DNA of 64,000 nt from Burkholderiales bacterium (GTDB taxonomy: Bacteria; Pseudomonadota; Gammaproteobacteria; Burkholderiales; Nitrosomonadaceae), in contig JABTUQ010000001.1 in the NCBI GenBank assembly GCA_015075225.1, positions 124,001-188,000 on the forward strand. Reading direction: 5' to 3'. How positions within the stretch are numbered: position 1 is the first letter of the stretch; each line of letters begins with the position of its first letter. A program made the position numbers and the translations under genes. Under the pieces are notes generated by a model that saw only the letters and a list, made by a program, of their open reading frames with translations, ran no database searches and was not told where the DNA came from. Below are positions 1 through 64,000 of the stretch, one piece after another.

Positions 1-223
1 TGCCGGCGCTGATGATTTGCGAGTGCATTGCATAATTATCATTGGCAAATACCCAGGTTGGCGTTAAGTTAGTGTTATTGATACTGTTACGATAAGCGGA
101 ATCCGAAACAGTCCAGTCGTTGAAGTTGCCGGTTTCAAAACCGCCATTGATGAACGGATTGGCGTGTGCTGTTGTTGCCAGCAAGGCAGAGGCCGCCAGA
201 GCCAGAGCAAATTTTGTTTTCAT
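1..223 (-). CDS. Secreted protein, N-terminal fragment (cut by window edge)
   Basis: The gene starts at the ATG complementary to 221-223 and runs off the left edge, so only about 74 residues are visible. The first 22 or so residues form a clear signal peptide (MKTKFALALAASALLATTAHA). The mature part begins NPFINGGFETGNFNDWTV, a start typical of secreted PEP-CTERM proteins with a jelly-roll-like domain. An AAAGGG Shine-Dalgarno sequence lies just upstream. The C-terminus, where a PEP-CTERM anchor would be, is outside the window, so that assignment is inference. A second PEP-CTERM protein is present near 56 kb. Confidence 0.7.
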   Translation of the reverse strand, partial: MKTKFALALAASALLATTAHANPFINGGFETGNFNDWTVSDSAYRNSINNTNLTPTWVFANDNYAMHSQIISAG

Positions 224-718
224 ATAAACCCTTTTTTTGATGATTTGAAATAAATGAGCAATCGTTATGCTCAAATTAGCTAAAGCATGAGATGTGCCAT
301 TTTCTGATTTGCATCGTATTTGATTGATATTGCTGCATTTTCTTTGGATGGGATTGTGAGGTAGATCCGGAATTGATCGATCCGGTGTAAATTTTCCCGA
401 CAGTTTTCTCATGTTTGCTTAAGAAATTTGCAGATTCTTGTCAGAATTGCTCTTTTTCGTACCCCCGGCTGTATTGCCAGCAGGATTTTTTGATCTTTCT
501 ACGAGAAAGGCAAAAGCCGGATGTAAAGGATTCCGACAAAATGATTCGATCTCCGGGGCAATAACTGAAATTCAGTGCCATCAGCCGGCGGAGTGTGAGG
601 GGGTCATGTCAGCTAATTTGAAATAAAGTGATCCGGGGAGAGATGTCTGCTTTCTTTTCAAACGCTCGCCATGCGCAAACCAGTATAATTAGCGTTTTCA
701 ATTTCTCAAGGAAGACTG
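224..718. other. Intergenic region upstream of fbp
   Basis: About 500 bases between two divergent genes. It is AT-rich near the left gene. An open frame of 62 codons (438-626) has no ribosome binding site or recognisable protein signature and is not called. AAGGAAG at 708-714 is the probable ribosome binding site of fbp. No clear promoter or terminator could be assigned. Confidence 0.4.
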
Positions 719-1722
719 ATGCGTACCGGCACTACCACCCACAGTTCATCATTGAAGAGCAGCGCCACATTGCAGGCGCAAGCGGTGATTTCACTGCGTT
801 GTTGAACGATATCGTGACTGCCATCAAAACCATTTCCAATGCTGTGAACAAGGGCGCGCTGATTGGCGTGATGGGGGCGCTGGATACGGAAAATGTCCAG
901 GGAGAAACACAAAAGAAACTGGACGTGATTACCAATGAGATCATGATCCGCCATAACGAATGGGCTGGCCATTTATCCGGCATGGCATCGGAGGAGATGG
1001 ATGATGTTTATTCGATTCCTTCACCCAATCCGCTGGGCAAATATCTGCTGGTGTTTGATCCGCTGGATGGCTCCAGCAATGTGGATCTCAATATCTCTGT
1101 CGGGACGATTTTTTCCATTCTGCGCTCACCTGTGCCAAGCCGGGCTGCCAGCAAGGAAGATTTTTTCCAGCCGGGTACCAAACAGGTGTGTGCCGGCTAT
1201 GCGTTATATGGCTCATCTACCATGCTGGTGCTGACCACCGGTCATGGCGTCAATGGCTTTACGCTGGATCGTGATATCGGTGAATTTGTACTGACGCATC
1301 CCAATATGAAAATTCCCGTTGATACCCGGGAATTTGCCATCAATGCATCCAACCAGCGTTTCTGGGAACCGCCAGTACAGCGTTATGTGGCAGAGTGCCA
1401 GGCCGGCAGCACCGGGCCGCGCGGACGTGATTTCAATATGCGCTGGGTAGCTTCCATGGTGGCGGAAGTGCATCGTATTCTGACCCGTGGTGGTATTTTC
1501 ATGTACCCGCGCGATACCAAGGATCTTTCCAAGCCAGGCAGATTGCGTTTGATGTATGAAGCCAATCCAATGAGCTTTATCGTCGAGCAGGCAGGTGGGT
1601 TATCCACTACCGGCTATGAACGCATTCTGGATATCGTGCCACAGGACCTGCACCAGCGTGTGCCGGTAATTCTGGGCTCGAAGAATGAGGTGGAAGTGGT
1701 GCTGGGGTACCACAAAAAGTAA
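719..1722 (+). CDS. fbp: Fructose-1,6-bisphosphatase class 1, frameshifted at the N-terminus
   Basis: Hydrolyses fructose-1,6-bisphosphate to fructose-6-phosphate in the cytosol, for gluconeogenesis and the Calvin cycle, which fits an autotroph. The body is textbook class 1 FBPase: [12 protein letters not shown], the metal-site [11 protein letters not shown], the sugar-phosphate site region near YALYGSSTM, and [16 protein letters not shown]. The best start is ATG 719, preceded by AAGGAAG, reading MRTGTTT; family members usually start M-x-x-G-T-T-x-T-Q-F-I-I-E-E. Here the sequence ACCCACAGTTC puts QFIIEE in a different frame from that ATG, as if two extra bases (CA) lie near 735-740. The frame of the body stays open upstream to 628 and could be used instead, giving an odd N-terminus. 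Confident in function, unsure of the true start. Confidence 0.9.
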
Positions 1723-2486
1723 TTGATCAGCGGTTTCCTGGCCGCTATCAAGCCTGATTTATCCGGGGGATAACCGTTATCTCCCGGCTCTTCCAAACAA
1801 TGTTTACTGCAAAGTGACATTCGGCAAATACCTGCTCCAGTAGCACTGTTGTCATTATCGCGTCACCAGGTTAATCATCCGTGCCAGTCATTGGCAGCTC
1901 TGCCCTGGCGGAAAAAATCCTGCCTGTCAGGTAATAATTTTCATCCGGTAACGGAAGATTTCTGATCTGACATAACCGCGATATAGCAGGCCAATTCCTG
2001 TTTCTTCTCGAGAATGGCTGGATTATGTTCGATGTAGCATGGAACCATGATTCATTCTGGTAACAATTCTGAAGGAGTGTAGCTTGATTGAACGATCCAG
2101 GTAGTCGTGTGTCATACCCTGCAACTTTTAATGATTTTTTGTAACCGGTAAACCCTGTGGCCATATAGAACTGGCCTCCCTTCAAGCCTGTACGAAATGC
2201 TCGTACAGGCTTTTTTTATGGTGCAATCAATGTTATCCCGCTAAATATTGATATTTTTATTGTATGGATTTGTCAGCTTATCCATATTCTGCTTCTGGCT
2301 GACAAACTGATTACGAAATTCCTGCGCGAAATCACAAGCAGCGCGTTTGAATAATCTCTCCCCTTGTGAAATACTCATTTCCTGCTTTAATCAACTATTC
2401 ATAACCCGCCCTTGAATGACCCGCAATGAGTGCAATCCAGAATACTTATCCGGGATAAGGGCATTTATCAAATTTTGGGAGATTTT
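1723..2486. other. Long intergenic region with an orphan terminator
   Basis: No convincing gene lies here. A 104-codon open frame on the minus strand (1871-2185) has no family signature and is rejected. The region contains a strong plus-strand terminator at 2184-2218, about 460 bases after the end of fbp, which suggests either a long 3' untranslated region or a small RNA gene between about 1850 and 2218. The stretch after the terminator leads into the cytochrome c peroxidase gene. Confidence 0.4.
2184..2218 (+). terminator. Rho-independent terminator
   Basis: AGCCTGTACGA (2185-2195) pairs perfectly with TCGTACAGGCT (2201-2211) around a 5-base loop, followed by a run of T. It points in the plus direction only; no T run follows on the minus strand. 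No protein gene ends just before it. Confidence 0.85.
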
Positions 2487-3530
2487 ATGAAAAAAACATT
2501 CCTGTTTCTGGCCTTGATGGTCAGTACCTATAGTTATGCGCAAAGCGGACATGAACAGCATGGTGACATGCATGGTGGCGATCATCATGGTATGGGTCAC
2601 ATGGGTGAAATGGGCGGCATGATGCATGGAGGAGGGCACCATGCGCTGGATAAAGCTACGCTGGAACATTTTTTCGAGCCGCTTCCAGCTTCCATCATTG
2701 ATGAAAAAAAGAATGCAGCCCTGATTGCACTTGGAAAAAAACTGTATCTCGATCCACGGCTTTCAATCAACGATACGATTTCCTGTAATTCCTGCCATCA
2801 GCTGGATAACTTTGGTGTGGATAACCAGCCAACTTCACCGGGGCATGATGGCAAACGTGGGGGTAGAAATTCACCCACCACATTCAACGCAGCGCTGCAT
2901 ATCGCCCAGTTCTGGGATGGTCGTGCCAAGGATGTCGAACGACAGGCACTCGGCCCCATCCTGAACCCGATCGAAATGGGTATGCCCAGTCAAGAAGCCG
3001 TGGTCAGTAAACTGAAAAAGATTGATGAATATCGGCCCTTGTTTGCCGAGGCATTCAAAGGTGAGGAAGATCCGGTTCAATACAAAAATGTGGGCATAGC
3101 AATTGGTGCTTTCGAGCGCACACTCATTACTCCGTCGCGTTTCGATGATTTTCTCAGGGGCGATGAAAATGCCTTGAATGATGCCGAAAAGCGCGGTCTG
3201 CAAAAATTTGTACACATGGGATGCGCCAACTGTCATAACGGTGTAGCTATCGGCGGCAATTCGTTCAAGAGAATCGGCCAGGTTGAAGTATATGAAACCG
3301 ATGATCTTGGCAGATTCAATGTTACCGAGGTGGAAACGGATAAAAAGGTATTCAAGGTGCCCAGCCTGAGAAACATCACCAAAACCGGCCCGTATTTCCA
3401 TGATGGTTCCGTTGCCACACTGGATGAAGCTATCAGGAAAATGGCCAAACATCAGCTGGGTCGTGACGTTGGTCCCGGATTCACCGAAGATGTAAAAGCT
3501 TTCCTGGGTTCACTCACCAGCAAACAGTAA
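2487..3530 (+). CDS. Di-haem cytochrome c peroxidase with His/Met-rich N-terminus
   Basis: Periplasmic peroxidase of the CcpA/MauG family that reduces hydrogen peroxide with electrons from cytochrome c. ATG 2487 follows GGGAG and opens a signal peptide (MKKTFLFLALMVSTYSYA); the protein is 347 residues. Two haem c motifs are visible, CNSCH at about 100-104 and CANCH at about 246-250, with the family motif YFHDGS near 303-308. Residues 20-52, just after the signal peptide, are packed with His, Met and Gly (HEQHGDMHGGDHHGMGHM and on), which is not part of the normal family fold and looks like a copper or other metal-binding segment. The gene converges with amoC, leaving about 400 bases between. 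Confidence 0.92.
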   Translation: MKKTFLFLALMVSTYSYAQSGHEQHGDMHGGDHHGMGHMGEMGGMMHGGGHHALDKATLEHFFEPLPASIIDEKKNAALIALGKKLYLDPRLSINDTISCNSCHQLDNFGVDNQPTSPGHDGKRGGRNSPTTFNAALHIAQFWDGRAKDVERQALGPILNPIEMGMPSQEAVVSKLKKIDEYRPLFAEAFKGEEDPVQYKNVGIAIGAFERTLITPSRFDDFLRGDENALNDAEKRGLQKFVHMGCANCHNGVAIGGNSFKRIGQVEVYETDDLGRFNVTEVETDKKVFKVPSLRNITKTGPYFHDGSVATLDEAIRKMAKHQLGRDVGPGFTEDVKAFLGSLTSKQ

Positions 3531-3944
3531 ATTGACCGGGCTATATTCTGCCCGGATTCTCTTCAAGCCCGTCTGTATCAGCCAGCCTGGTATCGGACGG
3601 GCAGCCTGCTGACAATCAGGACAGTCACAGGAAAGGGATTCGGTATGTAATCAGCAAAGAGATGTAGGAGGTTGCTGATTCCATCCCGAACCCCGGCGTT
3701 CATAAGATCCGCCTGAAGCGATAGTTATCGGCAGCGTATTTGTATTTACAGCCGATAAGCGGTTGAGCAGATAATTCTGATTATCCGGCCAGTGCCGAGG
3801 AACGCTAAAAATCAGCCATTCCCGGTATTTGTTGTGTCAGATGCATACAAACCAGGCGGCAGAATTTTGTTTTGTTCTGATAATCAGGGAAAGCAAGCTG
3901 TCCGGCTCCCCTGATCAATCAGAGAGAACCGGAATTTTGCCTGG
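3531..3944. other. Intergenic region between convergent genes
   Basis: About 414 bases between the ends of the peroxidase gene and amoC. GCCCGTC (about 3568) and GACGGGC (about 3596) can pair, forming a hairpin shortly after the peroxidase stop, but no T run follows, so it is not called a terminator. Nothing else recognised. Confidence 0.4.
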
Positions 3945-4769
3945 TTACGGCGATGTGACAACGTTATCCAGAATGGCCCTGTCCTGCTTGTTCCATTCAA
4001 CATCAACCAGATTGGAATACCGTGTTATCACCTGTACAGCGAGTCCTCCCTGAAACAGGGCTGCCCACGCCAGGACAACGAATCCCCAGTGCAACGGTGC
4101 GCTGAAGAGCTCTTCCATAAACCAGAAGGCGTGACCCCATTCATTCAGGCCAACGTTGGGCAGACTCATCAAAGGCCCTGCCACGGTCAATAGCAGTGGA
4201 AACGAAGTGCCTTTGTTATACAGCGGCAGCCGGGTGTGTGCGTAAAGAATCATGCCTACGCCCACGATGATATATACCGGGAATGAGCCATAAAACAGAG
4301 GAATATGGCTGGGTGTAAAGCTGGTATCCCTGATAATCACCTGGTGCCATGAAGCATCTTGCTCGGTAAAGAAGCTTGATCCCCAGTAAACGGCAAACAT
4401 ATAAACTCCAAGCCACATAAGAAAATAAAAATAACGCTTTATTTCCTGTTTGGGGGTCAGACTGGCAAGTTGTTCTGCTGTGCTCCGGGTTTTCCATACC
4501 CAACCCCAGACTAGTAATGCTGCAGTGGGCAACACTACCATCTGGACACGCCACAGACCCATCCAGATCTCATCAAAAGCCGGCTCCATCGAATCCATGC
4601 CGTGGGAATAGGCGAACATGCGCTGATACCAGACCCAGAATACAGCCATCCCCAGTATGGGTAGCAGACCATATTTGTAGTACTTGGCATCAAACCACTC
4701 CGACTTGTCGTACATTGGTTTATCAGAGACTTGCTGTACTGTCTTGTCCTTCAATATGCTTGTAGCCAT
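3945..4769 (-). CDS. amoC: Ammonia monooxygenase subunit C, stand-alone copy
   Basis: Membrane subunit of the copper-dependent ammonia monooxygenase that oxidises ammonia to hydroxylamine. The 274-residue product starts at the ATG complementary to 4767-4769, 8 bases after AAGGAG. It shows the family hallmarks: [41 protein letters not shown] (the conserved Asp/His/His metal-site region), [18 protein letters not shown], and a C-terminal QVITRYSNL, with about six membrane segments. No amoA or amoB lies next to it, so this is a singleton like the extra amoC copies of Nitrosomonas, whose expression has been linked to stress and recovery from starvation. The N-terminus differs from that of operon AmoC copies as I recall them. 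A small hairpin lies in its leader. Confidence 0.95.
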
Positions 4770-5295
4770 AAAAACCGCTCCTTCTTGCAAAAGAAACGGA
4801 ATTTCCGCAGAAATCCGTAAATTGGAAAAAGTAAGTTACCAGTCGGGTTTCAAAGTGAAATCCGATTTTGGGCAGTTCCGGGTTGCCGTGGAAATGACAA
4901 TGAAACGCATCAATCTCGTGCAATTGCCGGATTCAAAATCTTTCATGGCATTGTTTTCCTCTGTTGAATGTCAATAAAAAACCTGTTTTTATACAGGCAT
5001 TTATACGAGTATGTAAATTTATTAAAGTTCAATCTCATATTGTTGGCATGAGTTATGCTTAACTCTTGATGCCGGAGATGCTTGCCAGGCATGGGTTGTC
5101 GGTTGCTGGCATTACAATTACCAGTAATAACAGGTTGCCTGATCTACATGAAACCGGTGGGTGAGGGCTTGCGGGTGAATGGAATTTGGCTGAATGTCAT
5201 CAAATTTTTTCCATTCAGTTTTTGTTCAGATAAAGTGTCGTAAATTCCTGCCATCAGGAATCGGCCTGATGGCTTAAGTACCAAGGAGAAACAAC
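4770..5295. other. Divergent intergenic region upstream of amoC and a His-rich gene
   Basis: About 525 bases that must hold the promoters of amoC (minus strand) and of the His-rich protein gene (plus strand). It holds the hairpin at 4976-4997 described separately. Open frames in the region lack ribosome binding sites and recognisable content. No -10/-35 pair was good enough to call. Confidence 0.4.
4976..4997 (-). promoter_or_regulatory. Hairpin with U tract in the amoC leader
   Basis: On the minus strand CCTGT (4997-4993) and ACAGG (4986-4982) pair around a 6-base loop, followed directly by TTTTTT (4981-4976). This is about 205 bases upstream of the amoC start, in the direction of amoC transcription, so it could act as a weak terminator or attenuator in the leader. 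The stem is only 5 bp, so this is tentative. Confidence 0.35.
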
Positions 5296-5655
5296 GTGAA
5301 CACAACAACAAGAAATTTGACCGGTTTGGCATTGATCACATTTTTGGCTGTCAACCTGGCTGCACCTTCCTTGGCCCAGGCAGGCAGAGGTGGCCATGAT
5401 CATGATCATGGCCACCGGCATCATCATCACCATGATCATCATGACCACCACCGCCATTCCAGAGGATACGTTCAAATCTATAATCAATCTCCAGCCTACA
5501 TTCAGCCGCAGTATGGCTACTATCAGCCTGCTCCGGTTTATGTTGCTCCGCCTCCCCCGGTTTATATCGCACCTGCACCGGTTTATATGGCGCCGCCTCC
5601 CCGGGTGATGATGGGCATCAATACCGGCAATGTAGATTTTATGTTACGTTACTGA
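5296..5655 (+). CDS. Small secreted His-rich and Pro/Tyr-rich protein
   Basis: A 119-residue protein starting at GTG 5296, set by AAGGAG seven bases upstream. It has a signal peptide ending near SLAQA, then a His/Asp block (residues about 33-54, GHDHDHGHRHHHHHDHHDHH) and a Pro/Tyr/Ala-rich part with repeated PVY(V/I/M)AP units (about 75-105). Proteins of this type are common near metal homeostasis genes in betaproteobacteria and are often left as hypothetical. Metal binding in the periplasm is a reasonable inference from the His block; no enzyme function is suggested. It stands alone, 80 bases before the PepSY gene. Confidence 0.75.
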   Translation: MNTTTRNLTGLALITFLAVNLAAPSLAQAGRGGHDHDHGHRHHHHHDHHDHHRHSRGYVQIYNQSPAYIQPQYGYYQPAPVYVAPPPPVYIAPAPVYMAPPPRVMMGINTGNVDFMLRY

Positions 5656-5735
5656 AGTTAAAAACGGGTTGATTATGGATCGGCAGCCAATCCTTTCCCC
5701 GTTTGATTTCAACTTTCGGTGTCCAAGGGTGGGGT

Positions 5736-6029
5736 GTGATAAACAAGTGGCAGCAAGCGTTACTGGTGATGTTGTGTGTGATTGCTGCCATAACGGATAC
5801 TGCAGCCGGTCGGCATAACGCCGCCAGTGAACGCAACAAGGCGGAAAATCCGGCCGGCGGCATTTCAGAACAGCGTGCAATCGCTATAGCGCAACAGCAT
5901 TTCAGGGGGCGTGTGCTGGCAATCAGCCAGGCAGATCGCCTCTATCGCATCAAAATCCTCAGTGATCAGGGATCAATCCATACGGTTCTGATCAATGCGC
6001 TGGATGGTTCGGTAGTTTCGGCCCATTGA
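5736..6029 (+). CDS. PepSY-domain secreted protein
   Basis: A 97-residue protein. GTG 5736 preceded by AAGGG is the best start; it gives a signal peptide (MINKWQQALLVMLCVIAAIT). The mature part holds one PepSY domain: SEQRAIAIAQQHFRGRVLAISQ, then RLYRIKILSDQG and INALDGSVV. PepSY proteins of this size often sit directly before a PhoP/PhoQ-like two-component pair, as here (60 bases upstream), and are thought to influence periplasmic proteases or sensor input. The frame is open further upstream to a TTG, but that start lacks a ribosome binding site and would push the signal peptide inward. Confidence 0.8.
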   Translation: MINKWQQALLVMLCVIAAITDTAAGRHNAASERNKAENPAGGISEQRAIAIAQQHFRGRVLAISQADRLYRIKILSDQGSIHTVLINALDGSVVSAH

Positions 6030-6088
6030 GCTTCTCGCCTTATCTCATGATTCAAACCTATCATCTCGCGTAATAGCAGGGGATCTGA

Positions 6089-6775
6089 ATGCGCATCCTG
6101 GTAGTTGAAGATGAATTCCACCTGCAGAATCAGATTTGTCAGCAACTGGAAGCGGCCGGTTACATCGTGGTAACCAGCAACAATGGTGATGAGGGATTGT
6201 TTTTCGCCATGGAATACCGGTTTGATGCTGCCATTATCGACATTGGCCTGCCGGGCAAATCCGGGCTGGAAATCACCCGGGCGCTGCGGGAGTGTGGCAG
6301 TCTGATGCCGATTCTGATTTTGACCGCGCGCAGCAGTTGGCAAGACAAGGTGCAGGGGCTGGAAATGGGAGCGGATGATTACCTGACCAAACCGTTTCAA
6401 ATGGAAGAACTGCAGGCCAGAGTCAGAGCATTGTTACGCCGCGCTACCGGAATACCGCAAACCTTGCTGAAATGTGGCCCGCTTTCAGTGGATGTCACCG
6501 CGCAAACCGTCAGCCTTGATGGTGTCAGCATCGAATTAACCTCATTTGAATATCGCCTGCTGGAAGAATTGGTGCGCCACCGGGGAGAAGTGCTTTCCAA
6601 GGAATCGCTCGCGGATTCCCTCTATCCGCATGATGAAGATCGCGATAGCAATGTGCTCGAAGTCATGATCGGTAGGTTACGGCGCAAGCTCGATCCGGAC
6701 GGCACATTAAAGCCGATTGAAACCATGCGCGGACGTGGTTACCGCTTCACCCTGGAATGCAACAAGCCGGAATGA
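6089..6775 (+). CDS. OmpR-family response regulator
   Basis: A 228-residue DNA-binding response regulator of the PhoP/QseB kind. The receiver domain (1-115) has the acidic pocket VVEDE at 6-9, the phosphoacceptor Asp at about 51 (IIDIGLPGKSG) and the switch Lys in TKPF at about 101. A winged-helix domain follows, with RGRGYRF near the C-terminus. It overlaps the following histidine kinase by ATGA, indicating translational coupling. The pair with the PepSY gene suggests sensing of envelope stress, cations or peptides; the true signal cannot be read from sequence. Confidence 0.93.
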   Translation: MRILVVEDEFHLQNQICQQLEAAGYIVVTSNNGDEGLFFAMEYRFDAAIIDIGLPGKSGLEITRALRECGSLMPILILTARSSWQDKVQGLEMGADDYLTKPFQMEELQARVRALLRRATGIPQTLLKCGPLSVDVTAQTVSLDGVSIELTSFEYRLLEELVRHRGEVLSKESLADSLYPHDEDRDSNVLEVMIGRLRRKLDPDGTLKPIETMRGRGYRFTLECNKPE

Positions 6776-8112
6776 TGTCGCTTAACCGGCGTGTCCTGCT
6801 CAGTGCCACGCTGGTGCTGCTGGTGTTTATCGCAGGTATTGCCGTCACACTGGATCGCGCTTTCTACGATAGTGCGCGCATGGGTGTAAAGGATCGGCTA
6901 TTTGCGAAACTGTTAATGCTCATGGGCGATACTGAAGTAGAAGGTAGTGGCAGGCTGGATGTCACGACTAATCAGCATGATGCCGAATTCGGCCATCTCA
7001 ACTCGGACACCTATGGTTTCATTGTCGGGCGCTCCAATACAATCCTCTGGCGCTCCGTTTCATCACTCAACAAAACCATCCCCGCGCTTGCTTTGCCGGA
7101 ACAGGGCAAAAAGGAGTTCGAGCAAATCACGATCAATAATGCGCCACATTTTATCTATCGTTATAGCGTTGCCTGGGAAACGCCATCCGGCGACTACCCT
7201 CTGACTTTCAATGTGATCACCGATACTGTGTTGCTGGATGCACAAATCGAACGTTATCGTGAGGATTTGTGGGGCTGGCTGGGTGTTATGGTCATTTTCC
7301 TGCTGGCTGCGCAAATGCTGGCATTGCGCTGGGGATTGTTGCCCATGCGCCAGGTTTCGGTTGAACTGGCCGCCATTGAATCCGGCCAGCAGGAAAGCTT
7401 GAAGGGCGTTTATCCCAGGGAACTCAGGTTGCTGACTGACAGCATTAATTCCCTGATTGCACACGAGCATAAGCAACAGAGGCGTTACCGCAACGGGCTG
7501 GCTGATCTGGCGCATAGTCTGAAAACACCACTTGCCGTGCTGCAAGGGGCGATTCATGGTGAAAGCGATGAAACTGCCCGGCAGAAGACCATCCAAGAGC
7601 AAATCGAGCGCATGGATAACACCATTCAGTATCAGCTACGCCGTGCTGCCACTGCTGGCAGTTCTCCGGGCATGGGGTTCATCCTGTTGCGCCCGCTGGC
7701 GGATAGAATCGTTCATACCATCACCAAAGCCTATCGCGACAAAAAACCGGAAATAGCAGTGGACATCGCGGATGATCTTGGCTTGCGGATCGATGAAGGT
7801 GATTTGATGGAACTGCTTGGCAATCTGATTGATAACGCCTTCAAATGGTGCCGCCACCACATTCATTTATCTGCCGGTTACCAGAAAAATCAGGTCGTGA
7901 TTCGTGTCCGGGACGATGGCCCCGGCATTTCGCAGCATGAAATAATCCGGATCCTGGAACGGGGTGTGCGCGCCGATCAATCCACTCCCGGCCATGGCAT
8001 TGGACTTGCCATCGTGCGTGACATCATGCAAGTCTATGATGGCGAAATGCAGATTGAAAACAACCCGGAAGGTGGGCTTGGTGTAATTCTGCGCTTTGAG
8101 AGGGGCAGGTAA
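6772..8112 (+). CDS. PhoQ-like sensor histidine kinase
   Basis: A 446-residue membrane kinase starting at ATG 6772, which overlaps the stop of the response regulator gene. There is one membrane helix near 8-26, a periplasmic sensor part of about 140 residues, a second helix near 166-186, then a dimerisation domain with phospho-His at about 248 (LADLAHSLKTPLAVLQ) and an ATPase domain with the N box LGNLIDNAFKW, the G1 box RDDGPGI and GHGIGLAIV. The architecture and the motif DLAHSLKTPLA match PhoQ-type kinases. The kinase would phosphorylate the Asp of the regulator next door. Confidence 0.92.
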   Translation: MMSLNRRVLLSATLVLLVFIAGIAVTLDRAFYDSARMGVKDRLFAKLLMLMGDTEVEGSGRLDVTTNQHDAEFGHLNSDTYGFIVGRSNTILWRSVSSLNKTIPALALPEQGKKEFEQITINNAPHFIYRYSVAWETPSGDYPLTFNVITDTVLLDAQIERYREDLWGWLGVMVIFLLAAQMLALRWGLLPMRQVSVELAAIESGQQESLKGVYPRELRLLTDSINSLIAHEHKQQRRYRNGLADLAHSLKTPLAVLQGAIHGESDETARQKTIQEQIERMDNTIQYQLRRAATAGSSPGMGFILLRPLADRIVHTITKAYRDKKPEIAVDIADDLGLRIDEGDLMELLGNLIDNAFKWCRHHIHLSAGYQKNQVVIRVRDDGPGISQHEIIRILERGVRADQSTPGHGIGLAIVRDIMQVYDGEMQIENNPEGGLGVILRFERGR

Positions 8113-8136
8113 TTCCTTTTGCAAAAGCGGTGTGAT

Positions 8137-9096
8137 CTATCCCCGGTTGTGTGGCCGGGTGTAATCGATCTCCGGTCCTTTCGGAACAATCTGCGTTGGA
8201 TTGATGGTTGTATGGCTGTAGTAGTAATGCGTTTTGATATGCGCAAAATTGACGGTATCAGCGATGCCAGGCTGCTGAAACAGTGCCCGCAGATAGTTGG
8301 ACAGATTTGGATAATCCTCGATGCGCTGTCTGTTGAGCTTGAAGTGACTGTAATACACGGCATCAAAACGGATCATCGTGGTAAACAGCCGCCAGTCAGC
8401 TTCCGTTAATCGATCACCCACCAGATAACGTTGTGTTGCCAGCGTGTTTTCAAGTTTGTCCAGCATGGCAAAAACGCAATCGTAAGCCTTTTCATAAATC
8501 AACTGGTCGGTGGCAAACCCGGCTTTGTAAACGCCGTTGTTGAAATCCCGGTAGACCGCTTCGTTGATTGCGTTAATTTCACTGTGCAGGGTTTCCGGAT
8601 AGAAATCCAGATTATTGCCGGTGATGTGGTCGAATGCACTGTTAAACATACGGATAATTTCAGCAGATTCATTGCTGACAATCGTGTGGCGCTGTTTATC
8701 CCATAATACTGGCACAGTGACACGGCCGGTGTAATCCGGTTTGATATGGGTATAGAGCTGGTGCAAATGACAGATTCCAGGCACAGGGTTGTCGCGAGAA
8801 ACTTCGCTGAATGTCCAGCCGTGCTTCAGCATTCTGGGATCAACAATAGTCACACCGATGTGGGTTTCCAGTTCTTTCAGGCGGCGAAAAATCAGCGTGC
8901 GGTGTGCCCATGGGCAAGCCAGCGATACAAACAGGTGGTAGCGGCCTGTCTCGGCGGCAAACCCTCCCTCTCCCGTAGGGCCGGGTTGACCATCGCGCGT
9001 GACCCAGTTGCGATACTGGGCATTTTCACGCACAAATTCTCCGTTCTGGGTGGTGTACCACTGGTCGTGCCACTCTCCGTCAATCAGAAGTCCCAT
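8137..9096 (-). CDS. Glutathione S-transferase family, glutathionyl-hydroquinone reductase type
   Basis: A 319-residue cytosolic protein of the Xi-class GST (YqjG/ECM4) family, which removes glutathione from glutathionyl-hydroquinones. The signature active-site Cys is in LACPWAHR (about 58-65). The N-terminal thioredoxin fold continues with the glutathione-site motif SNESAEI, and the helical C-terminal domain ends with the family motif around HYYYSHTTINPTQIVPKGP. Length agrees with the family. It converges with the PhoQ-like gene, leaving only 24 bases, and lies behind the TusA-like gene on the same strand. Confidence 0.93.
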   Translation of the reverse strand: MGLLIDGEWHDQWYTTQNGEFVRENAQYRNWVTRDGQPGPTGEGGFAAETGRYHLFVSLACPWAHRTLIFRRLKELETHIGVTIVDPRMLKHGWTFSEVSRDNPVPGICHLHQLYTHIKPDYTGRVTVPVLWDKQRHTIVSNESAEIIRMFNSAFDHITGNNLDFYPETLHSEINAINEAVYRDFNNGVYKAGFATDQLIYEKAYDCVFAMLDKLENTLATQRYLVGDRLTEADWRLFTTMIRFDAVYYSHFKLNRQRIEDYPNLSNYLRALFQQPGIADTVNFAHIKTHYYYSHTTINPTQIVPKGPEIDYTRPHNRG

Positions 9097-9163
9097 TGTC
9101 TTGTCCTGTTCCTAAAAGTTGATGGATAACGATGAGTGCGCATCTGCCTCATTTTTTCTGTGA

Positions 9164-9412
9164 TCATCTTTTCTTCAGATAAAACAGGAATTCACCCGTG
9201 GATTCGGATGAGGACAGCAGTTCATGCCCGGTCTGATCGGCGAATACCCGGAAATCGATCACGGCTCCGGGGTCGGTGGCCAGAATCTTGAGTATTTCTC
9301 CGCGCGCCATTTCAGACAGGGATTTTTTCGTGCGCAGAATGGGTAATGGACAGAGCAGCCCGCGCACATCCAGCTCTCTGTCAAATAATTCCTGTTTCTT
9401 TTCCGGATTCAT
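9164..9412 (-). CDS. TusA/SirA-family sulfur carrier
   Basis: An 82-residue protein with the family core LDVRGLLCPLPILRTKKSL; the Cys of CPxP carries the persulfide in this family. TusA-type proteins relay sulfur for tRNA thiolation, molybdenum cofactor synthesis or sulfur oxidation. No dsr, hdr or rhodanese gene lies near, so the particular pathway is open. The start is the ATG complementary to 9410-9412. Gene order suggests it stands alone, or is co-transcribed with the GST gene 68 bases further on. Confidence 0.88.
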   Translation of the reverse strand: MNPEKKQELFDRELDVRGLLCPLPILRTKKSLSEMARGEILKILATDPGAVIDFRVFADQTGHELLSSSESTGEFLFYLKKR

Positions 9413-9473
9413 GTTGTTAATCCCTTCCTCAGCAGAACGCGAGATTTTACCTGTTTCAGGTAATTTAACCGCC

Positions 9474-10544
9474 TCACATCGATAACGGCTTCACATAGCC
9501 GGTCAGTTCCATATAACCCCGCCCAGCTGGTTTGCCATCGCGTGTGAGGGTGACGGCACCTTCCCAGTAAACAGCGCCACTGGATCTGCGGGAATCCAGT
9601 TCTTGATCATCCATCAGCGGCGTGATCTGCCACTCGGTTTCGCCTGTCCGGATACGGGTAGCCACCGGATAATCCGCCTGTGTGCGCGTGGAATGCCAGG
9701 TGCGCTCAGGATGAAAACTGACCTGATCTGGCGCAAATGTCCGGATCTGGCCGGAGGCATCGCGCAATACGGCATGGGCCCAGATTGTACCGCCATCCTT
9801 TCCGCGTATCTGAAACGCCATCAGGGCGGAGCCATCATCGAGACTTGAGCTGATCCAGTCCCAGCCTGCTGCATCCGGATCAAGATACTCGCTTGACCAT
9901 TCACGATCGAGCCAGGCAGAGCCGGTGACAGGCATGGTCTTTCCCTGGCGGCTGATTGTGCCATTGACCTGTAAATGCGGTTCGCTGTAGTAATAACTGG
10001 CTTGTTCCATTCTCGGGCCTTTGCGGGAAAATCCATTTTCACCCTGCAACATCAGAGGTTGTGACGGTGTCAGGCTAAACGCCAGAGTAAAATCCTCTGC
10101 CTCGATCTGGGTATGGTAGCGGCCATCAGCCTCGCGTACCAAAAACCAGTCATCCAGCCTGACATCGGTATCGCCAGTGCGGGCATACGCCAGATCAAAT
10201 CCCTCGCGGACAACTTTCTGATCATGCTGCAGCTTGCCGATGGCCGGATCGGACAACGCCGCATGCGCGACAATCAGCTGCTTCGGTGCAAAATGGCTGG
10301 GATTATCCTGATCGGCCTGGGTGGCCACACGAAAAAAAGTGATCTGAAAACCGAGTGGTTTGCCAGCTGGGGTCTCCAGCCAGCCGGTTACATACCACCA
10401 TTCAATCCGGTAATCGGGATGGGCGCCGGCATCCTGTGGAAAATCCAGGATTTTGCCGGGCAGAACGGGCGCGAATTGGGGCGGTGCAGAAAACAGACTG
10501 CCCTGCAGGATCAGCCAGCCGAGCAATATCCAGAAATAACGCAT
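9474..10544 (-). CDS. AttH/CrtC-like lipocalin-type secreted protein
   Basis: A 356-residue protein of the AttH / hydroxyneurosporene-dehydratase-like family (two lipocalin-like barrels). The start is the ATG complementary to 10542-10544, preceded by GGGAGG and overlapping the stop of the permease gene. A signal peptide (MRYFWILLGWLILQGSLFS) sends it out of the cytosol. Family motifs include PDYRIEWWYVTGWLE, GSAWLDREWSSEYLD and GWDWISSSLDDGSALM. It is the third gene of an ABC ATPase-FtsX permease-AttH operon, a set known from many proteobacteria as a presumed export system for a lipid-like or hydrophobic ligand; the ligand is unknown. Confidence 0.88.
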   Translation of the reverse strand: MRYFWILLGWLILQGSLFSAPPQFAPVLPGKILDFPQDAGAHPDYRIEWWYVTGWLETPAGKPLGFQITFFRVATQADQDNPSHFAPKQLIVAHAALSDPAIGKLQHDQKVVREGFDLAYARTGDTDVRLDDWFLVREADGRYHTQIEAEDFTLAFSLTPSQPLMLQGENGFSRKGPRMEQASYYYSEPHLQVNGTISRQGKTMPVTGSAWLDREWSSEYLDPDAAGWDWISSSLDDGSALMAFQIRGKDGGTIWAHAVLRDASGQIRTFAPDQVSFHPERTWHSTRTQADYPVATRIRTGETEWQITPLMDDQELDSRRSSGAVYWEGAVTLTRDGKPAGRGYMELTGYVKPLSM

Positions 10545-13093
10545 TACCAATCCTCCCTTACCGCACGGATCACATCGCCGGATACCGCGCGGCGGCTGGC
10601 CAGGAATGCCGTCAGTGCGGCAGCAGCCAGCACCGCCAGCGCCATCACGCCCAGCCATGTCCATGGCAGATGCAGCTGCATCGTCCAGTGAAATGATTGC
10701 GGGTTGACAATAAAAACCAGAATCAGGCTGATACCAGTGCCCAGCAGGAAACCGGCCAGAATGCCGAATCCACCCAGCAAACTGCCTTCCAGTGTCAGCA
10801 TGCGGTAGATTTGCCGCTTGCTGAGGCCAATATGCCGCAGCATGCCAAATTCCCGGATGCGCGTCAGTGTCTGTGCTGAAAAACTGGCAGCGACGCCCAT
10901 CAACCCCACGCCGATAGCCACCAGCTCCAGCAGGTAGGTCACAGCAAAACTGCGATCAAACTGCCTGAGCGCCGCCGCCCGCACCCGGCCGGTTTCCATG
11001 ATTTCCAGCGTTTCTCCAAAGGGCAGGGCTTTCAGCGCAGTTGCAACCGTATCGAATGCCGTTCCGGGATGAAGCCACAGTGCTGCATCGCTGGCATGAT
11101 CATCCCCGGTCAGCCGGCGGTAATCGGACAGCTGCATTTGCATGGCTCCGAATATCCGCCCGTAATCCCGCCAGATGCCGACAACGATAAATATTTGTGT
11201 GGAATCGGCAAATGGCAGCGTGATCCGGTCGCCGGTCCTGAAACCATACAAATCGACCATGGCCTCCGAAATCCAGATTGGGATGGTGCCAGGTGGAATA
11301 TCGCCAGACGGCAGGGCTGCTCCGGTCAGCGGCAGGATCAGGCCGGGATTATCCAGGGCAACCGGCCGCGCCAGCAGAGTGATGGCCGGTTTGGCCAGAT
11401 CAAGTGTGACTGGAACCGAGCGGATGAAATCCACGCGCGCAACCCCGTTGCGACTGGCCATGGCCTGCTGTTCCTCCAGTGTAAACCCGCGTATATCCTG
11501 ATGGATGGTGGAATGCAGGTAAACATCGGCTGGCAGCACTTGCCCCAGCCAGTCATCCAGCGATATGCGGAAACTGGCCACCATGATCGCCATGGCCACC
11601 ATCAGGCTGAAACTCACCAGTACACCGCCGAGCGCGATTGCCGCCAGACCGGAGGCATTGGATAAGCGGGTTGTGGCCAGCGTAACCAGAGCCCCCGTTT
11701 GATCGGGATTGGACAGGCGCGACAGCATCGCGAAAAACAGGCCACATAAATAGGGCAGTGCGGCAATGCTGCCGATCAGCAGCAATACAATGGCAAGATA
11801 GCCGAATATCGGCAGATCATTGACCGGTGGCAACGCGGTAAAGACAAGGCCCATCAGCAGACAAACTGCCGCCAGACGGGGAACGCGCAAGGCTGTCAGC
11901 ATCGTGTATTCGCTACCGGATTTGAGTGCGGGCGCAGGGTGTGTGCGGGCTGCTTCCCACGCAGGCACCAATCCCCCGAGGATGGTAATCCCCGTTCCCA
12001 GTAGAAAATACAGCACTGCCGCCAGTGGATCGAGGTGCAGGCGCGGCGCCACACCGGGAAAGAAACCGGCACCCAGATCGGCACCCAGAAAATGTAGTGC
12101 AGCTGCCGCCAGCAGATATCCCAGCCCCAATCCCAGCAGTGAACCCAGCACACCCAGCAGTGCGCTTTCCAGCAGCAGCTGGCGCAAAATCTGGCGGCGG
12201 CTCATGCCCAGCACGCGCAGCAAAGCCAGTTGAGAGCGCCGCCGGATGGTGGAGAGTACCTGGCCGGAAAAAATCAGGAATGCACCGGTAAACAAGGCCA
12301 CCAGCGCCAGAATGTTCAGGTTGATACGGTAGGCGCGCGACATGGTGTGGATGCGTGCATCGTCATCCTCGCTTTCCGTCAACAGATAAGATGGACCGAG
12401 CGCTTCGCCCAATGCGGCACGGAAGGCAGCGGGATCAATTCCCGGTTGCAGTTTCAGCTCGATGCGCGAGAGCTGGCCAGGCTGATCGAAACGCCACTGT
12501 GCCGCACCAATATCCATCACGCCAATACGCTGGCCGGGATGTGCCCGGGCCAGTCCGCCAGCCACACGCAATTGCACCCGTTTTGCCCCGGTACTGACTT
12601 CGATGGTATCGCCCTGTTTGACCGATAGCCATTCCATCGCCGCCGGAGACAAGAAAATTGCATCATCCGCCAGCGTGTCCATGGGTTTGCCTTCTGCTGG
12701 CACACCCAGCAGATCCGGTGTCATCGTGATGGCACGAAATCCATCCATCCCCAGAATTTTAAAAACAGGGTTATGCATGGTTTTAGCCTTGGCAGGCACT
12801 CCGGCAGTGATTTCCAGAATGGGACTGGCTTGTGCCACACCGGCATACCGGGCAAGACGCGGATAGAGCAATTCATCGAAGGTATAGCGGGTAGCGCGTA
12901 CCGTCAGATCGGATTTACCGGAAAGGCTGCGGGTGGCGGCAGAAAATTCGCTCACAGCCGCCGTGTTGATGAGGTGAATGGTAAATCCCAACGCCACGCC
13001 AAGCGTGATCGCCAGCACTGCGACGACCGATTGCAGGCGATGCGAGCGCCATTCACCCAATAATAGCCAGCGGGTAAGCAGGGGCGGGGTCAT
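10544..13093 (-). CDS. FtsX-like ABC transporter permease
   Basis: An 849-residue membrane protein with two FtsX-type modules. It starts with a membrane helix after RWLLLGEWRSHRLQS, followed by a large periplasmic MacB-like domain (about 45-265), then a bundle of helices from about 270 with the typical RRSQLALLRVLGMSRRQI motif, and a second module with RIREFGMLRHIGLSKRQIYRM near 765. About ten membrane segments in all. Its start overlaps the ATPase gene by ATGA. Such permeases act as mechanotransmitters or lipoprotein-type extractors rather than classical pores. The substrate is unknown. Confidence 0.9.
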   Translation of the reverse strand: MTPPLLTRWLLLGEWRSHRLQSVVAVLAITLGVALGFTIHLINTAAVSEFSAATRSLSGKSDLTVRATRYTFDELLYPRLARYAGVAQASPILEITAGVPAKAKTMHNPVFKILGMDGFRAITMTPDLLGVPAEGKPMDTLADDAIFLSPAAMEWLSVKQGDTIEVSTGAKRVQLRVAGGLARAHPGQRIGVMDIGAAQWRFDQPGQLSRIELKLQPGIDPAAFRAALGEALGPSYLLTESEDDDARIHTMSRAYRINLNILALVALFTGAFLIFSGQVLSTIRRRSQLALLRVLGMSRRQILRQLLLESALLGVLGSLLGLGLGYLLAAAALHFLGADLGAGFFPGVAPRLHLDPLAAVLYFLLGTGITILGGLVPAWEAARTHPAPALKSGSEYTMLTALRVPRLAAVCLLMGLVFTALPPVNDLPIFGYLAIVLLLIGSIAALPYLCGLFFAMLSRLSNPDQTGALVTLATTRLSNASGLAAIALGGVLVSFSLMVAMAIMVASFRISLDDWLGQVLPADVYLHSTIHQDIRGFTLEEQQAMASRNGVARVDFIRSVPVTLDLAKPAITLLARPVALDNPGLILPLTGAALPSGDIPPGTIPIWISEAMVDLYGFRTGDRITLPFADSTQIFIVVGIWRDYGRIFGAMQMQLSDYRRLTGDDHASDAALWLHPGTAFDTVATALKALPFGETLEIMETGRVRAAALRQFDRSFAVTYLLELVAIGVGLMGVAASFSAQTLTRIREFGMLRHIGLSKRQIYRMLTLEGSLLGGFGILAGFLLGTGISLILVFIVNPQSFHWTMQLHLPWTWLGVMALAVLAAAALTAFLASRRAVSGDVIRAVREDW

Positions 13094-13764
13094 GTCCGGT
13101 TTTCCGATGATGCCGGAGTAAGGCTGTGTCTATCCATGATCAGGATTTTGTCTGCTGTTTCTGCTGCCGCGCGTGAATGCGTGACGATAATGGCCGAAGC
13201 GCCATTGGCCTTGATCTCGTCGCGGATCAGGTGCAGGATTTCGCGGGCGGTATCCTGATCGAGATTGCCGGTTGGCTCATCTGCCAGAATCAGGCGGGGA
13301 CGATGCACCAGCGCACGCGCCACCGCTACGCGCTGCAATTCTCCGCCGGATAACTGATGCGGAAAATCCTGCTCCCGGCCTTGCAATCCCACCGCAGCCA
13401 GCATGGCTGGTGCGCGATCCAGTGGCAACTGATTGAGCAATAGCGGCAGCGAAACATTTTGCAACAGGGTCAGTTGCGGCAGCACATGAAATGCCTGAAA
13501 AATGAATCCCAGATACTTGCGCCGCAGGCGGGTGGCCGCTTCATCTTCCGCCGACAGATGTTCGCCTTCAATCCGGATTTCTCCGCTATCAGGGCTGTCC
13601 AGCCCGGCGATCAGATTCAGCAGAGTTGATTTGCCCACGCCGGAATCACCCATGATCGCCACATATTCCCCAGCTGCAAAAGAGTGGGACAAGCCGGACA
13701 ACACTTGCCGGTTAGCGTAGGTTTTGCCGAGATTGTGTAATTCCAGAACAGGTGTAAGGCTCAT
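13090..13764 (-). CDS. ABC transporter ATP-binding protein (MacB/LolD type)
   Basis: A 224-residue ATPase with Walker [11 protein letters not shown]-loop FIFQAF, signature [15 protein letters not shown], Walker [14 protein letters not shown] and the switch His in [21 protein letters not shown] gives the best start (complement of 13762-13764); an upstream in-frame start would add 11 residues with no family match. It energises the FtsX-like permease encoded next, and is the first gene of the three-gene operon. Confidence 0.93.
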
Positions 13765-13829
13765 ACCGGGTATTGTATAGTTGATAACGCAATGCATAAT
13801 CTTTCAAAGCATACGAGGTTTTTACCATC

Positions 13830-14183
13830 ATGGACATTCAAATCAAGCGAGCTTACGAACCAGCTGATCCGGCCGATGGTTGCCGTGTGCTGGTGGATCG
13901 GCTCTGGCCGCGCGGACGGACAAAGGAACAGGTAGCCTGCGAACTGTGGCTGAAGGAAATTGCCCCCAGCACCGGGCTACGCAAATGGTTCAATCATGAC
14001 CATGCAAAATGGGCAGAATTCCAGCAGCGTTACCGCGCAGAACTCTCTGCTTACCCTGACGTGCGGCAATTGTTGCAAAAGGCAGCTGAAGGGCGGCTAA
14101 CACTGGTTTATGGCGCCCATGACCAGGAATATAACCAGGCCGTGGTACTACGGGATTATTTATTGGAACAGAAACAGGATTGA
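13830..14183 (+). CDS. DUF488 family protein (YeaO-like)
   Basis: A 117-residue cytosolic protein of the DUF488 family. It has the family motifs IQIKRAYEP, GCRVLVDRLWPRGRTKE and LVYGAHDQEYNQAVVL. Members are widespread small proteins of unknown biochemical function, sometimes linked to uptake or stress. It is divergent from the ABC operon, with 65 bases between starts, and stands alone. Confidence 0.9.
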   Translation: MDIQIKRAYEPADPADGCRVLVDRLWPRGRTKEQVACELWLKEIAPSTGLRKWFNHDHAKWAEFQQRYRAELSAYPDVRQLLQKAAEGRLTLVYGAHDQEYNQAVVLRDYLLEQKQD

Positions 14184-14340
14184 GGCGGCGACAGTAGATT
14201 TTTATTTTTTCCGGACAGGAAGATTAATACAATAATTGCACATTTCGTTTCAGCAGAATGGGCAGAAATGATGGCAACGAAAGAATGGATAATTCTGCAA
14301 TATATAAAACCGGGTGCGCCGCGTATTCAACACTGATAAG

Positions 14341-14481
14341 AGAACCTCTGAAAAACGTTAGCGAGGCAGCCAGTTCAAGGCAAAAACCGGAGAGAAAGCG
14401 GAGCTTATACGTAATAAATGAGCATTTTGATGCCGATTTTTAACGCAGAAATAACAACGCAGGTAGTTTTTCAGAGGTTCC
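14341..14481 (+). mobile_element. MITE-like element, copy 1
   Basis: A 141-bp member of the dispersed repeat found six times in this window. The left end AGAACCTCTGAAAAACG is the inverted complement of the right end TTTTTCAGAGGTTCC. The inside holds the shared segments AGCGAGGCAG, AAGGCAAAAA and AATAAATGAGCATTTT. There is no transposase. The flanks (TAAG left, ATAA right) do not form a perfect duplication. It lies just upstream of the H-NS-like gene. Confidence 0.85.
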
Positions 14482-14525
14482 ATAACATCAATAAAAACAC
14501 ATATTTTTAGGGATAGACATCCACG

Positions 14526-14816
14526 ATGAAAAACTTGACATATATCGAGATTCAGGAAGAAATCTGCAAATTGCAAAAGCAGGCAGGTGAAATCCGTGCA
14601 AAGGAATTGGCCGAGGTGATTGCAGATATTAAAGCCAAAATCCAGTTATATGGCATCACCGAAAAAGATTTGGGGTTTAGTGAAAAACAGAAAAAACCAA
14701 TTTATCCTCCCGTGTACAAGAAAGGTAATCAAACCTGGTCTGGACGGGGTCGCCAACCCGGATGGATCAAGGCGTATCTTGAAGCAGGCGGAAAACTTGC
14801 AGATTTGTTGATCTGA
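14526..14816 (+). CDS. H-NS-like nucleoid-associated protein
   Basis: A 96-residue protein: the N-terminal half is a coiled-coil oligomerisation segment (IQEEICKLQKQAGEIRAKEL), the C-terminal part is the H-NS DNA-binding domain with the AT-hook-like loop in TWSGRGRQPGWIKAYLEAGG. Proteins of this family bind curved AT-rich DNA and silence horizontally acquired genes. A MITE copy ends only 45 bases before its start, so the element may supply or modify its promoter. Confidence 0.9.
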   Translation: MKNLTYIEIQEEICKLQKQAGEIRAKELAEVIADIKAKIQLYGITEKDLGFSEKQKKPIYPPVYKKGNQTWSGRGRQPGWIKAYLEAGGKLADLLI

Positions 14817-14934
14817 TAGAAGCACTGAACAATCCTTAATGCACTGTTGCAGTGCGGGTGGAGAATTGTTGTAACAGGCAATGTCACCCGTCGCCGGACA
14901 GGCCACGCATTTCAAAACAAATAATCCAGTTACC

Positions 14935-15426
14935 ATGAAAAAAATCAGAATTGGGCAGGGGTTTGATATTCACCAATTGGCCGCCGGGCGCGACCTTATT
15001 ATCGGCGGCGTTACCATTCCGTATGAAAAAGGATTGCTTGGCCATTCGGACGCGGATGTGCTGCTGCATGCCTTGTGCGATGCGTTGCTGGGTGCGGCTG
15101 CGCTGGGTGATATTGGCCGGCATTTTTCCGATACCGATCCACGTTACAAGGGGATCGACAGCCGCAAGCTGGTGCGCGAGGTACACCGGTTGCTGACGGA
15201 AGCAGGCTATCGCGTGGTGAATATCGATGCCACCATCATCGCGCAGGCGCCCAAAATGGCACCGCATATCCCGAGGATGATCGCCAACATCGCGCAGGAT
15301 CTCGCCATTGCTGCCGGAGATATCAACATCAAGGCCAAAACGGCTGAAAAACTTGGCCCGATCGGGCGGGGCGAAGGGATCGAGGCAGAAGTCGTTTGCC
15401 TGATCGAAAGCAGGGACGAAGTATAA
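14935..15426 (+). CDS. ispF: 2-C-methyl-D-erythritol 2,4-cyclodiphosphate synthase
   Basis: Converts CDP-methylerythritol 2-phosphate to the cyclodiphosphate in the MEP isoprenoid pathway. The 163-residue protein starts [13 protein letters not shown], with the zinc ligands Asp and His in FDIH, the family motif [20 protein letters not shown], and [16 protein letters not shown] near the end. A longer in-frame start exists at 14881 but adds residues unlike the family. It is followed by thpR after only 5 bases. Confidence 0.96.
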
Positions 15427-15431
15427 CTACC

Positions 15432-16034
15432 ATGACTGGCGCCACACCCACTGCCAGGCTGTTTTTTGCACTGTGGCCGCACGCGCTGCAAGTAAGCCAA
15501 CAACCGCAGGACAGGACACGCAAACAGTTGGCCCGGCTGGCAAAACATCTGGCGGATCAATATGCGGGCCGGTGTATCCGTCCGGAACAACTGCATCTGA
15601 CGCTGGTATTCATCGGCGAAGTGGATAGCAGTGTGATTCCGGTGCTGCGCGAGGTAGGCGCGCGCGTTCAGTGTGCCTCATTCGAATTGCTGCTGGATAA
15701 ACTGCATTGCTGGGGCAAAGGCAAGATCATTGCTGCCGGGGTATCGCAGCCCTGCAGTGAACTGTCTTTGCTGGCGCAAGCGGTGCGTGACCAGCTTGAC
15801 GCCGCCGGCGTAGGTTACGACACCATCCGGTTTGTGCCGCATGTCACGCTGGTGCGCGATGCCAGCCGGGAACCCCGGCAGATGCTGTGGCCGGAGATGA
15901 TCGCACCCATCACCTGGCAGGCAACACACTGGTCGCTGGTGCAATCCAGCCCAACCCGACAGGGTTCATCCTATCAATCCCTTGCTGACTGGGCGCTTAC
16001 ACCGCCGGATATTCATGAACCTCATTGCGTTTGA
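15432..16034 (+). CDS. thpR: RNA 2',3'-cyclic phosphodiesterase
   Basis: A 200-residue 2H-phosphoesterase. The two catalytic His motifs are both visible: LHLTLVF (about 55-61) and PHVTLVR (about 138-144). The start at ATG 15432 gives the usual length of the family. It opens 5 bases after ispF and its end overlaps tsaB by 20 bases, so it is part of the same run of genes. Confidence 0.92.
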   Translation: MTGATPTARLFFALWPHALQVSQQPQDRTRKQLARLAKHLADQYAGRCIRPEQLHLTLVFIGEVDSSVIPVLREVGARVQCASFELLLDKLHCWGKGKIIAAGVSQPCSELSLLAQAVRDQLDAAGVGYDTIRFVPHVTLVRDASREPRQMLWPEMIAPITWQATHWSLVQSSPTRQGSSYQSLADWALTPPDIHEPHCV

Positions 16035-16686
16035 TACCTCCACCGAATACTGTTCCCTTGCGTTGTGGCGCAATGGTGAGCTCATCAGCAAGGAAGTGCT
16101 GGCGGGGCAACGCCATTCCGAATTGCTGCTGCCCATGCTGCAAACGCTGCTGGACGAAGCCGGAATCAGCCTGAACCGGATTGACTGCATTGCTTTTGGT
16201 GCCGGGCCAGGTTCGTTCACTGGATTGCGCATTGCCTGCGGCATCGCCCAGGGGCTGGCCTTTGCAAACGATGTGCCGGTTATCGGCATCAGCACACTGG
16301 AAGCACTGGCGCAGCAGGTGAATACACCCCGCGTGCTGGCTGCGCTGGATGCCCGCATGGGAGAACTCTATTTCGCCGCTTATGAAAAAACCGTAACCGG
16401 CTGGTCTACCGTGCATGCGCCGTTGCTATGCCGGCCGGAATCCGCGCCGCTCGTAACCGGGAACGACTGGACCGGATGCGGTAGCGGCTTTGATCTGTAT
16501 CAGACGGTTTTATCAGAAAGATATGGCGCGCATCTGCAGCAAAATATCCCCGGCTGTTATCCCCATGCGCGTGAAATGGTGCAAATGGCAGCGATAAGGT
16601 TCGCCAATGGCGAGGGCAAAATGGCAGAAGAAGCGCTGCCTATATACATCCGCAACAAGGTGGCACTGAAGGAAAGCGAGCGATGA
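16015..16686 (+). CDS. tsaB: tRNA threonylcarbamoyladenosine biosynthesis protein TsaB
   Basis: Scaffold and activator of TsaD in making the t6A modification at position 37 of tRNAs. The 223-residue protein begins MNLIAFDTSTEYCSLAL and has the family motif FGAGPGSFTGLRIACGIAQGL. The start lies inside the end of thpR, in another frame. The next gene, rimI, overlaps by ATGA; the tsaB-rimI pair is common in proteobacteria. Confidence 0.95.
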   Translation: MNLIAFDTSTEYCSLALWRNGELISKEVLAGQRHSELLLPMLQTLLDEAGISLNRIDCIAFGAGPGSFTGLRIACGIAQGLAFANDVPVIGISTLEALAQQVNTPRVLAALDARMGELYFAAYEKTVTGWSTVHAPLLCRPESAPLVTGNDWTGCGSGFDLYQTVLSERYGAHLQQNIPGCYPHAREMVQMAAIRFANGEGKMAEEALPIYIRNKVALKESER

Positions 16687-17174
16687 CCGGTTCACCTTCC
16701 ATTCAGGCCGACATCCGTGAAATGCGTTTCGAGGATCTGGAGCAGATCATCTGCATCGAACACGAGATATTTCTGTTCCCGTGGTCACTCATCAATTTCA
16801 GCGATTCCATCAAGGCGGGCTACCACTGCCGCGTGCTGGTGCAACCGCACAGCGAAGCAGACACGCAACCGGATGCGGATATCGTGATGGGTTACGGCAT
16901 CCTCATGATCGGGCCGGGTGAGGCGCATGTGCTGACAGTGGGCGTGGGTCATGCCTGGCAGGGACAAGGGCTGGGAGAAAAAATGCTGCGTCACCTGATC
17001 GCACTTTCACGCGAACACCAAGCGGAATCCGTGCTGCTGGACGTGCGCGAATCCAATACCGGCGCAGCCAGTTTGTACCGGCGGCTCGGGTTTCAGCAGA
17101 TCGCTGTGCGCAAAGGTTACTACCCGGCCATGTGCGGGCGCGAAGATGCGCTGGTCATGAAGCTGGAGCTATGA
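16683..17174 (+). CDS. rimI: Ribosomal protein bS18-alanine N-acetyltransferase
   Basis: A 163-residue GNAT acetyltransferase. The acetyl-CoA loop is in WQGQGLGEKMLRHLI (about 99-113), and the C-terminal motif ESNTGAASLYRRLGFQ is typical of RimI, followed by RKGYYPA. It overlaps the end of tsaB and closes the ispF-thpR-tsaB-rimI run. Confidence 0.93.
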   Translation: MTGSPSIQADIREMRFEDLEQIICIEHEIFLFPWSLINFSDSIKAGYHCRVLVQPHSEADTQPDADIVMGYGILMIGPGEAHVLTVGVGHAWQGQGLGEKMLRHLIALSREHQAESVLLDVRESNTGAASLYRRLGFQQIAVRKGYYPAMCGREDALVMKLEL

Positions 17175-17307
17175 ATCCGGATCTTCTCGGATATTCCGGT
17201 TTGTCTGGTTACACGGAGTAGCCGTGGGTTATGGCGGGGATATGTAAAGAACCAGCACTGGTTGTATAGCAGATGCATTTGCAGGCCATTCATCAAAAGG
17301 AATATTC

Positions 17308-20088
17308 ATGACGCCTGAAACCAGGGCACGCCAGCAGATCGATCTAAAGCTCGAACAGGCCGGCTGGATCATTCAGGACATGAAGCAGCTCAACCTCGGT
17401 GCAGCGGTTGGCGTCGCCGTGCGCGAATACCCGACCGACACCGGCCCGGCAGATTACCTGCTGTTCGTCAACCGCAATGCCATTGGCGTCATCGAAGCCA
17501 AGAAAGACAGCGCGGGTGAAAACATCACTACGATCGAAAGCCAGACCGAGCGTTACGCCAATGCCAATCTCAAATGGCGCAAGGACAACACACCGCTGCG
17601 TTTTCTGTTCGAAGCCACCGGCCAGATTGTCCGCTTCACCGATAACGCTGACCCTGCGCCGCGTTCGCGCGAAATCTTCCACTTCTTCAAGCCTGAAACA
17701 CTGGCGGCATGGCTGGCGCAAACTGAAACCCTGCGGCGTCGTTTGGCAGAGCACATGCCCGCCTTGCCCGAACGCAACCTGCGCAATTGCCAGATCAACG
17801 CCGTCACCGGGCTGGAAAAATCCTTGGCGCACAACAAGCCGCGTGCCCTGATCCACATGGCCACCGGTGCAGGAAAAACCTTCACCGCCATCACCTCGGT
17901 CTACCGCCTGCTCAAGTTCGGCGGTGCCAAACGTATCCTATTCCTGGTTGACACCCGCAACCTCGGCAAACAGGCGCATCAGGAATTCATGGCCTACACA
18001 CCACCGGACGATGGCCGCAAGTTCACTGAGCTGTACAACGTGCAGCGGCTGGCCTCGCCCAACATCGATCCGCATGCGCAGGTGTGCATCAGCACCATCC
18101 AACGTATGTACTCCATCCTCTCCGGTGAGCCGATTGATGAATCGGCTGAGGATGTCTCGCTCAATGAGGTACAGCAAACCACCAGGCAGGAAAAGCTGGT
18201 GCGTTACAACCCGGCTGTGCCGGTGGAAACTTTCGACTTCATCATCATCGACGAATGCCATCGCAGCATTTATAACCTGTGGAAACAGGTGCTCGATTAC
18301 TTCGATGCCTTTCTGATTGGTTTAACCGCAACGCCGGACAAACGCACCTTCGGTTTCTTCAATGAAAACATCGTCGCCGAATACACCTACGAGCAATCGG
18401 TGGCCGATGGCGTCAACGTCGGCTATGACGTATTTGAAATCGAAACCGAAATCACCCAGAAAGGCGCCGAGTTGAAGGCCAAAGAATGGGTGGATCACCG
18501 CGACCGCGCCACGCGCAAAAAACGCTGGGGCGAAACCGAGGAAGACACCGCCTACACCGGCAAAGAGCTGGACAAATCCGTCGTCAACCTGAGCCAGATC
18601 CGGCAGGTGATCCAGGCCATGAAAACCGCCGTGGAAACGCAGATCTTCCCGGCGCGCAAGGAAACGCCCAAGATCCTGATCTTTGCCAAGACCGACAGCC
18701 ACGCCGACGACATCATCCACATCGTGCGCGAGGTGTACGGGCAGGGCAACGCCTTCTGCAAAAAGGTCACCTACCGCGCCGAAGAAGACGCCGACAGCAT
18801 CTTGAGCAGCTTTCGTAACGACTACCACCCACGCATCGCCGTCACCGTGGACATGATCGCCACCGGCACCGACGTCAAGCCCCTGGAGGTGCTGCTCTTC
18901 ATGCGCGATGTGCGCTCGCGCGGCTACTACGAGCAGATGAAGGGCCGTGGCGTGCGCAGCCTGGATGGCGACAGCCTCAAGCGCGTCAGCAACTCTGCCG
19001 ACGGTGCCAAGACGCGCTTCGTGCTGATCGACGCCGTGGGCGTGGAAAAAAGCCTCAAGACTGAAAGCCGCCCACTGGAAAAAAAGCCCGGCGTAGCACT
19101 GAAAGATTTGCTGCAAGGCGTGGCGATGGGCAGTCGCGATGACGACACCGTGCTTTCGCTGGCCAATCGCCTGGTGCGGCTGGCCAAACAACTGGACGAC
19201 AAGGCGCAAGGGCGCATCGAAAAAGCCAGCGGCGGCATTTCGATACAAGAACTCGGCAAATCCTTGATCGCGGCGCTCGACCCCGATGCCATCGTGCAAA
19301 CCGCCCTGGCTAACGCCTGCGCCAAAGGCATCACCCGCACGGAAGATACCCTGCTACCGGACGAGATCAATGCCGCCCGTGCCGAGCGTGTGGCCGCTGC
19401 CTGCGCGCCCTTTGATCAACCCGATCTGCGCGATGAAATCGAAAATGCCCGCCGCGAGCGCGAGCAGCTCATCGACCACATCAATCTCGATCAGATCACC
19501 TTCAGCGGTTTTAGCGAGCAAGCCGAAACGCAGGCCAAGGCCGTGATCCAGACCTTTGCGGACTACATCAAACAGCACAAGGACGAAATTGCCGCGCTGG
19601 ATTTTTTCTACCAGCAGCCCTACCAGCGCCGCGCACTCACCTTCGACATGATCGAAGAGCTGTACGAACATCTCGCCAAACCGCCCCTGCTGCTCACCAC
19701 CGAACGCCTGTGGAGCGCCTATGCCCGCGTTCAAACCAGTGCCGTTAAAGGTGTGGATAAAAAACGCCAGCTCACCGATCTGGTATCACTCGCGCGATTT
19801 ACGCTGGGGCTGGACACTGAGCTCAAACCCTTCGCTGACGAAGTGGATAAGCGCTTTCAAGCCTGGATCTTCCGCCACAACGCCCAACGCGGCACCGCGT
19901 TCACGCCGGAGCAAACCGAATGGCTGCGCCTGATGAAGGACCACATCGCCAGTTCGTGCAGCATCAGCCGCGACGACTTTGACTACGCCGAGCTGGCCGA
20001 CAAGGGCGGACTACAAAAAGCGTGGGGATTGTTTGGCAAGGAACTGGATACCTTGATGAATGAAATGAATCAGGAGTTGGTGGCGTGA
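17308..20088 (+). CDS. hsdR: Type I restriction enzyme, R subunit
   Basis: A 926-residue motor and nuclease subunit of a type I restriction-modification system. The N-terminal nuclease domain has the PD-(D/E)xK-like IGVIEAKKDSAG (about 60-71). The SF2 helicase follows: Walker A MATGAGKTFTA (about 184-194), DECHRS for motif II (about 315-320), LTATP for motif III and MKGRGVRS for motif VI. The C-terminal helical part meets HsdS/HsdM. It starts the locus and overlaps hsdS by ATGA-like 4 bases (20085-20088). The order R-S-AlbA-M differs from the classical hsdM-hsdS-hsdR. Confidence 0.94.
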   Translation: MTPETRARQQIDLKLEQAGWIIQDMKQLNLGAAVGVAVREYPTDTGPADYLLFVNRNAIGVIEAKKDSAGENITTIESQTERYANANLKWRKDNTPLRFLFEATGQIVRFTDNADPAPRSREIFHFFKPETLAAWLAQTETLRRRLAEHMPALPERNLRNCQINAVTGLEKSLAHNKPRALIHMATGAGKTFTAITSVYRLLKFGGAKRILFLVDTRNLGKQAHQEFMAYTPPDDGRKFTELYNVQRLASPNIDPHAQVCISTIQRMYSILSGEPIDESAEDVSLNEVQQTTRQEKLVRYNPAVPVETFDFIIIDECHRSIYNLWKQVLDYFDAFLIGLTATPDKRTFGFFNENIVAEYTYEQSVADGVNVGYDVFEIETEITQKGAELKAKEWVDHRDRATRKKRWGETEEDTAYTGKELDKSVVNLSQIRQVIQAMKTAVETQIFPARKETPKILIFAKTDSHADDIIHIVREVYGQGNAFCKKVTYRAEEDADSILSSFRNDYHPRIAVTVDMIATGTDVKPLEVLLFMRDVRSRGYYEQMKGRGVRSLDGDSLKRVSNSADGAKTRFVLIDAVGVEKSLKTESRPLEKKPGVALKDLLQGVAMGSRDDDTVLSLANRLVRLAKQLDDKAQGRIEKASGGISIQELGKSLIAALDPDAIVQTALANACAKGITRTEDTLLPDEINAARAERVAAACAPFDQPDLRDEIENARREREQLIDHINLDQITFSGFSEQAETQAKAVIQTFADYIKQHKDEIAALDFFYQQPYQRRALTFDMIEELYEHLAKPPLLLTTERLWSAYARVQTSAVKGVDKKRQLTDLVSLARFTLGLDTELKPFADEVDKRFQAWIFRHNAQRGTAFTPEQTEWLRLMKDHIASSCSISRDDFDYAELADKGGLQKAWGLFGKELDTLMNEMNQELVA

Positions 20089-21553
20089 GTGAGTTGCCGC
20101 GTGGATGGGCATATGCCTGCTTGCCTGAACTGATTTCCAGTGACGGCGTCTTTGTTGATGGGGATTGGGTTGAGAGCAAGGATCAAGACCCCGACGGTAA
20201 CGTTCGCCTGATCCAGCTTGCGGATATTGGTGACGGTCGATACTTGGACAAGTCAAATCGTTTCCTAAACCAATCAAAGGCAATTGAATTGGGGTGTACC
20301 TTTCTCAAGCGCGGTGATGTTCTAGTTGCTCGAATGCCTGATCCATTGGGGCGTGCCTGTATTTTTCTGGACGACCGTAAACAGGCAGTGACGGTCGTTG
20401 ACGTGTGTGTGGTCAGAGGCCGGCTGGAACACTTTGACCACACGTGGTTGATGCACTTTATTAACTCACCATCGTTCCGAGCTGACATTCATTCGCTACA
20501 AAGTGGCTCAACGAGAAATCGAATTTCTCGTGGGAACCTGAGCACATTGAAATTGCCAGTCCCTCCGCGCGCCGAACAAACCCGCATTGTCGCCAAACTC
20601 GAAGAACTGCTGTCTGACCTCGATGCTGGCGTGGCCGAGCTCAAGGCTGCGCAGAAGAAGCTGGGCAATATCGTCAATCACTGCTGAAAGCCGCTATGGA
20701 AGGCGCGCTCACCGCCAGATGGCGTGCCAAAATACCCACCGAAACCGGCGCGCAGTTGCTGGAGCGTATCCTGCAAGAACGCCGCGCCCGCTGGGAAGCC
20801 AAACAACTCGCCAAGTTCAAGGAACAAGGCAAAACCCCGCCCAAGGATTGGCAAAAGAAATACCCCGAGCCGGTGCAGCCAGATACCACCAACCTTCCGG
20901 AATTGCCGGAGGGGTGGGTGTGGGCGAGTGTAGAAATGCTTTTTTCGTGGGGTAGCGGCGATTTTTTACCAGCATCAGCGCAAATCGATGGCGACTATCC
21001 AGTCTATGGAGGAAATGGAATAAACGGCAGACATAACGCGGCTAATGTAGATCATTCAACAATTGTCATTGGTCGGGTTGGCGTTCACTGTGGAAATGTA
21101 TATCTCACGGAATCTTCGGCTTGGGTAACTGATAACGCCATCTATGCAACATCAAGGCATGATCGCATAACGTGGCCATATGCTGAATTGGTAATGCAGG
21201 CAGCGAGACTTGGCTCTGGCTCCAAAGGTGGAGCCCAACCATTTATCAGCCAAAAGATACTAAACGATACTGTTATCGCCCTCCCCTCCGTTGAAGAGCA
21301 AAGCCAAATTTGCGACGAATACAACATTGCATTTAACGGAAATATGGAGATGGAGCGGAACATCGACCTCTCTCTCCAACAATCCGCCGCCCAACGCCAA
21401 AACATCCTGCGCGCCGCGTTTTCTGGTGAGCTGGTGCCGCAAGATCCCAGTAATGAACCCGCCAGCGTGCTGCTGGAGCGTATCCACGCTGAACGGGTGG
21501 AACGTAATGTTCTGAAAAAGCCGCGTGGGCGAAAGATAAAGGAGACCTCATGA
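20085..21553 (+). pseudogene. hsdS: Type I specificity subunit, split by a frameshift
   Basis: Target recognition subunit of the type I enzyme. The first frame (20085-20687) encodes target-recognition domain 1 plus the central helix (EELLSDLDAGVAELKAAQKKLG) and ends at a stop after residue 200. The expected continuation GQYRQSLLKAAMEGAL is found in the next frame: GGC-AATATCGTCAATCACTGCTG at 20664 on lacks one C compared with GGC-CAA-TAT. The second frame, usable from ATG 20696, gives 285 residues with the conserved spacer ARWEAKQLAKFKEQGKTPPK and target-recognition domain 2. As read, each half has one recognition domain. It is either an inactive gene, two half-subunits, or a one-base sequencing error. 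Confidence 0.85.
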
Positions 21554-23052
21554 TGATCCAGGATGCCGACGAGAAGCTGACCCACACGCTGCTGGAGTGG
21601 GTATTGCCGCAGGCAGAATCTCCTGTGCTGGAAACCAAGCGAGTATCCGGCAAGATGGTGGGCAAGGCACTGGAGACGATCTGTGCCTTCGCTAACACCC
21701 AGGGCGGCTGGCTGGTACTGGGCATTGAGGATTCAGAAAAGGCAAAAGGGGCGGATCGTCTTTACGGTATTGGCGAGAATCCTGAGGCCGTTGATGAATT
21801 GCTGCGCAAACTCAATACCCATCATCTGCCTGTCATCGAAGGTATTCGAACGTTTCGCCTGCAAACGAAATTGCGAGATGGTACTGATGGCATTGTCGTG
21901 GCATTCCATGTGCCTGCCAGCGACAAGGTTCACTCAATTCTCGACGATGGCACCTGGACACGCGGACAGGCCAGCAACAGAGAAATGAATGCCAGCGAGA
22001 TTACGGAATTATCCTACCGTCGCGGCGTCCGCAGCGCTGAATCAGAACCGGTGGATGTCGATTTTGAGCTGCTTGACACGGATACGTGGCGGCTGTTCCT
22101 GCGCGGGCGAGGCCTTACGTCAACTGGCATTGCTGATCAGCTGTATCGTATCGGGCTAGCCAAAAAAGTGGGCGGCGAGTTGCGGCCGCTGCGTGCTGCG
22201 GTGCTGCTGTTTTCTGATTATCCAGGTTCACTGCTGGCCGCTGGCGGAACGCGTGCCGATGTGCGCGTGTTTCATTACAAGGGCACAGCGATTGAAGCGG
22301 GCGAAGTACCCAACCTAAAGAAAACACCCAAAACCCTTTCTGGTCCTTTGTATCGGCTGATCGAGCTAACGCATGCTTACGTTCTGGATGAGCTGGCCGA
22401 CGGACTCACACTGGCTACTTCCGGTTTTCGAACCATACACCGGTATCCAGAGCGGGTGATCAAGGAGGCGATTACCAATGCCCTGATACACCGCGACTAT
22501 CGGCTCAATCGTGACGTTCAGATTCGTATTTTTGATAATCGCATCGAGGTGTTGAGCCCCGGACTTTTCCCAGGGCGCATCACACCGGCCACCATACAGC
22601 GTGCAGGCTCCTTTGCTCGCAACCCCTTGCTTGCCAGCAATCTGCGCGAGTTTCCAGAACCACCGAATGTTGATGCGGGTGAAGGCGTGCGCATGATGTT
22701 TACGGTGATGAAAGCAAACAGCCTTTACCCGCCCCAGTATCGGGAGTTGCGCGAACAGGCTCAGGAAACCGTCATTGTGACGCTGTTGAACGAGGAACGA
22801 CCGCCGGTCTGGGAACAGGTGAGTGACTGGATTGACCGCAATGGCCCGCTCAGTAATAGCGAGTTATGCGCTATCGCCGGTCTGGATACGCTCAAGGCAT
22901 CCAAGCTTCTGAAACGCTGGGTGGCGCAGGGCCTGCTTGTTTCGGATACCAGTCGTGGTAAACGACATGCGGCCTACCTCAAGCCTATCGGCGGCGCCGA
23001 TACATTCAAGGCAACGGGTTTATTATCCACTCCCTCAGATAATGAAAATTAA
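21550..23052 (+). CDS. AlbA-type (Schlafen-like) putative DNA/RNA-binding protein
   Basis: A 500-residue protein with an N-terminal AlbA_2 domain (SPVLETKRVSGKMVGKALETICAFANTQGGWLVLGI), then a HATPase_c_4-like domain (RVIKEAITNALIHRDYRLN, about 305-323; EGVRMMFTVMKANSLYPP) and a winged-helix end. It starts at ATG 21550, overlapping the hsdS stop, so it is built into the restriction locus. Family members often accompany type I systems; they have been proposed to be regulators or accessory defence proteins, but the function is not established. Confidence 0.85.
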   Translation: MMIQDADEKLTHTLLEWVLPQAESPVLETKRVSGKMVGKALETICAFANTQGGWLVLGIEDSEKAKGADRLYGIGENPEAVDELLRKLNTHHLPVIEGIRTFRLQTKLRDGTDGIVVAFHVPASDKVHSILDDGTWTRGQASNREMNASEITELSYRRGVRSAESEPVDVDFELLDTDTWRLFLRGRGLTSTGIADQLYRIGLAKKVGGELRPLRAAVLLFSDYPGSLLAAGGTRADVRVFHYKGTAIEAGEVPNLKKTPKTLSGPLYRLIELTHAYVLDELADGLTLATSGFRTIHRYPERVIKEAITNALIHRDYRLNRDVQIRIFDNRIEVLSPGLFPGRITPATIQRAGSFARNPLLASNLREFPEPPNVDAGEGVRMMFTVMKANSLYPPQYRELREQAQETVIVTLLNEERPPVWEQVSDWIDRNGPLSNSELCAIAGLDTLKASKLLKRWVAQGLLVSDTSRGKRHAAYLKPIGGADTFKATGLLSTPSDNEN

Positions 23053-23155
23053 AGACATGGCAAACCATTGATTTAAAATTTTTTTTACATTCTTTCATTA
23101 TCCGAAAGCCGAAAATTCATATATCAGATTGACCTAGAAGCATCACAAATCCGAC

Positions 23156-24619
23156 ATGAACACATCCTCCCTCGTCCAGAAAATCTGGAACTTCTGCCAC
23201 ACCCTGCGCGATGATGGCGTGGGCTATGGCGATTACCTCGAACAGCTCACCTATCTGCTGTTTTTGAAGCTGGCGCATGAATACGCGCAGGAGCCTTACA
23301 ACCGCGATACTCACATTCCCAAGGGCTTTGATTGGGCCAGCCTGACGCCCAAGGTGGGTGAACCACTGGAGGCACATTATCTGGTCACCCTGCATAAGCT
23401 TGGCAACGAGCCGGGTATGTTGGGCGCGATCTTTTTCAAGGCACAGAACAAGATTCAGGACCCGGCAAAGCTCTCCCGCCTCGTGCAATTGATTGATGCC
23501 GAGAGCTGGATCAGTCTGGATGCCGATACCAAGGGCGATCTGTACGAAGGTTTGCTGCAGAAAAATGCAGAAGACACCAAGAGCGGTGCAGGCCAGTATT
23601 TCACGCCACGGGCGCTGATTGAAGCGATGGTCGCCTGCGTGCGGCCAGAACCCATGAAAACCATTGCTGATCCGGCGTGCGGCACCGGCGGCTTTTTCTT
23701 GGGCGCGTACAACTGGCTGACACGTCCGGGGGCCAAGCTCGACAAGCGCCAGAAAGAATTCCTGCGTGACCAGACTTTCCACGGCAATGAAATCGTGCCG
23801 AACACGCGCCGCATGTGCTTGATGAACCTGTTCCTGCACAACATTGGCGAACTGGACGGCGAGCCTGCGGTGGAACGCTCTGACGCGCTGATCTCTGAGC
23901 CCAAGCGCAAAGTGGATTACGTGCTGGCCAATCCGCCCTTCGGCAAGAAGAGCAGCATGACCATCACCAACGAAGAGGGTGAGGAAGACAAGGAAGAGCT
24001 GACCTACGAGCGGCAGGATTTCTGGGAAACCACATCCAACAAGCAGCTCAACTTCCTGCAGCATATCGTCAGCATGTTGAAGGTGGACGGCAAAGCGGCC
24101 GTGGTGTTGCCAGACAACGTGCTGTTTGAAGGTGGCGCGGGTGAAAAAATTCGCCGCAAGCTGCTGGAGAACTGTGATGTGCACACCATCCTGCGGCTGC
24201 CGACCGGCATCTTCTACGCCCAGGGCGTGAAGGCCAATGTGGTGTTCTTCGATGCCAAGCCCAAGGACGGCCAGACCCATACCAAGGGCATCTGGTTCTA
24301 CGATTTGCGCACCAACAAGCACTTCACCCTGAAAACGCGCACGCTCAAGCTGGATGACTTGCAGGATTTCATCATTTGCTACAACCCGGAAAACCGCTTT
24401 GATCGTATTGCTACCGAGCGTTTCAAATTCTTCAGCTACGAGGAATTGATGGCGCGCGATAAGGCCAGTCTCGATATTTTCTGGCTGAAAGACGACAGTC
24501 TGGATAATCTTGACGATCTGCCGCCGCCGGAAGTGCTGCAGCAGGAAATCATCGAACATCTTGAAGCGGCACTGGCTTCGTTCCGGGATGTGGCTGCCGG
24601 ATTGCAGCGCCATGATTGA
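23156..24619 (+). CDS. hsdM: Type I DNA methyltransferase, M subunit
   Basis: A 487-residue N6-adenine methyltransferase. The N-terminal HsdM helical domain is followed by the SAM-binding motif I DPACGTGGFFLGAY (about 169-182) and the catalytic motif IV NPPFG (about 258-262), then GVKANVVFFDAKPKDG. Together with HsdS it methylates the recognition site; with HsdR it restricts. It is separated from the AlbA gene by about 100 AT-rich bases and so may have its own promoter, which would let methylation come first. Confidence 0.94.
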   Translation: MNTSSLVQKIWNFCHTLRDDGVGYGDYLEQLTYLLFLKLAHEYAQEPYNRDTHIPKGFDWASLTPKVGEPLEAHYLVTLHKLGNEPGMLGAIFFKAQNKIQDPAKLSRLVQLIDAESWISLDADTKGDLYEGLLQKNAEDTKSGAGQYFTPRALIEAMVACVRPEPMKTIADPACGTGGFFLGAYNWLTRPGAKLDKRQKEFLRDQTFHGNEIVPNTRRMCLMNLFLHNIGELDGEPAVERSDALISEPKRKVDYVLANPPFGKKSSMTITNEEGEEDKEELTYERQDFWETTSNKQLNFLQHIVSMLKVDGKAAVVLPDNVLFEGGAGEKIRRKLLENCDVHTILRLPTGIFYAQGVKANVVFFDAKPKDGQTHTKGIWFYDLRTNKHFTLKTRTLKLDDLQDFIICYNPENRFDRIATERFKFFSYEELMARDKASLDIFWLKDDSLDNLDDLPPPEVLQQEIIEHLEAALASFRDVAAGLQRHD

Positions 24620-24672
24620 ATCTGGCTGTTTCCGGTTTGTTCGTTTTATTTAATCAGGAAAGATACACCGTT

Positions 24673-25455
24673 ATGGACCCCAACCGGCTCAAGGAATTTG
24701 GATTGCTCCCTGTGTGGCGTGTACGGCCGGGGGCGTTGTCTGGCCATCCAGCCGATCAATCTGTTGCTGCATCTCCTGTTCCACCTTCTGGCGAACCAAT
24801 CGCTGAATTACCGGATCAACCTCCCATTCCGGCGGAGTATCTGCAAACCGGGGATCGGGCAGAAGGAATTGCGCGTGCAGACTGGCAGCAATTGCGGCAG
24901 ATGGTCAGCAGTTGCACAGCCTGTCCGCTCAGCCAGGCGCGCACTCAATCTGTATTCGGTGTGGGGGATGAACAAGCCGACTGGCTGTTTATCGGGGAAG
25001 GGCCGGGTGCCCGCGAGGATGAACTGGGCGAACCCTTTGTCGGCCAGGCCGGGATATTGCTCGATAACATGCTGCAGGCCATCAGCCTCAGACGCGGTGA
25101 AAATGTCTACATTGCCAATATCGTGAAATGTCGTCCGCCGGAAAACCGGAATCCACAGGATGCAGAGGCAGAACAGTGCCGCCCTTATCTGCTGCGCCAG
25201 ATTGCGCTGATTCAGCCTCGGCTGATCGTGGCGCTGGGTAAGGTGGCCGCACAGAATCTGCTCGCCACCGATGACAGCATCGCCAGTCTGCGCAGCCGGT
25301 TGCATACATTTTCAGAAATTCCCCTGATTGTGACTTACCACCCGGCCTATCTGCTGCGTTCACTCGCTGACAAGGCAAAAGCATGGGAAGATTTGTGCTT
25401 TGCCCGCGCCACCATGCAACATCTGCTTCTTGACCAGGGAGGAAACCTCGATTGA
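24673..25455 (+). CDS. Uracil-DNA glycosylase, family 4
   Basis: A 260-residue base-excision enzyme of the iron-sulfur family 4. Key motifs are [20 protein letters not shown] (about 111-130) and the active-site region [10 protein letters not shown] near the C-terminus. Four Cys suitable for a 4Fe-4S cluster occur: CTACPL (two) and [18 protein letters not shown] (two). The first 75 residues are poorly conserved linker. ATG 24673 preceded by AGGAAAG is preferred over a TTG at 24616. It is coupled to pyrC by overlap. Confidence 0.9.
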
Positions 25456-26507
25456 ATACGCCCACAACCCGTTTGACACTTACCCGCCCGGATGACTGGC
25501 ACCTGCACCTGCGCGATGGTGCTGCTCTGCGCTCGGTGCTGCCTGATACCGCCCGCCGGTTTGCCCGCGCCATCATCATGCCGAATCTCAGGCCGCCGGT
25601 TGTGACAACCGCGCAGGCTGCGGATTACCGCGCCCGCATCCTCACCGCCTTGCCGGATGCGCTCGCCGGGCAGTTTGAACCACTGATGACGCTTTATCTG
25701 ACTGATACCACCACACCAGATGAAATTACCCGGGCAAGGGAAAGCGGCATCGTGCAGGCCATCAAGCTTTACCCGGCGGGAGCGACTACGCATTCCGATG
25801 CAGGCGTTACAGATATGGCCCGTTGCGGAGCAGCACTGGCACAAATGGAAAAGCTTGATCTGCCCTTGCTGGTACACGGCGAAGTGACCGATCCCACCGT
25901 GGATATCTTCGATCGGGAAAAGATCTTCATTGATCGCGTACTGATCCCGCTGCAGCAACGCTTTCCAGGGTTACGGATCGTGTTTGAACATATCACTACC
26001 CGGGAAGCAGTCGAGTTTGTGCAATCATCTCCCGGCCGGATCGCCGCTACCATCACCCCTCACCATCTGATGCTGAATCGCAACGCCCTGTTTGCCGGTG
26101 GATTGCGCCCGCATCACTATTGCCTGCCGGTATTGAAACGGGAGGCTCATCGTCAGGCATTGATTCAGGCCGCCACCAGCGGCCATGCCCGTTTCTTCCT
26201 CGGCACCGATAGCGCTCCGCACCCAGTCAGTGGCAAGGAATCTGCCTGTGGCTGTGCTGGTATTTACAGCGCCCACGCCGCCATCGAGTTTTATGCCGAA
26301 GTATTCGAACAGGCTGGCAAGCTCGATCGGCTGGAAGCTTTTGCCAGTTTTCACGGCCCTGATTTTTACGGATTGCCGCGCAATACCACAACAATCTCGT
26401 TGATCAGGCAGAACTGGCCAATCCCGCAACAACTCGCGTTTGGCGAGGAAACACTGATACCGCTTGGAGCAGGGCAAGAGGCCCACTGGAAACTGGTGGA
26501 GGATTGA
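25452..26507 (+). CDS. pyrC: Dihydroorotase
   Basis: Zinc metalloenzyme that closes carbamoyl-aspartate to dihydroorotate in pyrimidine synthesis. The 351-residue protein is of the short E. coli PyrC type. Metal ligands are in [10 protein letters not shown] (His-x-His), the carbamylated Lys in [11 protein letters not shown], His in LLVHGEV and in FEHITT, and Asp in GTDSAPH. It starts with TTG 25452, overlapping the preceding stop (ATTGA), with AGGGAGG just upstream; the rare start is well supported. Confidence 0.96.
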
Positions 26508-26517
26508 TTTAGCCCAA

Positions 26518-26799
26518 GGAACCCCTGCGTACCATCCTCGTTTTTTCAGATCATTTGTTATGTATAAACTCCGCTTTTTACTCGGCGCCAGCGCCTCGCC
26601 CTGCGGTCCAGCCTTGCGGCTGTTCGCTGCGTTTTACTTGCGTCGCCGATTTTTGCCTTGAACTGATTCCAGTTCTAAATCAAGACTGACTTTGTCGGCT
26701 TCGCCTTGCCGTATTATTCATACTGTCTGCGGCTCGCCTTCGTGTCATTTTTGATTTGGAATTGGAATGACTACCTCGCTGACGTTTTTCAGAGGTTCC
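26518..26799 (-). mobile_element. MITE-like element, copy 2, enlarged
   Basis: A 282-bp copy in reverse orientation, about twice the usual length. Its right end (CGCTGACGTTTTTCAGAGGTTCC) is intact, the left end (GGAACCCCTGCG) is degenerate. The core pieces TATGTATAAACTCCGC and TTTTTGCCTTGAACTGA are shared with other copies, but extra GC-rich DNA (about 26580-26640) and a further segment (26660-26770) split them. No target duplication is visible. It fills the gap between pyrC and argA. Confidence 0.75.
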
Positions 26800-26823
26800 C
26801 TTTGCAATTACAGGCCATTCTGC

Positions 26824-28155
26824 CTAAATCGTTTTGACAAATACCTTGGAGCGTCGCTGGTAGTTGTAGAGATTCTGTTTCTGCTGCGGAAGTTGATCTG
26901 GTGTGGTTTCCGAGAAGCCGCGTTCGACGAACCAGTGGGCGGTGCGAGTGGTGAGGACGAACAGGCGGCGATAGCCCTGTTTTCTGGCCTGATCTTCGAG
27001 GTGATCAATCAGGATGCGGCCGATACCCGCCTTGCGATAATCAGGGTGCACTGCAAGACAGGCGAGTTCGCAGGCGTTGTCGTCCGGAAAAGGGTAGAGC
27101 GCTGCACAGGCGATGATCATGTTGTCATGCTCGACCACCATGAAACGTTCGATTTCCATTTCCAGCAATTCCCGGCTGCGCCGTACCAGAATACCTGTAT
27201 TTTCCAGTGGTTCGATCAGTTGCAAAATCGCGCCGATGTCCTCGATTCTGGCCTGACGAATGATTTGTAGCGGGCCGCGCGTGATCATGCTGCCAATGCC
27301 GCTATGGGTGAACAGCTCCAGCAGCAGGGCGCCATCTACATGGCGGCTGACCAGATGGGCGCGCTTCACGCCTTTTTCGCAGGCGTACAAGGCCCATGGC
27401 AGGTAAATCCGGGTATCTTCATCCGGCTGGCTGGTGGTTTCCATGGCGGTCAGCAGAGCCTTGCCCTGATGTACGGTGAGTTCCGGTAATAGTGTTGCGC
27501 CCGCTTCGGTGTGCTGCTGGATTCCCGGGGTATCCACCAGAAAAATCAGCTTGTCCGCCTGCAGGGCGATGGCAACTTCGGCAGCCGTGTTTTCCAGCGT
27601 CAGGTTAAAGATTTCTCCTGTCGGTGAATAACCCAGCGGGGAGAGCAGTACGACCGTTTCTTGTCCGAGTTGATCGAGGATGGCGGTGGTGTTGATACGG
27701 CGGACTTCCCCGGTGTATTGCAGATCCACGCCTTCCAGCACGCCGATGGGCCGGGCAGTGACAAAGTTGCCGCTGGCCACGCGTATGGCGGCATTGGCCA
27801 TGGGGGAATTGGGCAGGCCCATCGACAGCAGGGCTTCGATTTCCACCCGGACCTTGCCGACGGCTTCCTTGACGCATTGCAGTGTGGGCGCGTCTGTTAC
27901 GCGCCTGTCCTGCACATAGCTGGTTTCCAATTGTTCTGCCTGGAGCCGGGATTCAATTTGCGGGCGGGCACCGTGTACCAGCACCAGCCGGATGCCCAGG
28001 CTGGCAAGCAGGTTGAAATCCTGTACCAGTTCGATGAATTTCCCGTCCTCGACTACTTCGCCACCGAAGGCGATGACGAAGAGTTTTCCACGGCTAGCGT
28101 GGATATGCGGTGTGACGGAACGAAACCAGGTGACAAATTCGGTATCCGATTTCAT
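26824..28155 (-). CDS. argA: Amino-acid N-acetyltransferase (N-acetylglutamate synthase)
   Basis: First enzyme of arginine synthesis, acetylating glutamate. The 443-residue protein has the classical fusion: an amino-acid-kinase-like domain (1-285; GKLFVIAFGGEVVED, LVLVHGARPQI, KLIFLVDTPGI) that binds arginine in this family, and a C-terminal GNAT domain (about 295-443; LAVHPDYRKAGIGRILIDHL). The start is the ATG complementary to 28153-28155. It lies 26 bases after rsmE on the same strand. Confidence 0.95.
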   Translation of the reverse strand: MKSDTEFVTWFRSVTPHIHASRGKLFVIAFGGEVVEDGKFIELVQDFNLLASLGIRLVLVHGARPQIESRLQAEQLETSYVQDRRVTDAPTLQCVKEAVGKVRVEIEALLSMGLPNSPMANAAIRVASGNFVTARPIGVLEGVDLQYTGEVRRINTTAILDQLGQETVVLLSPLGYSPTGEIFNLTLENTAAEVAIALQADKLIFLVDTPGIQQHTEAGATLLPELTVHQGKALLTAMETTSQPDEDTRIYLPWALYACEKGVKRAHLVSRHVDGALLLELFTHSGIGSMITRGPLQIIRQARIEDIGAILQLIEPLENTGILVRRSRELLEMEIERFMVVEHDNMIIACAALYPFPDDNACELACLAVHPDYRKAGIGRILIDHLEDQARKQGYRRLFVLTTRTAHWFVERGFSETTPDQLPQQKQNLYNYQRRSKVFVKTI

Positions 28156-28181
28156 GGCGGTTCAACGTGAGAAAAGGGTTG

Positions 28182-28940
28182 TCAATAATCCCCCCAGAGT
28201 GTCTGGGCGGCGGCGATGGCAGCCAGTGCTGCGCTTTCGGTGCGCAGGATGCGGCTGCCGAGACGAATCGGTATGAATCCGGCAAGACGGGCGATGTCAG
28301 TTTCTTCTTCGGCAAATCCGCCTTCCGGGCCGGTCAGCAGGGTGAGGCTTTCTCCAGGTTGTGGGGCGGGTAATTCTGCCAGGCGCTGGCTGGCGACCGG
28401 GGAGAGCATGATGTGATGCCCGGCCGGGTTGCCATGTTGCTGTTTCTCCGCCAGTTTCTGTTCCAGCCAGTGGGTGAGCGGCAGGAGCGGCAAAAGCTGC
28501 GGGAGGGTGTTTCTGCCGCATTGTTCGCACGCGGCAATGATGATGTTTTGCCAGTGTTGCCAGCGTTTGCCGGCGCGTTCTCCATCGAGCCGGATGAGTG
28601 TGCGGCGGGTGATCAGCGGTTGGATGCGCGTGACGCCCTGTTCGACCGCTTTCTGGATGATCCAGTCCATTTTTTCATTGGCACAAATCGCCTGCGCCAG
28701 TTCGATTGCCAGCGGGGATTCGCGCTCGACCGGCAAATGGCTTTCGATCTGCACTACACAACCGGATTTGCCGGTTTGTACGAGATGGCCGGAAAATTCC
28801 CCGCCGGTGCCATTGAACAGGGTGATTGAATCGCCCTGCTTCAGCCGGAGCACCTGAATTGCGTGGTGGCTGTTGGCGCTGGTGAGTGTGATCTGTTCGC
28901 TGTTACAGATGGGTGAAGGATGAAAAAAACGGGCTGTCAT
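28182..28940 (-). CDS. rsmE: 16S rRNA m3U1498 methyltransferase
   Basis: A 252-residue SPOUT-type methyltransferase. It begins with the PUA-like segment ARFFHPSPICNSEQITLTS and has the knotted SAM-site motif LLTGPEGGFAEEE and LGSRILRTESAALAAIA. It methylates the N3 of U1498 in 16S rRNA. The gene precedes argA on the minus strand and is divergent from the thioredoxin-like gene. Confidence 0.95.
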   Translation of the reverse strand: MTARFFHPSPICNSEQITLTSANSHHAIQVLRLKQGDSITLFNGTGGEFSGHLVQTGKSGCVVQIESHLPVERESPLAIELAQAICANEKMDWIIQKAVEQGVTRIQPLITRRTLIRLDGERAGKRWQHWQNIIIAACEQCGRNTLPQLLPLLPLTHWLEQKLAEKQQHGNPAGHHIMLSPVASQRLAELPAPQPGESLTLLTGPEGGFAEEETDIARLAGFIPIRLGSRILRTESAALAAIAAAQTLWGDY

Positions 28941-29036
28941 GTAAGGCTATCAAGTGGCCGTGAAGAAAAAGGGGCAAAAAACTTCTGTGATAGTATAGGC
29001 AAGAATAAGGTCGATTATTGGAAAAGGAGTAGTTGA

Positions 29037-29594
29037 ATGGCGAGTCTGGAAACTCCAGTCTGTGATTTTGGCTGGAAAGCGGTGGATTTTGATCTTCCCG
29101 GCGTGGATGGCAAGCGTTACAGCCTGGCATCGGCGCAGGGTGAAAATGGATTGCTGATCATGTTTATTTGCAACCATTGCCCCTATGTGAAAGCCATTCG
29201 TGACCGGATCATCCGGGATGTGCGTGAACTGGCGGAACATGGCATAGGAACCATCGCCATCATGTCCAACGATCCGGCGGATTACCCCGAAGATTCATTC
29301 GAGAACATGGCCAGGGTAGCGCAGGAGTTTGGCTATCCCTTTCCCTATGTGCAGGATGAGACCCAGCAGATTGCCAAGGCGTATGGCGCGGTTTGCACAC
29401 CGGATTTTTTCGGTTTCAATAACAAGCTGGAGCTGCAGTACCGTGGCCGGATGGACGCTTCCCGCAAGGAAGCCGCACCTGCCGATGCGCGCCGAGATCT
29501 GTTTGAAGCCATGTTGCAGGTGGCCAGAACCGGGCGCGGGCCGGAGGAACAGATTCCGAGCATCGGCTGTTCGATCAAATGGCGGGAAGATTGA
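29037..29594 (+). CDS. Thioredoxin-like (redoxin/AhpC-TSA) protein
   Basis: A 185-residue cytosolic protein with a thioredoxin fold. The active-site region is MFICNHCPYVKAI, a CxxC motif typical of the 'thioredoxin family protein' group found in proteobacteria, followed by IMSNDPADYPEDSFENM and TPDFFGFN (cis-Pro). No signal peptide is present. The exact substrate is unknown. The next gene begins 2 bases after the stop. Confidence 0.9.
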   Translation: MASLETPVCDFGWKAVDFDLPGVDGKRYSLASAQGENGLLIMFICNHCPYVKAIRDRIIRDVRELAEHGIGTIAIMSNDPADYPEDSFENMARVAQEFGYPFPYVQDETQQIAKAYGAVCTPDFFGFNNKLELQYRGRMDASRKEAAPADARRDLFEAMLQVARTGRGPEEQIPSIGCSIKWRED

Positions 29595-29596
29595 GT

Positions 29597-30353
29597 ATGC
29601 TGGAGCGTGTCATCGCGGCGGTGAGGGAAGTGGCACGAGATGAAATCATGGCGCGTTATCTTCAGGTCGAGCGCATCTACAAGGCAGACGGCAGTTTTTA
29701 TACCGAGGCGGATTTGTCTGCCCAAGAAAACTGCTGGAGCGATTGCACGATATTGCCCAGTTGCGATGATCGGTGAGGAGATGCCGGAAGCGGAGCAGCA
29801 GGCGCAGTGGGAAGCGGTGGGGACGGGTTGTGGAGTATTGATCCAATTGATGGCACCTCCAATTTTCTGAACGGATTGCCTTATTTTGCGGTTTCCGTGG
29901 CGCTGATGCGGGGTGGGCGCAGTGTGCTCGGCGTGATCTATAACCCGGCAACGGATGAAATGTTCTATGCCGAGCAGGGCAAGGGCGCTTTCTCAATGGC
30001 AAGGCGTTGCCACTTTCCCGGCGGAAAATTTCCTGAACAAGGCAATAGCCAATGTCGATTTCAAGCGGCTGGATCGCAGGCTGGCGGTGGAAATCGTGGC
30101 CAAACCTCCCTATTCATCGCAGCGGAATTACGGCACCTGTACGCTGGAGTGGTGTTACACCGCAGCGGGGTATTTTGATCTGTATCTGCATGGTGGCCAG
30201 AAGCCCTGGGATTATGCCGCCGGTTGCCTGATTCTCGAAGAAGCCGGAGGGCACCGGTGTACGCTGGATGAGGATGATTACTGGTCCGGCAATCCCTGGC
30301 GCCGTTCTGTCATCGGCGCGCTGGATGCGGATCTGTTTGTCTTAATGGCGTGA
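29597..30353 (+). pseudogene. Inositol-phosphatase family gene with five frameshifts
   Basis: The locus encodes a member of the inositol monophosphatase / histidinol-phosphatase family, but the reading frame changes five times. Pieces in order: LERVIAAVREVARDEIMAR and KADGSFYTEADLSAQE (frame from ATG 29597), a short LLERLHDIAQL, MIGEEMPE (metal Glu), GDGLWSIDPIDGTSNFLNG (metal motif), GVIYNPATDEMFYAEQGKGAF, NGKALPLS, then NFLNKAIANVDFKRLDRRLA and GGQKPWDYAAGCLILEEAGG to the stop at 30353. Each switch is explained by loss of one base (near 29728, 29764, 29816, 29990, 30022). All key residues survive, so either recent decay or sequencing error. Confidence 0.85.
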
Positions 30354-30452
30354 CTGGTCAGGTCACGTATGTCGGATATCAACCAACCTGGCTGATGCTA
30401 CGTCTGGCGGCGAGGGTTGGTTGCCTGCGCTGCCAGTGATCAGAAGTGGATC

Positions 30453-32069
30453 TCAACCTACCATGAAGTTGCGCATCATGCCCATGTCTTCATGTTCCAG
30501 ATTATGGCAGTGATAAAGAAACAGCCCCGTATGGTCCATAAAGGGCTTGATGATCTCGATTTCTTCTCCTGGCATGACCAGCACGGTATCTTTCCAGCCA
30601 CTGTTGATCAGCCCATCCTTGATCGTGGCATAGGCGCCATCGGCATAACCCGGTCGGCGTGACAGAATCCGGAATTGCTGGCCATGCAGGTGGATCGGGT
30701 GCGGTTGCGCCATCATGCCCATCATTCCACCCCCACCTCCACGGCCACCGCGCATTCCTCCGCCCATTGCCGGGCTAATGTTGGATATGCGGATTTTTTG
30801 CACGGTGTTCAGCGGGATTTTTTCCTGTTCCGTATAATCCAGCATATCGAAGGTTCTGCCATTGAGATTGAAGGTCATGCGGTGCATGCCGATGTTGATC
30901 GGCACAACCCTGTCCGGATTGGCTGCATTGCTTGCGGTCAGCGGTTGCATGGGTATCAGCGTATCCGGCAATCTGGGGGAATCGCCAACCTGTTCGGTAA
31001 TGGCAAATTTGACGAGCGTATCCTGACTGCCTTGTTCTGCTGCGCCACCTCTCATCCCCATGCCACCGCCACGCATTCCGCCACCTCTGCCGCCCCCCAT
31101 GCCCATGGCCGCTCCCTGAAACGGTAATGTTTGCAGCGCCAGTTCGGTTCCGGTCTTGCGGCCGCTGAAATCCACCCAAAGTTCTACCCGTTCGGCCGGG
31201 GCGAGCATGATATAGGGGAAGGTTTCCGGTTTTTCCAGTAACCCGCCATCCGTGCCAATGGCAGTAAGTGGAGAGCCGTCACTCCAGCCCAGTTTGTAGA
31301 TGCGTGCATTGGAGCCATTCAGGATACGCAGGCGATAGGCGCGTGTTTTAACCGGGATGACATGGTTATGCTGGCCATTGACCAGAATGGTATCGCCCAG
31401 AAAGCCCTGCATGCGCTGATGCATGGTCAGTGAATAATGCAGCTGATTGCCGGATGAGAAGCTGCGATCTTGAATGACGAGCGGAAGATCGAATTCTCCG
31501 CCGGGCAGATCCAGTTTGCGTTCAGCTTCGTCTGTAATGGTGATGAGTCCGGCAAGCCCTTGATACACCTGCCTGGCAGTCATTTCATGTGTGTGGGAAT
31601 GATACCAGTTGGTACCCGCTGGATTTTTCACCTCGAATTCATAGACGTATTGCTCACCTTGCTCAATGGCGTACATCGGGTGACCATCCATGATCTGCGG
31701 AACATGCATGCCGTGCCAGTGGGTCACGCAGGGCTCTGGTAACTGATTGTGGAAAAACAGACGGACTTTTTGTCCCTGCTCGAAATTCAGTACCGGCCCC
31801 AGATAACCGGGCAATTCCCTGATGGCAGTCTGCGGGCCGTGCAACAGTTTTCCACTGTATTTGAGGACACGGGTTTTGGTGCCGGGTAGGATTTTCACCT
31901 CGGCTGTTTGTGCCGTCAGTGCGATTTCAACATCGGGCTTGAATGCACTGTTGGGCATCTGATTGAGCTTGCGGTTTTCTGTGGAGGCAAAACCGGGGAT
32001 TGCACCAGTAAACGTTCCCAGTGCCACGTATTGTAGAAACCGGCGACGGTTGGAATTGATATGGGTCAT
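30453..32069 (-). CDS. Multicopper oxidase with Gly/Met-rich loops
   Basis: A 538-residue three-domain oxidase of the CueO/CotA-like kind. The N-terminus SNRRRFLQYVALG is a twin-arginine signal. Copper ligands are all visible: HWHG and HSHTH in domain 1, HPIHLHG and HCHNLEHEDMGMM in domain 3. Two loops rich in Gly, Met and Arg are inserted, one near residues 317-345 (GMGGGRGGGMRGGGMGM) and one just before HPIHLHG (GGMRGGRGGGGGMMGMM); Met-rich segments in CueO bind Cu(I). Likely role: periplasmic Cu(I) or metal oxidation. It is divergent from the porin gene. Confidence 0.93.
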   Translation of the reverse strand: MTHINSNRRRFLQYVALGTFTGAIPGFASTENRKLNQMPNSAFKPDVEIALTAQTAEVKILPGTKTRVLKYSGKLLHGPQTAIRELPGYLGPVLNFEQGQKVRLFFHNQLPEPCVTHWHGMHVPQIMDGHPMYAIEQGEQYVYEFEVKNPAGTNWYHSHTHEMTARQVYQGLAGLITITDEAERKLDLPGGEFDLPLVIQDRSFSSGNQLHYSLTMHQRMQGFLGDTILVNGQHNHVIPVKTRAYRLRILNGSNARIYKLGWSDGSPLTAIGTDGGLLEKPETFPYIMLAPAERVELWVDFSGRKTGTELALQTLPFQGAAMGMGGGRGGGMRGGGMGMRGGAAEQGSQDTLVKFAITEQVGDSPRLPDTLIPMQPLTASNAANPDRVVPINIGMHRMTFNLNGRTFDMLDYTEQEKIPLNTVQKIRISNISPAMGGGMRGGRGGGGGMMGMMAQPHPIHLHGQQFRILSRRPGYADGAYATIKDGLINSGWKDTVLVMPGEEIEIIKPFMDHTGLFLYHCHNLEHEDMGMMRNFMVG

Positions 32070-32316
32070 GGCGATTAACTGTCTGTTTTGGTTGATTTCC
32101 AGAGTTTCCTATTATGTAACAGCTTACATAAACGCAACTTGGGTGTGGTGAAAAATCCACACGATTTCAGGAAATATAAATTTTATTGTTGGGTTTGTCC
32201 CGGAGTACAAAGTGAATCTGTGTAAAATTTATCGCAGTTTAAATTGTTTTGGGTCATGTGCCGAATCTGCATTGCCTGAAATTTGTCCTGTTTTTCCTTA
32301 TGGTGGTTAATTAAAA

Positions 32317-33978
32317 ATGCATATCACGGATCCTGCAGAGAGCTGTTCCAATCAGAGTGGCTGGTTGAAAAAATATCTGGTGTCGTTGGTTGATCACACG
32401 GCTGAAACCGTCAGGATTTTCCGGAAACCGGCAGTCACGGTTTTTATTATTGCTGCTGCAAGTGGCCAGACATGGGCCAGCGGGGATAATCCTGCTGCTG
32501 TCCAGGTGGACTGGACCAAGGCACCACCAGTTACGGCGCCTCCCCGTCCTGGTATTTTTGTCAAACCGCCGATGGGTCCTGGCTATTTTTCCTTGCTGGA
32601 TCTGGTCAATGGACATGAACGGGAAAAACCACCGGTGGATCCTTTTCCACCTTCCGCGCTGACTACGACCCCAGCTTACGATTTTGATTTTCGTTATCTT
32701 GAACAACCGGGCCACGAAAAGGATTTTTTTGATCCGGTCAAACGTATTCATCTGGGAAGTGACTGGCTGCTGTCCTTCGGTGGCAGTTTCTGGTATCGCT
32801 ACATGCACGAAACGGACAGCCGCCTAAATGCTGCCGGAATCAATAATGACTACCATTTGTTGCGCACACGGCTCCATGCCGATCTCTGGTATCAGGACCG
32901 CTTCCGGCTATTTGCCGAGATGCTGGATGCCCGTGCTTTCGGGCTGGATATGCCCAGTCTGGCGATCGACCGGAACCGTACCGACATGCTCAACCTGTTT
33001 GCCGATGTCAAACTGGGGCAGGCCATGGATGGTTCAGCCTATCTGCGGGTAGGGCGACAGGAGCTGCTGTATGGCTCGCAGCGGCTGATATCAACGCTGG
33101 ATTGGGCAAATACCCGCCGGACATTTCAGGGGGTAAAAACGTTTTGGCAAAACCCGACGTTTAATCTCGATGCCTTCTGGGTGCGGCCGATGACAACCGA
33201 ACCCAATAATTTCGATAACTGGGACAAGGATCGCAACTTTGTCGGTTTGTGGGGAACCTATAAGGCCATTCCCGGCCAGGTGCTCGATCTGTATTATCTG
33301 AGCCTGATCGACAATCGCATGGTTTCTCCGGCCAATATGGCTGTGGGCAATGTGCTGCAGGGAGATTCGGTGCTGCATACCATTGGCACACGCTGGGTGG
33401 GAGACTACGAGCGTATTCTCTACGAACTGGAGGGTATGTATCAGTTTGGCAGACGCTCTCACCTCGATATTTCAGCGTTCTCGGTTGCTTCCGGAGTGGG
33501 GTACCAGCTGCCACTGCCAATGAATCCACAGTTCTGGCTGCGTTATGATTTTGCCTCCGGAGACAAAAATCATCGCGATGGCCGCAGCAATACCTTCAAT
33601 CAGCTTTTCCCGTTTGGTCATGCCTATTTTGGCTATATCGACCAGGTGGGGCGGCAGAATGTGCATGATTTCAATGCGCAGTTCACCCTGCACCCGCAAC
33701 CCTGGGTTACTTTTCAGGGCCAGTATCACCGCTTTTATCTGGCAAACAAGCGGGATTTCCTGTACAACGCGGCCGGGGTGGGGACGCTACGCGATATTAC
33801 CGGCCAATCAGGTAGCCACGTTGGAGATGAAATAGATTTTCTGCTCAATTTCCACGTCAGCCGCCATCAGGATATATTGCTGGGTTATTCCAAACTGTTT
33901 ACCGGCGAGTTCATCAAAAACATGCGTCCTGGTGTTTCACCCGATTTGTTTTATGCGCAATACAATTTCCGGTTCTGA
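32317..33978 (+). CDS. Alginate-export-type outer-membrane porin
   Basis: A 553-residue outer-membrane beta-barrel of the AlgE-like 'alginate export' family. A membrane-like stretch at about 40-60 (PAVTVFIIAAASGQTWA) acts as a signal peptide after an unusually long N-terminal region. The barrel part from about 145 shows alternating strands and family features such as LRTRLHADLWYQDRFRLFAE, RVGRQELLYGSQRL and WRYDFASGD-like strand pairs, ending in an aromatic-rich strand with terminal Phe (YAQYNFRF). The NrfJ-like gene follows after about 45 bases. The substrate is unknown; such porins export or take up polymers or small molecules. Confidence 0.85.
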   Translation: MHITDPAESCSNQSGWLKKYLVSLVDHTAETVRIFRKPAVTVFIIAAASGQTWASGDNPAAVQVDWTKAPPVTAPPRPGIFVKPPMGPGYFSLLDLVNGHEREKPPVDPFPPSALTTTPAYDFDFRYLEQPGHEKDFFDPVKRIHLGSDWLLSFGGSFWYRYMHETDSRLNAAGINNDYHLLRTRLHADLWYQDRFRLFAEMLDARAFGLDMPSLAIDRNRTDMLNLFADVKLGQAMDGSAYLRVGRQELLYGSQRLISTLDWANTRRTFQGVKTFWQNPTFNLDAFWVRPMTTEPNNFDNWDKDRNFVGLWGTYKAIPGQVLDLYYLSLIDNRMVSPANMAVGNVLQGDSVLHTIGTRWVGDYERILYELEGMYQFGRRSHLDISAFSVASGVGYQLPLPMNPQFWLRYDFASGDKNHRDGRSNTFNQLFPFGHAYFGYIDQVGRQNVHDFNAQFTLHPQPWVTFQGQYHRFYLANKRDFLYNAAGVGTLRDITGQSGSHVGDEIDFLLNFHVSRHQDILLGYSKLFTGEFIKNMRPGVSPDLFYAQYNFRF

Positions 33979-34023
33979 TCAACAGAACGGCAAGGCTTTT
34001 TTTCACAACATCACAAAGGAAAA

Positions 34024-34368
34024 ATGAAAATGTTCAAAACGGTATTTGCTGCAATTCTGGCAGCCTCGCTGATGAGTCTTGATTTGCCTGCTGCTTATGC
34101 AGAAGAAGCACCCCAGGTGGAAGCGATGCCCGCCAATGAGGGAATCGTCGTTTCCTCGATCGACACAGCAGGTTACACCTATATGGAATTGGACAATGGT
34201 GGCAAAAAGTTCTGGATAGCCGCACCGGCCACCAAAGTGAATAACGGCGACCATATCCGTTTTGTCGAGAATATGAGAATGCACAATTACACCAGCAAAA
34301 CCCTGAACCGGACTTTTAATGAAGTCATCTTTGTGATCTCCACGCAAGTCAAGGTGGACGAAAAGTAA
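34024..34368 (+). CDS. NrfJ-like periplasmic protein
   Basis: A 114-residue protein with a signal peptide (MKMFKTVFAAILAASLMSLD to AYA). The mature domain GYTYMELDNGGKKFWIAAPATKVNNGD followed by MHNYTSKTLNRTF matches the small NrfJ-like family seen next to multihaem cytochrome and metal genes in proteobacteria. Its biochemical role is not established. An AAAGGA sequence precedes the start. It converges with uvrB. Confidence 0.75.
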   Translation: MKMFKTVFAAILAASLMSLDLPAAYAEEAPQVEAMPANEGIVVSSIDTAGYTYMELDNGGKKFWIAAPATKVNNGDHIRFVENMRMHNYTSKTLNRTFNEVIFVISTQVKVDEK

Positions 34369-34395
34369 ACCAGATTGCCTGCTGGAGAGGGGAGG

Positions 34396-36483
34396 TCAGG
34401 TTCGGCGTTTTCTGCCTGATTTTTTGCTGATGGTTTGCGGCATTTCCTCGAATCCGGCAGGATCCACCATGCCAGTGAAGAGTTTGTTTCTGAGGTTCTT
34501 TATTTCATCGCGGAATTGTGCGGCCTGTTCAAATTCCATGTTTTTGGCAGCTTCCAGCATGTTTTTTTCCAGCCGCTGAATTTCCTTAGCCAGTTGCAGC
34601 TCGTCCATGGCCGCATAACGTGCCTGGATTTGTGCAACTTTCCGGTGTTCTGCAGCATCTTTGCTATCGTAAACGCCGTCGATCAAGTCCTTGATTCTCT
34701 TGTTGACACCGCGTGGCGTAATGTTGTGCTGCTGATTAAACAGGATTTGCTTGTTGCGCCGACGTTCGGTTTCATCTATGGCGCGCTGCATCGAGCCGGT
34801 GATCCGATCGGCATAAAGAATAACAGTGCCATGCACATGCCGAGCGGCGCGGCCCATGGTCTGAATCAGAGATCGTTCCGAGCGCAGGAATCCTTCCTTG
34901 TCTGCATCCAGAATGCCGACCAACGATACTTCCGGAATATCTAGCCCTTCCCGTAGCAGATTGATGCCAACCAGAACGTCGAATTTGCCGAGGCGCAAAT
35001 CGCGAATAATCTCAACCCGTTCGACCGTATCGATATCCGAATGCAGATAACGCACCCGGATACCATGATCAGAGAAATAATCGGTCAGATCCTCGGCCAT
35101 GCGTTTGGTCAATGTGGTAACCAGTACCCGTTCGTTCTGAGCGGTGCGTAATGAAACTTCCGACATCAGATCATCCACCTGGGTCGCCACCGGGCGAATA
35201 ATGATGACTGGATCTACCAGGCCGGTTGGCCGCACGACCTGTTCTGCAACCTGGCCGCTGCGCTGTATTTCATAATCTGCCGGGGTGGCAGAAACGAAAA
35301 TGGTTTGCGGCATCAGTTTCTCGAATTCCTCGAACTGGAGCGGCCGGTTATCCAGCGCGGAAGGCAGGCGGAATCCGTAGGACACCAGATTTTCCTTTCT
35401 TGAGCGATCGCCTTTGTACATGCCGCCAATTTGAGGCACGGTGACATGGCTTTCATCAATAATCATCAACGCATTGTCCGGCAGATAATCGAGGAGTGTA
35501 GGGGGCGGATCTCCAGGCTGTCGGCCGGACAGGTGGCGCGAATAGTTTTCAATTCCCTTGCAGAAACCGAGTTCATTCAGCATTTCCAGATCGAAACGGG
35601 TGCGCTGCTCAAGCCGCTGGGCTTCCACCAGTTTGTGATTTTCGTATAGATAATTCAGCCGTTCCGCCAGCTCTGTTTTAATGGTTTCGATCGCACGCAG
35701 GGTGGTGCTGCGCGGTGTGACATAGTGACTGGAGGGATAAACCGTGTAACGTGAGACTTTCTGCCGGGTTTGCCCAGTGAGCGGATCAAACAGAGCCATG
35801 CTTTCCACTTCGTCATCAAACAGGGAAATACGCAAGGCAGTTTCGGAGCTTTCTGCCGGGAAGACATCCACCACATCGCCGCGTACACGGAAGGTACCGC
35901 GCGCAAATTCAAATTCATTGCGCTGGTATTGCATGCCGGTTAGCCGCTGGATGATGTCGCGCTGCGTGATTTTTTCATGCTCGCGGACATGCAGGATCAT
36001 GCCGTGATAATCAACCGGATCGCCAATACCGTAAATGCAGGATACCGTGGCAACAATGATGGCATCGTCCCGTTCCAGCAGCGATTTCGTAGCGGACAAA
36101 CGCATTTGTTCAATATGTTCGTTGATGCTGGAATCCTTTTCTATGAACAGATCGCGCGAGGGCACATAGGCCTCGGGTTGGTAGTAGTCATAGTAGGAGA
36201 CAAAATACTCCACTGCGTTTTCCGGGAAAAATTCGCGCATTTCGGCATAGAGTTGCGCCGCCAATGTCTTGTTAGGCGCCATGATGATAGCTGGCCGGCC
36301 CAGTTGCGCAATCATGTTGGCAATGGTGAAGGTTTTGCCGGAGCCAGTTACGCCAAGCAGAGTCTGGAAAGATAATCCCGACTCCATTCCCTCCACCAGT
36401 TTGCGGATGGCTTCGGGCTGGTCTCCTGCTGGCTGAAATGCCTGGTTGAGCTTGTAAGGACTGCCCGGAAAGGTAATAATCAC
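34396..36483 (-). CDS. uvrB: UvrABC excinuclease subunit B
   Basis: A 695-residue damage-recognition helicase of nucleotide excision repair. Walker [11 protein letters not shown] (about 44-53), the beta-hairpin region [15 protein letters not shown], motif [16 protein letters not shown], the helicase end with [17 protein letters not shown] and QTMGRAARH, and a C-terminal UVR motif ([24 protein letters not shown]) that binds UvrC. Length and all motifs are normal. It is divergent from the aminotransferase locus. Confidence 0.97.
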
Positions 36484-36560
36484 AGGTTCGTTCGCCGTAC
36501 TCGAAATTTAATGTTTTTTGATTCTAACATGCGTAAATTACACACATCAGGAGCGGTATC

Positions 36561-37750
36561 GTGAAACTCTCGCAACGCGTTCAGGCTATTAAACCTTCTC
36601 CCACACTGGCAGTGACTGCCAAGGCCGCCAGGCTCAAGGCGGAAGGGAGAAATATCATTGGTCTTGGCGCTGGCGAGCCGGATTTCGATACACCGTTGCA
36701 TATCAAGGACGCGGCAATTACCGCGATCCGTAACGGTTTTACCAAATACACTGCAGTGGGTGGCACGGCCTCGCTCAAGCAGGCAATCATTGCAAAATTC
36801 AAGCGGGAAAATTCACTGGAGTTTGCGCCGGGGGAAATTCTGGTTTCCAGTGGAGGAAAACAAAGCTTCTTCAATCTGGTACTGGCGACTATCGATCCGG
36901 GTGATGAAGTTGTGATTCCAGCTCCTTACTGGGTTTCCTATCCGGATATCGTGCTGATTGCCGGAGGAAAACCGGTTTTCATCCAGACCGGGATCGAGGA
37001 AAAATTCAAGATCTCACCCGAGCAACTGGAAAAAGCAATCACACCCCAAACCCGCATGTTTGTACTCAACAGCCCGAGCAATCCTTCCGGCAGTGTGTAC
37101 AGCCTGGCCGAACTGCAAGCCCTGGGTGCGGTGCTGCGTAAACATCCAGATGTTTTGATTGCAACCGATGACATGTATGAACATATCCTGTTATCCGGGG
37201 ATGGGTTCGTTAATATCCTGAATGCCTGTCCTGATTTGAAAGCACGCACTGTTGTGCTGAATGGAGTATCCAAGGCTTACGCGATGACCGGCTGGCGGAT
37301 CGGTTATGTGGCGGGCCGGCAGCAATCGTACGGCAATGGAAATATCCAGTCGCAAAGTACATCCAACCTGAATCCATTGCGCAAGTAGCGGCCGAAGTGG
37401 CTCTGAACGGCGACCAATCCTGCATGATCCCGATGATCAATGCCTTCCGGGAGCGTAACCAGTTTTTGACGAATGCACTGAATTCCATTGATGGTTTTCA
37501 TTGCCTGTTATCCGAAGGAGCGTTTTACGCTTTTGTGGATGTAAGGCAAGCCATCCATCGCCTGAACACGCAACAGATCCTGCAGGATAAAAGTGATATT
37601 GCCTTCAGCGGTTATGTGCTGGAGAAAGCAGAGGTGGCGGTTGTGCCGGGATCCGCCTTTGGTTGCGAAGGCTATATGCGGTTATCATTTGCAACTTCGA
37701 TGGAAAACCTGCAGGAAGCAGTCAGGCGCATCGCAAATTTGTTGAGTTAA
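36561..37750 (+). pseudogene. Class I aspartate-type aminotransferase, frameshifted
   Basis: A PLP-dependent aminotransferase of subgroup I-gamma (aspartate/prephenate type). The first frame (36561-37388) has GLGAGEPDFDTP, FTKYTAVGGTASLKQAI, PYWVSYPDI, NSPSNPSG and the PLP lysine in NGVSKAYAMTGWRIGY. After residue 255 the frame is lost. The continuation IAQVAAEVALNGDQSCM and the C-terminal domain to 37750 lie in another frame. Comparison with the expected family sequence suggests four single-base losses within about 70 bases (in GGG, GGG, AAAA and CCC runs at 37307-37371). A sequencing problem is as likely as a real pseudogene. Confidence 0.88.
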
Positions 37751-37771
37751 TCTGCTGGTAGGGTATCAGGC

Positions 37772-37806
37772 GCCGCCTTTGAATGTTTGGATAAGGCGGC
37801 TTTTTT
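37772..37806 (+). terminator. Rho-independent terminator
   Basis: GCCGCCTT (about 37773-37780) pairs with AAGGCGGC (37793-37800) across a 12-base loop, followed by TTTTTT. It lies 22 bases after the aminotransferase stop. Confidence 0.85.
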
Positions 37807-37847
37807 ATGGTTGCTGTGTATGGCGGGAAGTCATGATGTGTCGTCAG

Positions 37848-37989
37848 GGAATCTCTAAAAAACTACCTGCGTTGTCATTTTTACGTTAAAAATCAGCTCA
37901 GAATACTCATTTACTACGTATAAATTCCGTTTTTTTTTGCCGACTTTTGCCTTGAACTGACTGCCTCGCTGACGTTTCTCAGAGGCTCC
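37848..37989 (-). mobile_element. MITE-like element, copy 3
   Basis: A 142-bp copy in reverse orientation: left end GGAATCTCTAAAAAACTACC, right end CGCTGACGTTTCTCAGAGGCTCC. It contains TACTACGTATAAATTCCG and TTTTGCCTTGAACTGACTG as in the other copies. Flanks are TCAG and TTGG, a diverged version of the 4-bp duplication seen elsewhere. It sits between the aminotransferase locus and the small LuxR-type regulator. Confidence 0.85.
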
Positions 37990-38068
37990 TTGGAGCATGC
38001 CGGATATTACTGGTGACTGTAAAGAAATTCGACATGTTTTTAGTACGATATTTTGCTTTGTTCTGCTT

Positions 38069-38335
38069 TTACACCAAATCCCTATCCTCTTCTGGCGCCG
38101 GAGCGAGGCGTTTTTGCTTCCGGATCAAGCCATGTTCCTCTGCCTTGCGTATCGCTTCATATCTGCAGTGAACATCAAGAAATTCCAGGATTCTCTGGAA
38201 CTGGGTCCGTATCGTCGCGGGAGATCGCTCAAGGTAATATGCGAGTACCTTCGTGCTAGTTGTCTGTTTTTCCCGGCTGGCCTCAAGCAAAGTGTAATGC
38301 GATGGGGGCAAACGTTTGGGTTTGTCATTGACCAT
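38069..38335 (-). CDS. Small LuxR-type helix-turn-helix protein
   Basis: An 88-residue protein that is almost only a DNA-binding domain. TKVLAYYLERSPATIRTQFQRILEFLDV followed by CRYEAIRKAEEHGLI matches the GerE/LuxR helix-turn-helix pattern (recognition helix, then R-x-E-A and A-x-x-x-G-L-I). There is no receiver or ligand-binding domain. The start (complement of 38333-38335) is preceded by AGGAA. It is divergent from the repeat-protein gene, 540 bases away, and is the obvious candidate regulator of that locus; that link is inference. Confidence 0.75.
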   Translation of the reverse strand: MVNDKPKRLPPSHYTLLEASREKQTTSTKVLAYYLERSPATIRTQFQRILEFLDVHCRYEAIRKAEEHGLIRKQKRLAPAPEEDRDLV

Positions 38336-38876
38336 AAGCTTTATTCCTGTTTTGTTTGAATTCAGATTGCATGTTATTCGTTCGCTGCATACAAGGCAGT
38401 AATAAATCCCACAACTCCTCGCCAGCGTGCTGAATTTAGGCAGATATTAACCCGGAACGCTGGTTTTATCCTGACCAAATTAATGTTCGTATCAATTACA
38501 TTAATTTACAAGCATAAAACATGCCATATATATAATTTATTGATTTATATTGTTTTTATCTTCTTATGGAGAGAGCTTTATTCCAGATTGTAAAAAAATC
38601 CGACAAAATTAATCCCCAGACCCTGCTTTAAAACTGCGGGTGTGGGCGGGCATGGCCTGTCTACAGGCAAGGGTTGTGCATGCATGCTTTTCGCCTTGCA
38701 ATCTCTACCATTGTATGCAATTGCAGTATTGTTCCTGTTGGTTTGTTTTCCTAGTATGTGCCTCACAACAAGGGGTCGCTGATAAACGACGTTTACCATG
38801 TTGGTATAGCGAGATAGATGGTATGTACGTAGTACCAATGTTTGATAGAAGCTCTATTTTTAAAGGAAAAAAAACC
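38336..38876. other. Long AT-rich region upstream of the repeat-protein gene
   Basis: 540 bases between divergent genes. The part from 38460 to 38600 is very AT-rich (for example ATATATATAATTTATTGAT near 38530), as expected of a promoter or of an H-NS-bound region. The repeat-protein frame stays open upstream to 38640, but AAAGGAAA at 38862-38869 marks 38877 as the start, so 38600-38876 is probably leader. No operator could be assigned with confidence. Confidence 0.4.
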
Positions 38877-39959
38877 ATGGATAAATTTTCTAAAAGTTTG
38901 TTAGCCGCCAGTATCGCTCTGGCTTTTGGCGTTGCTGGTAATGTCTGGGCTGCGGAAGGCGCAGGTAGTGCATTGCCGAGCGTAACAGACGCTGCTGGTG
39001 CTGGTAAAGGTGATAGCAATGCTGCAGCCAGCAACGGAGGCACTTCATCAACGGCTGATAGCAGTGTCAATGATAGCAACAACACAAAAACTGTAACGAA
39101 AACAGACACTGACAACAGCAACAACAGCGATAACAGCCAAAGAACCAAAACTGTTACCAAAACTGACAATACCAACAACAGCGACAACAGCAACAACAGT
39201 GATAACAGCCAAAGAACCAAGACTGTTACAAAAACCGATACAAACAGCAGCACCAATGACAGCAATAACACAAAAACTGTTACAAAAGACAGCTACAACG
39301 ATAGCAGCGATAACAGCCAAAGAACCAAGACTGTAACCCGCGATAGCAACAATGATAACAGCAGCGCCAATGCAGACGGCAAAGGCAACGCATCGGCTAA
39401 CAATAGCGGTACAGCCACCGTAACTGACAGCAGTGACAGCAACAATACCAAAACTGTTACAAAAGACAGCAACAACGATAACAGCAGTGCAAGTGCGCAT
39501 GGCAAAGGCAATGCCTCTGCTAATGGTGGTAGCACAGCAACGGCTGATAACAGCGATAACAGCGATAACAGCAGCAGCCATGCCAAAGGCAAAGGCAATG
39601 CTTCTGCTAATGGCGGTAGCACAGCATCCGTAACCGATAGCAGCGACAACAGTGATCATAGCGACAACAGCAAAACTGTTGCTAAAGGTGAAGGCAGTGC
39701 AGCTGCTAATGGTGGTAACGCAACTTCTACCTACTCTGTCAACAATGCTTCTTTGAGTGGATCGGTAACAGGACAAGCTGCTGATGGACAGCCTCTTGCT
39801 GCAGCAAGTGAAGGTCTTTGCTGTGCCAACCTGGGCAACAGCATTGATAACTCAATGAACGGTGCTGGTCTCAACCAGGTTGCTCAGAACTCCGGTTCTA
39901 ACTCCCTGATCCAGCAACAAGTATCCTTCCAGGGTAATGTAAACGTTAACCGTCCTTAA
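38877..39959 (+). CDS. Secreted low-complexity repeat protein, candidate amyloid/fibre subunit
   Basis: A 360-residue protein with a signal peptide (MDKFSKSLLAASIALAFG to VWA). Residues 45-290 are built mostly from Ser, Asn, Asp, Thr, Gly and Ala with imperfect repeats: TKTVT(K/R) occurs at about 70, 90, 114, 132, 150 and 191 and as SKTVAK at 265; KGNASAN occurs at 169, 210 and 239. The C-terminal part has a Cys pair (EGLCCANLG, 315-316) and GLNQVAQNSGSNSLIQQQV, resembling the end segments of Fap-type secreted proteins. Five genes in a row follow the Fap export pattern. No enzyme motif is present. Fibre or biofilm matrix function is inference from composition and context. Confidence 0.8.
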   Translation: MDKFSKSLLAASIALAFGVAGNVWAAEGAGSALPSVTDAAGAGKGDSNAAASNGGTSSTADSSVNDSNNTKTVTKTDTDNSNNSDNSQRTKTVTKTDNTNNSDNSNNSDNSQRTKTVTKTDTNSSTNDSNNTKTVTKDSYNDSSDNSQRTKTVTRDSNNDNSSANADGKGNASANNSGTATVTDSSDSNNTKTVTKDSNNDNSSASAHGKGNASANGGSTATADNSDNSDNSSSHAKGKGNASANGGSTASVTDSSDNSDHSDNSKTVAKGEGSAAANGGNATSTYSVNNASLSGSVTGQAADGQPLAAASEGLCCANLGNSIDNSMNGAGLNQVAQNSGSNSLIQQQVSFQGNVNVNRP

Positions 39960-40000
39960 TCTTGAATCATTACAACTAGATTAAAGATGTGATACCTGAG

Positions 40001-40038
40001 ACTGGCAGGCAGTAGCAATATTGCTTGCCAGTTTTTTT
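40001..40038 (+). terminator. Rho-independent terminator after the repeat-protein gene
   Basis: ACTGGCA (40001-40007) pairs with TGCCAGT (about 40026-40032), with an inner AGCAATATTGCT palindrome, followed by TTTTTTT. It lies 42 bases after the repeat-protein stop and would allow that gene to be expressed at a higher level than the genes behind it. Confidence 0.8.
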
Positions 40039-40082
40039 ATCAGGAAGAGATAAAAAAACGTGAGTGATGCATGGAGGTTTTT

Positions 40083-40449
40083 ATGAGAACCAGTATTGGA
40101 AAATGTCTTGTTGCACTTGCGATATGCATGCCTGTGAGTGTGGCTTATGCAGCATCCGGATCTGAATTTCTGGAAGGAGAAGGTGCTTATCTTCCGCATG
40201 CGGAGAGAGCTTCCCTGGAAGAGCTGGATCGTGCTACAGGCCGGGAAGGGGTGGATGTCACTACACTTAACCGCATGAATGTTCGTGCATTTCTTACCGA
40301 CAATAGCGCAACCAATAATGTCAGTGGATTTAATTCGATTGATAACGGCTCTTTTGTCGGGGCAGTGGGATGTTTTCAGTTATTCAGAATTCACAAATAA
40401 TGTATTGATTCAGGATTCAACCATTGTGAATGTAACGATATTGCCCTGA
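40083..40449 (+). CDS. Small secreted protein of the Fap-like locus (two frameshifts)
   Basis: ATG 40083 has GGAGG five bases before it and opens a signal peptide (MRTSIGKCLVALAICMPVSV to YAA). The mature part contains HAERASLEELDRATGREGVDV, a motif like the leader site of the second small protein of this locus. The frame as read stops at 40400. In other frames the natural continuation is visible: SGMFSVIQNS, then NNVLIQDSTIVNVTIL up to a stop at 40447-40449. One base seems to be missing near 40370 and one near 40395. The motif QNS-x-N-x-L-I-Q is shared with the C-terminus of the repeat protein, so both may interact with the same partner. Length about 121 residues. Confidence 0.65.
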
Positions 40450-40610
40450 GTTCATATCGGTTTTCTGGATGGATGGCAAAAGGGTGATTTTCAAGCTGAA
40501 TTTCCCGCATAGGGAGAGACCAAACTGTTTATTCTAGGTATTTTGCAAACTTCCCAGAGATTTGCCATAGAAGTGCCGCTTCGATCAACCTTTATTTTGC
40601 AAGCACTTTA

Positions 40611-41269
40611 TTGGCCTGGGGTGGCGATGTGTTGGCGCTGGATATGATTGGCGTTGCAGGCGGTGCTAATTTCAGCGTACAAGGCAAAAGCTTTGCGGAA
40701 CGTCGTTTTAATACTGTTTACAGACAGCAGTTCGATTTCAGTTGTGGTTCGGCTGCGCTGGCAAGCTTGCTGACTTTTCATTACGACGATACGGTGGATG
40801 AGCAATCCGTGTTTGTCGATATGTTCAAGCATGGAAATCAGGAAAAAATCAAGCGGGAAGGCTTTTCCATGCTGGATATGAAGCTGTATCTCGAACGAAG
40901 GGGATACGGTTCGGATGGATTCAAAATCAACCTGGATCAGTTGTACTCTACCGGGAGCCCTGCCATTACTATCATCAACCATAATGGTTACATGCACTTT
41001 GTTATCGTTAAGGGAGTGAGCAAAGACAAGATTTTGCTGGGGGATCCCGCTCAAGGTGTCAAATCGGTTGATCGGGGTGATTTCGAGAAAATGTGGGGAA
41101 ATCGTATCTTATTTCTGATCCATGGCAATCTTGATCCTGAGGTAAGCTACCAGGCAATCCAGCAGGAATGGGCAGGTAGACTGGCTCCACTGGGCAGAAA
41201 CGGTCCGATCGAACGAGTCTGGGTGTTTACAATGTACTGCTGCCCTTTCTGGATTTTGATGATTTGTAA
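40611..41269 (+). CDS. C39-like cysteine protease (FapD-like)
   Basis: A stand-alone C39 peptidase domain. The catalytic triad is visible, counting from TTG 40611: Cys 45 in FDFSCGSAAL, His 129 in GYMHFVIVKG and Asp 145 in LLGDPAQG. Before it lies LDMIGVAGGANFSV after a hydrophobic stretch (INLYFASTLLAW, just upstream of 40611), so a signal peptide probably starts further upstream, in a region without an in-frame standard start codon. Near 41213 one base appears lost: the family-like end SLGVYNVLLPFLDFDDL lies in another frame and stops at 41269, while the frame as read runs to 41384. In Pseudomonas, FapD is the C39-like protease of amyloid export. Confidence 0.8.
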
Positions 41270-41283
41270 CAAGCGAGGAAAAA

Positions 41284-41782
41284 ATGAAAACCGCACGTTC
41301 AATCTGTTGCCTAAAGCATTTCGATCCTATCTTGTGTTACTGATAATGCCGTATTTTATGGTTCAGCCCATGCCGAGGGTGTAGATGCAGGATTGACCAA
41401 GCGGGATGCTTTCAAGCAGGAATGGGAAAGGGCGTCAGCTGAGGAGCTGGATTCGTTAAGAGGTGGATTTATTTTGCCAAATGGTATGCATATTAATATG
41501 AACCTGGAAAAATTCATTCATTTGAATGATGTATTAGTACATGCATCCACAATCCAGTATCCCGGAGAAGGATCCGTATTACAGGCGGGGATGCAAAACA
41601 TGATAGCCAACTCGGTATCCATACCGGAAATCAGCACTTATGTTCAGAATGCTCTGGATGGCCAGCATATAGAGGCATTAACGAAAATCAATATAGAAGT
41701 AAGCAACGTAAAGGGACTTATGGCAAATGGTGGAAACCAGCGGGTTTTCACTGATTTTCTGGCGCCGGCTTTGCTGCGGTAA
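41284..41782 (+). CDS. Small secreted protein with double-glycine-like site (frameshifts in the leader)
   Basis: ATG 41284 follows AGCGAGGAAA, 14 bases after the protease stop. The leader (MKTARSI, a hydrophobic FRSYLVLLIMPY, then GSAHAEG) is spread over three frames, requiring two base changes between about 41300 and 41345. From 41342 one frame is clean: DNAVFYGSAHAEGVDAGLTK, then SAEELDSLRGGF, and a 95-residue C-terminal part with MHINMNLEKFIHLNDV and INIEVSNVKGLM. SAEELDSLRGG fits the double-glycine leader consensus (S -11, E -8, L -7, L -4, G -2, G -1) cleaved by C39 proteases. By position it corresponds to fapE. Function inferred from this and from the neighbouring protease. Confidence 0.65.
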
Positions 41783-41803
41783 CATGCCCTGATTACCGTC
41801 CGA

Positions 41804-43192
41804 ATGAAAGAGAATATGTCTGATACAAACAGCCTGCTTCATGGCTCCTTGAAGTACAAATGGCTTGTCGGCTCCCTTGCCATATTTCTTGCTACTTATC
41901 CCCAGACAGGCAGACCAGCCGAAGAAATACTTGAGCAATATAAATCCCTGTTCGAACAGCAACAAAAAGAATTCGAGAAACAGCGTCAAATTATCATCGA
42001 GCAAGGGAACGAAATTGAAAAACTCAAGGCTCGTCTGGATTCTCTGGTTACGACGCAGCCTGCCAATCAAAATCAGGCTAAAACTGTAGCCGGAAAGGAT
42101 GAGCAACCATCTTCCCCTGCCTCATCTGTTCAAAAGGAAAAGGCTGCGGATGCCAGGTCGGCTGATAAAAAAGCAGATCAGGTCCATGCACGCGCCGAGC
42201 AGAATAATCTGCCAGCAGGCCCGGTAGGGCAGGCGCCACCCAAACAGGATGAAAAGCCAAGACCTCCCGAGATACCAAGGTTAAGTAACACGGTCGGTGG
42301 TGTAATAACCCATAAAGGCAAGATAGTGGTTGAACCCGCCATGGAGTATGCCTTTACGGACAGCAGCAGGGTATTTCTGGATGCGTTTACCTTCCTCCCG
42401 GCTATTGCTATTGGTCTGATTGATATACGACAGGTGAAACAGCACAGCCTCATGGCCAGTCTTGGTGTCCGTTACGGTGTAACTGACCGTTTTGAAGTGG
42501 AAGCGCGGATTCCATACCGTGCGCGTTTTGATATCCAGCGCTCAAGGCCGGTAAGTATCGGAGCTTCGATAGATGAAACTTTCAATGCTTCCGGCAATGG
42601 TCTAGGGGATATTGAATTTGCCGCGCGATATCAGCTTAACTCTGGTGAAGGGGGATGGCCTATTCTGATAGGCAATCTGCAAGCTACAGCGCCTACTGGT
42701 AAAGGCCCTTTCGATATCAAGTATGAGCGGGCGATTGGGGTTCCGGGCGCGGTGTTTCCTACCGAAATCCCGACAGGTTCCGGATTTTTCAGTGTTGAGC
42801 CAAGTATTACTGCTTTGTATGCGACTGATCCCGCCGTGTTCTTTGCCAACCTGGCTTATAACTACAATATGAGCACAAAGGAAAAGACACTTGATGGGTC
42901 GGGTGACAAGATAAAAATTGACCCGGGTTACGGGGTGGGTTTGACTGTTGGCATGGGTTTCGGGATAAATGAGCGTTCCTCATTTAACATTGGCTACTCC
43001 CATCGCCATATTTTTGACACACAAATAAACGGAACCACGTTGCGGGGAAGCCAGCTTGATATAGGGCAGTTGCTGTTTGGATATGCCTTTAAGTATTCAC
43101 CGAAAACCACTTTGAATTTCTCGTTTTCGGTGGGTACAACCAGTGATGCGCAGGATGTCAGGCTTAGTTTCAGAATGCCTATGGTTTATTAG
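41804..43192 (+). CDS. Coiled-coil plus beta-barrel outer-membrane protein (FapF-like)
   Basis: A 462-residue protein. A hydrophobic signal (LVGSLAIFLATYPQTG) is followed by a coiled coil at about 40-82 (ILEQYKSLFEQQQKEFEKQ), a Pro/Gln/Lys-rich linker to 158 and a beta-barrel from about 160 to the end (SFRMPMVY, ending in an aromatic residue). This architecture, with an N-terminal coiled coil before a barrel, is that of FapF, the outer-membrane secretion channel for functional amyloid. The start may be ATG 41804 or 41816. An IS5-family element begins within the stop codon (TA from the gene, G from the element). Confidence 0.8.
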   Translation: MKENMSDTNSLLHGSLKYKWLVGSLAIFLATYPQTGRPAEEILEQYKSLFEQQQKEFEKQRQIIIEQGNEIEKLKARLDSLVTTQPANQNQAKTVAGKDEQPSSPASSVQKEKAADARSADKKADQVHARAEQNNLPAGPVGQAPPKQDEKPRPPEIPRLSNTVGGVITHKGKIVVEPAMEYAFTDSSRVFLDAFTFLPAIAIGLIDIRQVKQHSLMASLGVRYGVTDRFEVEARIPYRARFDIQRSRPVSIGASIDETFNASGNGLGDIEFAARYQLNSGEGGWPILIGNLQATAPTGKGPFDIKYERAIGVPGAVFPTEIPTGSGFFSVEPSITALYATDPAVFFANLAYNYNMSTKEKTLDGSGDKIKIDPGYGVGLTVGMGFGINERSSFNIGYSHRHIFDTQINGTTLRGSQLDIGQLLFGYAFKYSPKTTLNFSFSVGTTSDAQDVRLSFRMPMVY

Positions 43193-44094
43193 GGTGTGTT
43201 CTCAATCAAGTCAACCATCGATAGCGCAAGCTAGCTGGACGAACGACAGGAAGGATTGATCGCGAGTTTGTCGTAGCGCGTGGCGATGCGTCTGAATTGC
43301 TTGATATCGTGCGAAGAAACGCTCGATCAGATTGCGGCTCTTGTAGATATGGCGGTCGAACGTGCGCGGGTTGAGTCTGCTGGAGCGTGGCGGGATGACC
43401 GCCTGACTGCCTTGGTTTGTAATCGCGGTGACGAAGGCATCCGAGTCGTACCCTTTGTCGGCCACAACGAATTGACGGGCTGATCCTGATCAGTGCGGTC
43501 GCTTGTTCGATATCGGCAATCTGGCCGGCCGAGAGAATTATCCGCAGCGGATTGCCCAAGGCATCCACGGCGACATGCAGTTGGTGGTCAGTCCGTTCCG
43601 TGAACGGCCAATTTCCTGTTGGCCTGCTTTTTGGGCGCCAGCGGAGTGCTGGTGGGCGCGCACGATGGTCGAGTCAATGAACAAATGCTCCATGTCAGCA
43701 TCGCCTTGCAGTGCTGTTGCCACACGCTCCCAGACACCTTTCTCGCGCCAGCGCGAGAAGCGGACGAAAGTCCGATGCCAATGCCCAAGCTCTTCGGGCA
43801 GGTCACGCCACGGACTGCCGGTACGCATGATCCAGAGAACGGCTTCGACAAAGCGTCGGTTGTCCTTCGCCGTACAGCCAGGATCGCCCTTCTTGCCCGG
43901 CAATAGCTGCTCAATGCGTGCCCACTGGTCATCTCGTAACATCGTCCGGTCCATCCTGACTCCTGCGCAAAAGTCAGATATGACCATAATTCATCCACTG
44001 TGAACAGCCCCTCGCCATGTCATTGACCGTGAACGATTTATTCGGCGTCAATTGCATATGGCATACAGCTATTCGCATGATTGAGAACAAACCC
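43192..44094 (-). mobile_element. IS5-family insertion sequence, 903 bp, degenerate
   Basis: The ends are inverted: GGGTGTGTTCTCAATC at 43192-43207 and, on the other strand, GGGTTTGTTCTCAATC at 44094-44079. Both sides are flanked by TA (43190-43191 and 44095-44096), in keeping with a 2-bp target duplication. The element carries a transposase on the minus strand with several frameshifts. Right flank TAGGGAAG suggests the uninterrupted sequence continued as TAT-TAG-GGAAG, so the original stop of the FapF-like gene was split and rebuilt. Confidence 0.85.
43206..43954 (-). pseudogene. IS5-family DDE transposase, frameshifted
   Basis: Start MDRTMLRDDQWARIEQLLPGK (complement of 43952-43954); the first part contains RRFVEAVLWIMRTGSPWRDLP and the first catalytic Asp in HLFIDSTIVRAHQHSAG. 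After GLTT the frame changes to DALGNPLRIILSAGQIADI, then to VVADKGYDSDAFV (second Asp), then SRNLIERFFAR (Glu), and again before FLSFVQLACAID. At least five single-base losses are needed. In some IS5-group elements one frameshift is programmed, but not five, so the copy is dead or misread. Confidence 0.85.
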
Positions 44095-44104
44095 TAGGGA
44101 AGTT

Positions 44105-44225
44105 GCTGATTTATTCCGTCCTCACGAGGAGCGCAGCAATGTGGCGATCCGTAAAACATGGATATAAAACACAAAAATCGGACCGCTTCACAGCGTGAAT
44201 CATGACAGTTTACGATTAAATCAGC
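44105..44225 (+). repeat. REP/MITE-like palindromic repeat, copy a
   Basis: A 121-bp sequence starting GCTGATTTATTCCGTC and ending TTTACGATTAAATCAGC, containing GAGGAGCGCAGCAATGTGG, a diverged form of the widespread GTCATTGCGAGGAGCG-type repeat. An inverted, related copy lies at 47108-47232, so the pair brackets the DUF1854/ABC operon. Confidence 0.7.
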
Positions 44226-44246
44226 GATTCCTTGATAATGATTTTT

Positions 44247-44714
44247 TTACAAAAACCGGTCCAGTAACTTATTGCTATGGCGATCCAGCTGCGAGCGATC
44301 ACGAATCAGGAAATGGAGGCCGTAGCTGTCGGTAATCAGTAAAGTGGTGGATGACAACCGCCGGATATCTTCTTCTCCCTTAAGTGTGAAGCTCGTTGCT
44401 CCCCGGTCTGTTTGCACCTGCCAGGTGCTGGGGGTGGCAAAACCTGAAACCTTGTCGATACGCCTGATCTCGGGCATGAATTCACGATTGGCCAGCTCCT
44501 GTTCGATCAGGGTTCGATCTGATCCGGATAATTCAGCCAGATTTTCTATCCAGGCGACTTCATGGCCGTAAACATTCACCAGCGCGATGCCTTCATTGGC
44601 GGCAGTAACCGGAAATGCGCGCACGGGAACAACACCTTCGTGGATCTCGCCGTTTTTCGTGACAACCAATCTGCCAAAGGCATTCCGGTCAAGTTTGCAG
44701 TCAGACAGATTCAT
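44247..44714 (-). CDS. DUF1854 protein (cyanophycin-associated)
   Basis: A 155-residue protein of the DUF1854 family. Recognisable parts are LDRNAFGRLVVTKNGEIHEGVVPVRAFP split over about 8-35, HEVAWIENLAEL, and RGATSFTLKGEEDIRRL near 105-121. Family members are encoded directly after an ABC transporter gene and close to cyanophycin synthetase genes in many betaproteobacteria; the molecular role is not known. Start overlaps the stop of the ABC gene (ATGA), so it is translationally coupled. No cyanophycin synthetase lies in this window. Confidence 0.85.
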   Translation of the reverse strand: MNLSDCKLDRNAFGRLVVTKNGEIHEGVVPVRAFPVTAANEGIALVNVYGHEVAWIENLAELSGSDRTLIEQELANREFMPEIRRIDKVSGFATPSTWQVQTDRGATSFTLKGEEDIRRLSSTTLLITDSYGLHFLIRDRSQLDRHSNKLLDRFL

Positions 44715-47014
44715 ACGCGATTTCTCCGGTTATCCGCTATTTCTTCGGTTGTATCAGCGCGATTCTCATCATTACTACTGCGTGACTGGGATTGATAGAG
44801 CTGGTAATAAAGTCCCTGGCGCGCCATCAGTTCTGCATGGTTGCCTGTTTCCACGATTTTTCCGTGATCCAGCACAACCAGGCGATTTGCTCCCTGCAGG
44901 GTGGATAAACGATGGGCAATGGCAATGGTGGTACGGCCGGCCACGAGATTGTCGAGTGCTCCCTGAATTTCCTTCTCGGTTTGCGTATCGACTGACGAAG
45001 TGGCTTCATCCAGTATCAGGATACGTGGGTCGATCAGCAGTGCCCGGGCAATGGAAATACGCTGTCTTTCTCCGCCTGATAATGCCTGTCCGCGTTCTCC
45101 CACCAGAGAATCATAACCGTAAGGCAGGCGCAGGATAAATTCATGCGCATGGGCTGCACGCGCCGCAGAGATGATTTCCTGGCGCGTTGCATCGGGTTTG
45201 CCATAGGCGATATTTTCGGCAATGGTGCCGAAAAACAGAAATGGTTCCTGCAGTACCAGTCCGATATGTTTACGATATTCTGCAACAGGCAGCGAGCGGA
45301 TGTCGGTACCGTCGATCAGGATAGCGCCCTCGGTAACATCGTAAAAACGGCAAATCAGATTGATCAGCGTGCTTTTTCCCGAGCCGCTGTGCCCAACCAG
45401 CCCGATCATCTCGCCTGGCTCAATTACAAAATCGAGATGCTGGGTAATTCGGCGTGTTCCATAACGAAAACTGACATCACGCAGCTCGATATGACCTTTT
45501 ATTGCCGGCAGATGAATGGGTTTGGTCGGCTCGGGAACGCTGGAAACGTGATCGAGAATATCGAATATCCGTTTGGTTCCGGCGGCTGCTTTCTGAGTAG
45601 CTGAAACAATCCTGCTCATGGAATCCAGTCGTAGATAAAAGCGGCTGATGTAGGCCAGGAAGGCGGTGAGCACACCGACCGTGATGTGATCCTGGGATAC
45701 CTGCCAGATACCAAAAATCCATACGACCAGCAGACCACATTCCGTCAGTAGTGTGACCGTGGGTGTGAACAGTGCCCAGACTTTATTGACGCGATCATTG
45801 ATTTCCACATTGCGCTGATTGACTGCGCGGAAACGCTCGATTTCTCTCCCTTCCTGCGCGAATGCCTTGACGACCCGGATACCGGGCAACGTATCGGCCA
45901 GTACGTTGTTGACCTCGGCCCAGACACGTCCTGTTTTCTCAAAACCGACCCGCAACCGATCACGGACTAGATGAATCAGCCAGGCAATGATGGGCAGGGG
46001 AAGCAGGGTAATGAGCGCCAGCCATGGATTGATCGAGACCAGGATGATGACTGTCAGCGTAATCATGAGCACATCTGTTGCAAAATCAAGCAGATTGAGC
46101 GAGAGGAACAGATTGATTCGATCGGTTTCTGCTCCGATGCGCGCCATCAGATCACCCGTGCGCTTTCCACCAAAATAGGCCTGGGAAAGACCAAGCAAAT
46201 GCTCATAGGTAGTTGTTCGTAAATCGGCACCGATACGCTCGGACACCTTTGCCAATGTATAGGTGCGTGACCAGCCCAGTATCCAGGCCAGGATTGCCGC
46301 ACCCAGCAAACCTGAGAGATAGAGCGTAACCAGATCGGTATCAATCGGGTGGCCATTCTGATAGGGAATCAGCACGTTATCCATCAGTGGCATGGTCAGA
46401 TAAGGCGGTACCAGCGCGGCTGCAGTGCTCCCCAGCATCAACATGAAGCCGGTGAACAGTTGCCATCGGTAGGGTTTGGCAAAGCGCCAGAGTCGAAATA
46501 ATATCCAGGTGGATGCTGAGGAAGATGTGGCGTCCTGATCGCTTGATGAGCTGCCTTGGTTATCCTCCGTTGCAGTGGTTTCGATTTCCTCTTCATGCGC
46601 GGATCGTTCCGCTGCTATCCCGCTGGATCGTTTAGTGCTTGCTGCCATCTGCTGAGAAAAGCAGGCAACAACCAAATCCACCGCCTGTTGTTTACCCAGG
46701 GTGCAATGCCAGCAGGCAAGCCTGGTATGGGCATCGAATAACTCGATGTTGCAAATCCCTGCATGATCCTGATAAACCAGCTTCATCTCCGGTTGGTAAT
46801 GCCATGACTGCCAGTGATCATCATTGACTATTTTGGCGAGCACCCGGTCTGTGGTGATGACAATCAGCTCGGTAGAGAAGTTAAGCTGGCTATCGAGATC
46901 TGTCTCCAGCCAGGCAAGAATATGTTCAGATGCGTTGAGTGTAATTTGTGTTTGCCAGTGTGGCGGAAAACCCGGGGGGGAAACGTGAGATGGATCGTTG
47001 TTTGCAGATAACAT
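44711..47014 (-). CDS. ABC transporter, fused membrane and ATPase domains (cyanophycin-associated type)
   Basis: A 767-residue half-transporter with an unusual 150-residue N-terminal cytosolic domain (HILAWLETDLDSQLNFS; VLAKIVNDDHWQSWHY) and an acidic linker of Glu, Ser and Asp (about 145-170). Six membrane helices follow (about 180-460), then the ATPase: Walker A GHSGSGKSTL, signature LSGGERQRISIARAL, Walker B RILILDEATSSVD, His in IAHRLST. With DUF1854 next door this matches the transporter type annotated in other genomes as cyanophycin-metabolism-associated. The substrate is unknown; homodimeric export is likely by family. Confidence 0.88.
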   Translation of the reverse strand: MLSANNDPSHVSPPGFPPHWQTQITLNASEHILAWLETDLDSQLNFSTELIVITTDRVLAKIVNDDHWQSWHYQPEMKLVYQDHAGICNIELFDAHTRLACWHCTLGKQQAVDLVVACFSQQMAASTKRSSGIAAERSAHEEEIETTATEDNQGSSSSDQDATSSSASTWILFRLWRFAKPYRWQLFTGFMLMLGSTAAALVPPYLTMPLMDNVLIPYQNGHPIDTDLVTLYLSGLLGAAILAWILGWSRTYTLAKVSERIGADLRTTTYEHLLGLSQAYFGGKRTGDLMARIGAETDRINLFLSLNLLDFATDVLMITLTVIILVSINPWLALITLLPLPIIAWLIHLVRDRLRVGFEKTGRVWAEVNNVLADTLPGIRVVKAFAQEGREIERFRAVNQRNVEINDRVNKVWALFTPTVTLLTECGLLVVWIFGIWQVSQDHITVGVLTAFLAYISRFYLRLDSMSRIVSATQKAAAGTKRIFDILDHVSSVPEPTKPIHLPAIKGHIELRDVSFRYGTRRITQHLDFVIEPGEMIGLVGHSGSGKSTLINLICRFYDVTEGAILIDGTDIRSLPVAEYRKHIGLVLQEPFLFFGTIAENIAYGKPDATRQEIISAARAAHAHEFILRLPYGYDSLVGERGQALSGGERQRISIARALLIDPRILILDEATSSVDTQTEKEIQGALDNLVAGRTTIAIAHRLSTLQGANRLVVLDHGKIVETGNHAELMARQGLYYQLYQSQSRSSNDENRADTTEEIADNRRNRV

Positions 47015-47107
47015 GGATTACAAGGAAAGGTGTGAAGTCCAGCGAAAAATACAGCCGGGCTGAACCTCGGCTGCGCACATAATGCGTATTTTATAACCTG
47101 GGGCAGT

Positions 47108-47232
47108 GCTGATTTAATCGTAAGTTGTCACTGCGAATGCTGTAAAGCAATGAAGCAATCCGGTTTTTATGTTTATCAATTTCTTATGGATTGCCACGTC
47201 ACTTTGCTTTTCGAGATGACGGAATAAATCAG
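47108..47232 (-). repeat. REP/MITE-like palindromic repeat, copy b
   Basis: A 125-bp repeat, the inverse of the copy at 44105-44225: GCTGATTTAATCGTAAG at the left and GAGATGACGGAATAAATCAG at the right, with AAGCAATCCGG and GGATTGCCACGTCA inside. It ends 11 bases before MITE copy 4. Confidence 0.7.
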
Positions 47233-47243
47233 TATCTCCCTAG

Positions 47244-47383
47244 GAAACCTCTGAAAAACGTCAGCGAGGCAGTCAATTCGAGGCAAAAATCGGCAAAAAA
47301 GCGGAGTTTATATGTAATAAATGAGCATTTTGAGCCGATTTTTAACGCAAAAATGACAACGCAGGTGGTTTTCCAGAAATTCC
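47244..47383 (+). mobile_element. MITE-like element, copy 4, with CTAG duplication
   Basis: A 140-bp copy between GAAACCTCTGAAAAACGTC and GTTTTCCAGAAATTCC, flanked by CTAG on both sides (47240-47243 and 47384-47387). The inner segments AGCGAGGCAG and TGTAATAAATGAGCATTTTG match the other copies. The right-hand CTAG contains the stop codon of the DUF3619 gene on the minus strand. Confidence 0.9.
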
Positions 47384-48124
47384 CTAGCGTGCAGAAGCAT
47401 CACCCACGCTGCTGGTATCAATAACATCCCCAGCGCTTACATCAGACGTATCCACTGTACCTTCAGATTCTGGTGAATAATCATCGGAAATTTTGGCATC
47501 TTCCCCGGTTGCCGAATCCTGGGCAACTTCTGCAGCATAGGATTCATCTGCCGTATTTTCTTCAATATCCGGAATCACATCGGCATCGGAAACATCAGTG
47601 GTTTCATCGTATTCAGCTGCATCGCGTGATTCTGTTTCAGCTGGGACAGCATCAACATCGTTATCATCATAGCCCGCATCTTCTTCGCTTGCAGATCCAT
47701 CACCCGATTCTCTGGCAGCAGAGGCTGTGGAAGCTGTTTCCTCGTCAGGGGTAATATCGTCAGTTGTGTCATCACTGATTTCTGATCCGGTTGGTGCTGG
47801 CGCCGACGTTGTCAGAATGGAGGGCGCATTGATTGACGTATCTTCAGCTCGCTGATGTTTTTGCCAATAGCCATGCACTGCCAGAAAAAGCAGCAGGCTC
47901 GCGGTCAGCAACACCCTGCCGGCATGATTGGAAAACCATTGATATCCCCCTTGTATTGATAATCCGCTGCCGGTATGCAGGATTCTTTCTGCCGACTGAT
48001 AGTGTTCGAGCGCGGCCCTGCGTGCGGTCTGCAAACGATATCGCGTGCCGGGCGTAATATCACCCAGGCCGTCATTCAGTAGCCTTGCAATGGCTCTTCC
48101 TGCTTTTTCCTCTTCGTTCATCAT
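47384..48124 (-). CDS. DUF3619 membrane protein with long acidic tail
   Basis: A 246-residue protein. The first 75 residues match DUF3619, the family found after ECF sigma factors in betaproteobacteria (GRAIARLLNDGLGDITPGTRYRL as core, about 8-30; RRAALEHY). One membrane helix follows at about 66-82 (VLLTASLLLFLAVHGYW), then about 155 residues very rich in Asp, Glu, Ser, Thr and Ala. The acidic tail is far longer than I would expect of the family. Start MMNEEEK overlaps the sigma factor stop. Anti-sigma function would fit the position but is inference. A MITE lies directly at its stop codon. Confidence 0.8.
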   Translation of the reverse strand: MMNEEEKAGRAIARLLNDGLGDITPGTRYRLQTARRAALEHYQSAERILHTGSGLSIQGGYQWFSNHAGRVLLTASLLLFLAVHGYWQKHQRAEDTSINAPSILTTSAPAPTGSEISDDTTDDITPDEETASTASAARESGDGSASEEDAGYDDNDVDAVPAETESRDAAEYDETTDVSDADVIPDIEENTADESYAAEVAQDSATGEDAKISDDYSPESEGTVDTSDVSAGDVIDTSSVGDASAR

Positions 48125-48693
48125 TTGACTCCTTTGCCTTCCAACAGGGCAGCAAGCGTATGTGTAGCACGGGAACAATGCGCCTTTACGCTTCCTTCCG
48201 AGCAATTCATGATTTTTGCAGTTTCGGATACATCCATCTCTTCCCAATAACGCAGCAGGAAGGCTTCCCGTTGACGTGGCGATAACGTTTCCAGTGCCTT
48301 GCTGATGATCTCCAAGGTCTGTGATCGCTCTGCAGCAGTACCGGGGTTGTTTTCATTGCTGAAATCCTGCGCTACCGGCAATGAATCCGGAATATCCGTA
48401 TATCCGGTTTCCTTCTCATCAGAATCAGGCAAAAACGACGAGAACAGCGTTACCCAGAGGGAACGGGATTTCTGTCGCCGGTAAAAATCGCGGATCGTGT
48501 TTTGCAGAATGCGTTGGAATAATGGAGGGAGCTCGGCAAGCGGTTTCTGTGCATATTTTTCAACCAGCTTCGTCATTGAATCCTGCACAATATCCAGTGC
48601 AATATGCTCATCCTGCACGGCGAATAATGCCTGTTTGTAAGCGCGTAGCTCAACTTCGCCCAGAAAATCAGAAAATTCTTGCCGAGTAGCCAG
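48121..48693 (-). CDS. ECF-type RNA polymerase sigma factor
   Basis: A sigma-70 family protein with regions 2 (ALDIVQDSMTKLVEKY, RRQKSR) and 4 (LETLSPRQREAFLLRYWEEMDVSETAKIMNCSEGSVKAHCSRA). The first standard start codon is GTG 48618, which gives 165 residues but cuts into region 2. The frame is open upstream, and TRQEFSDFLGEVELRAYKQALFAV fits the missing N-terminus; CTG 48693 with AAGGCAGG before it is then the best start (190 residues). A TATAAT box lies on the minus strand near 48748-48757. It is coupled to the DUF3619 gene. Confidence 0.85.
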   Translation of the reverse strand: MATRQEFSDFLGEVELRAYKQALFAVQDEHIALDIVQDSMTKLVEKYAQKPLAELPPLFQRILQNTIRDFYRRQKSRSLWVTLFSSFLPDSDEKETGYTDIPDSLPVAQDFSNENNPGTAAERSQTLEIISKALETLSPRQREAFLLRYWEEMDVSETAKIMNCSEGSVKAHCSRATHTLAALLEGKGVK

Positions 48694-48888
48694 AGTGACC
48701 TGCCTTGAGATTGTTAATATGCCATGCTGCTGCAGCAGGGAAGGGCAGTATTATAACTTTCCTTGTGTTAAACAGCTGGCTTCCGTTTGAAATACTCGAC
48801 GGGCATGTTCAGGGATGAGCAGAGGTAATTACCTCTGAAATTACTTTGAGTAATTTTTCAGCGTGATCCGGATTATCCAGTAATGCCT

Positions 48889-49195
48889 CTATAGGCTATC
48901 CAATTGCGTTCGGGTAGTTTGGAAGGAGTCTGCAATGTCGTGAATTGCAAAATAGCTTGAATTGGGAGCAATCAATAAGACATCCACACTACGCCTACCT
49001 AATTTACAGATAATTCTGGCTGCGAGTTGTGCAATCAGCCATGCCGGATTTTCCACAGCTTGTGGTACCGTTACCATCAAATTCAGATCCCCATTCATCC
49101 AGGCACGAACCGAAAACGCACACCGATGCATCAGATCCAGCCAGTTCAGCCACAATCTGTTTAATCCCCGTGGCTGGGTTCTTATGGGTAAGCAT
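48889..49195 (-). pseudogene. Nucleotidyltransferase-domain protein, frameshifted
   Basis: A small MNT-like nucleotidyltransferase of about 100 residues. The first frame has MLTHKNPATGIKQIVAELAG and VCVFGSCLDE (the GS motif); after about residue 33 the frame changes to GDLNLMVTVPQAVENPAWLI and LGRRSVDVLLIAPNSS, ending at 48889. One lost base near 49100 would join them. Such proteins often pair with a HEPN protein in toxin-antitoxin modules, but no HEPN gene was recognised nearby. Confidence 0.65.
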
Positions 49196-49232
49196 TAAAG
49201 GAGATATTCAAACTTCAAATCGCTTGGTAAGT

Positions 49233-49251
49233 AATGTACCTACGGTACATT
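49233..49251. promoter_or_regulatory. Perfect inverted repeat, possible operator
   Basis: AATGTACC and GGTACATT surround TAC. It lies 38 bases before the start of the nucleotidyltransferase gene (minus strand) and about 90 bases before the start of the flippase remnant (plus strand). It has no T run, so it is more like a protein-binding site than a terminator. No known binding protein is implied. Confidence 0.4.
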
Positions 49252-49342
49252 CTTGATCCAAAAGTGTTTTATGAAACGTTTATGCGTGTAGAGGGAATAT
49301 GGTATATGTAACTAAAAGGGGTATATAAGCAACGTCGGAGGT

Positions 49343-50126
49343 ATGACAAGCAACATATATCTGTAACCTTGCCTGTTATTTTGAGAAAGAGTCGGGATCT
49401 TCGTCAGTTGCTGGATAATCTGGTATCGCTAGCAATCGTACGCGGCCTGGATTATCTGGTTCCATTAATTACACTTCCATACCTGGTAGAAAATTTTAGG
49501 TATTGAAGGGTTCGGGCTGGTCAACTTTGCACTATCTTTCATCCTGTATTTTTCAGCCGTTATGCAATATGACTTCACGATAACAGCCGTTATACAAATT
49601 GCGAAAAATCGTGATAATCCAGAAGAGATTGCTGTTGGCTATCACGGCTACGATGTTACTCATTGTGGCAAATGCGCTGATCTATTTTCCAATAATGTTG
49701 TTCATAAACGATTTTTATCAGCATTTTTGGCTGTGCGTATTTTCGTTTGCTTTTATCTTTGCACAGGCTTTGTTTCCTCTCTGGTTTTTTCGAGGCATGG
49801 AGCAGATGAGACAGAACGCCATTATCAGTATTATATCCAGGGTGTTATGCTGGTTTTATACCCACATCGTGGATATCGTTGTCAAATTCAAGGACTACAA
49901 TTGCGTAGTGGATGGATATGATATTTGGATATTTCCCGAAGAAGCGCAGCACGAATATGGCATCACACCAAGATCCGGCAGCTACGACGCCATCATTCTG
50001 GTCGTGGCGCACCGCCAGTTTAAGGAGATGGGCGCCGCTGCCATTTGCGCACTGGATCAGCTCGGTGCTGTGCTCTACGACCTCAAGCACGTGCTTGATC
50101 CGCAGGAATCGAATCTTTGGCTGTAA
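49343..50126 (+). pseudogene. Chimeric remnant: flippase N-part joined to sugar-nucleotide dehydrogenase C-part
   Basis: From 49343 to about 49850 the sequence encodes the start of a Wzx-type flippase (LRQLLDNLVSLAIVRGLDYL, LGIEGFGLVNFALSFILYF, then MLLIVANALIYFPIMLF and LFPLWFFRGMEQMRQNAI), with frame changes near 49495 and about 49600. At about 49850-49860 it passes in frame into the C-terminal domain of a UDP-sugar 6-dehydrogenase of the TviB/WbpA type (FKDYNCVVDGYDIWIFPEEA, QHEYGITP, AHRQFKEMGA, VLYDLKHVLD). Neither protein is complete. A deletion between a flippase gene and a dehydrogenase gene would produce this. Confidence 0.8.
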
Positions 50127-50179
50127 CCAGGTTATCTGCGGGCACCAGATATGCTGACCTGTGGTAAAGCGGATCGATC

Positions 50180-51628
50180 ATGTTAATCCGGCACGTCATT
50201 GTTTACCTATTTGCACGCGGATTACCCGGTATTGTCAATTTTCTGGCATTGGTCGTTTATACCCGCCTGTTGACTCACGAAGATTTTGGACGTTATTCCC
50301 TGGTAATTGCAGGGATCGGGCTGGCACATGTTGTGGTTTTCCAGTGGCTGCTACTGGTATGTGGCCGCTTTCTTCCTGCGTATCCCGATCGGCCGCAAAC
50401 TGTGTTACGCCCCGTTCTGGCCATTTTTTTGTGTTTATCCGCCATTTTTGCACTCGTCGCTTATGGGGTTGCATCCATTTGGGTTCCGCCAGGGTGGCAC
50501 GACATTATTCCCGTTGCCATCATCCTGACAATCGTCCAGGCATGGCACGAACTCAATTTGCGGCTGGCAACCGCCCAACTCAATCCTGCGCATTATGGAA
50601 TATTGAGCGCCATCAAGGCAGTGCTGGCCTTGTTGCTGGGGGGACTGCTGGCATGGGTATACCAGAGTGCAAATGCACCGCTCATCGGGTTGATTCTGGG
50701 TGCCATTGTGGCCTGGCTGGTTGCCGGGTGCAGCATCTGGTCAGGAATACACCCCCGGTTGCCTACCAGGGAACAGTTCAAGGAATTCGGTGGGTATGGA
50801 TTCCCTTTGGCTATTACTTTTTCACTGGTTTGGATAACTTCCAGCTCCGATCGTTTGATGATTGCCTGGTTTCTGGGCGAAGCGCAAACAGGTATTTATG
50901 CCGTAGGTTACGATATGGCACAACAAAGCCTGGGTCTGCTGTTATCCATAGTCAACACAGCAGCCACGCCTTTGGCCATCAAGGCGCTGGAAAAAGAGGG
51001 TATTGAAGCGGCTGGCCAGCAGATGCGTCAGAATGGTGAGCTGATGTTTGCTCTGGCATTTTCCGGTGCTGCCGGGCTGATTGCTATTGAGCCGGTAATG
51101 ATTGGCTTGTTTGTCGGTGAAGAGTTTCGGGAAGGTGCATCTACAGTTTTTATGTGGATTGCACTGACTGCGGCCATCATCGGCATCAAGTCCTTTCATT
51201 TTGATATAGCTTTCCATTTGACCAGGCGGTCAAAATGGCTGCTGATTACCAGTAGTCTGGCTGCTATAGCAAATTTAGGATTGAATTTGGTGTTTATACC
51301 GTATTTTGGCATTGTTGGTGCTGCCTGGTCGGCGTTACTGGCTTATTCGATAGCTGCATTCAGTAGTGCAATTATCGGTTTCAAGGTTTTTCCCATGCCC
51401 AGGGTGTTACCGTTACTGGGTCGAGGGGTTGTACCCGCTATAGGTGTGTACTGGTCAGCATGGTTTTGTATGCAGATGAATATTGCTCCAGTATTCAAAA
51501 TGATGCTGTCCATCATGGTTGCCGTGGGAGTGGCAACCATGATTTTTCTGATACTGGATCTTGCCGGGATGCGCCAGCTGGCAAGCCAGTATCGCTATCG
51601 TTTGTTTAAAAACCTTTTTAAAAGGTGA
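50180..51628 (+). CDS. Oligosaccharide flippase family protein (Wzx-like)
   Basis: A 482-residue membrane protein with about 12-14 helices and the polysaccharide-biosynthesis (MATE-like) pattern: YLFARGLPGIVNFLALVVYTRLL at the start, LITFSLVW-like and FLGEAQTGIYAVGYDMAQQS in the middle, and LNLVFIPYFGIVGAAWSALL in the C-terminal half. It would move lipid-linked repeat units across the inner membrane. It is intact, unlike the truncated flippase before it. Its stop overlaps the start of a glycosyltransferase gene. Confidence 0.9.
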   Translation: MLIRHVIVYLFARGLPGIVNFLALVVYTRLLTHEDFGRYSLVIAGIGLAHVVVFQWLLLVCGRFLPAYPDRPQTVLRPVLAIFLCLSAIFALVAYGVASIWVPPGWHDIIPVAIILTIVQAWHELNLRLATAQLNPAHYGILSAIKAVLALLLGGLLAWVYQSANAPLIGLILGAIVAWLVAGCSIWSGIHPRLPTREQFKEFGGYGFPLAITFSLVWITSSSDRLMIAWFLGEAQTGIYAVGYDMAQQSLGLLLSIVNTAATPLAIKALEKEGIEAAGQQMRQNGELMFALAFSGAAGLIAIEPVMIGLFVGEEFREGASTVFMWIALTAAIIGIKSFHFDIAFHLTRRSKWLLITSSLAAIANLGLNLVFIPYFGIVGAAWSALLAYSIAAFSSAIIGFKVFPMPRVLPLLGRGVVPAIGVYWSAWFCMQMNIAPVFKMMLSIMVAVGVATMIFLILDLAGMRQLASQYRYRLFKNLFKR

Positions 51629-52744
51629 CAGATATGGTCGATGTATCGTTGTTTGTTCCTTCTCTCCGTGGTGGTGGCGCCGAGCGGGCCATGGTCACAT
51701 TGGCTAATGGCTTTGCTGATCGTGGATTGAAGGTGGATCTTGTGCTGGCACAGGCAGAGGGGCCTTATCTTTCCGAGATCTCATCCAGTGTGCGCGTGGT
51801 GGATCTGCGATCTCGCCGTGTACTGGCCAGCTTGCCCGGTCTGGTACGTTATTTACGCAAGGTGCGTCCCGAAGCGATGTTATCTGCACTCAATCACGCC
51901 AATGTGATTGCCATCATGGCTTGTCTGCCGTCCAGAATCACCACCCGCCTGGTAGTCAGTGAGCATAGCAATTTATCCATGTCCAGCAGCAAGCCGCAAA
52001 ACTGGCGTGCCCGGATCGTGCTGCCTTTGATGCGCATGAGTTATCGCAAGGCGGGAGGTGTGGTGGCCGTCTCCAGAGGGGTGGCGGATGATCTGGCAAA
52101 AACTATTGACCTGCCGCGTGACCGGATATCCGTTATCTATAACCCGGTGGTGACACCGGAGCTGATCGAGAAATCCGGAATGCCATTGTCACACCCGTGG
52201 CTGGGAGAAGGCAGACCACCCGTGATTCTGGGCGTGGGCAGGCTTACCCGGGCAAAAGACTTTGCTACATTGATCAGTGCCTTTGCCCGGGTACATGCGC
52301 AACGCGAATGTCGCCTCGTGATACTGGGAGAAGGCGAACTGCGGGGGGAGCTGGAACAGCTGGTCACATCTCTGGGGATAGGGTAGTGTGCAGCCTGGCT
52401 TTGCCGAAAATCCTTTCGCATGGATGGGTTGTGTGCGGTTGTTTGTGCTGTCTTCCCGGTGGGAGGGTTTGCCAACAGTTTTGATTGAGGCAATGGCCTG
52501 TGGTACTGCGGTAGTAAGTACGAATTGCCGCAGTGGGCCGGACGAGATTCTGGAGGGAGGCAAGTGGGGACGGCTCGTGCCGGTGGGGGATGTGGAAGCA
52601 TTAGCGGGGGCAATTGCTGTCACGCTGGATACCCCGCAGGAACGATTGCCTGATGTACGCCAGCGTGCCGGGGATTTCGCGCAGGAGCTGGCTGTAGATG
52701 GTTATCTGAAAGTACTGGGGCTGTTGCCGGGGTATTGCGGATGA
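51625..52744 (+). pseudogene. Glycosyltransferase family 4, frameshifted
   Basis: A GT-B glycosyltransferase of about 370 residues. The first frame (51625-52386) has SLFVPSLRGGGAERAMVTLA, VVSEHSNLSMS, SVIYNPVV and ILGVGRLTRAKDFATLI, and stops after SLGIG. The continuation PGFAENPFAWMG, LSSRWEGLPTVLIEAMACGT and the donor-site Glu lie in another frame to 52744. The break is at about 52380, in GATAGGGTAGTG. Start GTG 51625 or ATG 51634. It transfers a sugar during assembly of the repeat unit; which sugar cannot be told. Confidence 0.85.
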
Positions 52745-53766
52745 TTTCCAGGGATATTGAACGAGTTGGCAAAGTGAACATCGTTATCGGCAGAACGGTA
52801 TTCAATACCATTGTGGTCCTCGGGTTTGTCACGATGGTGGCTGCGGTGCCATGGGAAGAAATTTTCCGGGCAATAAATAGCCATGGTTTTATGGATAAGG
52901 AGGTTTATGCGGACTATTTTCTTAACCAGGTCAGTGTTCTTGATTACAAAGAGTTCAATAGTATCTTGAGCTATGTTTCGAATGAATTTCTGTGGCACTA
53001 CGCAATCAGCTGGCTGGTCAGCAGCACTGGTGTCCTGATCGATTATGTGTTTCTGGCAATTTCTTGCATCACACTACTAATTTTCGGGCTGCTATTGGCA
53101 AAATGGCAAGGTATTTACGCACTACCCTTACTTATCAATCCGCTGGTCATTGATTTCGCCTTTTCACAGTACCGGCTTGCACTGGCGATTTCGATTCTGG
53201 GTGCAGCTTATCTGTTACATGGGCGATACAGGGCGGTTTCTTTTGCCTTGGTGCTGGCTTCCCTGTTCATCCATTCGGGAACGACATTGTTCCTTCTGAT
53301 CTATGCAGCAGTCTGGCTGGTTCAGTGGCTTTCTGTCCATTTCCGGATCGGCTGTTCGGCAGTATTCGCTATACTTTTTGCGATAGGGAGCTTCATCTCG
53401 CTTTTGATCGGCCCGTTACGGGAGGTCATTCTGTCAGTAATAGGCGATCGCCGCGCTGAATATATCGATATGTCCAGTTCCCTGCTGTATTCATTGTTCT
53501 GGGCAGCCTTGCTGATTCCTTTTTATTTAAGCCGACGATATCTGATGGCACTGGATTATGCACGTTATGCACTAGTGATTGTTTCCATTGTTTTCGTGAA
53601 TCTGTTTCATGGCGGATACTCGACAAGATTTCTGGCGGCAGCGTTTCCGGGAATTGTTGCTGCAGTCTTAGGTCTGCACGGAACGATAAAAACACTGGTG
53701 ACAGTGTTGTTCATCGCTTACGCTATGCTTCAATGGCTGTACTGGCTGCGTATATTGGGGGGGTAA
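52741..53766 (+). CDS. EpsG-like polysaccharide polymerase
   Basis: A 341-residue membrane protein with about nine or ten helices. Hydrophobic segments alternate with short loops; the motif [19 protein letters not shown] and [17 protein letters not shown] resemble the EpsG/Wzy family. ATG 52741 overlaps the stop of the glycosyltransferase gene (ATGA). Proposed role: joining repeat units in the periplasm. Family assignment is from topology and weak motifs, so moderately sure. Confidence 0.8.
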
Positions 53767-54892
53767 TGAAGAAGATTGTCCATATTATCTCCGGTCTCAA
53801 TGACGGCGGTGCTGAAGCTGTTTTGTATCGTCTGTGCAGCAGTGATTCAACGGTACAGCATTATGTTGTTTCATTGATGGATGCTGGAAAGTATGGTCAG
53901 TTACTACAGGCGGCAGGGGTAAAAGTGTTCTGTCTAAACATGCCACGAAGTCGGGTAACGGTAAATGGATTATGGAAATTATGGCGACTTTTGTGTCAGA
54001 TTCGCCCGCAAGCAGTACAAACCTGGATGTATCACGCTGATCTGATTGGTGGTGTCATTGCTCGTCTGGCTGGTGTTAAGCGTGTGTTATGGGGGATTCA
54101 CCATACTACGTTGGATGCAGAAAAATCCCGGCGCTCCACTATTTTAATAGCTAAATTGTGTGCTCGCATCAGTTCCCGGGTTCCCTTGTCCATTATTTGT
54201 TGTGCGCAGAAAGCCTTGGAAGTACATCGTGAGCTGGGGTATGCACCAGAAAACTACAGGTTATCCCTAATGGCTATGATCTGGTTCGTTTTCGTACCAA
54301 TGAAGATGCGCGTGTACGCTTGCGTACAGAATGGATTATAGACAGCCGCTGGCTGATAGGGATGGTAGGGCGGTTTGATCCGCTAAAAGATCATAAAAGC
54401 CTGCTGGATGCGCTTGCAATCATCAAATCGCGTGGTGTGGATTTTTATTGTGTGTTGGTGGGTCGCGGCCTTGACCGCAGCAATACGCAGTTGATTACCT
54501 GGCTGACAGAACTAAATCTGACTAATGAGGTAAAACTACTGGGGCAGCGTACCGATATATCCGATGTGATGAACGCGCTGGATGTGCATGTTCTTTCCAG
54601 CTCCAGTGAAGCGTTTCCCAATGTGGTGGCGGAAGCCATGGCCTGCGGTACACCGGCAGTAGTGACAGATGTGGGGGATGCAGCTGTAATCGTTGGTGAA
54701 ACCGGCTGGGTCGTGCCGCCAAAAGATCCGGAAGCCTTGGCTAGTGCCTTGTTGCAGACGTATGCAGCCATGCAGGATGAGATGGCATGGCAGACGCGCC
54801 GTATTGCAGTTCAGCAACGGATAAAAGACAAGTTCAGTCTGGAGCATATGATCAAGAATTATCATCAGGCATGGAATCTGAATGCAAGGTAG
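53766..54892 (+). pseudogene. Glycosyltransferase family 4, single frameshift
   Basis: A GT-B enzyme of about 375 residues. [20 protein letters not shown] starts the acceptor domain; the frame stops at 54341. The continuation from about 54255, [17 protein letters not shown], then GMVGRFDPLKDHKSLLDAL and SSSSEAFPNVVAEAMACGTP, lies in the next frame. GAAAACTACAGG at 54249 would restore the frame with one more A, a clear homopolymer loss. The start overlaps the polymerase stop. Confidence 0.88.
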
Positions 54893-54918
54893 AAATTTCA
54901 GATAAATTGCGATGAGGT

Positions 54919-56065
54919 ATGAGTAAAGTAAGCCATAAAATCGTTATTACGCTCAATGCGGCATGGAATCTGGTGAATTTTCGTGCCGGTCTGATTCGAG
55001 GTCTGGTTGCAGCTGGATATGAAGTGGTGGCGGTTGCGCCTCCGGATGAGTACGCTCCGCAGCTGACAGAATTGGGTTGCCGCTATATACCGCTATCAAT
55101 GGATAACAAGGGTACGCATCCGGGGCGTGATCTGCTGTTGTTCTGGCGGTTTTTACAACTGTTGTACAGGGAAAAGCCTGCGGTTTACATGGGGTATACC
55201 GTCAAACCGAATATCTATGGCTCACTGGCAGCACATATGCTCAAAATCCCAGTTATCAACAATATCGCCGGATTGGGAACAGTATTTATCCGTACCGGAT
55301 GGTTGACCAGACTGGTACGCGGGTTATATTGCGTGGCGTTATTACGTTCGGCAAAAGTGTTTTTCCAGAATGATGAAGACAGGAAATTGTTTGTTTCAGG
55401 AGAACTGGTGCCGGATATGATTACTGATCGCTTGCCAGGCTCAGGTATTGATCTCGATCATTTTGTCCCCGTATCTCTGCCAGATAACACCCCTTTACGC
55501 TTCCTGCTGATTGCCCGCATGTTGTGGGACAAAGGCGTAGGAGAGTTTGTCGAAGCGGCGCAAATTCTGAAAAAACAGGGACTGGATGCGGAATTTTGCT
55601 TGCTGGGTTTTCTGGATGTGCAAAATCCGGCAGCCATTTCACGTCAACAGATGGATGAATGGACGGCAGAAGGCGCAATTCGCTATCTGGGCGTAAGTGA
55701 TAACGTGGCGGAAGAAATTGCGCTGGCTGATTGCATTGTCCTGCCTTCCTATCGGGAGGGCGTTCCCCGCACTTTGCTGGAAGCTGCAGCAATGGCGCGC
55801 CCAATTGTGGCGACAGATGCAATCGGCTGTCGTGATGTGGTTGATGATGGCATTAATGGCTATTTGTGCAAGCTGCGAGATGCGGCGGATCTGGCTGATA
55901 AAATTGCCCGGATGGCTGCGTTATCTCATCGCTGAACGTGAGGCGATGGGACGGCGTGGCCGGAAAAAAATGGAGCGGGAATTTGATGAGCAGATCGTGA
56001 TTAACAAATATCTGCAAGCGATCGAGGAAATACTGAATCGCCCAGAATCATCACCATCGGGGTAA
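54919..56065 (+). CDS. Glycosyltransferase family 4 (frameshift near the C-terminus)
   Basis: A GT-B enzyme: VITLNAAWNLVNFRAGLIRGL, PVINNIAGLGTVF, then RFLLIARMLWDKGVGEFVEAA and LPSYREGVPRTLLEAAAMARPIV. It resembles the group that includes bacillosamine-type galactosaminyltransferases. The frame as read ends at 55935 (338 residues). The usual C-terminal helix, EREAMGRRGRKKMEREFDEQ, follows in another frame to 56065, so about 43 residues are lost. It is the last gene of the plus-strand polysaccharide run. Confidence 0.88.
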
Positions 56066-56098
56066 TTCTGAGTTTGTGTTGAGGTACATGAGAACCGG

Positions 56099-56140
56099 AA
56101 TGGCTTTTCAGGCTGGGTTTTCCCGTTGAAAAGCCATTTT
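56099..56140 (+). terminator. Terminator between polysaccharide and PEP-CTERM genes
   Basis: AATGGCTTTTCA (56099-56110) pairs with TGAAAAGCCATT (56127-56138) across a 16-base loop, followed by TTTATTTTG. It closes the plus-strand run, and since the stem is A-rich on the left it may work for the opposite strand too. Confidence 0.8.
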
Positions 56141-56892
56141 TATTTTGTTTTTTGCCGATTTATCAGCAATTGGTGCCAGCAAACAGGTAAAGTTGCGGAG
56201 ATTTTGTGTCTTTGCATTGTACCCATTCCTAAAATTCTCTAGACCGATCAGTGCGATCGTTGCTGGCTCTGGTATCGCGCTGAGTGTTACGTTGAGTGAA
56301 AAATTGACAGGACTGGCTGGAAGTGCCTGATTAAACAGAAGCTGGGCAAGTCCGTTCAGATCGTTGCTGGACCAGGCTGTCAATGAGCCGGTAGCGTGTG
56401 CCGGTGTGGATCCGGATCAGCCGTGTAATTCCAGGAAGCTGTCAATGGCCTGAGAGGTGGGAGTGTCGCGGTAAATGAACCGGCCGGATTGGCCAGTACA
56501 GCATTGACAAATGTATAAGCAGTATTCCATAACGGGTCGGATTGCAGATCACCCAGTGTGGCAAATGATTTTGATCGTGTATCGTTAAATGGAGCAGTTA
56601 CGTTATTGGGGTCTGTTGCATGCAGGGAAACAGAGGCTAGATAGGCATAGGTTGCCGGGTTACTGATTCCGGAGAGGGTATTGTTGAATGTGAACGAGCC
56701 AGTGGCATATTCGAGTTTGCTCGAATCAGTATTGCCGCAACCTGTCGCACCAGCAGCACCATAGGAAAAACAACCGCCGGTTATATCCAACACCATTGAG
56801 CCAGCTATACCTGCATGAGCAGAGCTTATTGATAAGCCTAGAACGATTCCAGCCACAGCAGTGCCGTATTTAATTCCAGATTTAAGGTTCAT
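56140..56892 (-). pseudogene. PEP-CTERM sorting-domain protein, two frameshifts
   Basis: A secreted protein of about 250 residues. Signal peptide MNLKSGIKYGTAVAGIVLGL to AHA, a mature part with GSMVLDITGGCFSYGAAGAT, and near the end IPEPATIALIGLG, the PEP-CTERM anchor, followed by basic residues. The first frame ends at 56380 after DPDPHRHTLPAH; the continuation HATGSLTAWSSNDLNGL is in another frame (one C missing in CCC near 56399). In the anchor an extra base after GGTCTAG (near 56242) breaks the frame again. PEP-CTERM proteins are sorted by exosortase and are typical of EPS-producing Nitrosomonas relatives. Confidence 0.82.
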
Positions 56893-57038
56893 TGTGAATT
56901 ACCTCCATATTGATAAAAAATGGGTGTTACAAAACTGACAGATAGTATGCATCTGTAATATTGCAAGTGAAAGCATTTTTCTCAATTCTTTGGATATATA
57001 TCGGAGTTATGTAAGGAAATACGCTCTTTTGCGTACAT

Positions 57039-58571
57039 TCAATCGATTTTATGGTTGTAGTACGTGTTGAATTTCTTGTGATTTCTATCTGGGTTCCTTC
57101 TGTCAATCCTTTTCCTGTTACCGCGGGGATTGCCATGATCACGTGTTCTTCTGTCATTCTGAGGATTGCGCACCCTGAAAGGTCGAGGTTCTACAAAATA
57201 ATGTATTTCCTGTTCATTGTTTAGTCGATCTACGCAATCCCCAATTTTTTCGTAATACTCGATTTCTTTTCTTGTTGTATCGATGTTTGTTTCCAATGGT
57301 TTCAGATAAGCCACTACTGCATAGCATTTTCTCCTGCCATTAAAAGATGGAAGTTTGAGTGTGCAAATCAATAGATCTTGTTCGGGGTGGAGTTCTCTGG
57401 AGATTCTATAAATTAATTTTTCTGCTTTATTACGGGAATAGCTGCCGAGAAAAATCCTGATACTTTCCGGAGGAACCAGTCCCCGGAAATAATGCAATCC
57501 TCTTAAAGCACAAATGAGGTACCAAGGGTTGAGACTCAGGTAAACATAAATAACAAAGAGGAATAAAAAGATGATTAGCATTACAAATTCGCTGATGCCC
57601 AGATACAGTGCCACAAATCCTGTCAAGCCGAACAGCAAATGTAATGAGCAAATGGCAAATACAACATTGTTGACCCGGTAGCCGACATGAAGAAGCTTGT
57701 GGTGCAGGTGATCATGGCCCGGCTCAAATAGCGATTTGCCTTGCATGGATCGACGCAGCATGACGCCGAAGGTATCCATCAAGGGGATGGAGAACAGCCA
57801 GAGGGCTGTTACTGGCGTCATGGCGGGTTTGCTTCCCTGGGAAAGATCAATCAAAAGCCAGGCGATCAGGAAACCCGTCAGCATACTGCCGTTATCACCA
57901 AGAAACACCTTTGCCTGGGGTTGTAGCGGATGGCGAAGGTTAAACAGCAGAAAGCCCAGAATGCCGCCTGCTAAGGCAGTACTTAAAATGACATCCGCTT
58001 CATTGCTTGCAATATAAGCCACCGTACCGAGTAGTAGCAGTGTAATAAGTGAAAGCGTACCGGATAATCCATCTATGCCATCCACCATGTTAAGCGCGTT
58101 AATCCCACCAACAACAGCAAACAGGGTGACTAACACTGCTGGAATCAGGGTTAAATTGAACGTGATTCCGGGCAATAAATAGCCAAGATCAATTAGTATA
58201 ACTTCGCTGACCAGAATAATGACCAGGGCGGCACAGGCCTGTATTACAAAACGTATTCTGAAGGAGAGCTTTACTACGTCATCAATGAAACCGGTGATGA
58301 AAATGGCAGTGGCACCTATTCCCAAGCCCAGCCATTTCGTGGATTGTTCGGGGCAAATACTGGCCAGAAAGATGAGGGCAACAAGAAATGCAGCATAAAC
58401 TCCTGTTCCACCCACGAAGGGTACACTATGCTTATGTCGTTTATGTTGCCCGGGGCGATCCAGCATTTCGTGGGTATAAGCCAGAGAAATTGCTTTCCAG
58501 ATAACCGCCACAGCCAGTGTTGCGCTGATAAAAAATAAAGCACTATTTTCTAAAAAATGGAGTTTTGTCAT
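57039..58571 (-). CDS. WecA/MraY-type undecaprenyl-phosphate sugar-1-phosphate transferase
   Basis: A 510-residue membrane protein that starts polysaccharide repeat synthesis by loading a sugar phosphate on undecaprenyl phosphate. Family motifs: GGINALNMVDGIDGLSGTL, KVFLGDNGSMLTGF and GHDHLHHKLLHVGY, with about 10-11 helices in the first 340 residues. The soluble tail of about 150 residues is unusually long; the last 45 residues (Arg/Asn-rich) look like out-of-frame sequence and could reflect a late frameshift near 57170. The start overlaps the Wzc gene (58568-58571). Confidence 0.9.
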   Translation of the reverse strand: MTKLHFLENSALFFISATLAVAVIWKAISLAYTHEMLDRPGQHKRHKHSVPFVGGTGVYAAFLVALIFLASICPEQSTKWLGLGIGATAIFITGFIDDVVKLSFRIRFVIQACAALVIILVSEVILIDLGYLLPGITFNLTLIPAVLVTLFAVVGGINALNMVDGIDGLSGTLSLITLLLLGTVAYIASNEADVILSTALAGGILGFLLFNLRHPLQPQAKVFLGDNGSMLTGFLIAWLLIDLSQGSKPAMTPVTALWLFSIPLMDTFGVMLRRSMQGKSLFEPGHDHLHHKLLHVGYRVNNVVFAICSLHLLFGLTGFVALYLGISEFVMLIIFLFLFVIYVYLSLNPWYLICALRGLHYFRGLVPPESIRIFLGSYSRNKAEKLIYRISRELHPEQDLLICTLKLPSFNGRRKCYAVVAYLKPLETNIDTTRKEIEYYEKIGDCVDRLNNEQEIHYFVEPRPFRVRNPQNDRRTRDHGNPRGNRKRIDRRNPDRNHKKFNTYYNHKID

Positions 58572-60817
58572 TCTTTGCGCCGGTAGTCGTACTGATACAC
58601 ATATTGCCCGTACCGTTGGTTAAGCAGAGTACCGGGCATATCGTTAAATATGACGCCCTTCAGGTTCACACCGGCCTGCACCAGTTTCTTTGCACTTTGT
58701 TCAAGTTCCCGTTCCGGGTGTGTTTCAGCCTTGACTACCATCAGGCTGACACTGGCCAGGCGACCAATAATGGCAGCATCTGTGGCAGCCAGAATTGGTG
58801 GCGAATCAATGATGATCAAATCATAGCGCTTGCTGGCTGTTTCCAGAAAATGCTCAAAGCGCTCATGCAGCAGTAATTCGGAAGGATTCGGTGGAATTTT
58901 TCCGGTGGAAACAAAATCAATGTTCGCTTGTAGAATCGGTTTGATCACTTCATCCAGATCAATTGCCTGGCTGATCAGTTCCGAAAGACCGTTATCCCTG
59001 TCCTGGCACAGATACTTGTGAAGGGTTCCCCTGCGCAAATCACCGTCGATCAGCAGTATTTTTTTGCCTGCAATCGCCATTACGGTTGCAAGATTTGCCG
59101 CTACAAAGGTTTTACCGATTCCGGGGCTGGGCCCGGTAATCATGATGATATTATTGCTTGCTTCCAGAAAGGCAAAATGTAGAGTAGTGCGTAAACTGCG
59201 CAAGCTTTCCACGGCCAGATCTTCCGGATCTTCCAGAGCAAGCAATGGAAAATGATTATCCGGTTTGGATTTGCCTTTCAATTTTTTTTCAAGCAACTTC
59301 TGGGTTTGGCTATGCTGTATGGTGGTGTATACCGGTATATTCAGCACTCTTTCGATGATATTCGGGTCTTTTCTGCCACGGTTAAGTGATCTGCGTGCGA
59401 AAGCGGCTATCACACCCAGCAACAATCCCGCCATCAGTGCAATGGCCATAACCAGCATTTTCTTGGGTTTGACTGGTAGCTCGGGTGGTATGGCGTAATC
59501 AACAATCCGGACATTGCCTACCGTGCCAGCCTTGGCGACGCGTATGGTCTGAGCATGATTGAGCAGCGTGGTGTACAGCTCACTATTCACTTCCACATCC
59601 CGGGATAATCGCAGGATGATTTGCTGAGTTTCCGGCAGTACGCCAATTTTTTTATCCAGCGCGTTGATTTGCGCTTGCAAGCGGCCGATTTGCTTGTCGA
59701 TTGCCACGATGCTGGGGTGAGATTCGGTGAATTTCTGGCGCAGTTCATCCCGTTTTTGTTGCAACAGCGTTACCTGGGTGCTGAGTTCAACTGTACTCGT
59801 CAGGATATTTTGTGTTTCAAGATCAAGATTGATTGATCCCTTACGAATTCTGTAATTATTAAGAACGTTGATGGCTGTTTCCAGTTGTTCCTTGAGTGCG
59901 GGCAACTGTTTTTCAAGAAATTCAAGGGTTTTCTGGGATTCTGCCGATTTTTGCTCTACGTTTTGCTGAAGATAGGTGTTGGCGATCTCGTTGATAATAC
60001 GTACTGCTTCTTCCGGTTTCTCTGATTCCATGGATAGTTCGAGAATGCCGGTATTCTTACCCACTTCTGTAACAGACAGCACTTCTTTCAATAACCGGAG
60101 TGCCTCGCCTTCTGATCGGCGAATCAGGGTAAAGAGTGTCTCCGGACGTGCTTTCAGGTTGGCAATAAAGATTTTGATGGGCTCTGAATAACCTTCCGGT
60201 TTTTTAATGGCCAGTTTGCCAACCTCACCTTCAAGAATAATTTCGTCCTGATAGATAAGTCTGTATTGGTTCTTGCCGGTGGCCTGGAGCACGATTACCT
60301 CGTTTTTCCAACTGGCGGGCACTTCAAGTGTATCCACTTGAATGGCTTCCCCTCCCCAGGCGTACTGTGAAAATCCCAACAATGGCATGGAGAGTGAATC
60401 ACCTTCATTGAATCGTTGTAATAGCCTGGCTACCGAATTGCCGACGAGAGGGAAAAATTTGGGGATGGCAATTACGTCGAGATGCAGATTCTCAATGGTT
60501 TTTCCCAGAATCATTCTGGATTTGATCAGTTCGATCTCAGCCTGAACCGGAGTTTTACTCTCAATGAAACTGGTCAGCGAATCCAGTTGTTCGATCATGG
60601 ATGGGCTGTTTTCCTTGATCTGTAACAGGCCATCCGCCCTGAAAATTGGTTTGCTTAGATAGGCGAAAGCAATACCAGTAACGCAGGCAATAAACGTGAT
60701 AACAGCAATCAGTTTTTTATTATCCGCCAGTATATCCAGCAATTCACCCAGATCAATTTCATCTCCGGATGAAACGATGGTGGGGTCCATAGTATTTTTT
60801 GGCAGGTCTGGCTGCAT
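58568..60817 (-). CDS. wzc: Polysaccharide co-polymerase and tyrosine autokinase (Wzc-like)
   Basis: A 749-residue inner-membrane protein controlling chain length and export. Two membrane helices (about 37-57 and 445-465) flank a periplasmic Wzz domain with coiled-coil arms (about 270-410). The cytosolic BY-kinase has Walker A GPSPGIGKTFVAANLA, A' motif LLIDGDLRRGTLH and Walker B LIIIDSPPIL, and ends in a Tyr cluster (RYGQYVYQYDYRRKE) that is autophosphorylated in this family. It lies between the Wza gene and the WecA-like gene, and the LMW phosphatase gene (Wzb-like) is upstream, giving a complete set. Confidence 0.93.
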   Translation of the reverse strand: MQPDLPKNTMDPTIVSSGDEIDLGELLDILADNKKLIAVITFIACVTGIAFAYLSKPIFRADGLLQIKENSPSMIEQLDSLTSFIESKTPVQAEIELIKSRMILGKTIENLHLDVIAIPKFFPLVGNSVARLLQRFNEGDSLSMPLLGFSQYAWGGEAIQVDTLEVPASWKNEVIVLQATGKNQYRLIYQDEIILEGEVGKLAIKKPEGYSEPIKIFIANLKARPETLFTLIRRSEGEALRLLKEVLSVTEVGKNTGILELSMESEKPEEAVRIINEIANTYLQQNVEQKSAESQKTLEFLEKQLPALKEQLETAINVLNNYRIRKGSINLDLETQNILTSTVELSTQVTLLQQKRDELRQKFTESHPSIVAIDKQIGRLQAQINALDKKIGVLPETQQIILRLSRDVEVNSELYTTLLNHAQTIRVAKAGTVGNVRIVDYAIPPELPVKPKKMLVMAIALMAGLLLGVIAAFARRSLNRGRKDPNIIERVLNIPVYTTIQHSQTQKLLEKKLKGKSKPDNHFPLLALEDPEDLAVESLRSLRTTLHFAFLEASNNIIMITGPSPGIGKTFVAANLATVMAIAGKKILLIDGDLRRGTLHKYLCQDRDNGLSELISQAIDLDEVIKPILQANIDFVSTGKIPPNPSELLLHERFEHFLETASKRYDLIIIDSPPILAATDAAIIGRLASVSLMVVKAETHPERELEQSAKKLVQAGVNLKGVIFNDMPGTLLNQRYGQYVYQYDYRRKE

Positions 60818-60873
60818 GCGAGTATATAAATTAAAACCCGGATGGATGGGTTTGTTGGTAAGGGTAGCCTTAG

Positions 60874-61011
60874 GGAATCTCTGAAAAACTACCTGTGTTG
60901 TCTTTCTATGTTAAAAAACAGCTCAAGATGCGTATTTATTACGTATAAATTCGCTTTTTTGCCGGTTTTTGCCTTGAACTGATTGCCTCGCTGACGTTTT
61001 TCAGAGGTTCC
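60874..61011 (-). mobile_element. MITE-like element, copy 5, with TTAG duplication
   Basis: A 138-bp copy between GGAATCTCTGAAAAACTACC and CGTTTTTCAGAGGTTCC, flanked by TTAG on both sides (60870-60873 and 61012-61015). The right-hand TTAG includes the stop codon of wza on the minus strand. It separates wza from wzc without touching either frame. Confidence 0.9.
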
Positions 61012-62229
61012 TTAGCGACCCAGGAACGGTTGAATCTTAAGAGCGCCATCAAATGCATTCAACAAGTTGATGGTTGGTTGAATCTGCCCGATGATCTGGT
61101 TCCAGCGTATGCCTTCGGCTCTGTCGACATAGATAACATCGCGCGGTTGCAATGGAAAACGGTCAGCCAGCAAGAGAGCGTCAGGAGATTTTGCATCAAG
61201 ATGGTAAATCTCTGGTTTGCCAAGCCCCCCCCGGAATACAAAAATTCTGGCTGGATCGGAGGTTTCCTGGTTGAAACCTCCAGCTTCACTCAGTGCTTCG
61301 GTCAATGTCATGCGCGCCTTGTTCATCACCAGACTGCGCGAACGGCCGGTAGCGCCGCCGGCAACGAAATGATTGGTTTCGCCCAGCACAAAAACCTTGT
61401 TCAGTGCGCTGTCGGGCACATTTAGCACATCGCCATGCCGGAGCAAAACATTTTGAGAGACATCCCCACCTTCATACAGATTGAGCAGGTTGATACTATA
61501 GGTTTTTTCATCCCGGGTCAGGATAATGTTGCGCAAATCCGCTTCTGAATTTACACCACCCGCATTATTGATAGCTTCCAGCACTGTCAGGGGAACATCC
61601 TTGACGACTTGAACACCGGGTTGAGCAACTTCGCCGACTACATACACCCGCTGGCTGCGATAGGATGCCACCCGTACATCAAGTTGTACAAATTCAATAT
61701 ATTTTGAAAGGCTTTTGGTTAATTCCTCGCGAATATTTTCCACCGTCCGCCCGGCTGCCTGCACGATTCCCACATAGGGATAAAAAAAGGTTCCATCTTC
61801 TCCCACGACGTTACCAGCCGATTCTGCTGAACGGAATTCACCTGCCGGGATAGTTAGTTCGGGATGATCCCAGACAGTGATGTTGAGAACATCCCTCGGA
61901 CCCACCCGGTATTGAGTGTAGAGCTCGTCCTTCATGGGTACGCCCTTGATCATTTTCGATCCGATGCGGTAATCAAAATAGTGATTGGCAACGTTATCAG
62001 GGGCGAGGCTGAAGTTTTTGAAATTTTTTTCCAGTTCAATGACCAGCTCGGCATTGATAGTTTGGATATTCAGTTTTTTAAGAATGGCGGCATCATTTTC
62101 CCGGGAGGGCATTTCTACGCTGGATTGGCGGGAAAGCGGGCTCATGTGCTGACCAGGCACAATAGTGCAGGCGGCAAGCTGATATAACACCAGAAGTGCA
62201 AGATACGATTTCATCAGTGATGTATTCAT
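61012..62229 (-). CDS. wza: Polysaccharide export lipoprotein (Wza-like)
   Basis: A 405-residue outer-membrane lipoprotein forming the export channel. The lipobox LAAC is at about 18-21 (signal LALLVLYQLAAC). It has the PES domain (YRVGPRDVLNITVWDHPEL) and SLBB domains (RSQRVYVVGEVAQPGVQVVK, KVFVLGETNHFV). The stop codon lies in the duplication made by the MITE. It works with the Wzc homologue. Confidence 0.92.
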   Translation of the reverse strand: MNTSLMKSYLALLVLYQLAACTIVPGQHMSPLSRQSSVEMPSRENDAAILKKLNIQTINAELVIELEKNFKNFSLAPDNVANHYFDYRIGSKMIKGVPMKDELYTQYRVGPRDVLNITVWDHPELTIPAGEFRSAESAGNVVGEDGTFFYPYVGIVQAAGRTVENIREELTKSLSKYIEFVQLDVRVASYRSQRVYVVGEVAQPGVQVVKDVPLTVLEAINNAGGVNSEADLRNIILTRDEKTYSINLLNLYEGGDVSQNVLLRHGDVLNVPDSALNKVFVLGETNHFVAGGATGRSRSLVMNKARMTLTEALSEAGGFNQETSDPARIFVFRGGLGKPEIYHLDAKSPDALLLADRFPLQPRDVIYVDRAEGIRWNQIIGQIQPTINLLNAFDGALKIQPFLGR

Positions 62230-62332
62230 GATTGAGCGTATTTGTTGGCTTTTGTTAGGGATCGCATCAACTCTTGAAATCAGGGTGGTTATGGATCAGA
62301 TCGAGTGAAAATTCCTGGTTAATACCGGATGT

Positions 62333-62773
62333 TCATAATTTTATTACCCACTGGGTAACACTTTGTTCGATAAGTGATAAAGAATGAGCAAATGCTGATA
62401 ACCCCTTCTGATACGGATCAGTGATGTCGATTTTACTCCATTTACCCAGACGGAATATTTTGCCTTTTGCACTGGGTGTATTTGCTTCAATTTCTGCCTT
62501 TTGCCACGCTTCCATCACCAATACAATATCAGCTTCCCGGATCATGTTTTCTGTCAACTGCCGGGCTCGATGTCCCGTAAGATCCAATCCCTTTTCAGCC
62601 AATAGCTGGCAGGCGCAAGGATCGGCAGCATGGCCCGTCAAGGCGCCTAGACCGGCGGAATGAATTGAGTATCCTGTTTTACCGGATTTGGAAAGTGCAT
62701 CGCGTAAGACTTCTTCTGCCATCGGACTCCGGCATATATTACCCACGCAAATGATCAGTATATTGTTGAGCAC
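62333..62773 (-). CDS. wzb: Low-molecular-weight protein-tyrosine phosphatase (Wzb-like)
   Basis: A 146-residue phosphatase with the P-loop CVGNICRS (about 10-17) and the general-acid Asp in DPYQKG (about 117). In the Wza-Wzb-Wzc system it dephosphorylates the C-terminal Tyr cluster of the Wzc kinase. It is first in the set on the minus strand. Confidence 0.93.
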   Translation of the reverse strand: MLNNILIICVGNICRSPMAEEVLRDALSKSGKTGYSIHSAGLGALTGHAADPCACQLLAEKGLDLTGHRARQLTENMIREADIVLVMEAWQKAEIEANTPSAKGKIFRLGKWSKIDITDPYQKGLSAFAHSLSLIEQSVTQWVIKL

Positions 62774-62863
62774 GGAGGTTATTCAGGAATTATTACAAAT
62801 TGATTAAAACAGGAGTGGATACTTTATAAGTATTGACACTATACGATTCTTTTGCGAAATGAA

Positions 62864-63364
62864 TTACAACACGACCGGCTTATCGGGTAGTGTATTTCCC
62901 TTTTTATTTGTGCCGGCTGGAAAGTGTTCTTGCAGGATTTGTGTAAGCCGTTCAATTCCGGCAAGCACTCCCTGTTCAAATTGTTTGTGGCTGAAAGCGT
63001 TTTTCATGGTGTGGCAAATAGTTTCCCAGGTGGCTTGATCCACTTTAGTGTGAATGCCCCGGTCTGCAACAATTTCGATGTTGTGATCGGCCAGCAGCAC
63101 ATAAATTAGCATGCCATTGTTGTATTCAGTATCCCAGACCCGCAACAGGGAAAACACATCAATCGCCCGATCACGCACGGATTGATTTTTGATCAAACGG
63201 GATAAATCAAGACTGGCTTCCACTGCGAAGACGATTTCTCCTGCATGAGTAGTTTCGGATTGTGCGATGGCTTGTTCAATCACGGTCAGGGTGGCCGGTG
63301 GAAATGCCCGTTTTACAGTGGATTGGCCTGTCATTAGGTGACGGAAAATGCGCATCATATCCAT
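62864..63364 (-). CDS. TPM-domain protein
   Basis: A 166-residue protein. The TPM domain runs from EQAIAQSETTHAGEIVFAVE through RAIDVFSLLRVWDTEYNNGM and IEIVADRGIHTKV, with the typical acidic clusters. There is no membrane anchor in the version chosen. The start is uncertain: the frame is open to 63577, but MDMMRIFRHLMTGQ (complement of 63362-63364) is where family similarity begins. It may act in membrane protein turnover or as a phosphatase, as in other TPM proteins; not proven here. Divergent from the DUF6164 gene. Confidence 0.8.
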   Translation of the reverse strand: MDMMRIFRHLMTGQSTVKRAFPPATLTVIEQAIAQSETTHAGEIVFAVEASLDLSRLIKNQSVRDRAIDVFSLLRVWDTEYNNGMLIYVLLADHNIEIVADRGIHTKVDQATWETICHTMKNAFSHKQFEQGVLAGIERLTQILQEHFPAGTNKKGNTLPDKPVVL

Positions 63365-63581
63365 GAATGGTTGTTGAATTGATGGTGACATATAGTAAAA
63401 GCAAAACAGAATGTTCAGCCAAATCGGTGTTCCATGCCTGTTTTTGCGGAGATAGCCTGGGGGTAACTGTAAAGGAAAAACCGGATCGCTGCAGTTTTCC
63501 TGGTATGCGGATACCTGCTTGACAGCCTGGGGTATGGCACATAGCATCCGCCGGAATTGATTTACAAAGCAGGGCAACCAG

Positions 63582-63947
63582 ATGTCAAAACTGTTATTCA
63601 GGCTGCGAAACGTGCCGGATGATGAAGTAGAAGAGGTGCGGGCGTTACTGAGCGAGCATCAGATTGATTTTTATGAAACCTCGGCCGGTAACTGGGGGAT
63701 TTCGATGCCGGCACTGTGGGTGCGTGACGAGGCGCAGTACGGTCACGCAAGAGCATTGCTGGATACCTGCCAGGCACAACGAAGCGAGCGAATACGGGAA
63801 GAATATGCCCGCCTCAAACGGGAGGGTAAACATAAAACAGTGCTCGATAGTTTCCGCGAAAATCCTTTTGCTTTCATAGCCTACCTGTTTATCGTGTACG
63901 CCTTGCTGTATCTTCCCTACAAAATCATTACCGAATTGAGTCGATAA
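63582..63947 (+). CDS. DUF6164 family protein
   Basis: A 121-residue protein with a DUF6164-like N-terminal ferredoxin-like fold (LLFRLRNVPDDEVEEVRALL; FYETSAGNWGISMPALW) and one C-terminal membrane helix (AFIAYLFIVYALLYLPYKI). No function is established. It stands alone before a MITE copy. Confidence 0.8.
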   Translation: MSKLLFRLRNVPDDEVEEVRALLSEHQIDFYETSAGNWGISMPALWVRDEAQYGHARALLDTCQAQRSERIREEYARLKREGKHKTVLDSFRENPFAFIAYLFIVYALLYLPYKIITELSR

Positions 63948-63957
63948 CCGCTGTTAG

Positions 63958-64000
63958 GGAACCTCTGAAAAACGTCAGCGAGGCAGTCGGTTCAAGGCAA
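63958..64000 (+). mobile_element. MITE-like element, copy 6 (cut by window edge)
   Basis: GGAACCTCTGAAAAACGTC and AGCGAGGCAG follow a TTAG (63954-63957) and run off the end of the window. The same orientation as copies 1 and 4. Confidence 0.8.

Follow-up and report, generated by a model that had tools for sequence, protein, structure and literature searches.

Does the gene cluster at positions 38069-43192 of a Nitrosomonadaceae contig encode a Fap-type fibre secretion system, and how is it related to the Fap system of Pseudomonas? The analysed stretch of DNA (64,000 nucleotides, the window) had been described in the initial annotation as carrying a divergent Fap-like locus of six genes, and all six were found in place. 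The first, on the minus strand (38069..38335), encodes a small HTH protein of 88 aa, a possible divergent regulator. The matches behind the label LuxR-type were weak (GerE, E 0.17; EpsA C-terminus, E 0.016). Homologues occurred in 7 of 15 Nitrosomonas relatives; for at least 4 of the other 8 loci, hardly any sequence or none precedes the repeat gene. No perfect palindrome common to the relatives was found upstream of the repeat gene. The five further genes lie on the plus strand. Judged by open reading frame, composition, tandem repeats and relatives, 38877..39959 encodes a candidate fibre subunit with a FapC-like role and a signal peptide recognized by eye; the ATG at 38877 was taken as start, not the listed GTG at 38640. 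It is followed by the small secreted protein small1 (40071..40450; FapB- or FapA-like role; intact in 13 relatives), a FapD-like C39 peptidase (40569..41280), the FapE-like small2 (41393..41782, N-terminal part from about 41282) and a FapF-like outer-membrane protein (41804..43192). With a probability of about 70%, we read this locus as a secretion system on a branch sister to Fap, with a core-stacked, brush-coated fibre and a small2 cut by the C39 peptidase.

The homology of barrel and peptidase was clear. The barrel protein, with a signal peptide and a helical N-terminal segment (both by eye), a VGQAPP...RPPE linker and the barrel itself, matched PDB FapF 5o67 over residues 148-460 with E 5.3e-27. 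Its score against NCBIfam FapF NF058560 was 142 bits and stayed below the cutoff of 700 bits, which is passed by none of 369 genomes of the class; 17 matches in 16 of these genomes at 307-456 bits fail it as well. The peptidase matched Pfam C39 (E 1.2e-18), NCBIfam FapD (E 1.4e-36, 126 bits, below the cutoff of 330) and NCBIfam FilB (E 4e-34). The Cys-His-Asp triad noticed earlier (codons 40743-40745, 40995-40997 and 41043-41045) was invariant in 15 of 15 aligned sequences including the window, and signal peptides recognized by eye in the relatives point to a periplasmic FapD-type C39 peptidase. Both proteins had their nearest matches in FapF/FapD and Fil rather than in unrelated porins or bacteriocin transporters, and their context is shared by other genomes. 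The genes provide the adjoining C39 peptidase and FapF-like barrel by which Fap-type (FapD/FapF) secretion in the broad sense is predicted from sequence. Models of the barrel (7 sequences, mean pLDDT 30.8) and of small2 (6 sequences, 42.4) yielded no usable structure.

Comparing genomes, a linked occurrence of the genes became visible. Within the genus, 60 genomes were sampled and 16 of them contained the barrel. Of 15 fetched Nitrosomonas relatives, 12 had the full order repeat protein-small1-C39-small2-barrel and the other three (L022, L023, L031) were cut by contig ends, so this order is not due to chance, and the five-gene set is conserved in Nitrosomonas. The FapE-like gene was found in exactly those 15 of 100 genomes that carry the barrel, one contig-end fragment aside. 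Eleven of 16 fetched distant loci contained relatives of small1, small2, the peptidase and the barrel, and the same four were present on five plasmid or chromid records, from Alpha-, Beta- and Gammaproteobacteria. A tree of 60 barrels resolved three separate clades, namely Fap (17 members, support 0.996), Fil (5 members, 1.0) and a Nitrosomonas-type group (38 members, 0.797; 37 members without the outlier L077, 0.988). The window barrel falls outside the Fap clade. The term divergent used in the initial annotation can be made more precise: the locus belongs to a clade of its own next to Fap and Fil. A survey of 2013 had found Fap restricted to Beta-, Gamma- and Deltaproteobacteria (PMC3792158), and co-located fapD and fapF homologues were reported from five additional phyla (PMC6173800); the latter pairs may include the Nitrosomonas-type branch.

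Like Pseudomonas Fap (fapABCDEF; FapF PDB 5o65/5o67/5o68), the locus places the peptidase before the FapE-like protein and the barrel last (order D-E-F), encodes Gln/Asn repeat subunits and has a leader element where FapE has its own. Unlike in Fap, the barrel belongs to a separate clade and scores below the family cutoffs, the leader ends with RGG instead of RG[R/K], the repeat protein precedes small1, there is usually one core per subunit together with a long Asn/Ser/Asp tail, and the system also occurs in Alphaproteobacteria. Fil (NCBIfam FilB/FilC, "putative pilus system") likewise has a C39 peptidase adjoining a FapF-related barrel, however, of a distinct clade, and five fetched loci contained no homologues of small1, small2 or the repeat core at E 1e-3. 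Acinetobacter records are also listed by tblastn. Curli (Csg) is a further secreted amyloid with Gln/Asn repeats; no CsgG match was found in this genome.

The repeat protein (mature net charge -11) consists of a long Asn/Ser/Asp/Thr-rich tail with tandem repeats and a conserved C-terminal Fap-like repeat core, NSIDNS...GLNQVAQNSGSNSLIQQQVSFQGN (39837..39956, plus strand), aligned in 13 relatives. The QNSGSNSLIQ-type motif noted as common to repeat protein and small1 is real and intact in small1 of the relatives. The Cys pair reported near the C-terminus of the repeat protein does exist in the window (39819-39824), but does not characterize the system, because it was absent from all 13 relatives aligned over that region. 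In profile comparison, the repeat cores, picked by a regex fixing some Gly and Gln/Asn positions, matched FapB/FapC repeats with a score of 25.5. Column shuffles (150) scored at most 15.8, and 25 sets of random cores selected by that regex at most 10.3. Comparisons of whole proteins were much weaker (0.2-18% for repC and small1 versus FapC and FapB); whole small1 versus whole FapB beat 100 of 100 shuffles, at a probability of only 18%. A plain HMM of 22 FapB/FapC repeats was not decisive, single proteins of the clade scoring weakly. Using a cutoff of at least 5 bits, it found 1 of 29 fibre proteins (shuffled: 2 of 145), 7 of 30 small1 (shuffled: 3 of 150, of which one scored 14.8 bits), 1 of 32 small2, 5 of 18 FapE and 2 of 783 background proteins; two of the three best background matches (L072, L088) were repeat proteins of the same loci, left outside the fibre set. 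NCBIfam FapB and FapC matched neither the window proteins nor A1 members, and a distant small1 from Croceicoccus reached FapB with only E 0.015. NCBIfam FapA gave no match for the locus; as the FapA candidate of a Fap locus was not matched either, the library may lack a FapA model. The fapA gene is often missing from Fap loci, and FapB and FapC each carry about three Fap repeats (PMC3792158), while the Nitrosomonas subunit and small1 have one core each.

These features bear on the question whether the exported product is an amyloid at all. A FapF/FapD-type exporter could serve a non-amyloid surface polymer, with the tail as the functional product, either a coat (hydrated or glycosylated) or an adhesin, and with the C-terminus as secretion or docking signal only. 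The tail indeed dominates the window subunit, in which the core takes 40 of 360 residues (whole subunits measure 323 to 508 aa in those relatives whose gene is complete), and the related machinery of Fil-like loci serves quite different-looking proteins. However, the core is conserved, common to small1 and matches FapB/FapC repeats by profile, and two distant subunits (L064, L071) carry four tandem cores without any Asn/Ser/Asp tail. We therefore regard a non-amyloid polymer as unlikely and a surface amyloid as the putative product.

A second concern was the state of the window copy. Compared to intact relatives, the C-terminus of small1 (its last ~20 residues), the C-terminus of the C39 peptidase and the N-terminus of small2 are frame-broken, a point absent from the initial annotation, and the barrel is absent from 44 of the 60 genomes sampled in the genus, as might be expected for a decaying pseudogene cluster in this strain. 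The breaks, nevertheless, consist of tightly clustered differences of a single base in length, and a further such cluster sits in the neighbouring aminotransferase gene, which is intact in both relatives covering it. A poor consensus in this region would be expected to give such a pattern. Neither the repeat gene nor the barrel gene is broken, and the other long open reading frames of the window are open. The clustered breaks are probably sequence errors, and a relic is improbable.

The protein between peptidase and barrel had been proposed to occupy the fapE position, and profile comparison agreed. Using hhalign, small2 matched FapE at 84%, the alignment being restricted to 35 columns in the leader region, and none of 100 column shuffles reached this score. 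NCBIfam FapE found 8 of 16 members weakly (best E 0.0042), and a FapE profile built from four Fap loci reached three low-band loci with E 0.0012-0.0028. The leader of small2 ends with ELxxLRGG (in the window ASAEELDSLRGG, 41432..41467, plus strand), and cleavage is predicted after the second Gly. An RGG-ending element was present in 32 of 32 small2 and in 25 of 976 background ORFs; a strict canonical C39 leader regex found 14 of 32 and 1 of 976, respectively. Fap-clade FapE shows ELxxMRG[R/K] at the same place. In small2, the hydrophobic, acidic and double-Gly positions of the leader agree with those of C39 substrates (published pattern M(R/K)ELX3E(I/L)X2(I/V)XG(G/A), PMC3140520), and the leader offers a candidate cutting site. 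In small1, a leader-like element was found in 18 of 30 proteins, with GG in 2; the relaxed pattern also occurred in 122 of 976 background ORFs. Of 5 fetched Fil-like loci, 2 encode secreted-looking proteins, four in all, that start with an LxDxxLxxATGQ-like element, which was not clearly enriched there (4 of 161 ORFs versus 10 of 678 elsewhere). That the locus exports peptides resembling bacteriocins or microcins is very improbable: the described parts of Neisseria Nap (PMC11798529) do pair the C39 peptidase NapP and the FapF homologue NapF with GG-motif peptides (NapA-C), and 3 of 16 small2 proteins matched a bacteriocin family (best E 0.0091), but in small2 the leader is followed by some 100 residues that include Gln/Asn-rich segments, in Nitrosomonas a large repetitive subunit adjoins, no immunity-type gene was apparent on inspection of the window locus, and the Nap peptides are, in the same parts of that report, small, cationic and linked to autolysis, with no fibre-like subunit described.

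For the Fap-related fibre system favoured here, we propose the following course. All products except the regulator would be exported by Sec. The FapF-like protein would form a pore in the outer membrane, with a helical region in the periplasm. The repeat protein would serve as major subunit, its single C-terminal Gln/Asn-rich repeat stacking into a cross-beta fibre and its Asn/Ser/Asp/Thr-rich tail remaining disordered as a hydrated brush around it. Small1, with one copy of the same repeat, may start or cap fibres. The periplasmic C39 peptidase would cut small2 after the ELxxLRGG leader and so license or open secretion; possibly it also cuts small1 after ...GR. A role in biofilms is conceivable. 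Going further, we tentatively suggest, with somewhat less than even confidence, a third, largely undescribed FapD/FapF-type branch in Alpha-, Beta- and Gammaproteobacteria, partly on plasmids or chromids, making "hairy" fibres with one cross-beta rung and a disordered brush per subunit. This suggestion includes a leader of about L[S/T/N]DxxLxx[L/M/A][R/T]G[G/R/K/Q] after the Sec signal of FapE-like proteins throughout FapD and FilB systems, and FapE as substrate of FapD, cut right after this motif.

Granules of ammonia oxidisers contain a glycosylated, Trp-rich amyloid-like matrix, and the same work points to Csg in N. marina (PMC6291783). A link of the repeat protein to this matrix was not established; the mature protein contains 0.9% aromatics and no Trp. 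As to FapD, the portions of PMC5557850 drawn on here report that it acts in the periplasm, that its catalytic Cys is needed for secretion, that FapE was the sole Fap protein without peptides from the first ~70 residues in mass spectrometry, and that the FapD target is unclear; its substrate was also stated to be unknown in PMC6173800. The leader motif of small2 therefore makes the substrate question testable: the FapE-like protein shows the pattern that C39 peptidases recognize, and this directs attention to the corresponding residues of FapE. Fap-type systems are extended to Alphaproteobacteria and plasmids, and the ammonia oxidisers, with their amyloid-like granule matrix, gain a defined candidate fibre system.

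Re-reading of the six genes in the window sequence confirmed the coordinates and order proposed in the initial annotation: an HTH protein of 88 residues (38069-38335, minus strand), a repeat protein of 360 residues (38877-39959), a small protein (small1, 40071-about 40450), a C39 peptidase (40569-about 41280), a second small protein (small2, about 41282-41782) and a barrel protein of 462 residues (41804-43192). Signal peptides of the encoded proteins were assigned by eye. The barrel matched the solved FapF structure (5o67) over residues 148-460 with an E-value of 5.3e-27 and the NCBIfam FapF model with 142 bits, followed by FilC of the putative pilus system Fil with 53 bits. The peptidase was recognized by Pfam C39 (E 1.2e-18) and by the NCBIfam models for FapD (E 1.4e-36) and FilB (E 4e-34), and its catalytic Cys, His and Asp were invariant across 15 aligned peptidases. 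All NCBIfam scores for barrel and peptidase were below the curated cut-offs. The source genome (2.48 Mb, 19 contigs) contained one barrel of the FapF-like kind at E 0.001 and gave no match for CsgG. A transposase-like protein, of IS5 type by eye, lies directly downstream of the barrel gene (43206-43987), its minus-strand coding sequence spread over two overlapping frames. Elsewhere in the window, at about 14337-14485 and 26551-26777, elements of ~100-150 bases matched dozens of sites in the related genome G082, mostly with 80-93% identity; these resemble small mobile or palindromic repeats.

A FastTree analysis of 60 barrels yielded three separate groups, the Fap barrels (17 entries, support 0.996), the Fil barrels (5 entries, support 1.0) and the group of the window's barrel (38 entries, support 0.797; 37 entries and support 0.988 without the outlier L077). 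The 16 Nitrosomonas barrels formed one clade with support 1.0. Given these three groups, the system represents a sister branch. The observation of a Fap-like locus was confirmed; its interpretation was supported, corrected in that the branch is separate from the Fap clade.

Compared to intact relatives, the window copy of small1 lacks its last ~20 residues, while the C39 peptidase is cut short at the C-terminus and small2 at the N-terminus. At the DNA level, comparison with three relatives showed these breaks as tight clusters of single-base length differences. A further cluster splits an aminotransferase upstream of the locus (36561-37750) into two frames with both halves recognisable, the gene being intact in the two relatives for which this region is available. 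Long open reading frames elsewhere in the window (849, 926, 695, 767 and 749 codons) are open. The aminotransferase split suggests a poor local consensus sequence and not a real inactivation. For the breaks in the locus, too, poor consensus is the likelier explanation, ahead of true decay.

Within the family the barrel was found in 16 of 100 genomes, namely in 16 of 60 from the window's own genus and 0 of 40 from three other genera. The barrel of genome G094 is fragmentary (~80 residues, close to a contig end), and an independent profile search for small2 recovered exactly the other 15 genomes. The order repeat protein-small1-C39-small2-barrel was complete in 12 of 15 fetched Nitrosomonas relatives, including one with masked bases in the repeat gene (L018), while three loci (L022, L023, L031) were cut by contig ends. 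The HTH protein was detected in 7 of the 15. In L027, L029 and L032 the repeat gene is separated from small1 by 1.3-1.6 kb of extra DNA.

A search of the class with the FapF model gave matches in 35 of 369 genomes, which formed two bands of 307-456 bits (17 matches, 16 genomes) and 75-171 bits, with the source genome at 142. Wider regions were fetched around four high-band matches and 16 of the 19 remaining low-band matches and searched with profiles derived solely from Nitrosomonas. The complete set of small1, C39, small2 and barrel was recovered in 11 of the 16 low-band loci, the barrel being divergent from the rest in five of them. In L063, C39 and barrel were accompanied by a weak small1 match (E 0.16); L075 and the outlier L077 showed C39 and barrel only, L076 the barrel only, and L067 was cut by a contig end. 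None of the profiles for small1, small2 and the repeat core gave a match at E below 0.5 in the four high-band loci; one of these loci, L079, is Fap according to NCBIfam (FapB E 6.9e-29, FapC 6.1e-53, FapE 6.6e-33). Plasmid records searched at the protein level yielded 18 records, and five of the seven fetched carried small1, C39, small2 and barrel: Cupriavidus metallidurans CH34, Croceicoccus marinus, Polymorphobacter, Photobacterium and a Vibrio plasmid. In the Croceicoccus annotation these genes appear as hypothetical proteins, a C39 family peptidase and a transporter. The genes listed for the Vibrio plasmid also include those for a terminase and an integrase, which means that mobile DNA, possibly of phage origin, can carry the system. 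The Aeromonas record showed only C39 and barrel by the Nitrosomonas profiles, and its barrel grouped with Fap. On an Indioceanicola plasmid a FapF-like barrel lies beside a 1612-residue protein (2730-7568 of the oriented locus, minus strand), with no C39 match within the fetched stretch.

The mature repeat protein consists of 45% Asn, Ser and Asp, with 0.9% aromatics and a net charge of -11, and its gene holds tandem DNA repeats. Its best-conserved part in alignment with relatives is a C-terminal core (39837-39956). The core motif also occurs in small1, which matched the repeat-protein family profile with 73%. Four tandem cores were found in the subunits of the distant loci L064 and L071, and six Gln/Asn repeat cores in the 1612-residue Indioceanicola protein. 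In profile-profile comparison with 22 FapB/FapC repeats drawn from the four Fap loci, the cores reached a probability of 89% and a score of 25.5, compared to 15.8 for the best of 150 column shuffles and 10.3 for the best of 25 random-core sets matching the same regular expression. The FapB/FapC repeat model scored single sequences weakly, hardly above shuffles. Homology of the core to the FapB/FapC repeats is therefore likely, resting on profiles.

C39 leaders can take the form LSxxELxxIxGG. In the literature their consensus is given as M(R/K)ELX3E(I/L)X2(I/V)XG(G/A) (PMC3140520). An ELxxLRGG-like element ending in RGG was found in 32 of 32 small2 proteins, 31 of which had been selected independently of it, versus 25 of 976 background ORFs for this same relaxed pattern with its RGG end. 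Nitrosomonas small2 typically shows RATDEELxxLRGG followed by F and ~100 residues. The strict pattern [LIVMFA][ST]xx[ED]Lxx[LIMV]xG[GA] occurred in 14 of 32 small2, 0 of 30 small1, 0 of 18 FapE and 1 of 976 background ORFs (mean of 0.015 per set of shuffled small2). A looser version was present in 18 of 30 small1 proteins, versus 122 of 976 background ORFs for the relaxed pattern concerned. Fil-like loci showed an LxDxxLxxATGQ-like element in four proteins from two loci, without clear enrichment (4 of 161 ORFs versus 10 of 678 ORFs of other loci). The distant locus L065 encodes a 403-residue FapE-like protein (10319-11530, oriented) with RGG at residue 287 after a long coiled-coil-looking segment. 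In all 14 distinct FapE proteins the leader element has R or K after it; it lies at residues 44-81, or at 129 in one protein with a longer predicted start. Small2 and FapE aligned over the leader region with 84% in hhalign, a score reached by 0 of 100 shuffles.

In the Fap route, as outlined in Rouse et al. (PMC5557850) and a 2018 review (PMC6173800), Sec export is followed by C39 cleavage in the periplasm, transit through a trimeric barrel that has a periplasmic coiled coil, and extracellular fibre growth. Most likely, the window system would follow the same sequence from Sec via a periplasmic C39 cut and the barrel to fibre growth outside. Small2 would be the C39 substrate and small1 a minor subunit with one repeat, while the major subunit may contribute one rung and a long disordered tail.

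Dueholm et al. (2013, PMC3792158) described Fap in Beta-, Gamma- and Deltaproteobacteria, with FapD and FapF as members of larger families, and the 2018 review mentions five additional phyla in which homologues of fapD and fapF are co-located. C39 and a FapF homologue are likewise combined, with GG peptides, in the Nap island of Neisseria (PMC11798529). The passages of Lin et al. (2018, PMC6291783) on the granule matrix of ammonia oxidisers describe it as amyloid-like, glycosylated and Trp-rich and name no gene; the scarcity of aromatics in the repeat protein counts against a simple identification with this matrix. Rouse et al. called the FapD target unclear, noted that the Fap proteins have no canonical C39 sequences and considered FapE a possible target owing to its GG and GA motifs; FapE was the one Fap protein whose N-terminal ~70 residues yielded no peptides (PMC5557850). 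The position of the leader element is in line with this account. FapE cleavage is the idea of Rouse et al.; new here is a defined leader element. We consider this candidate cleavage site the most useful result of the analysis.
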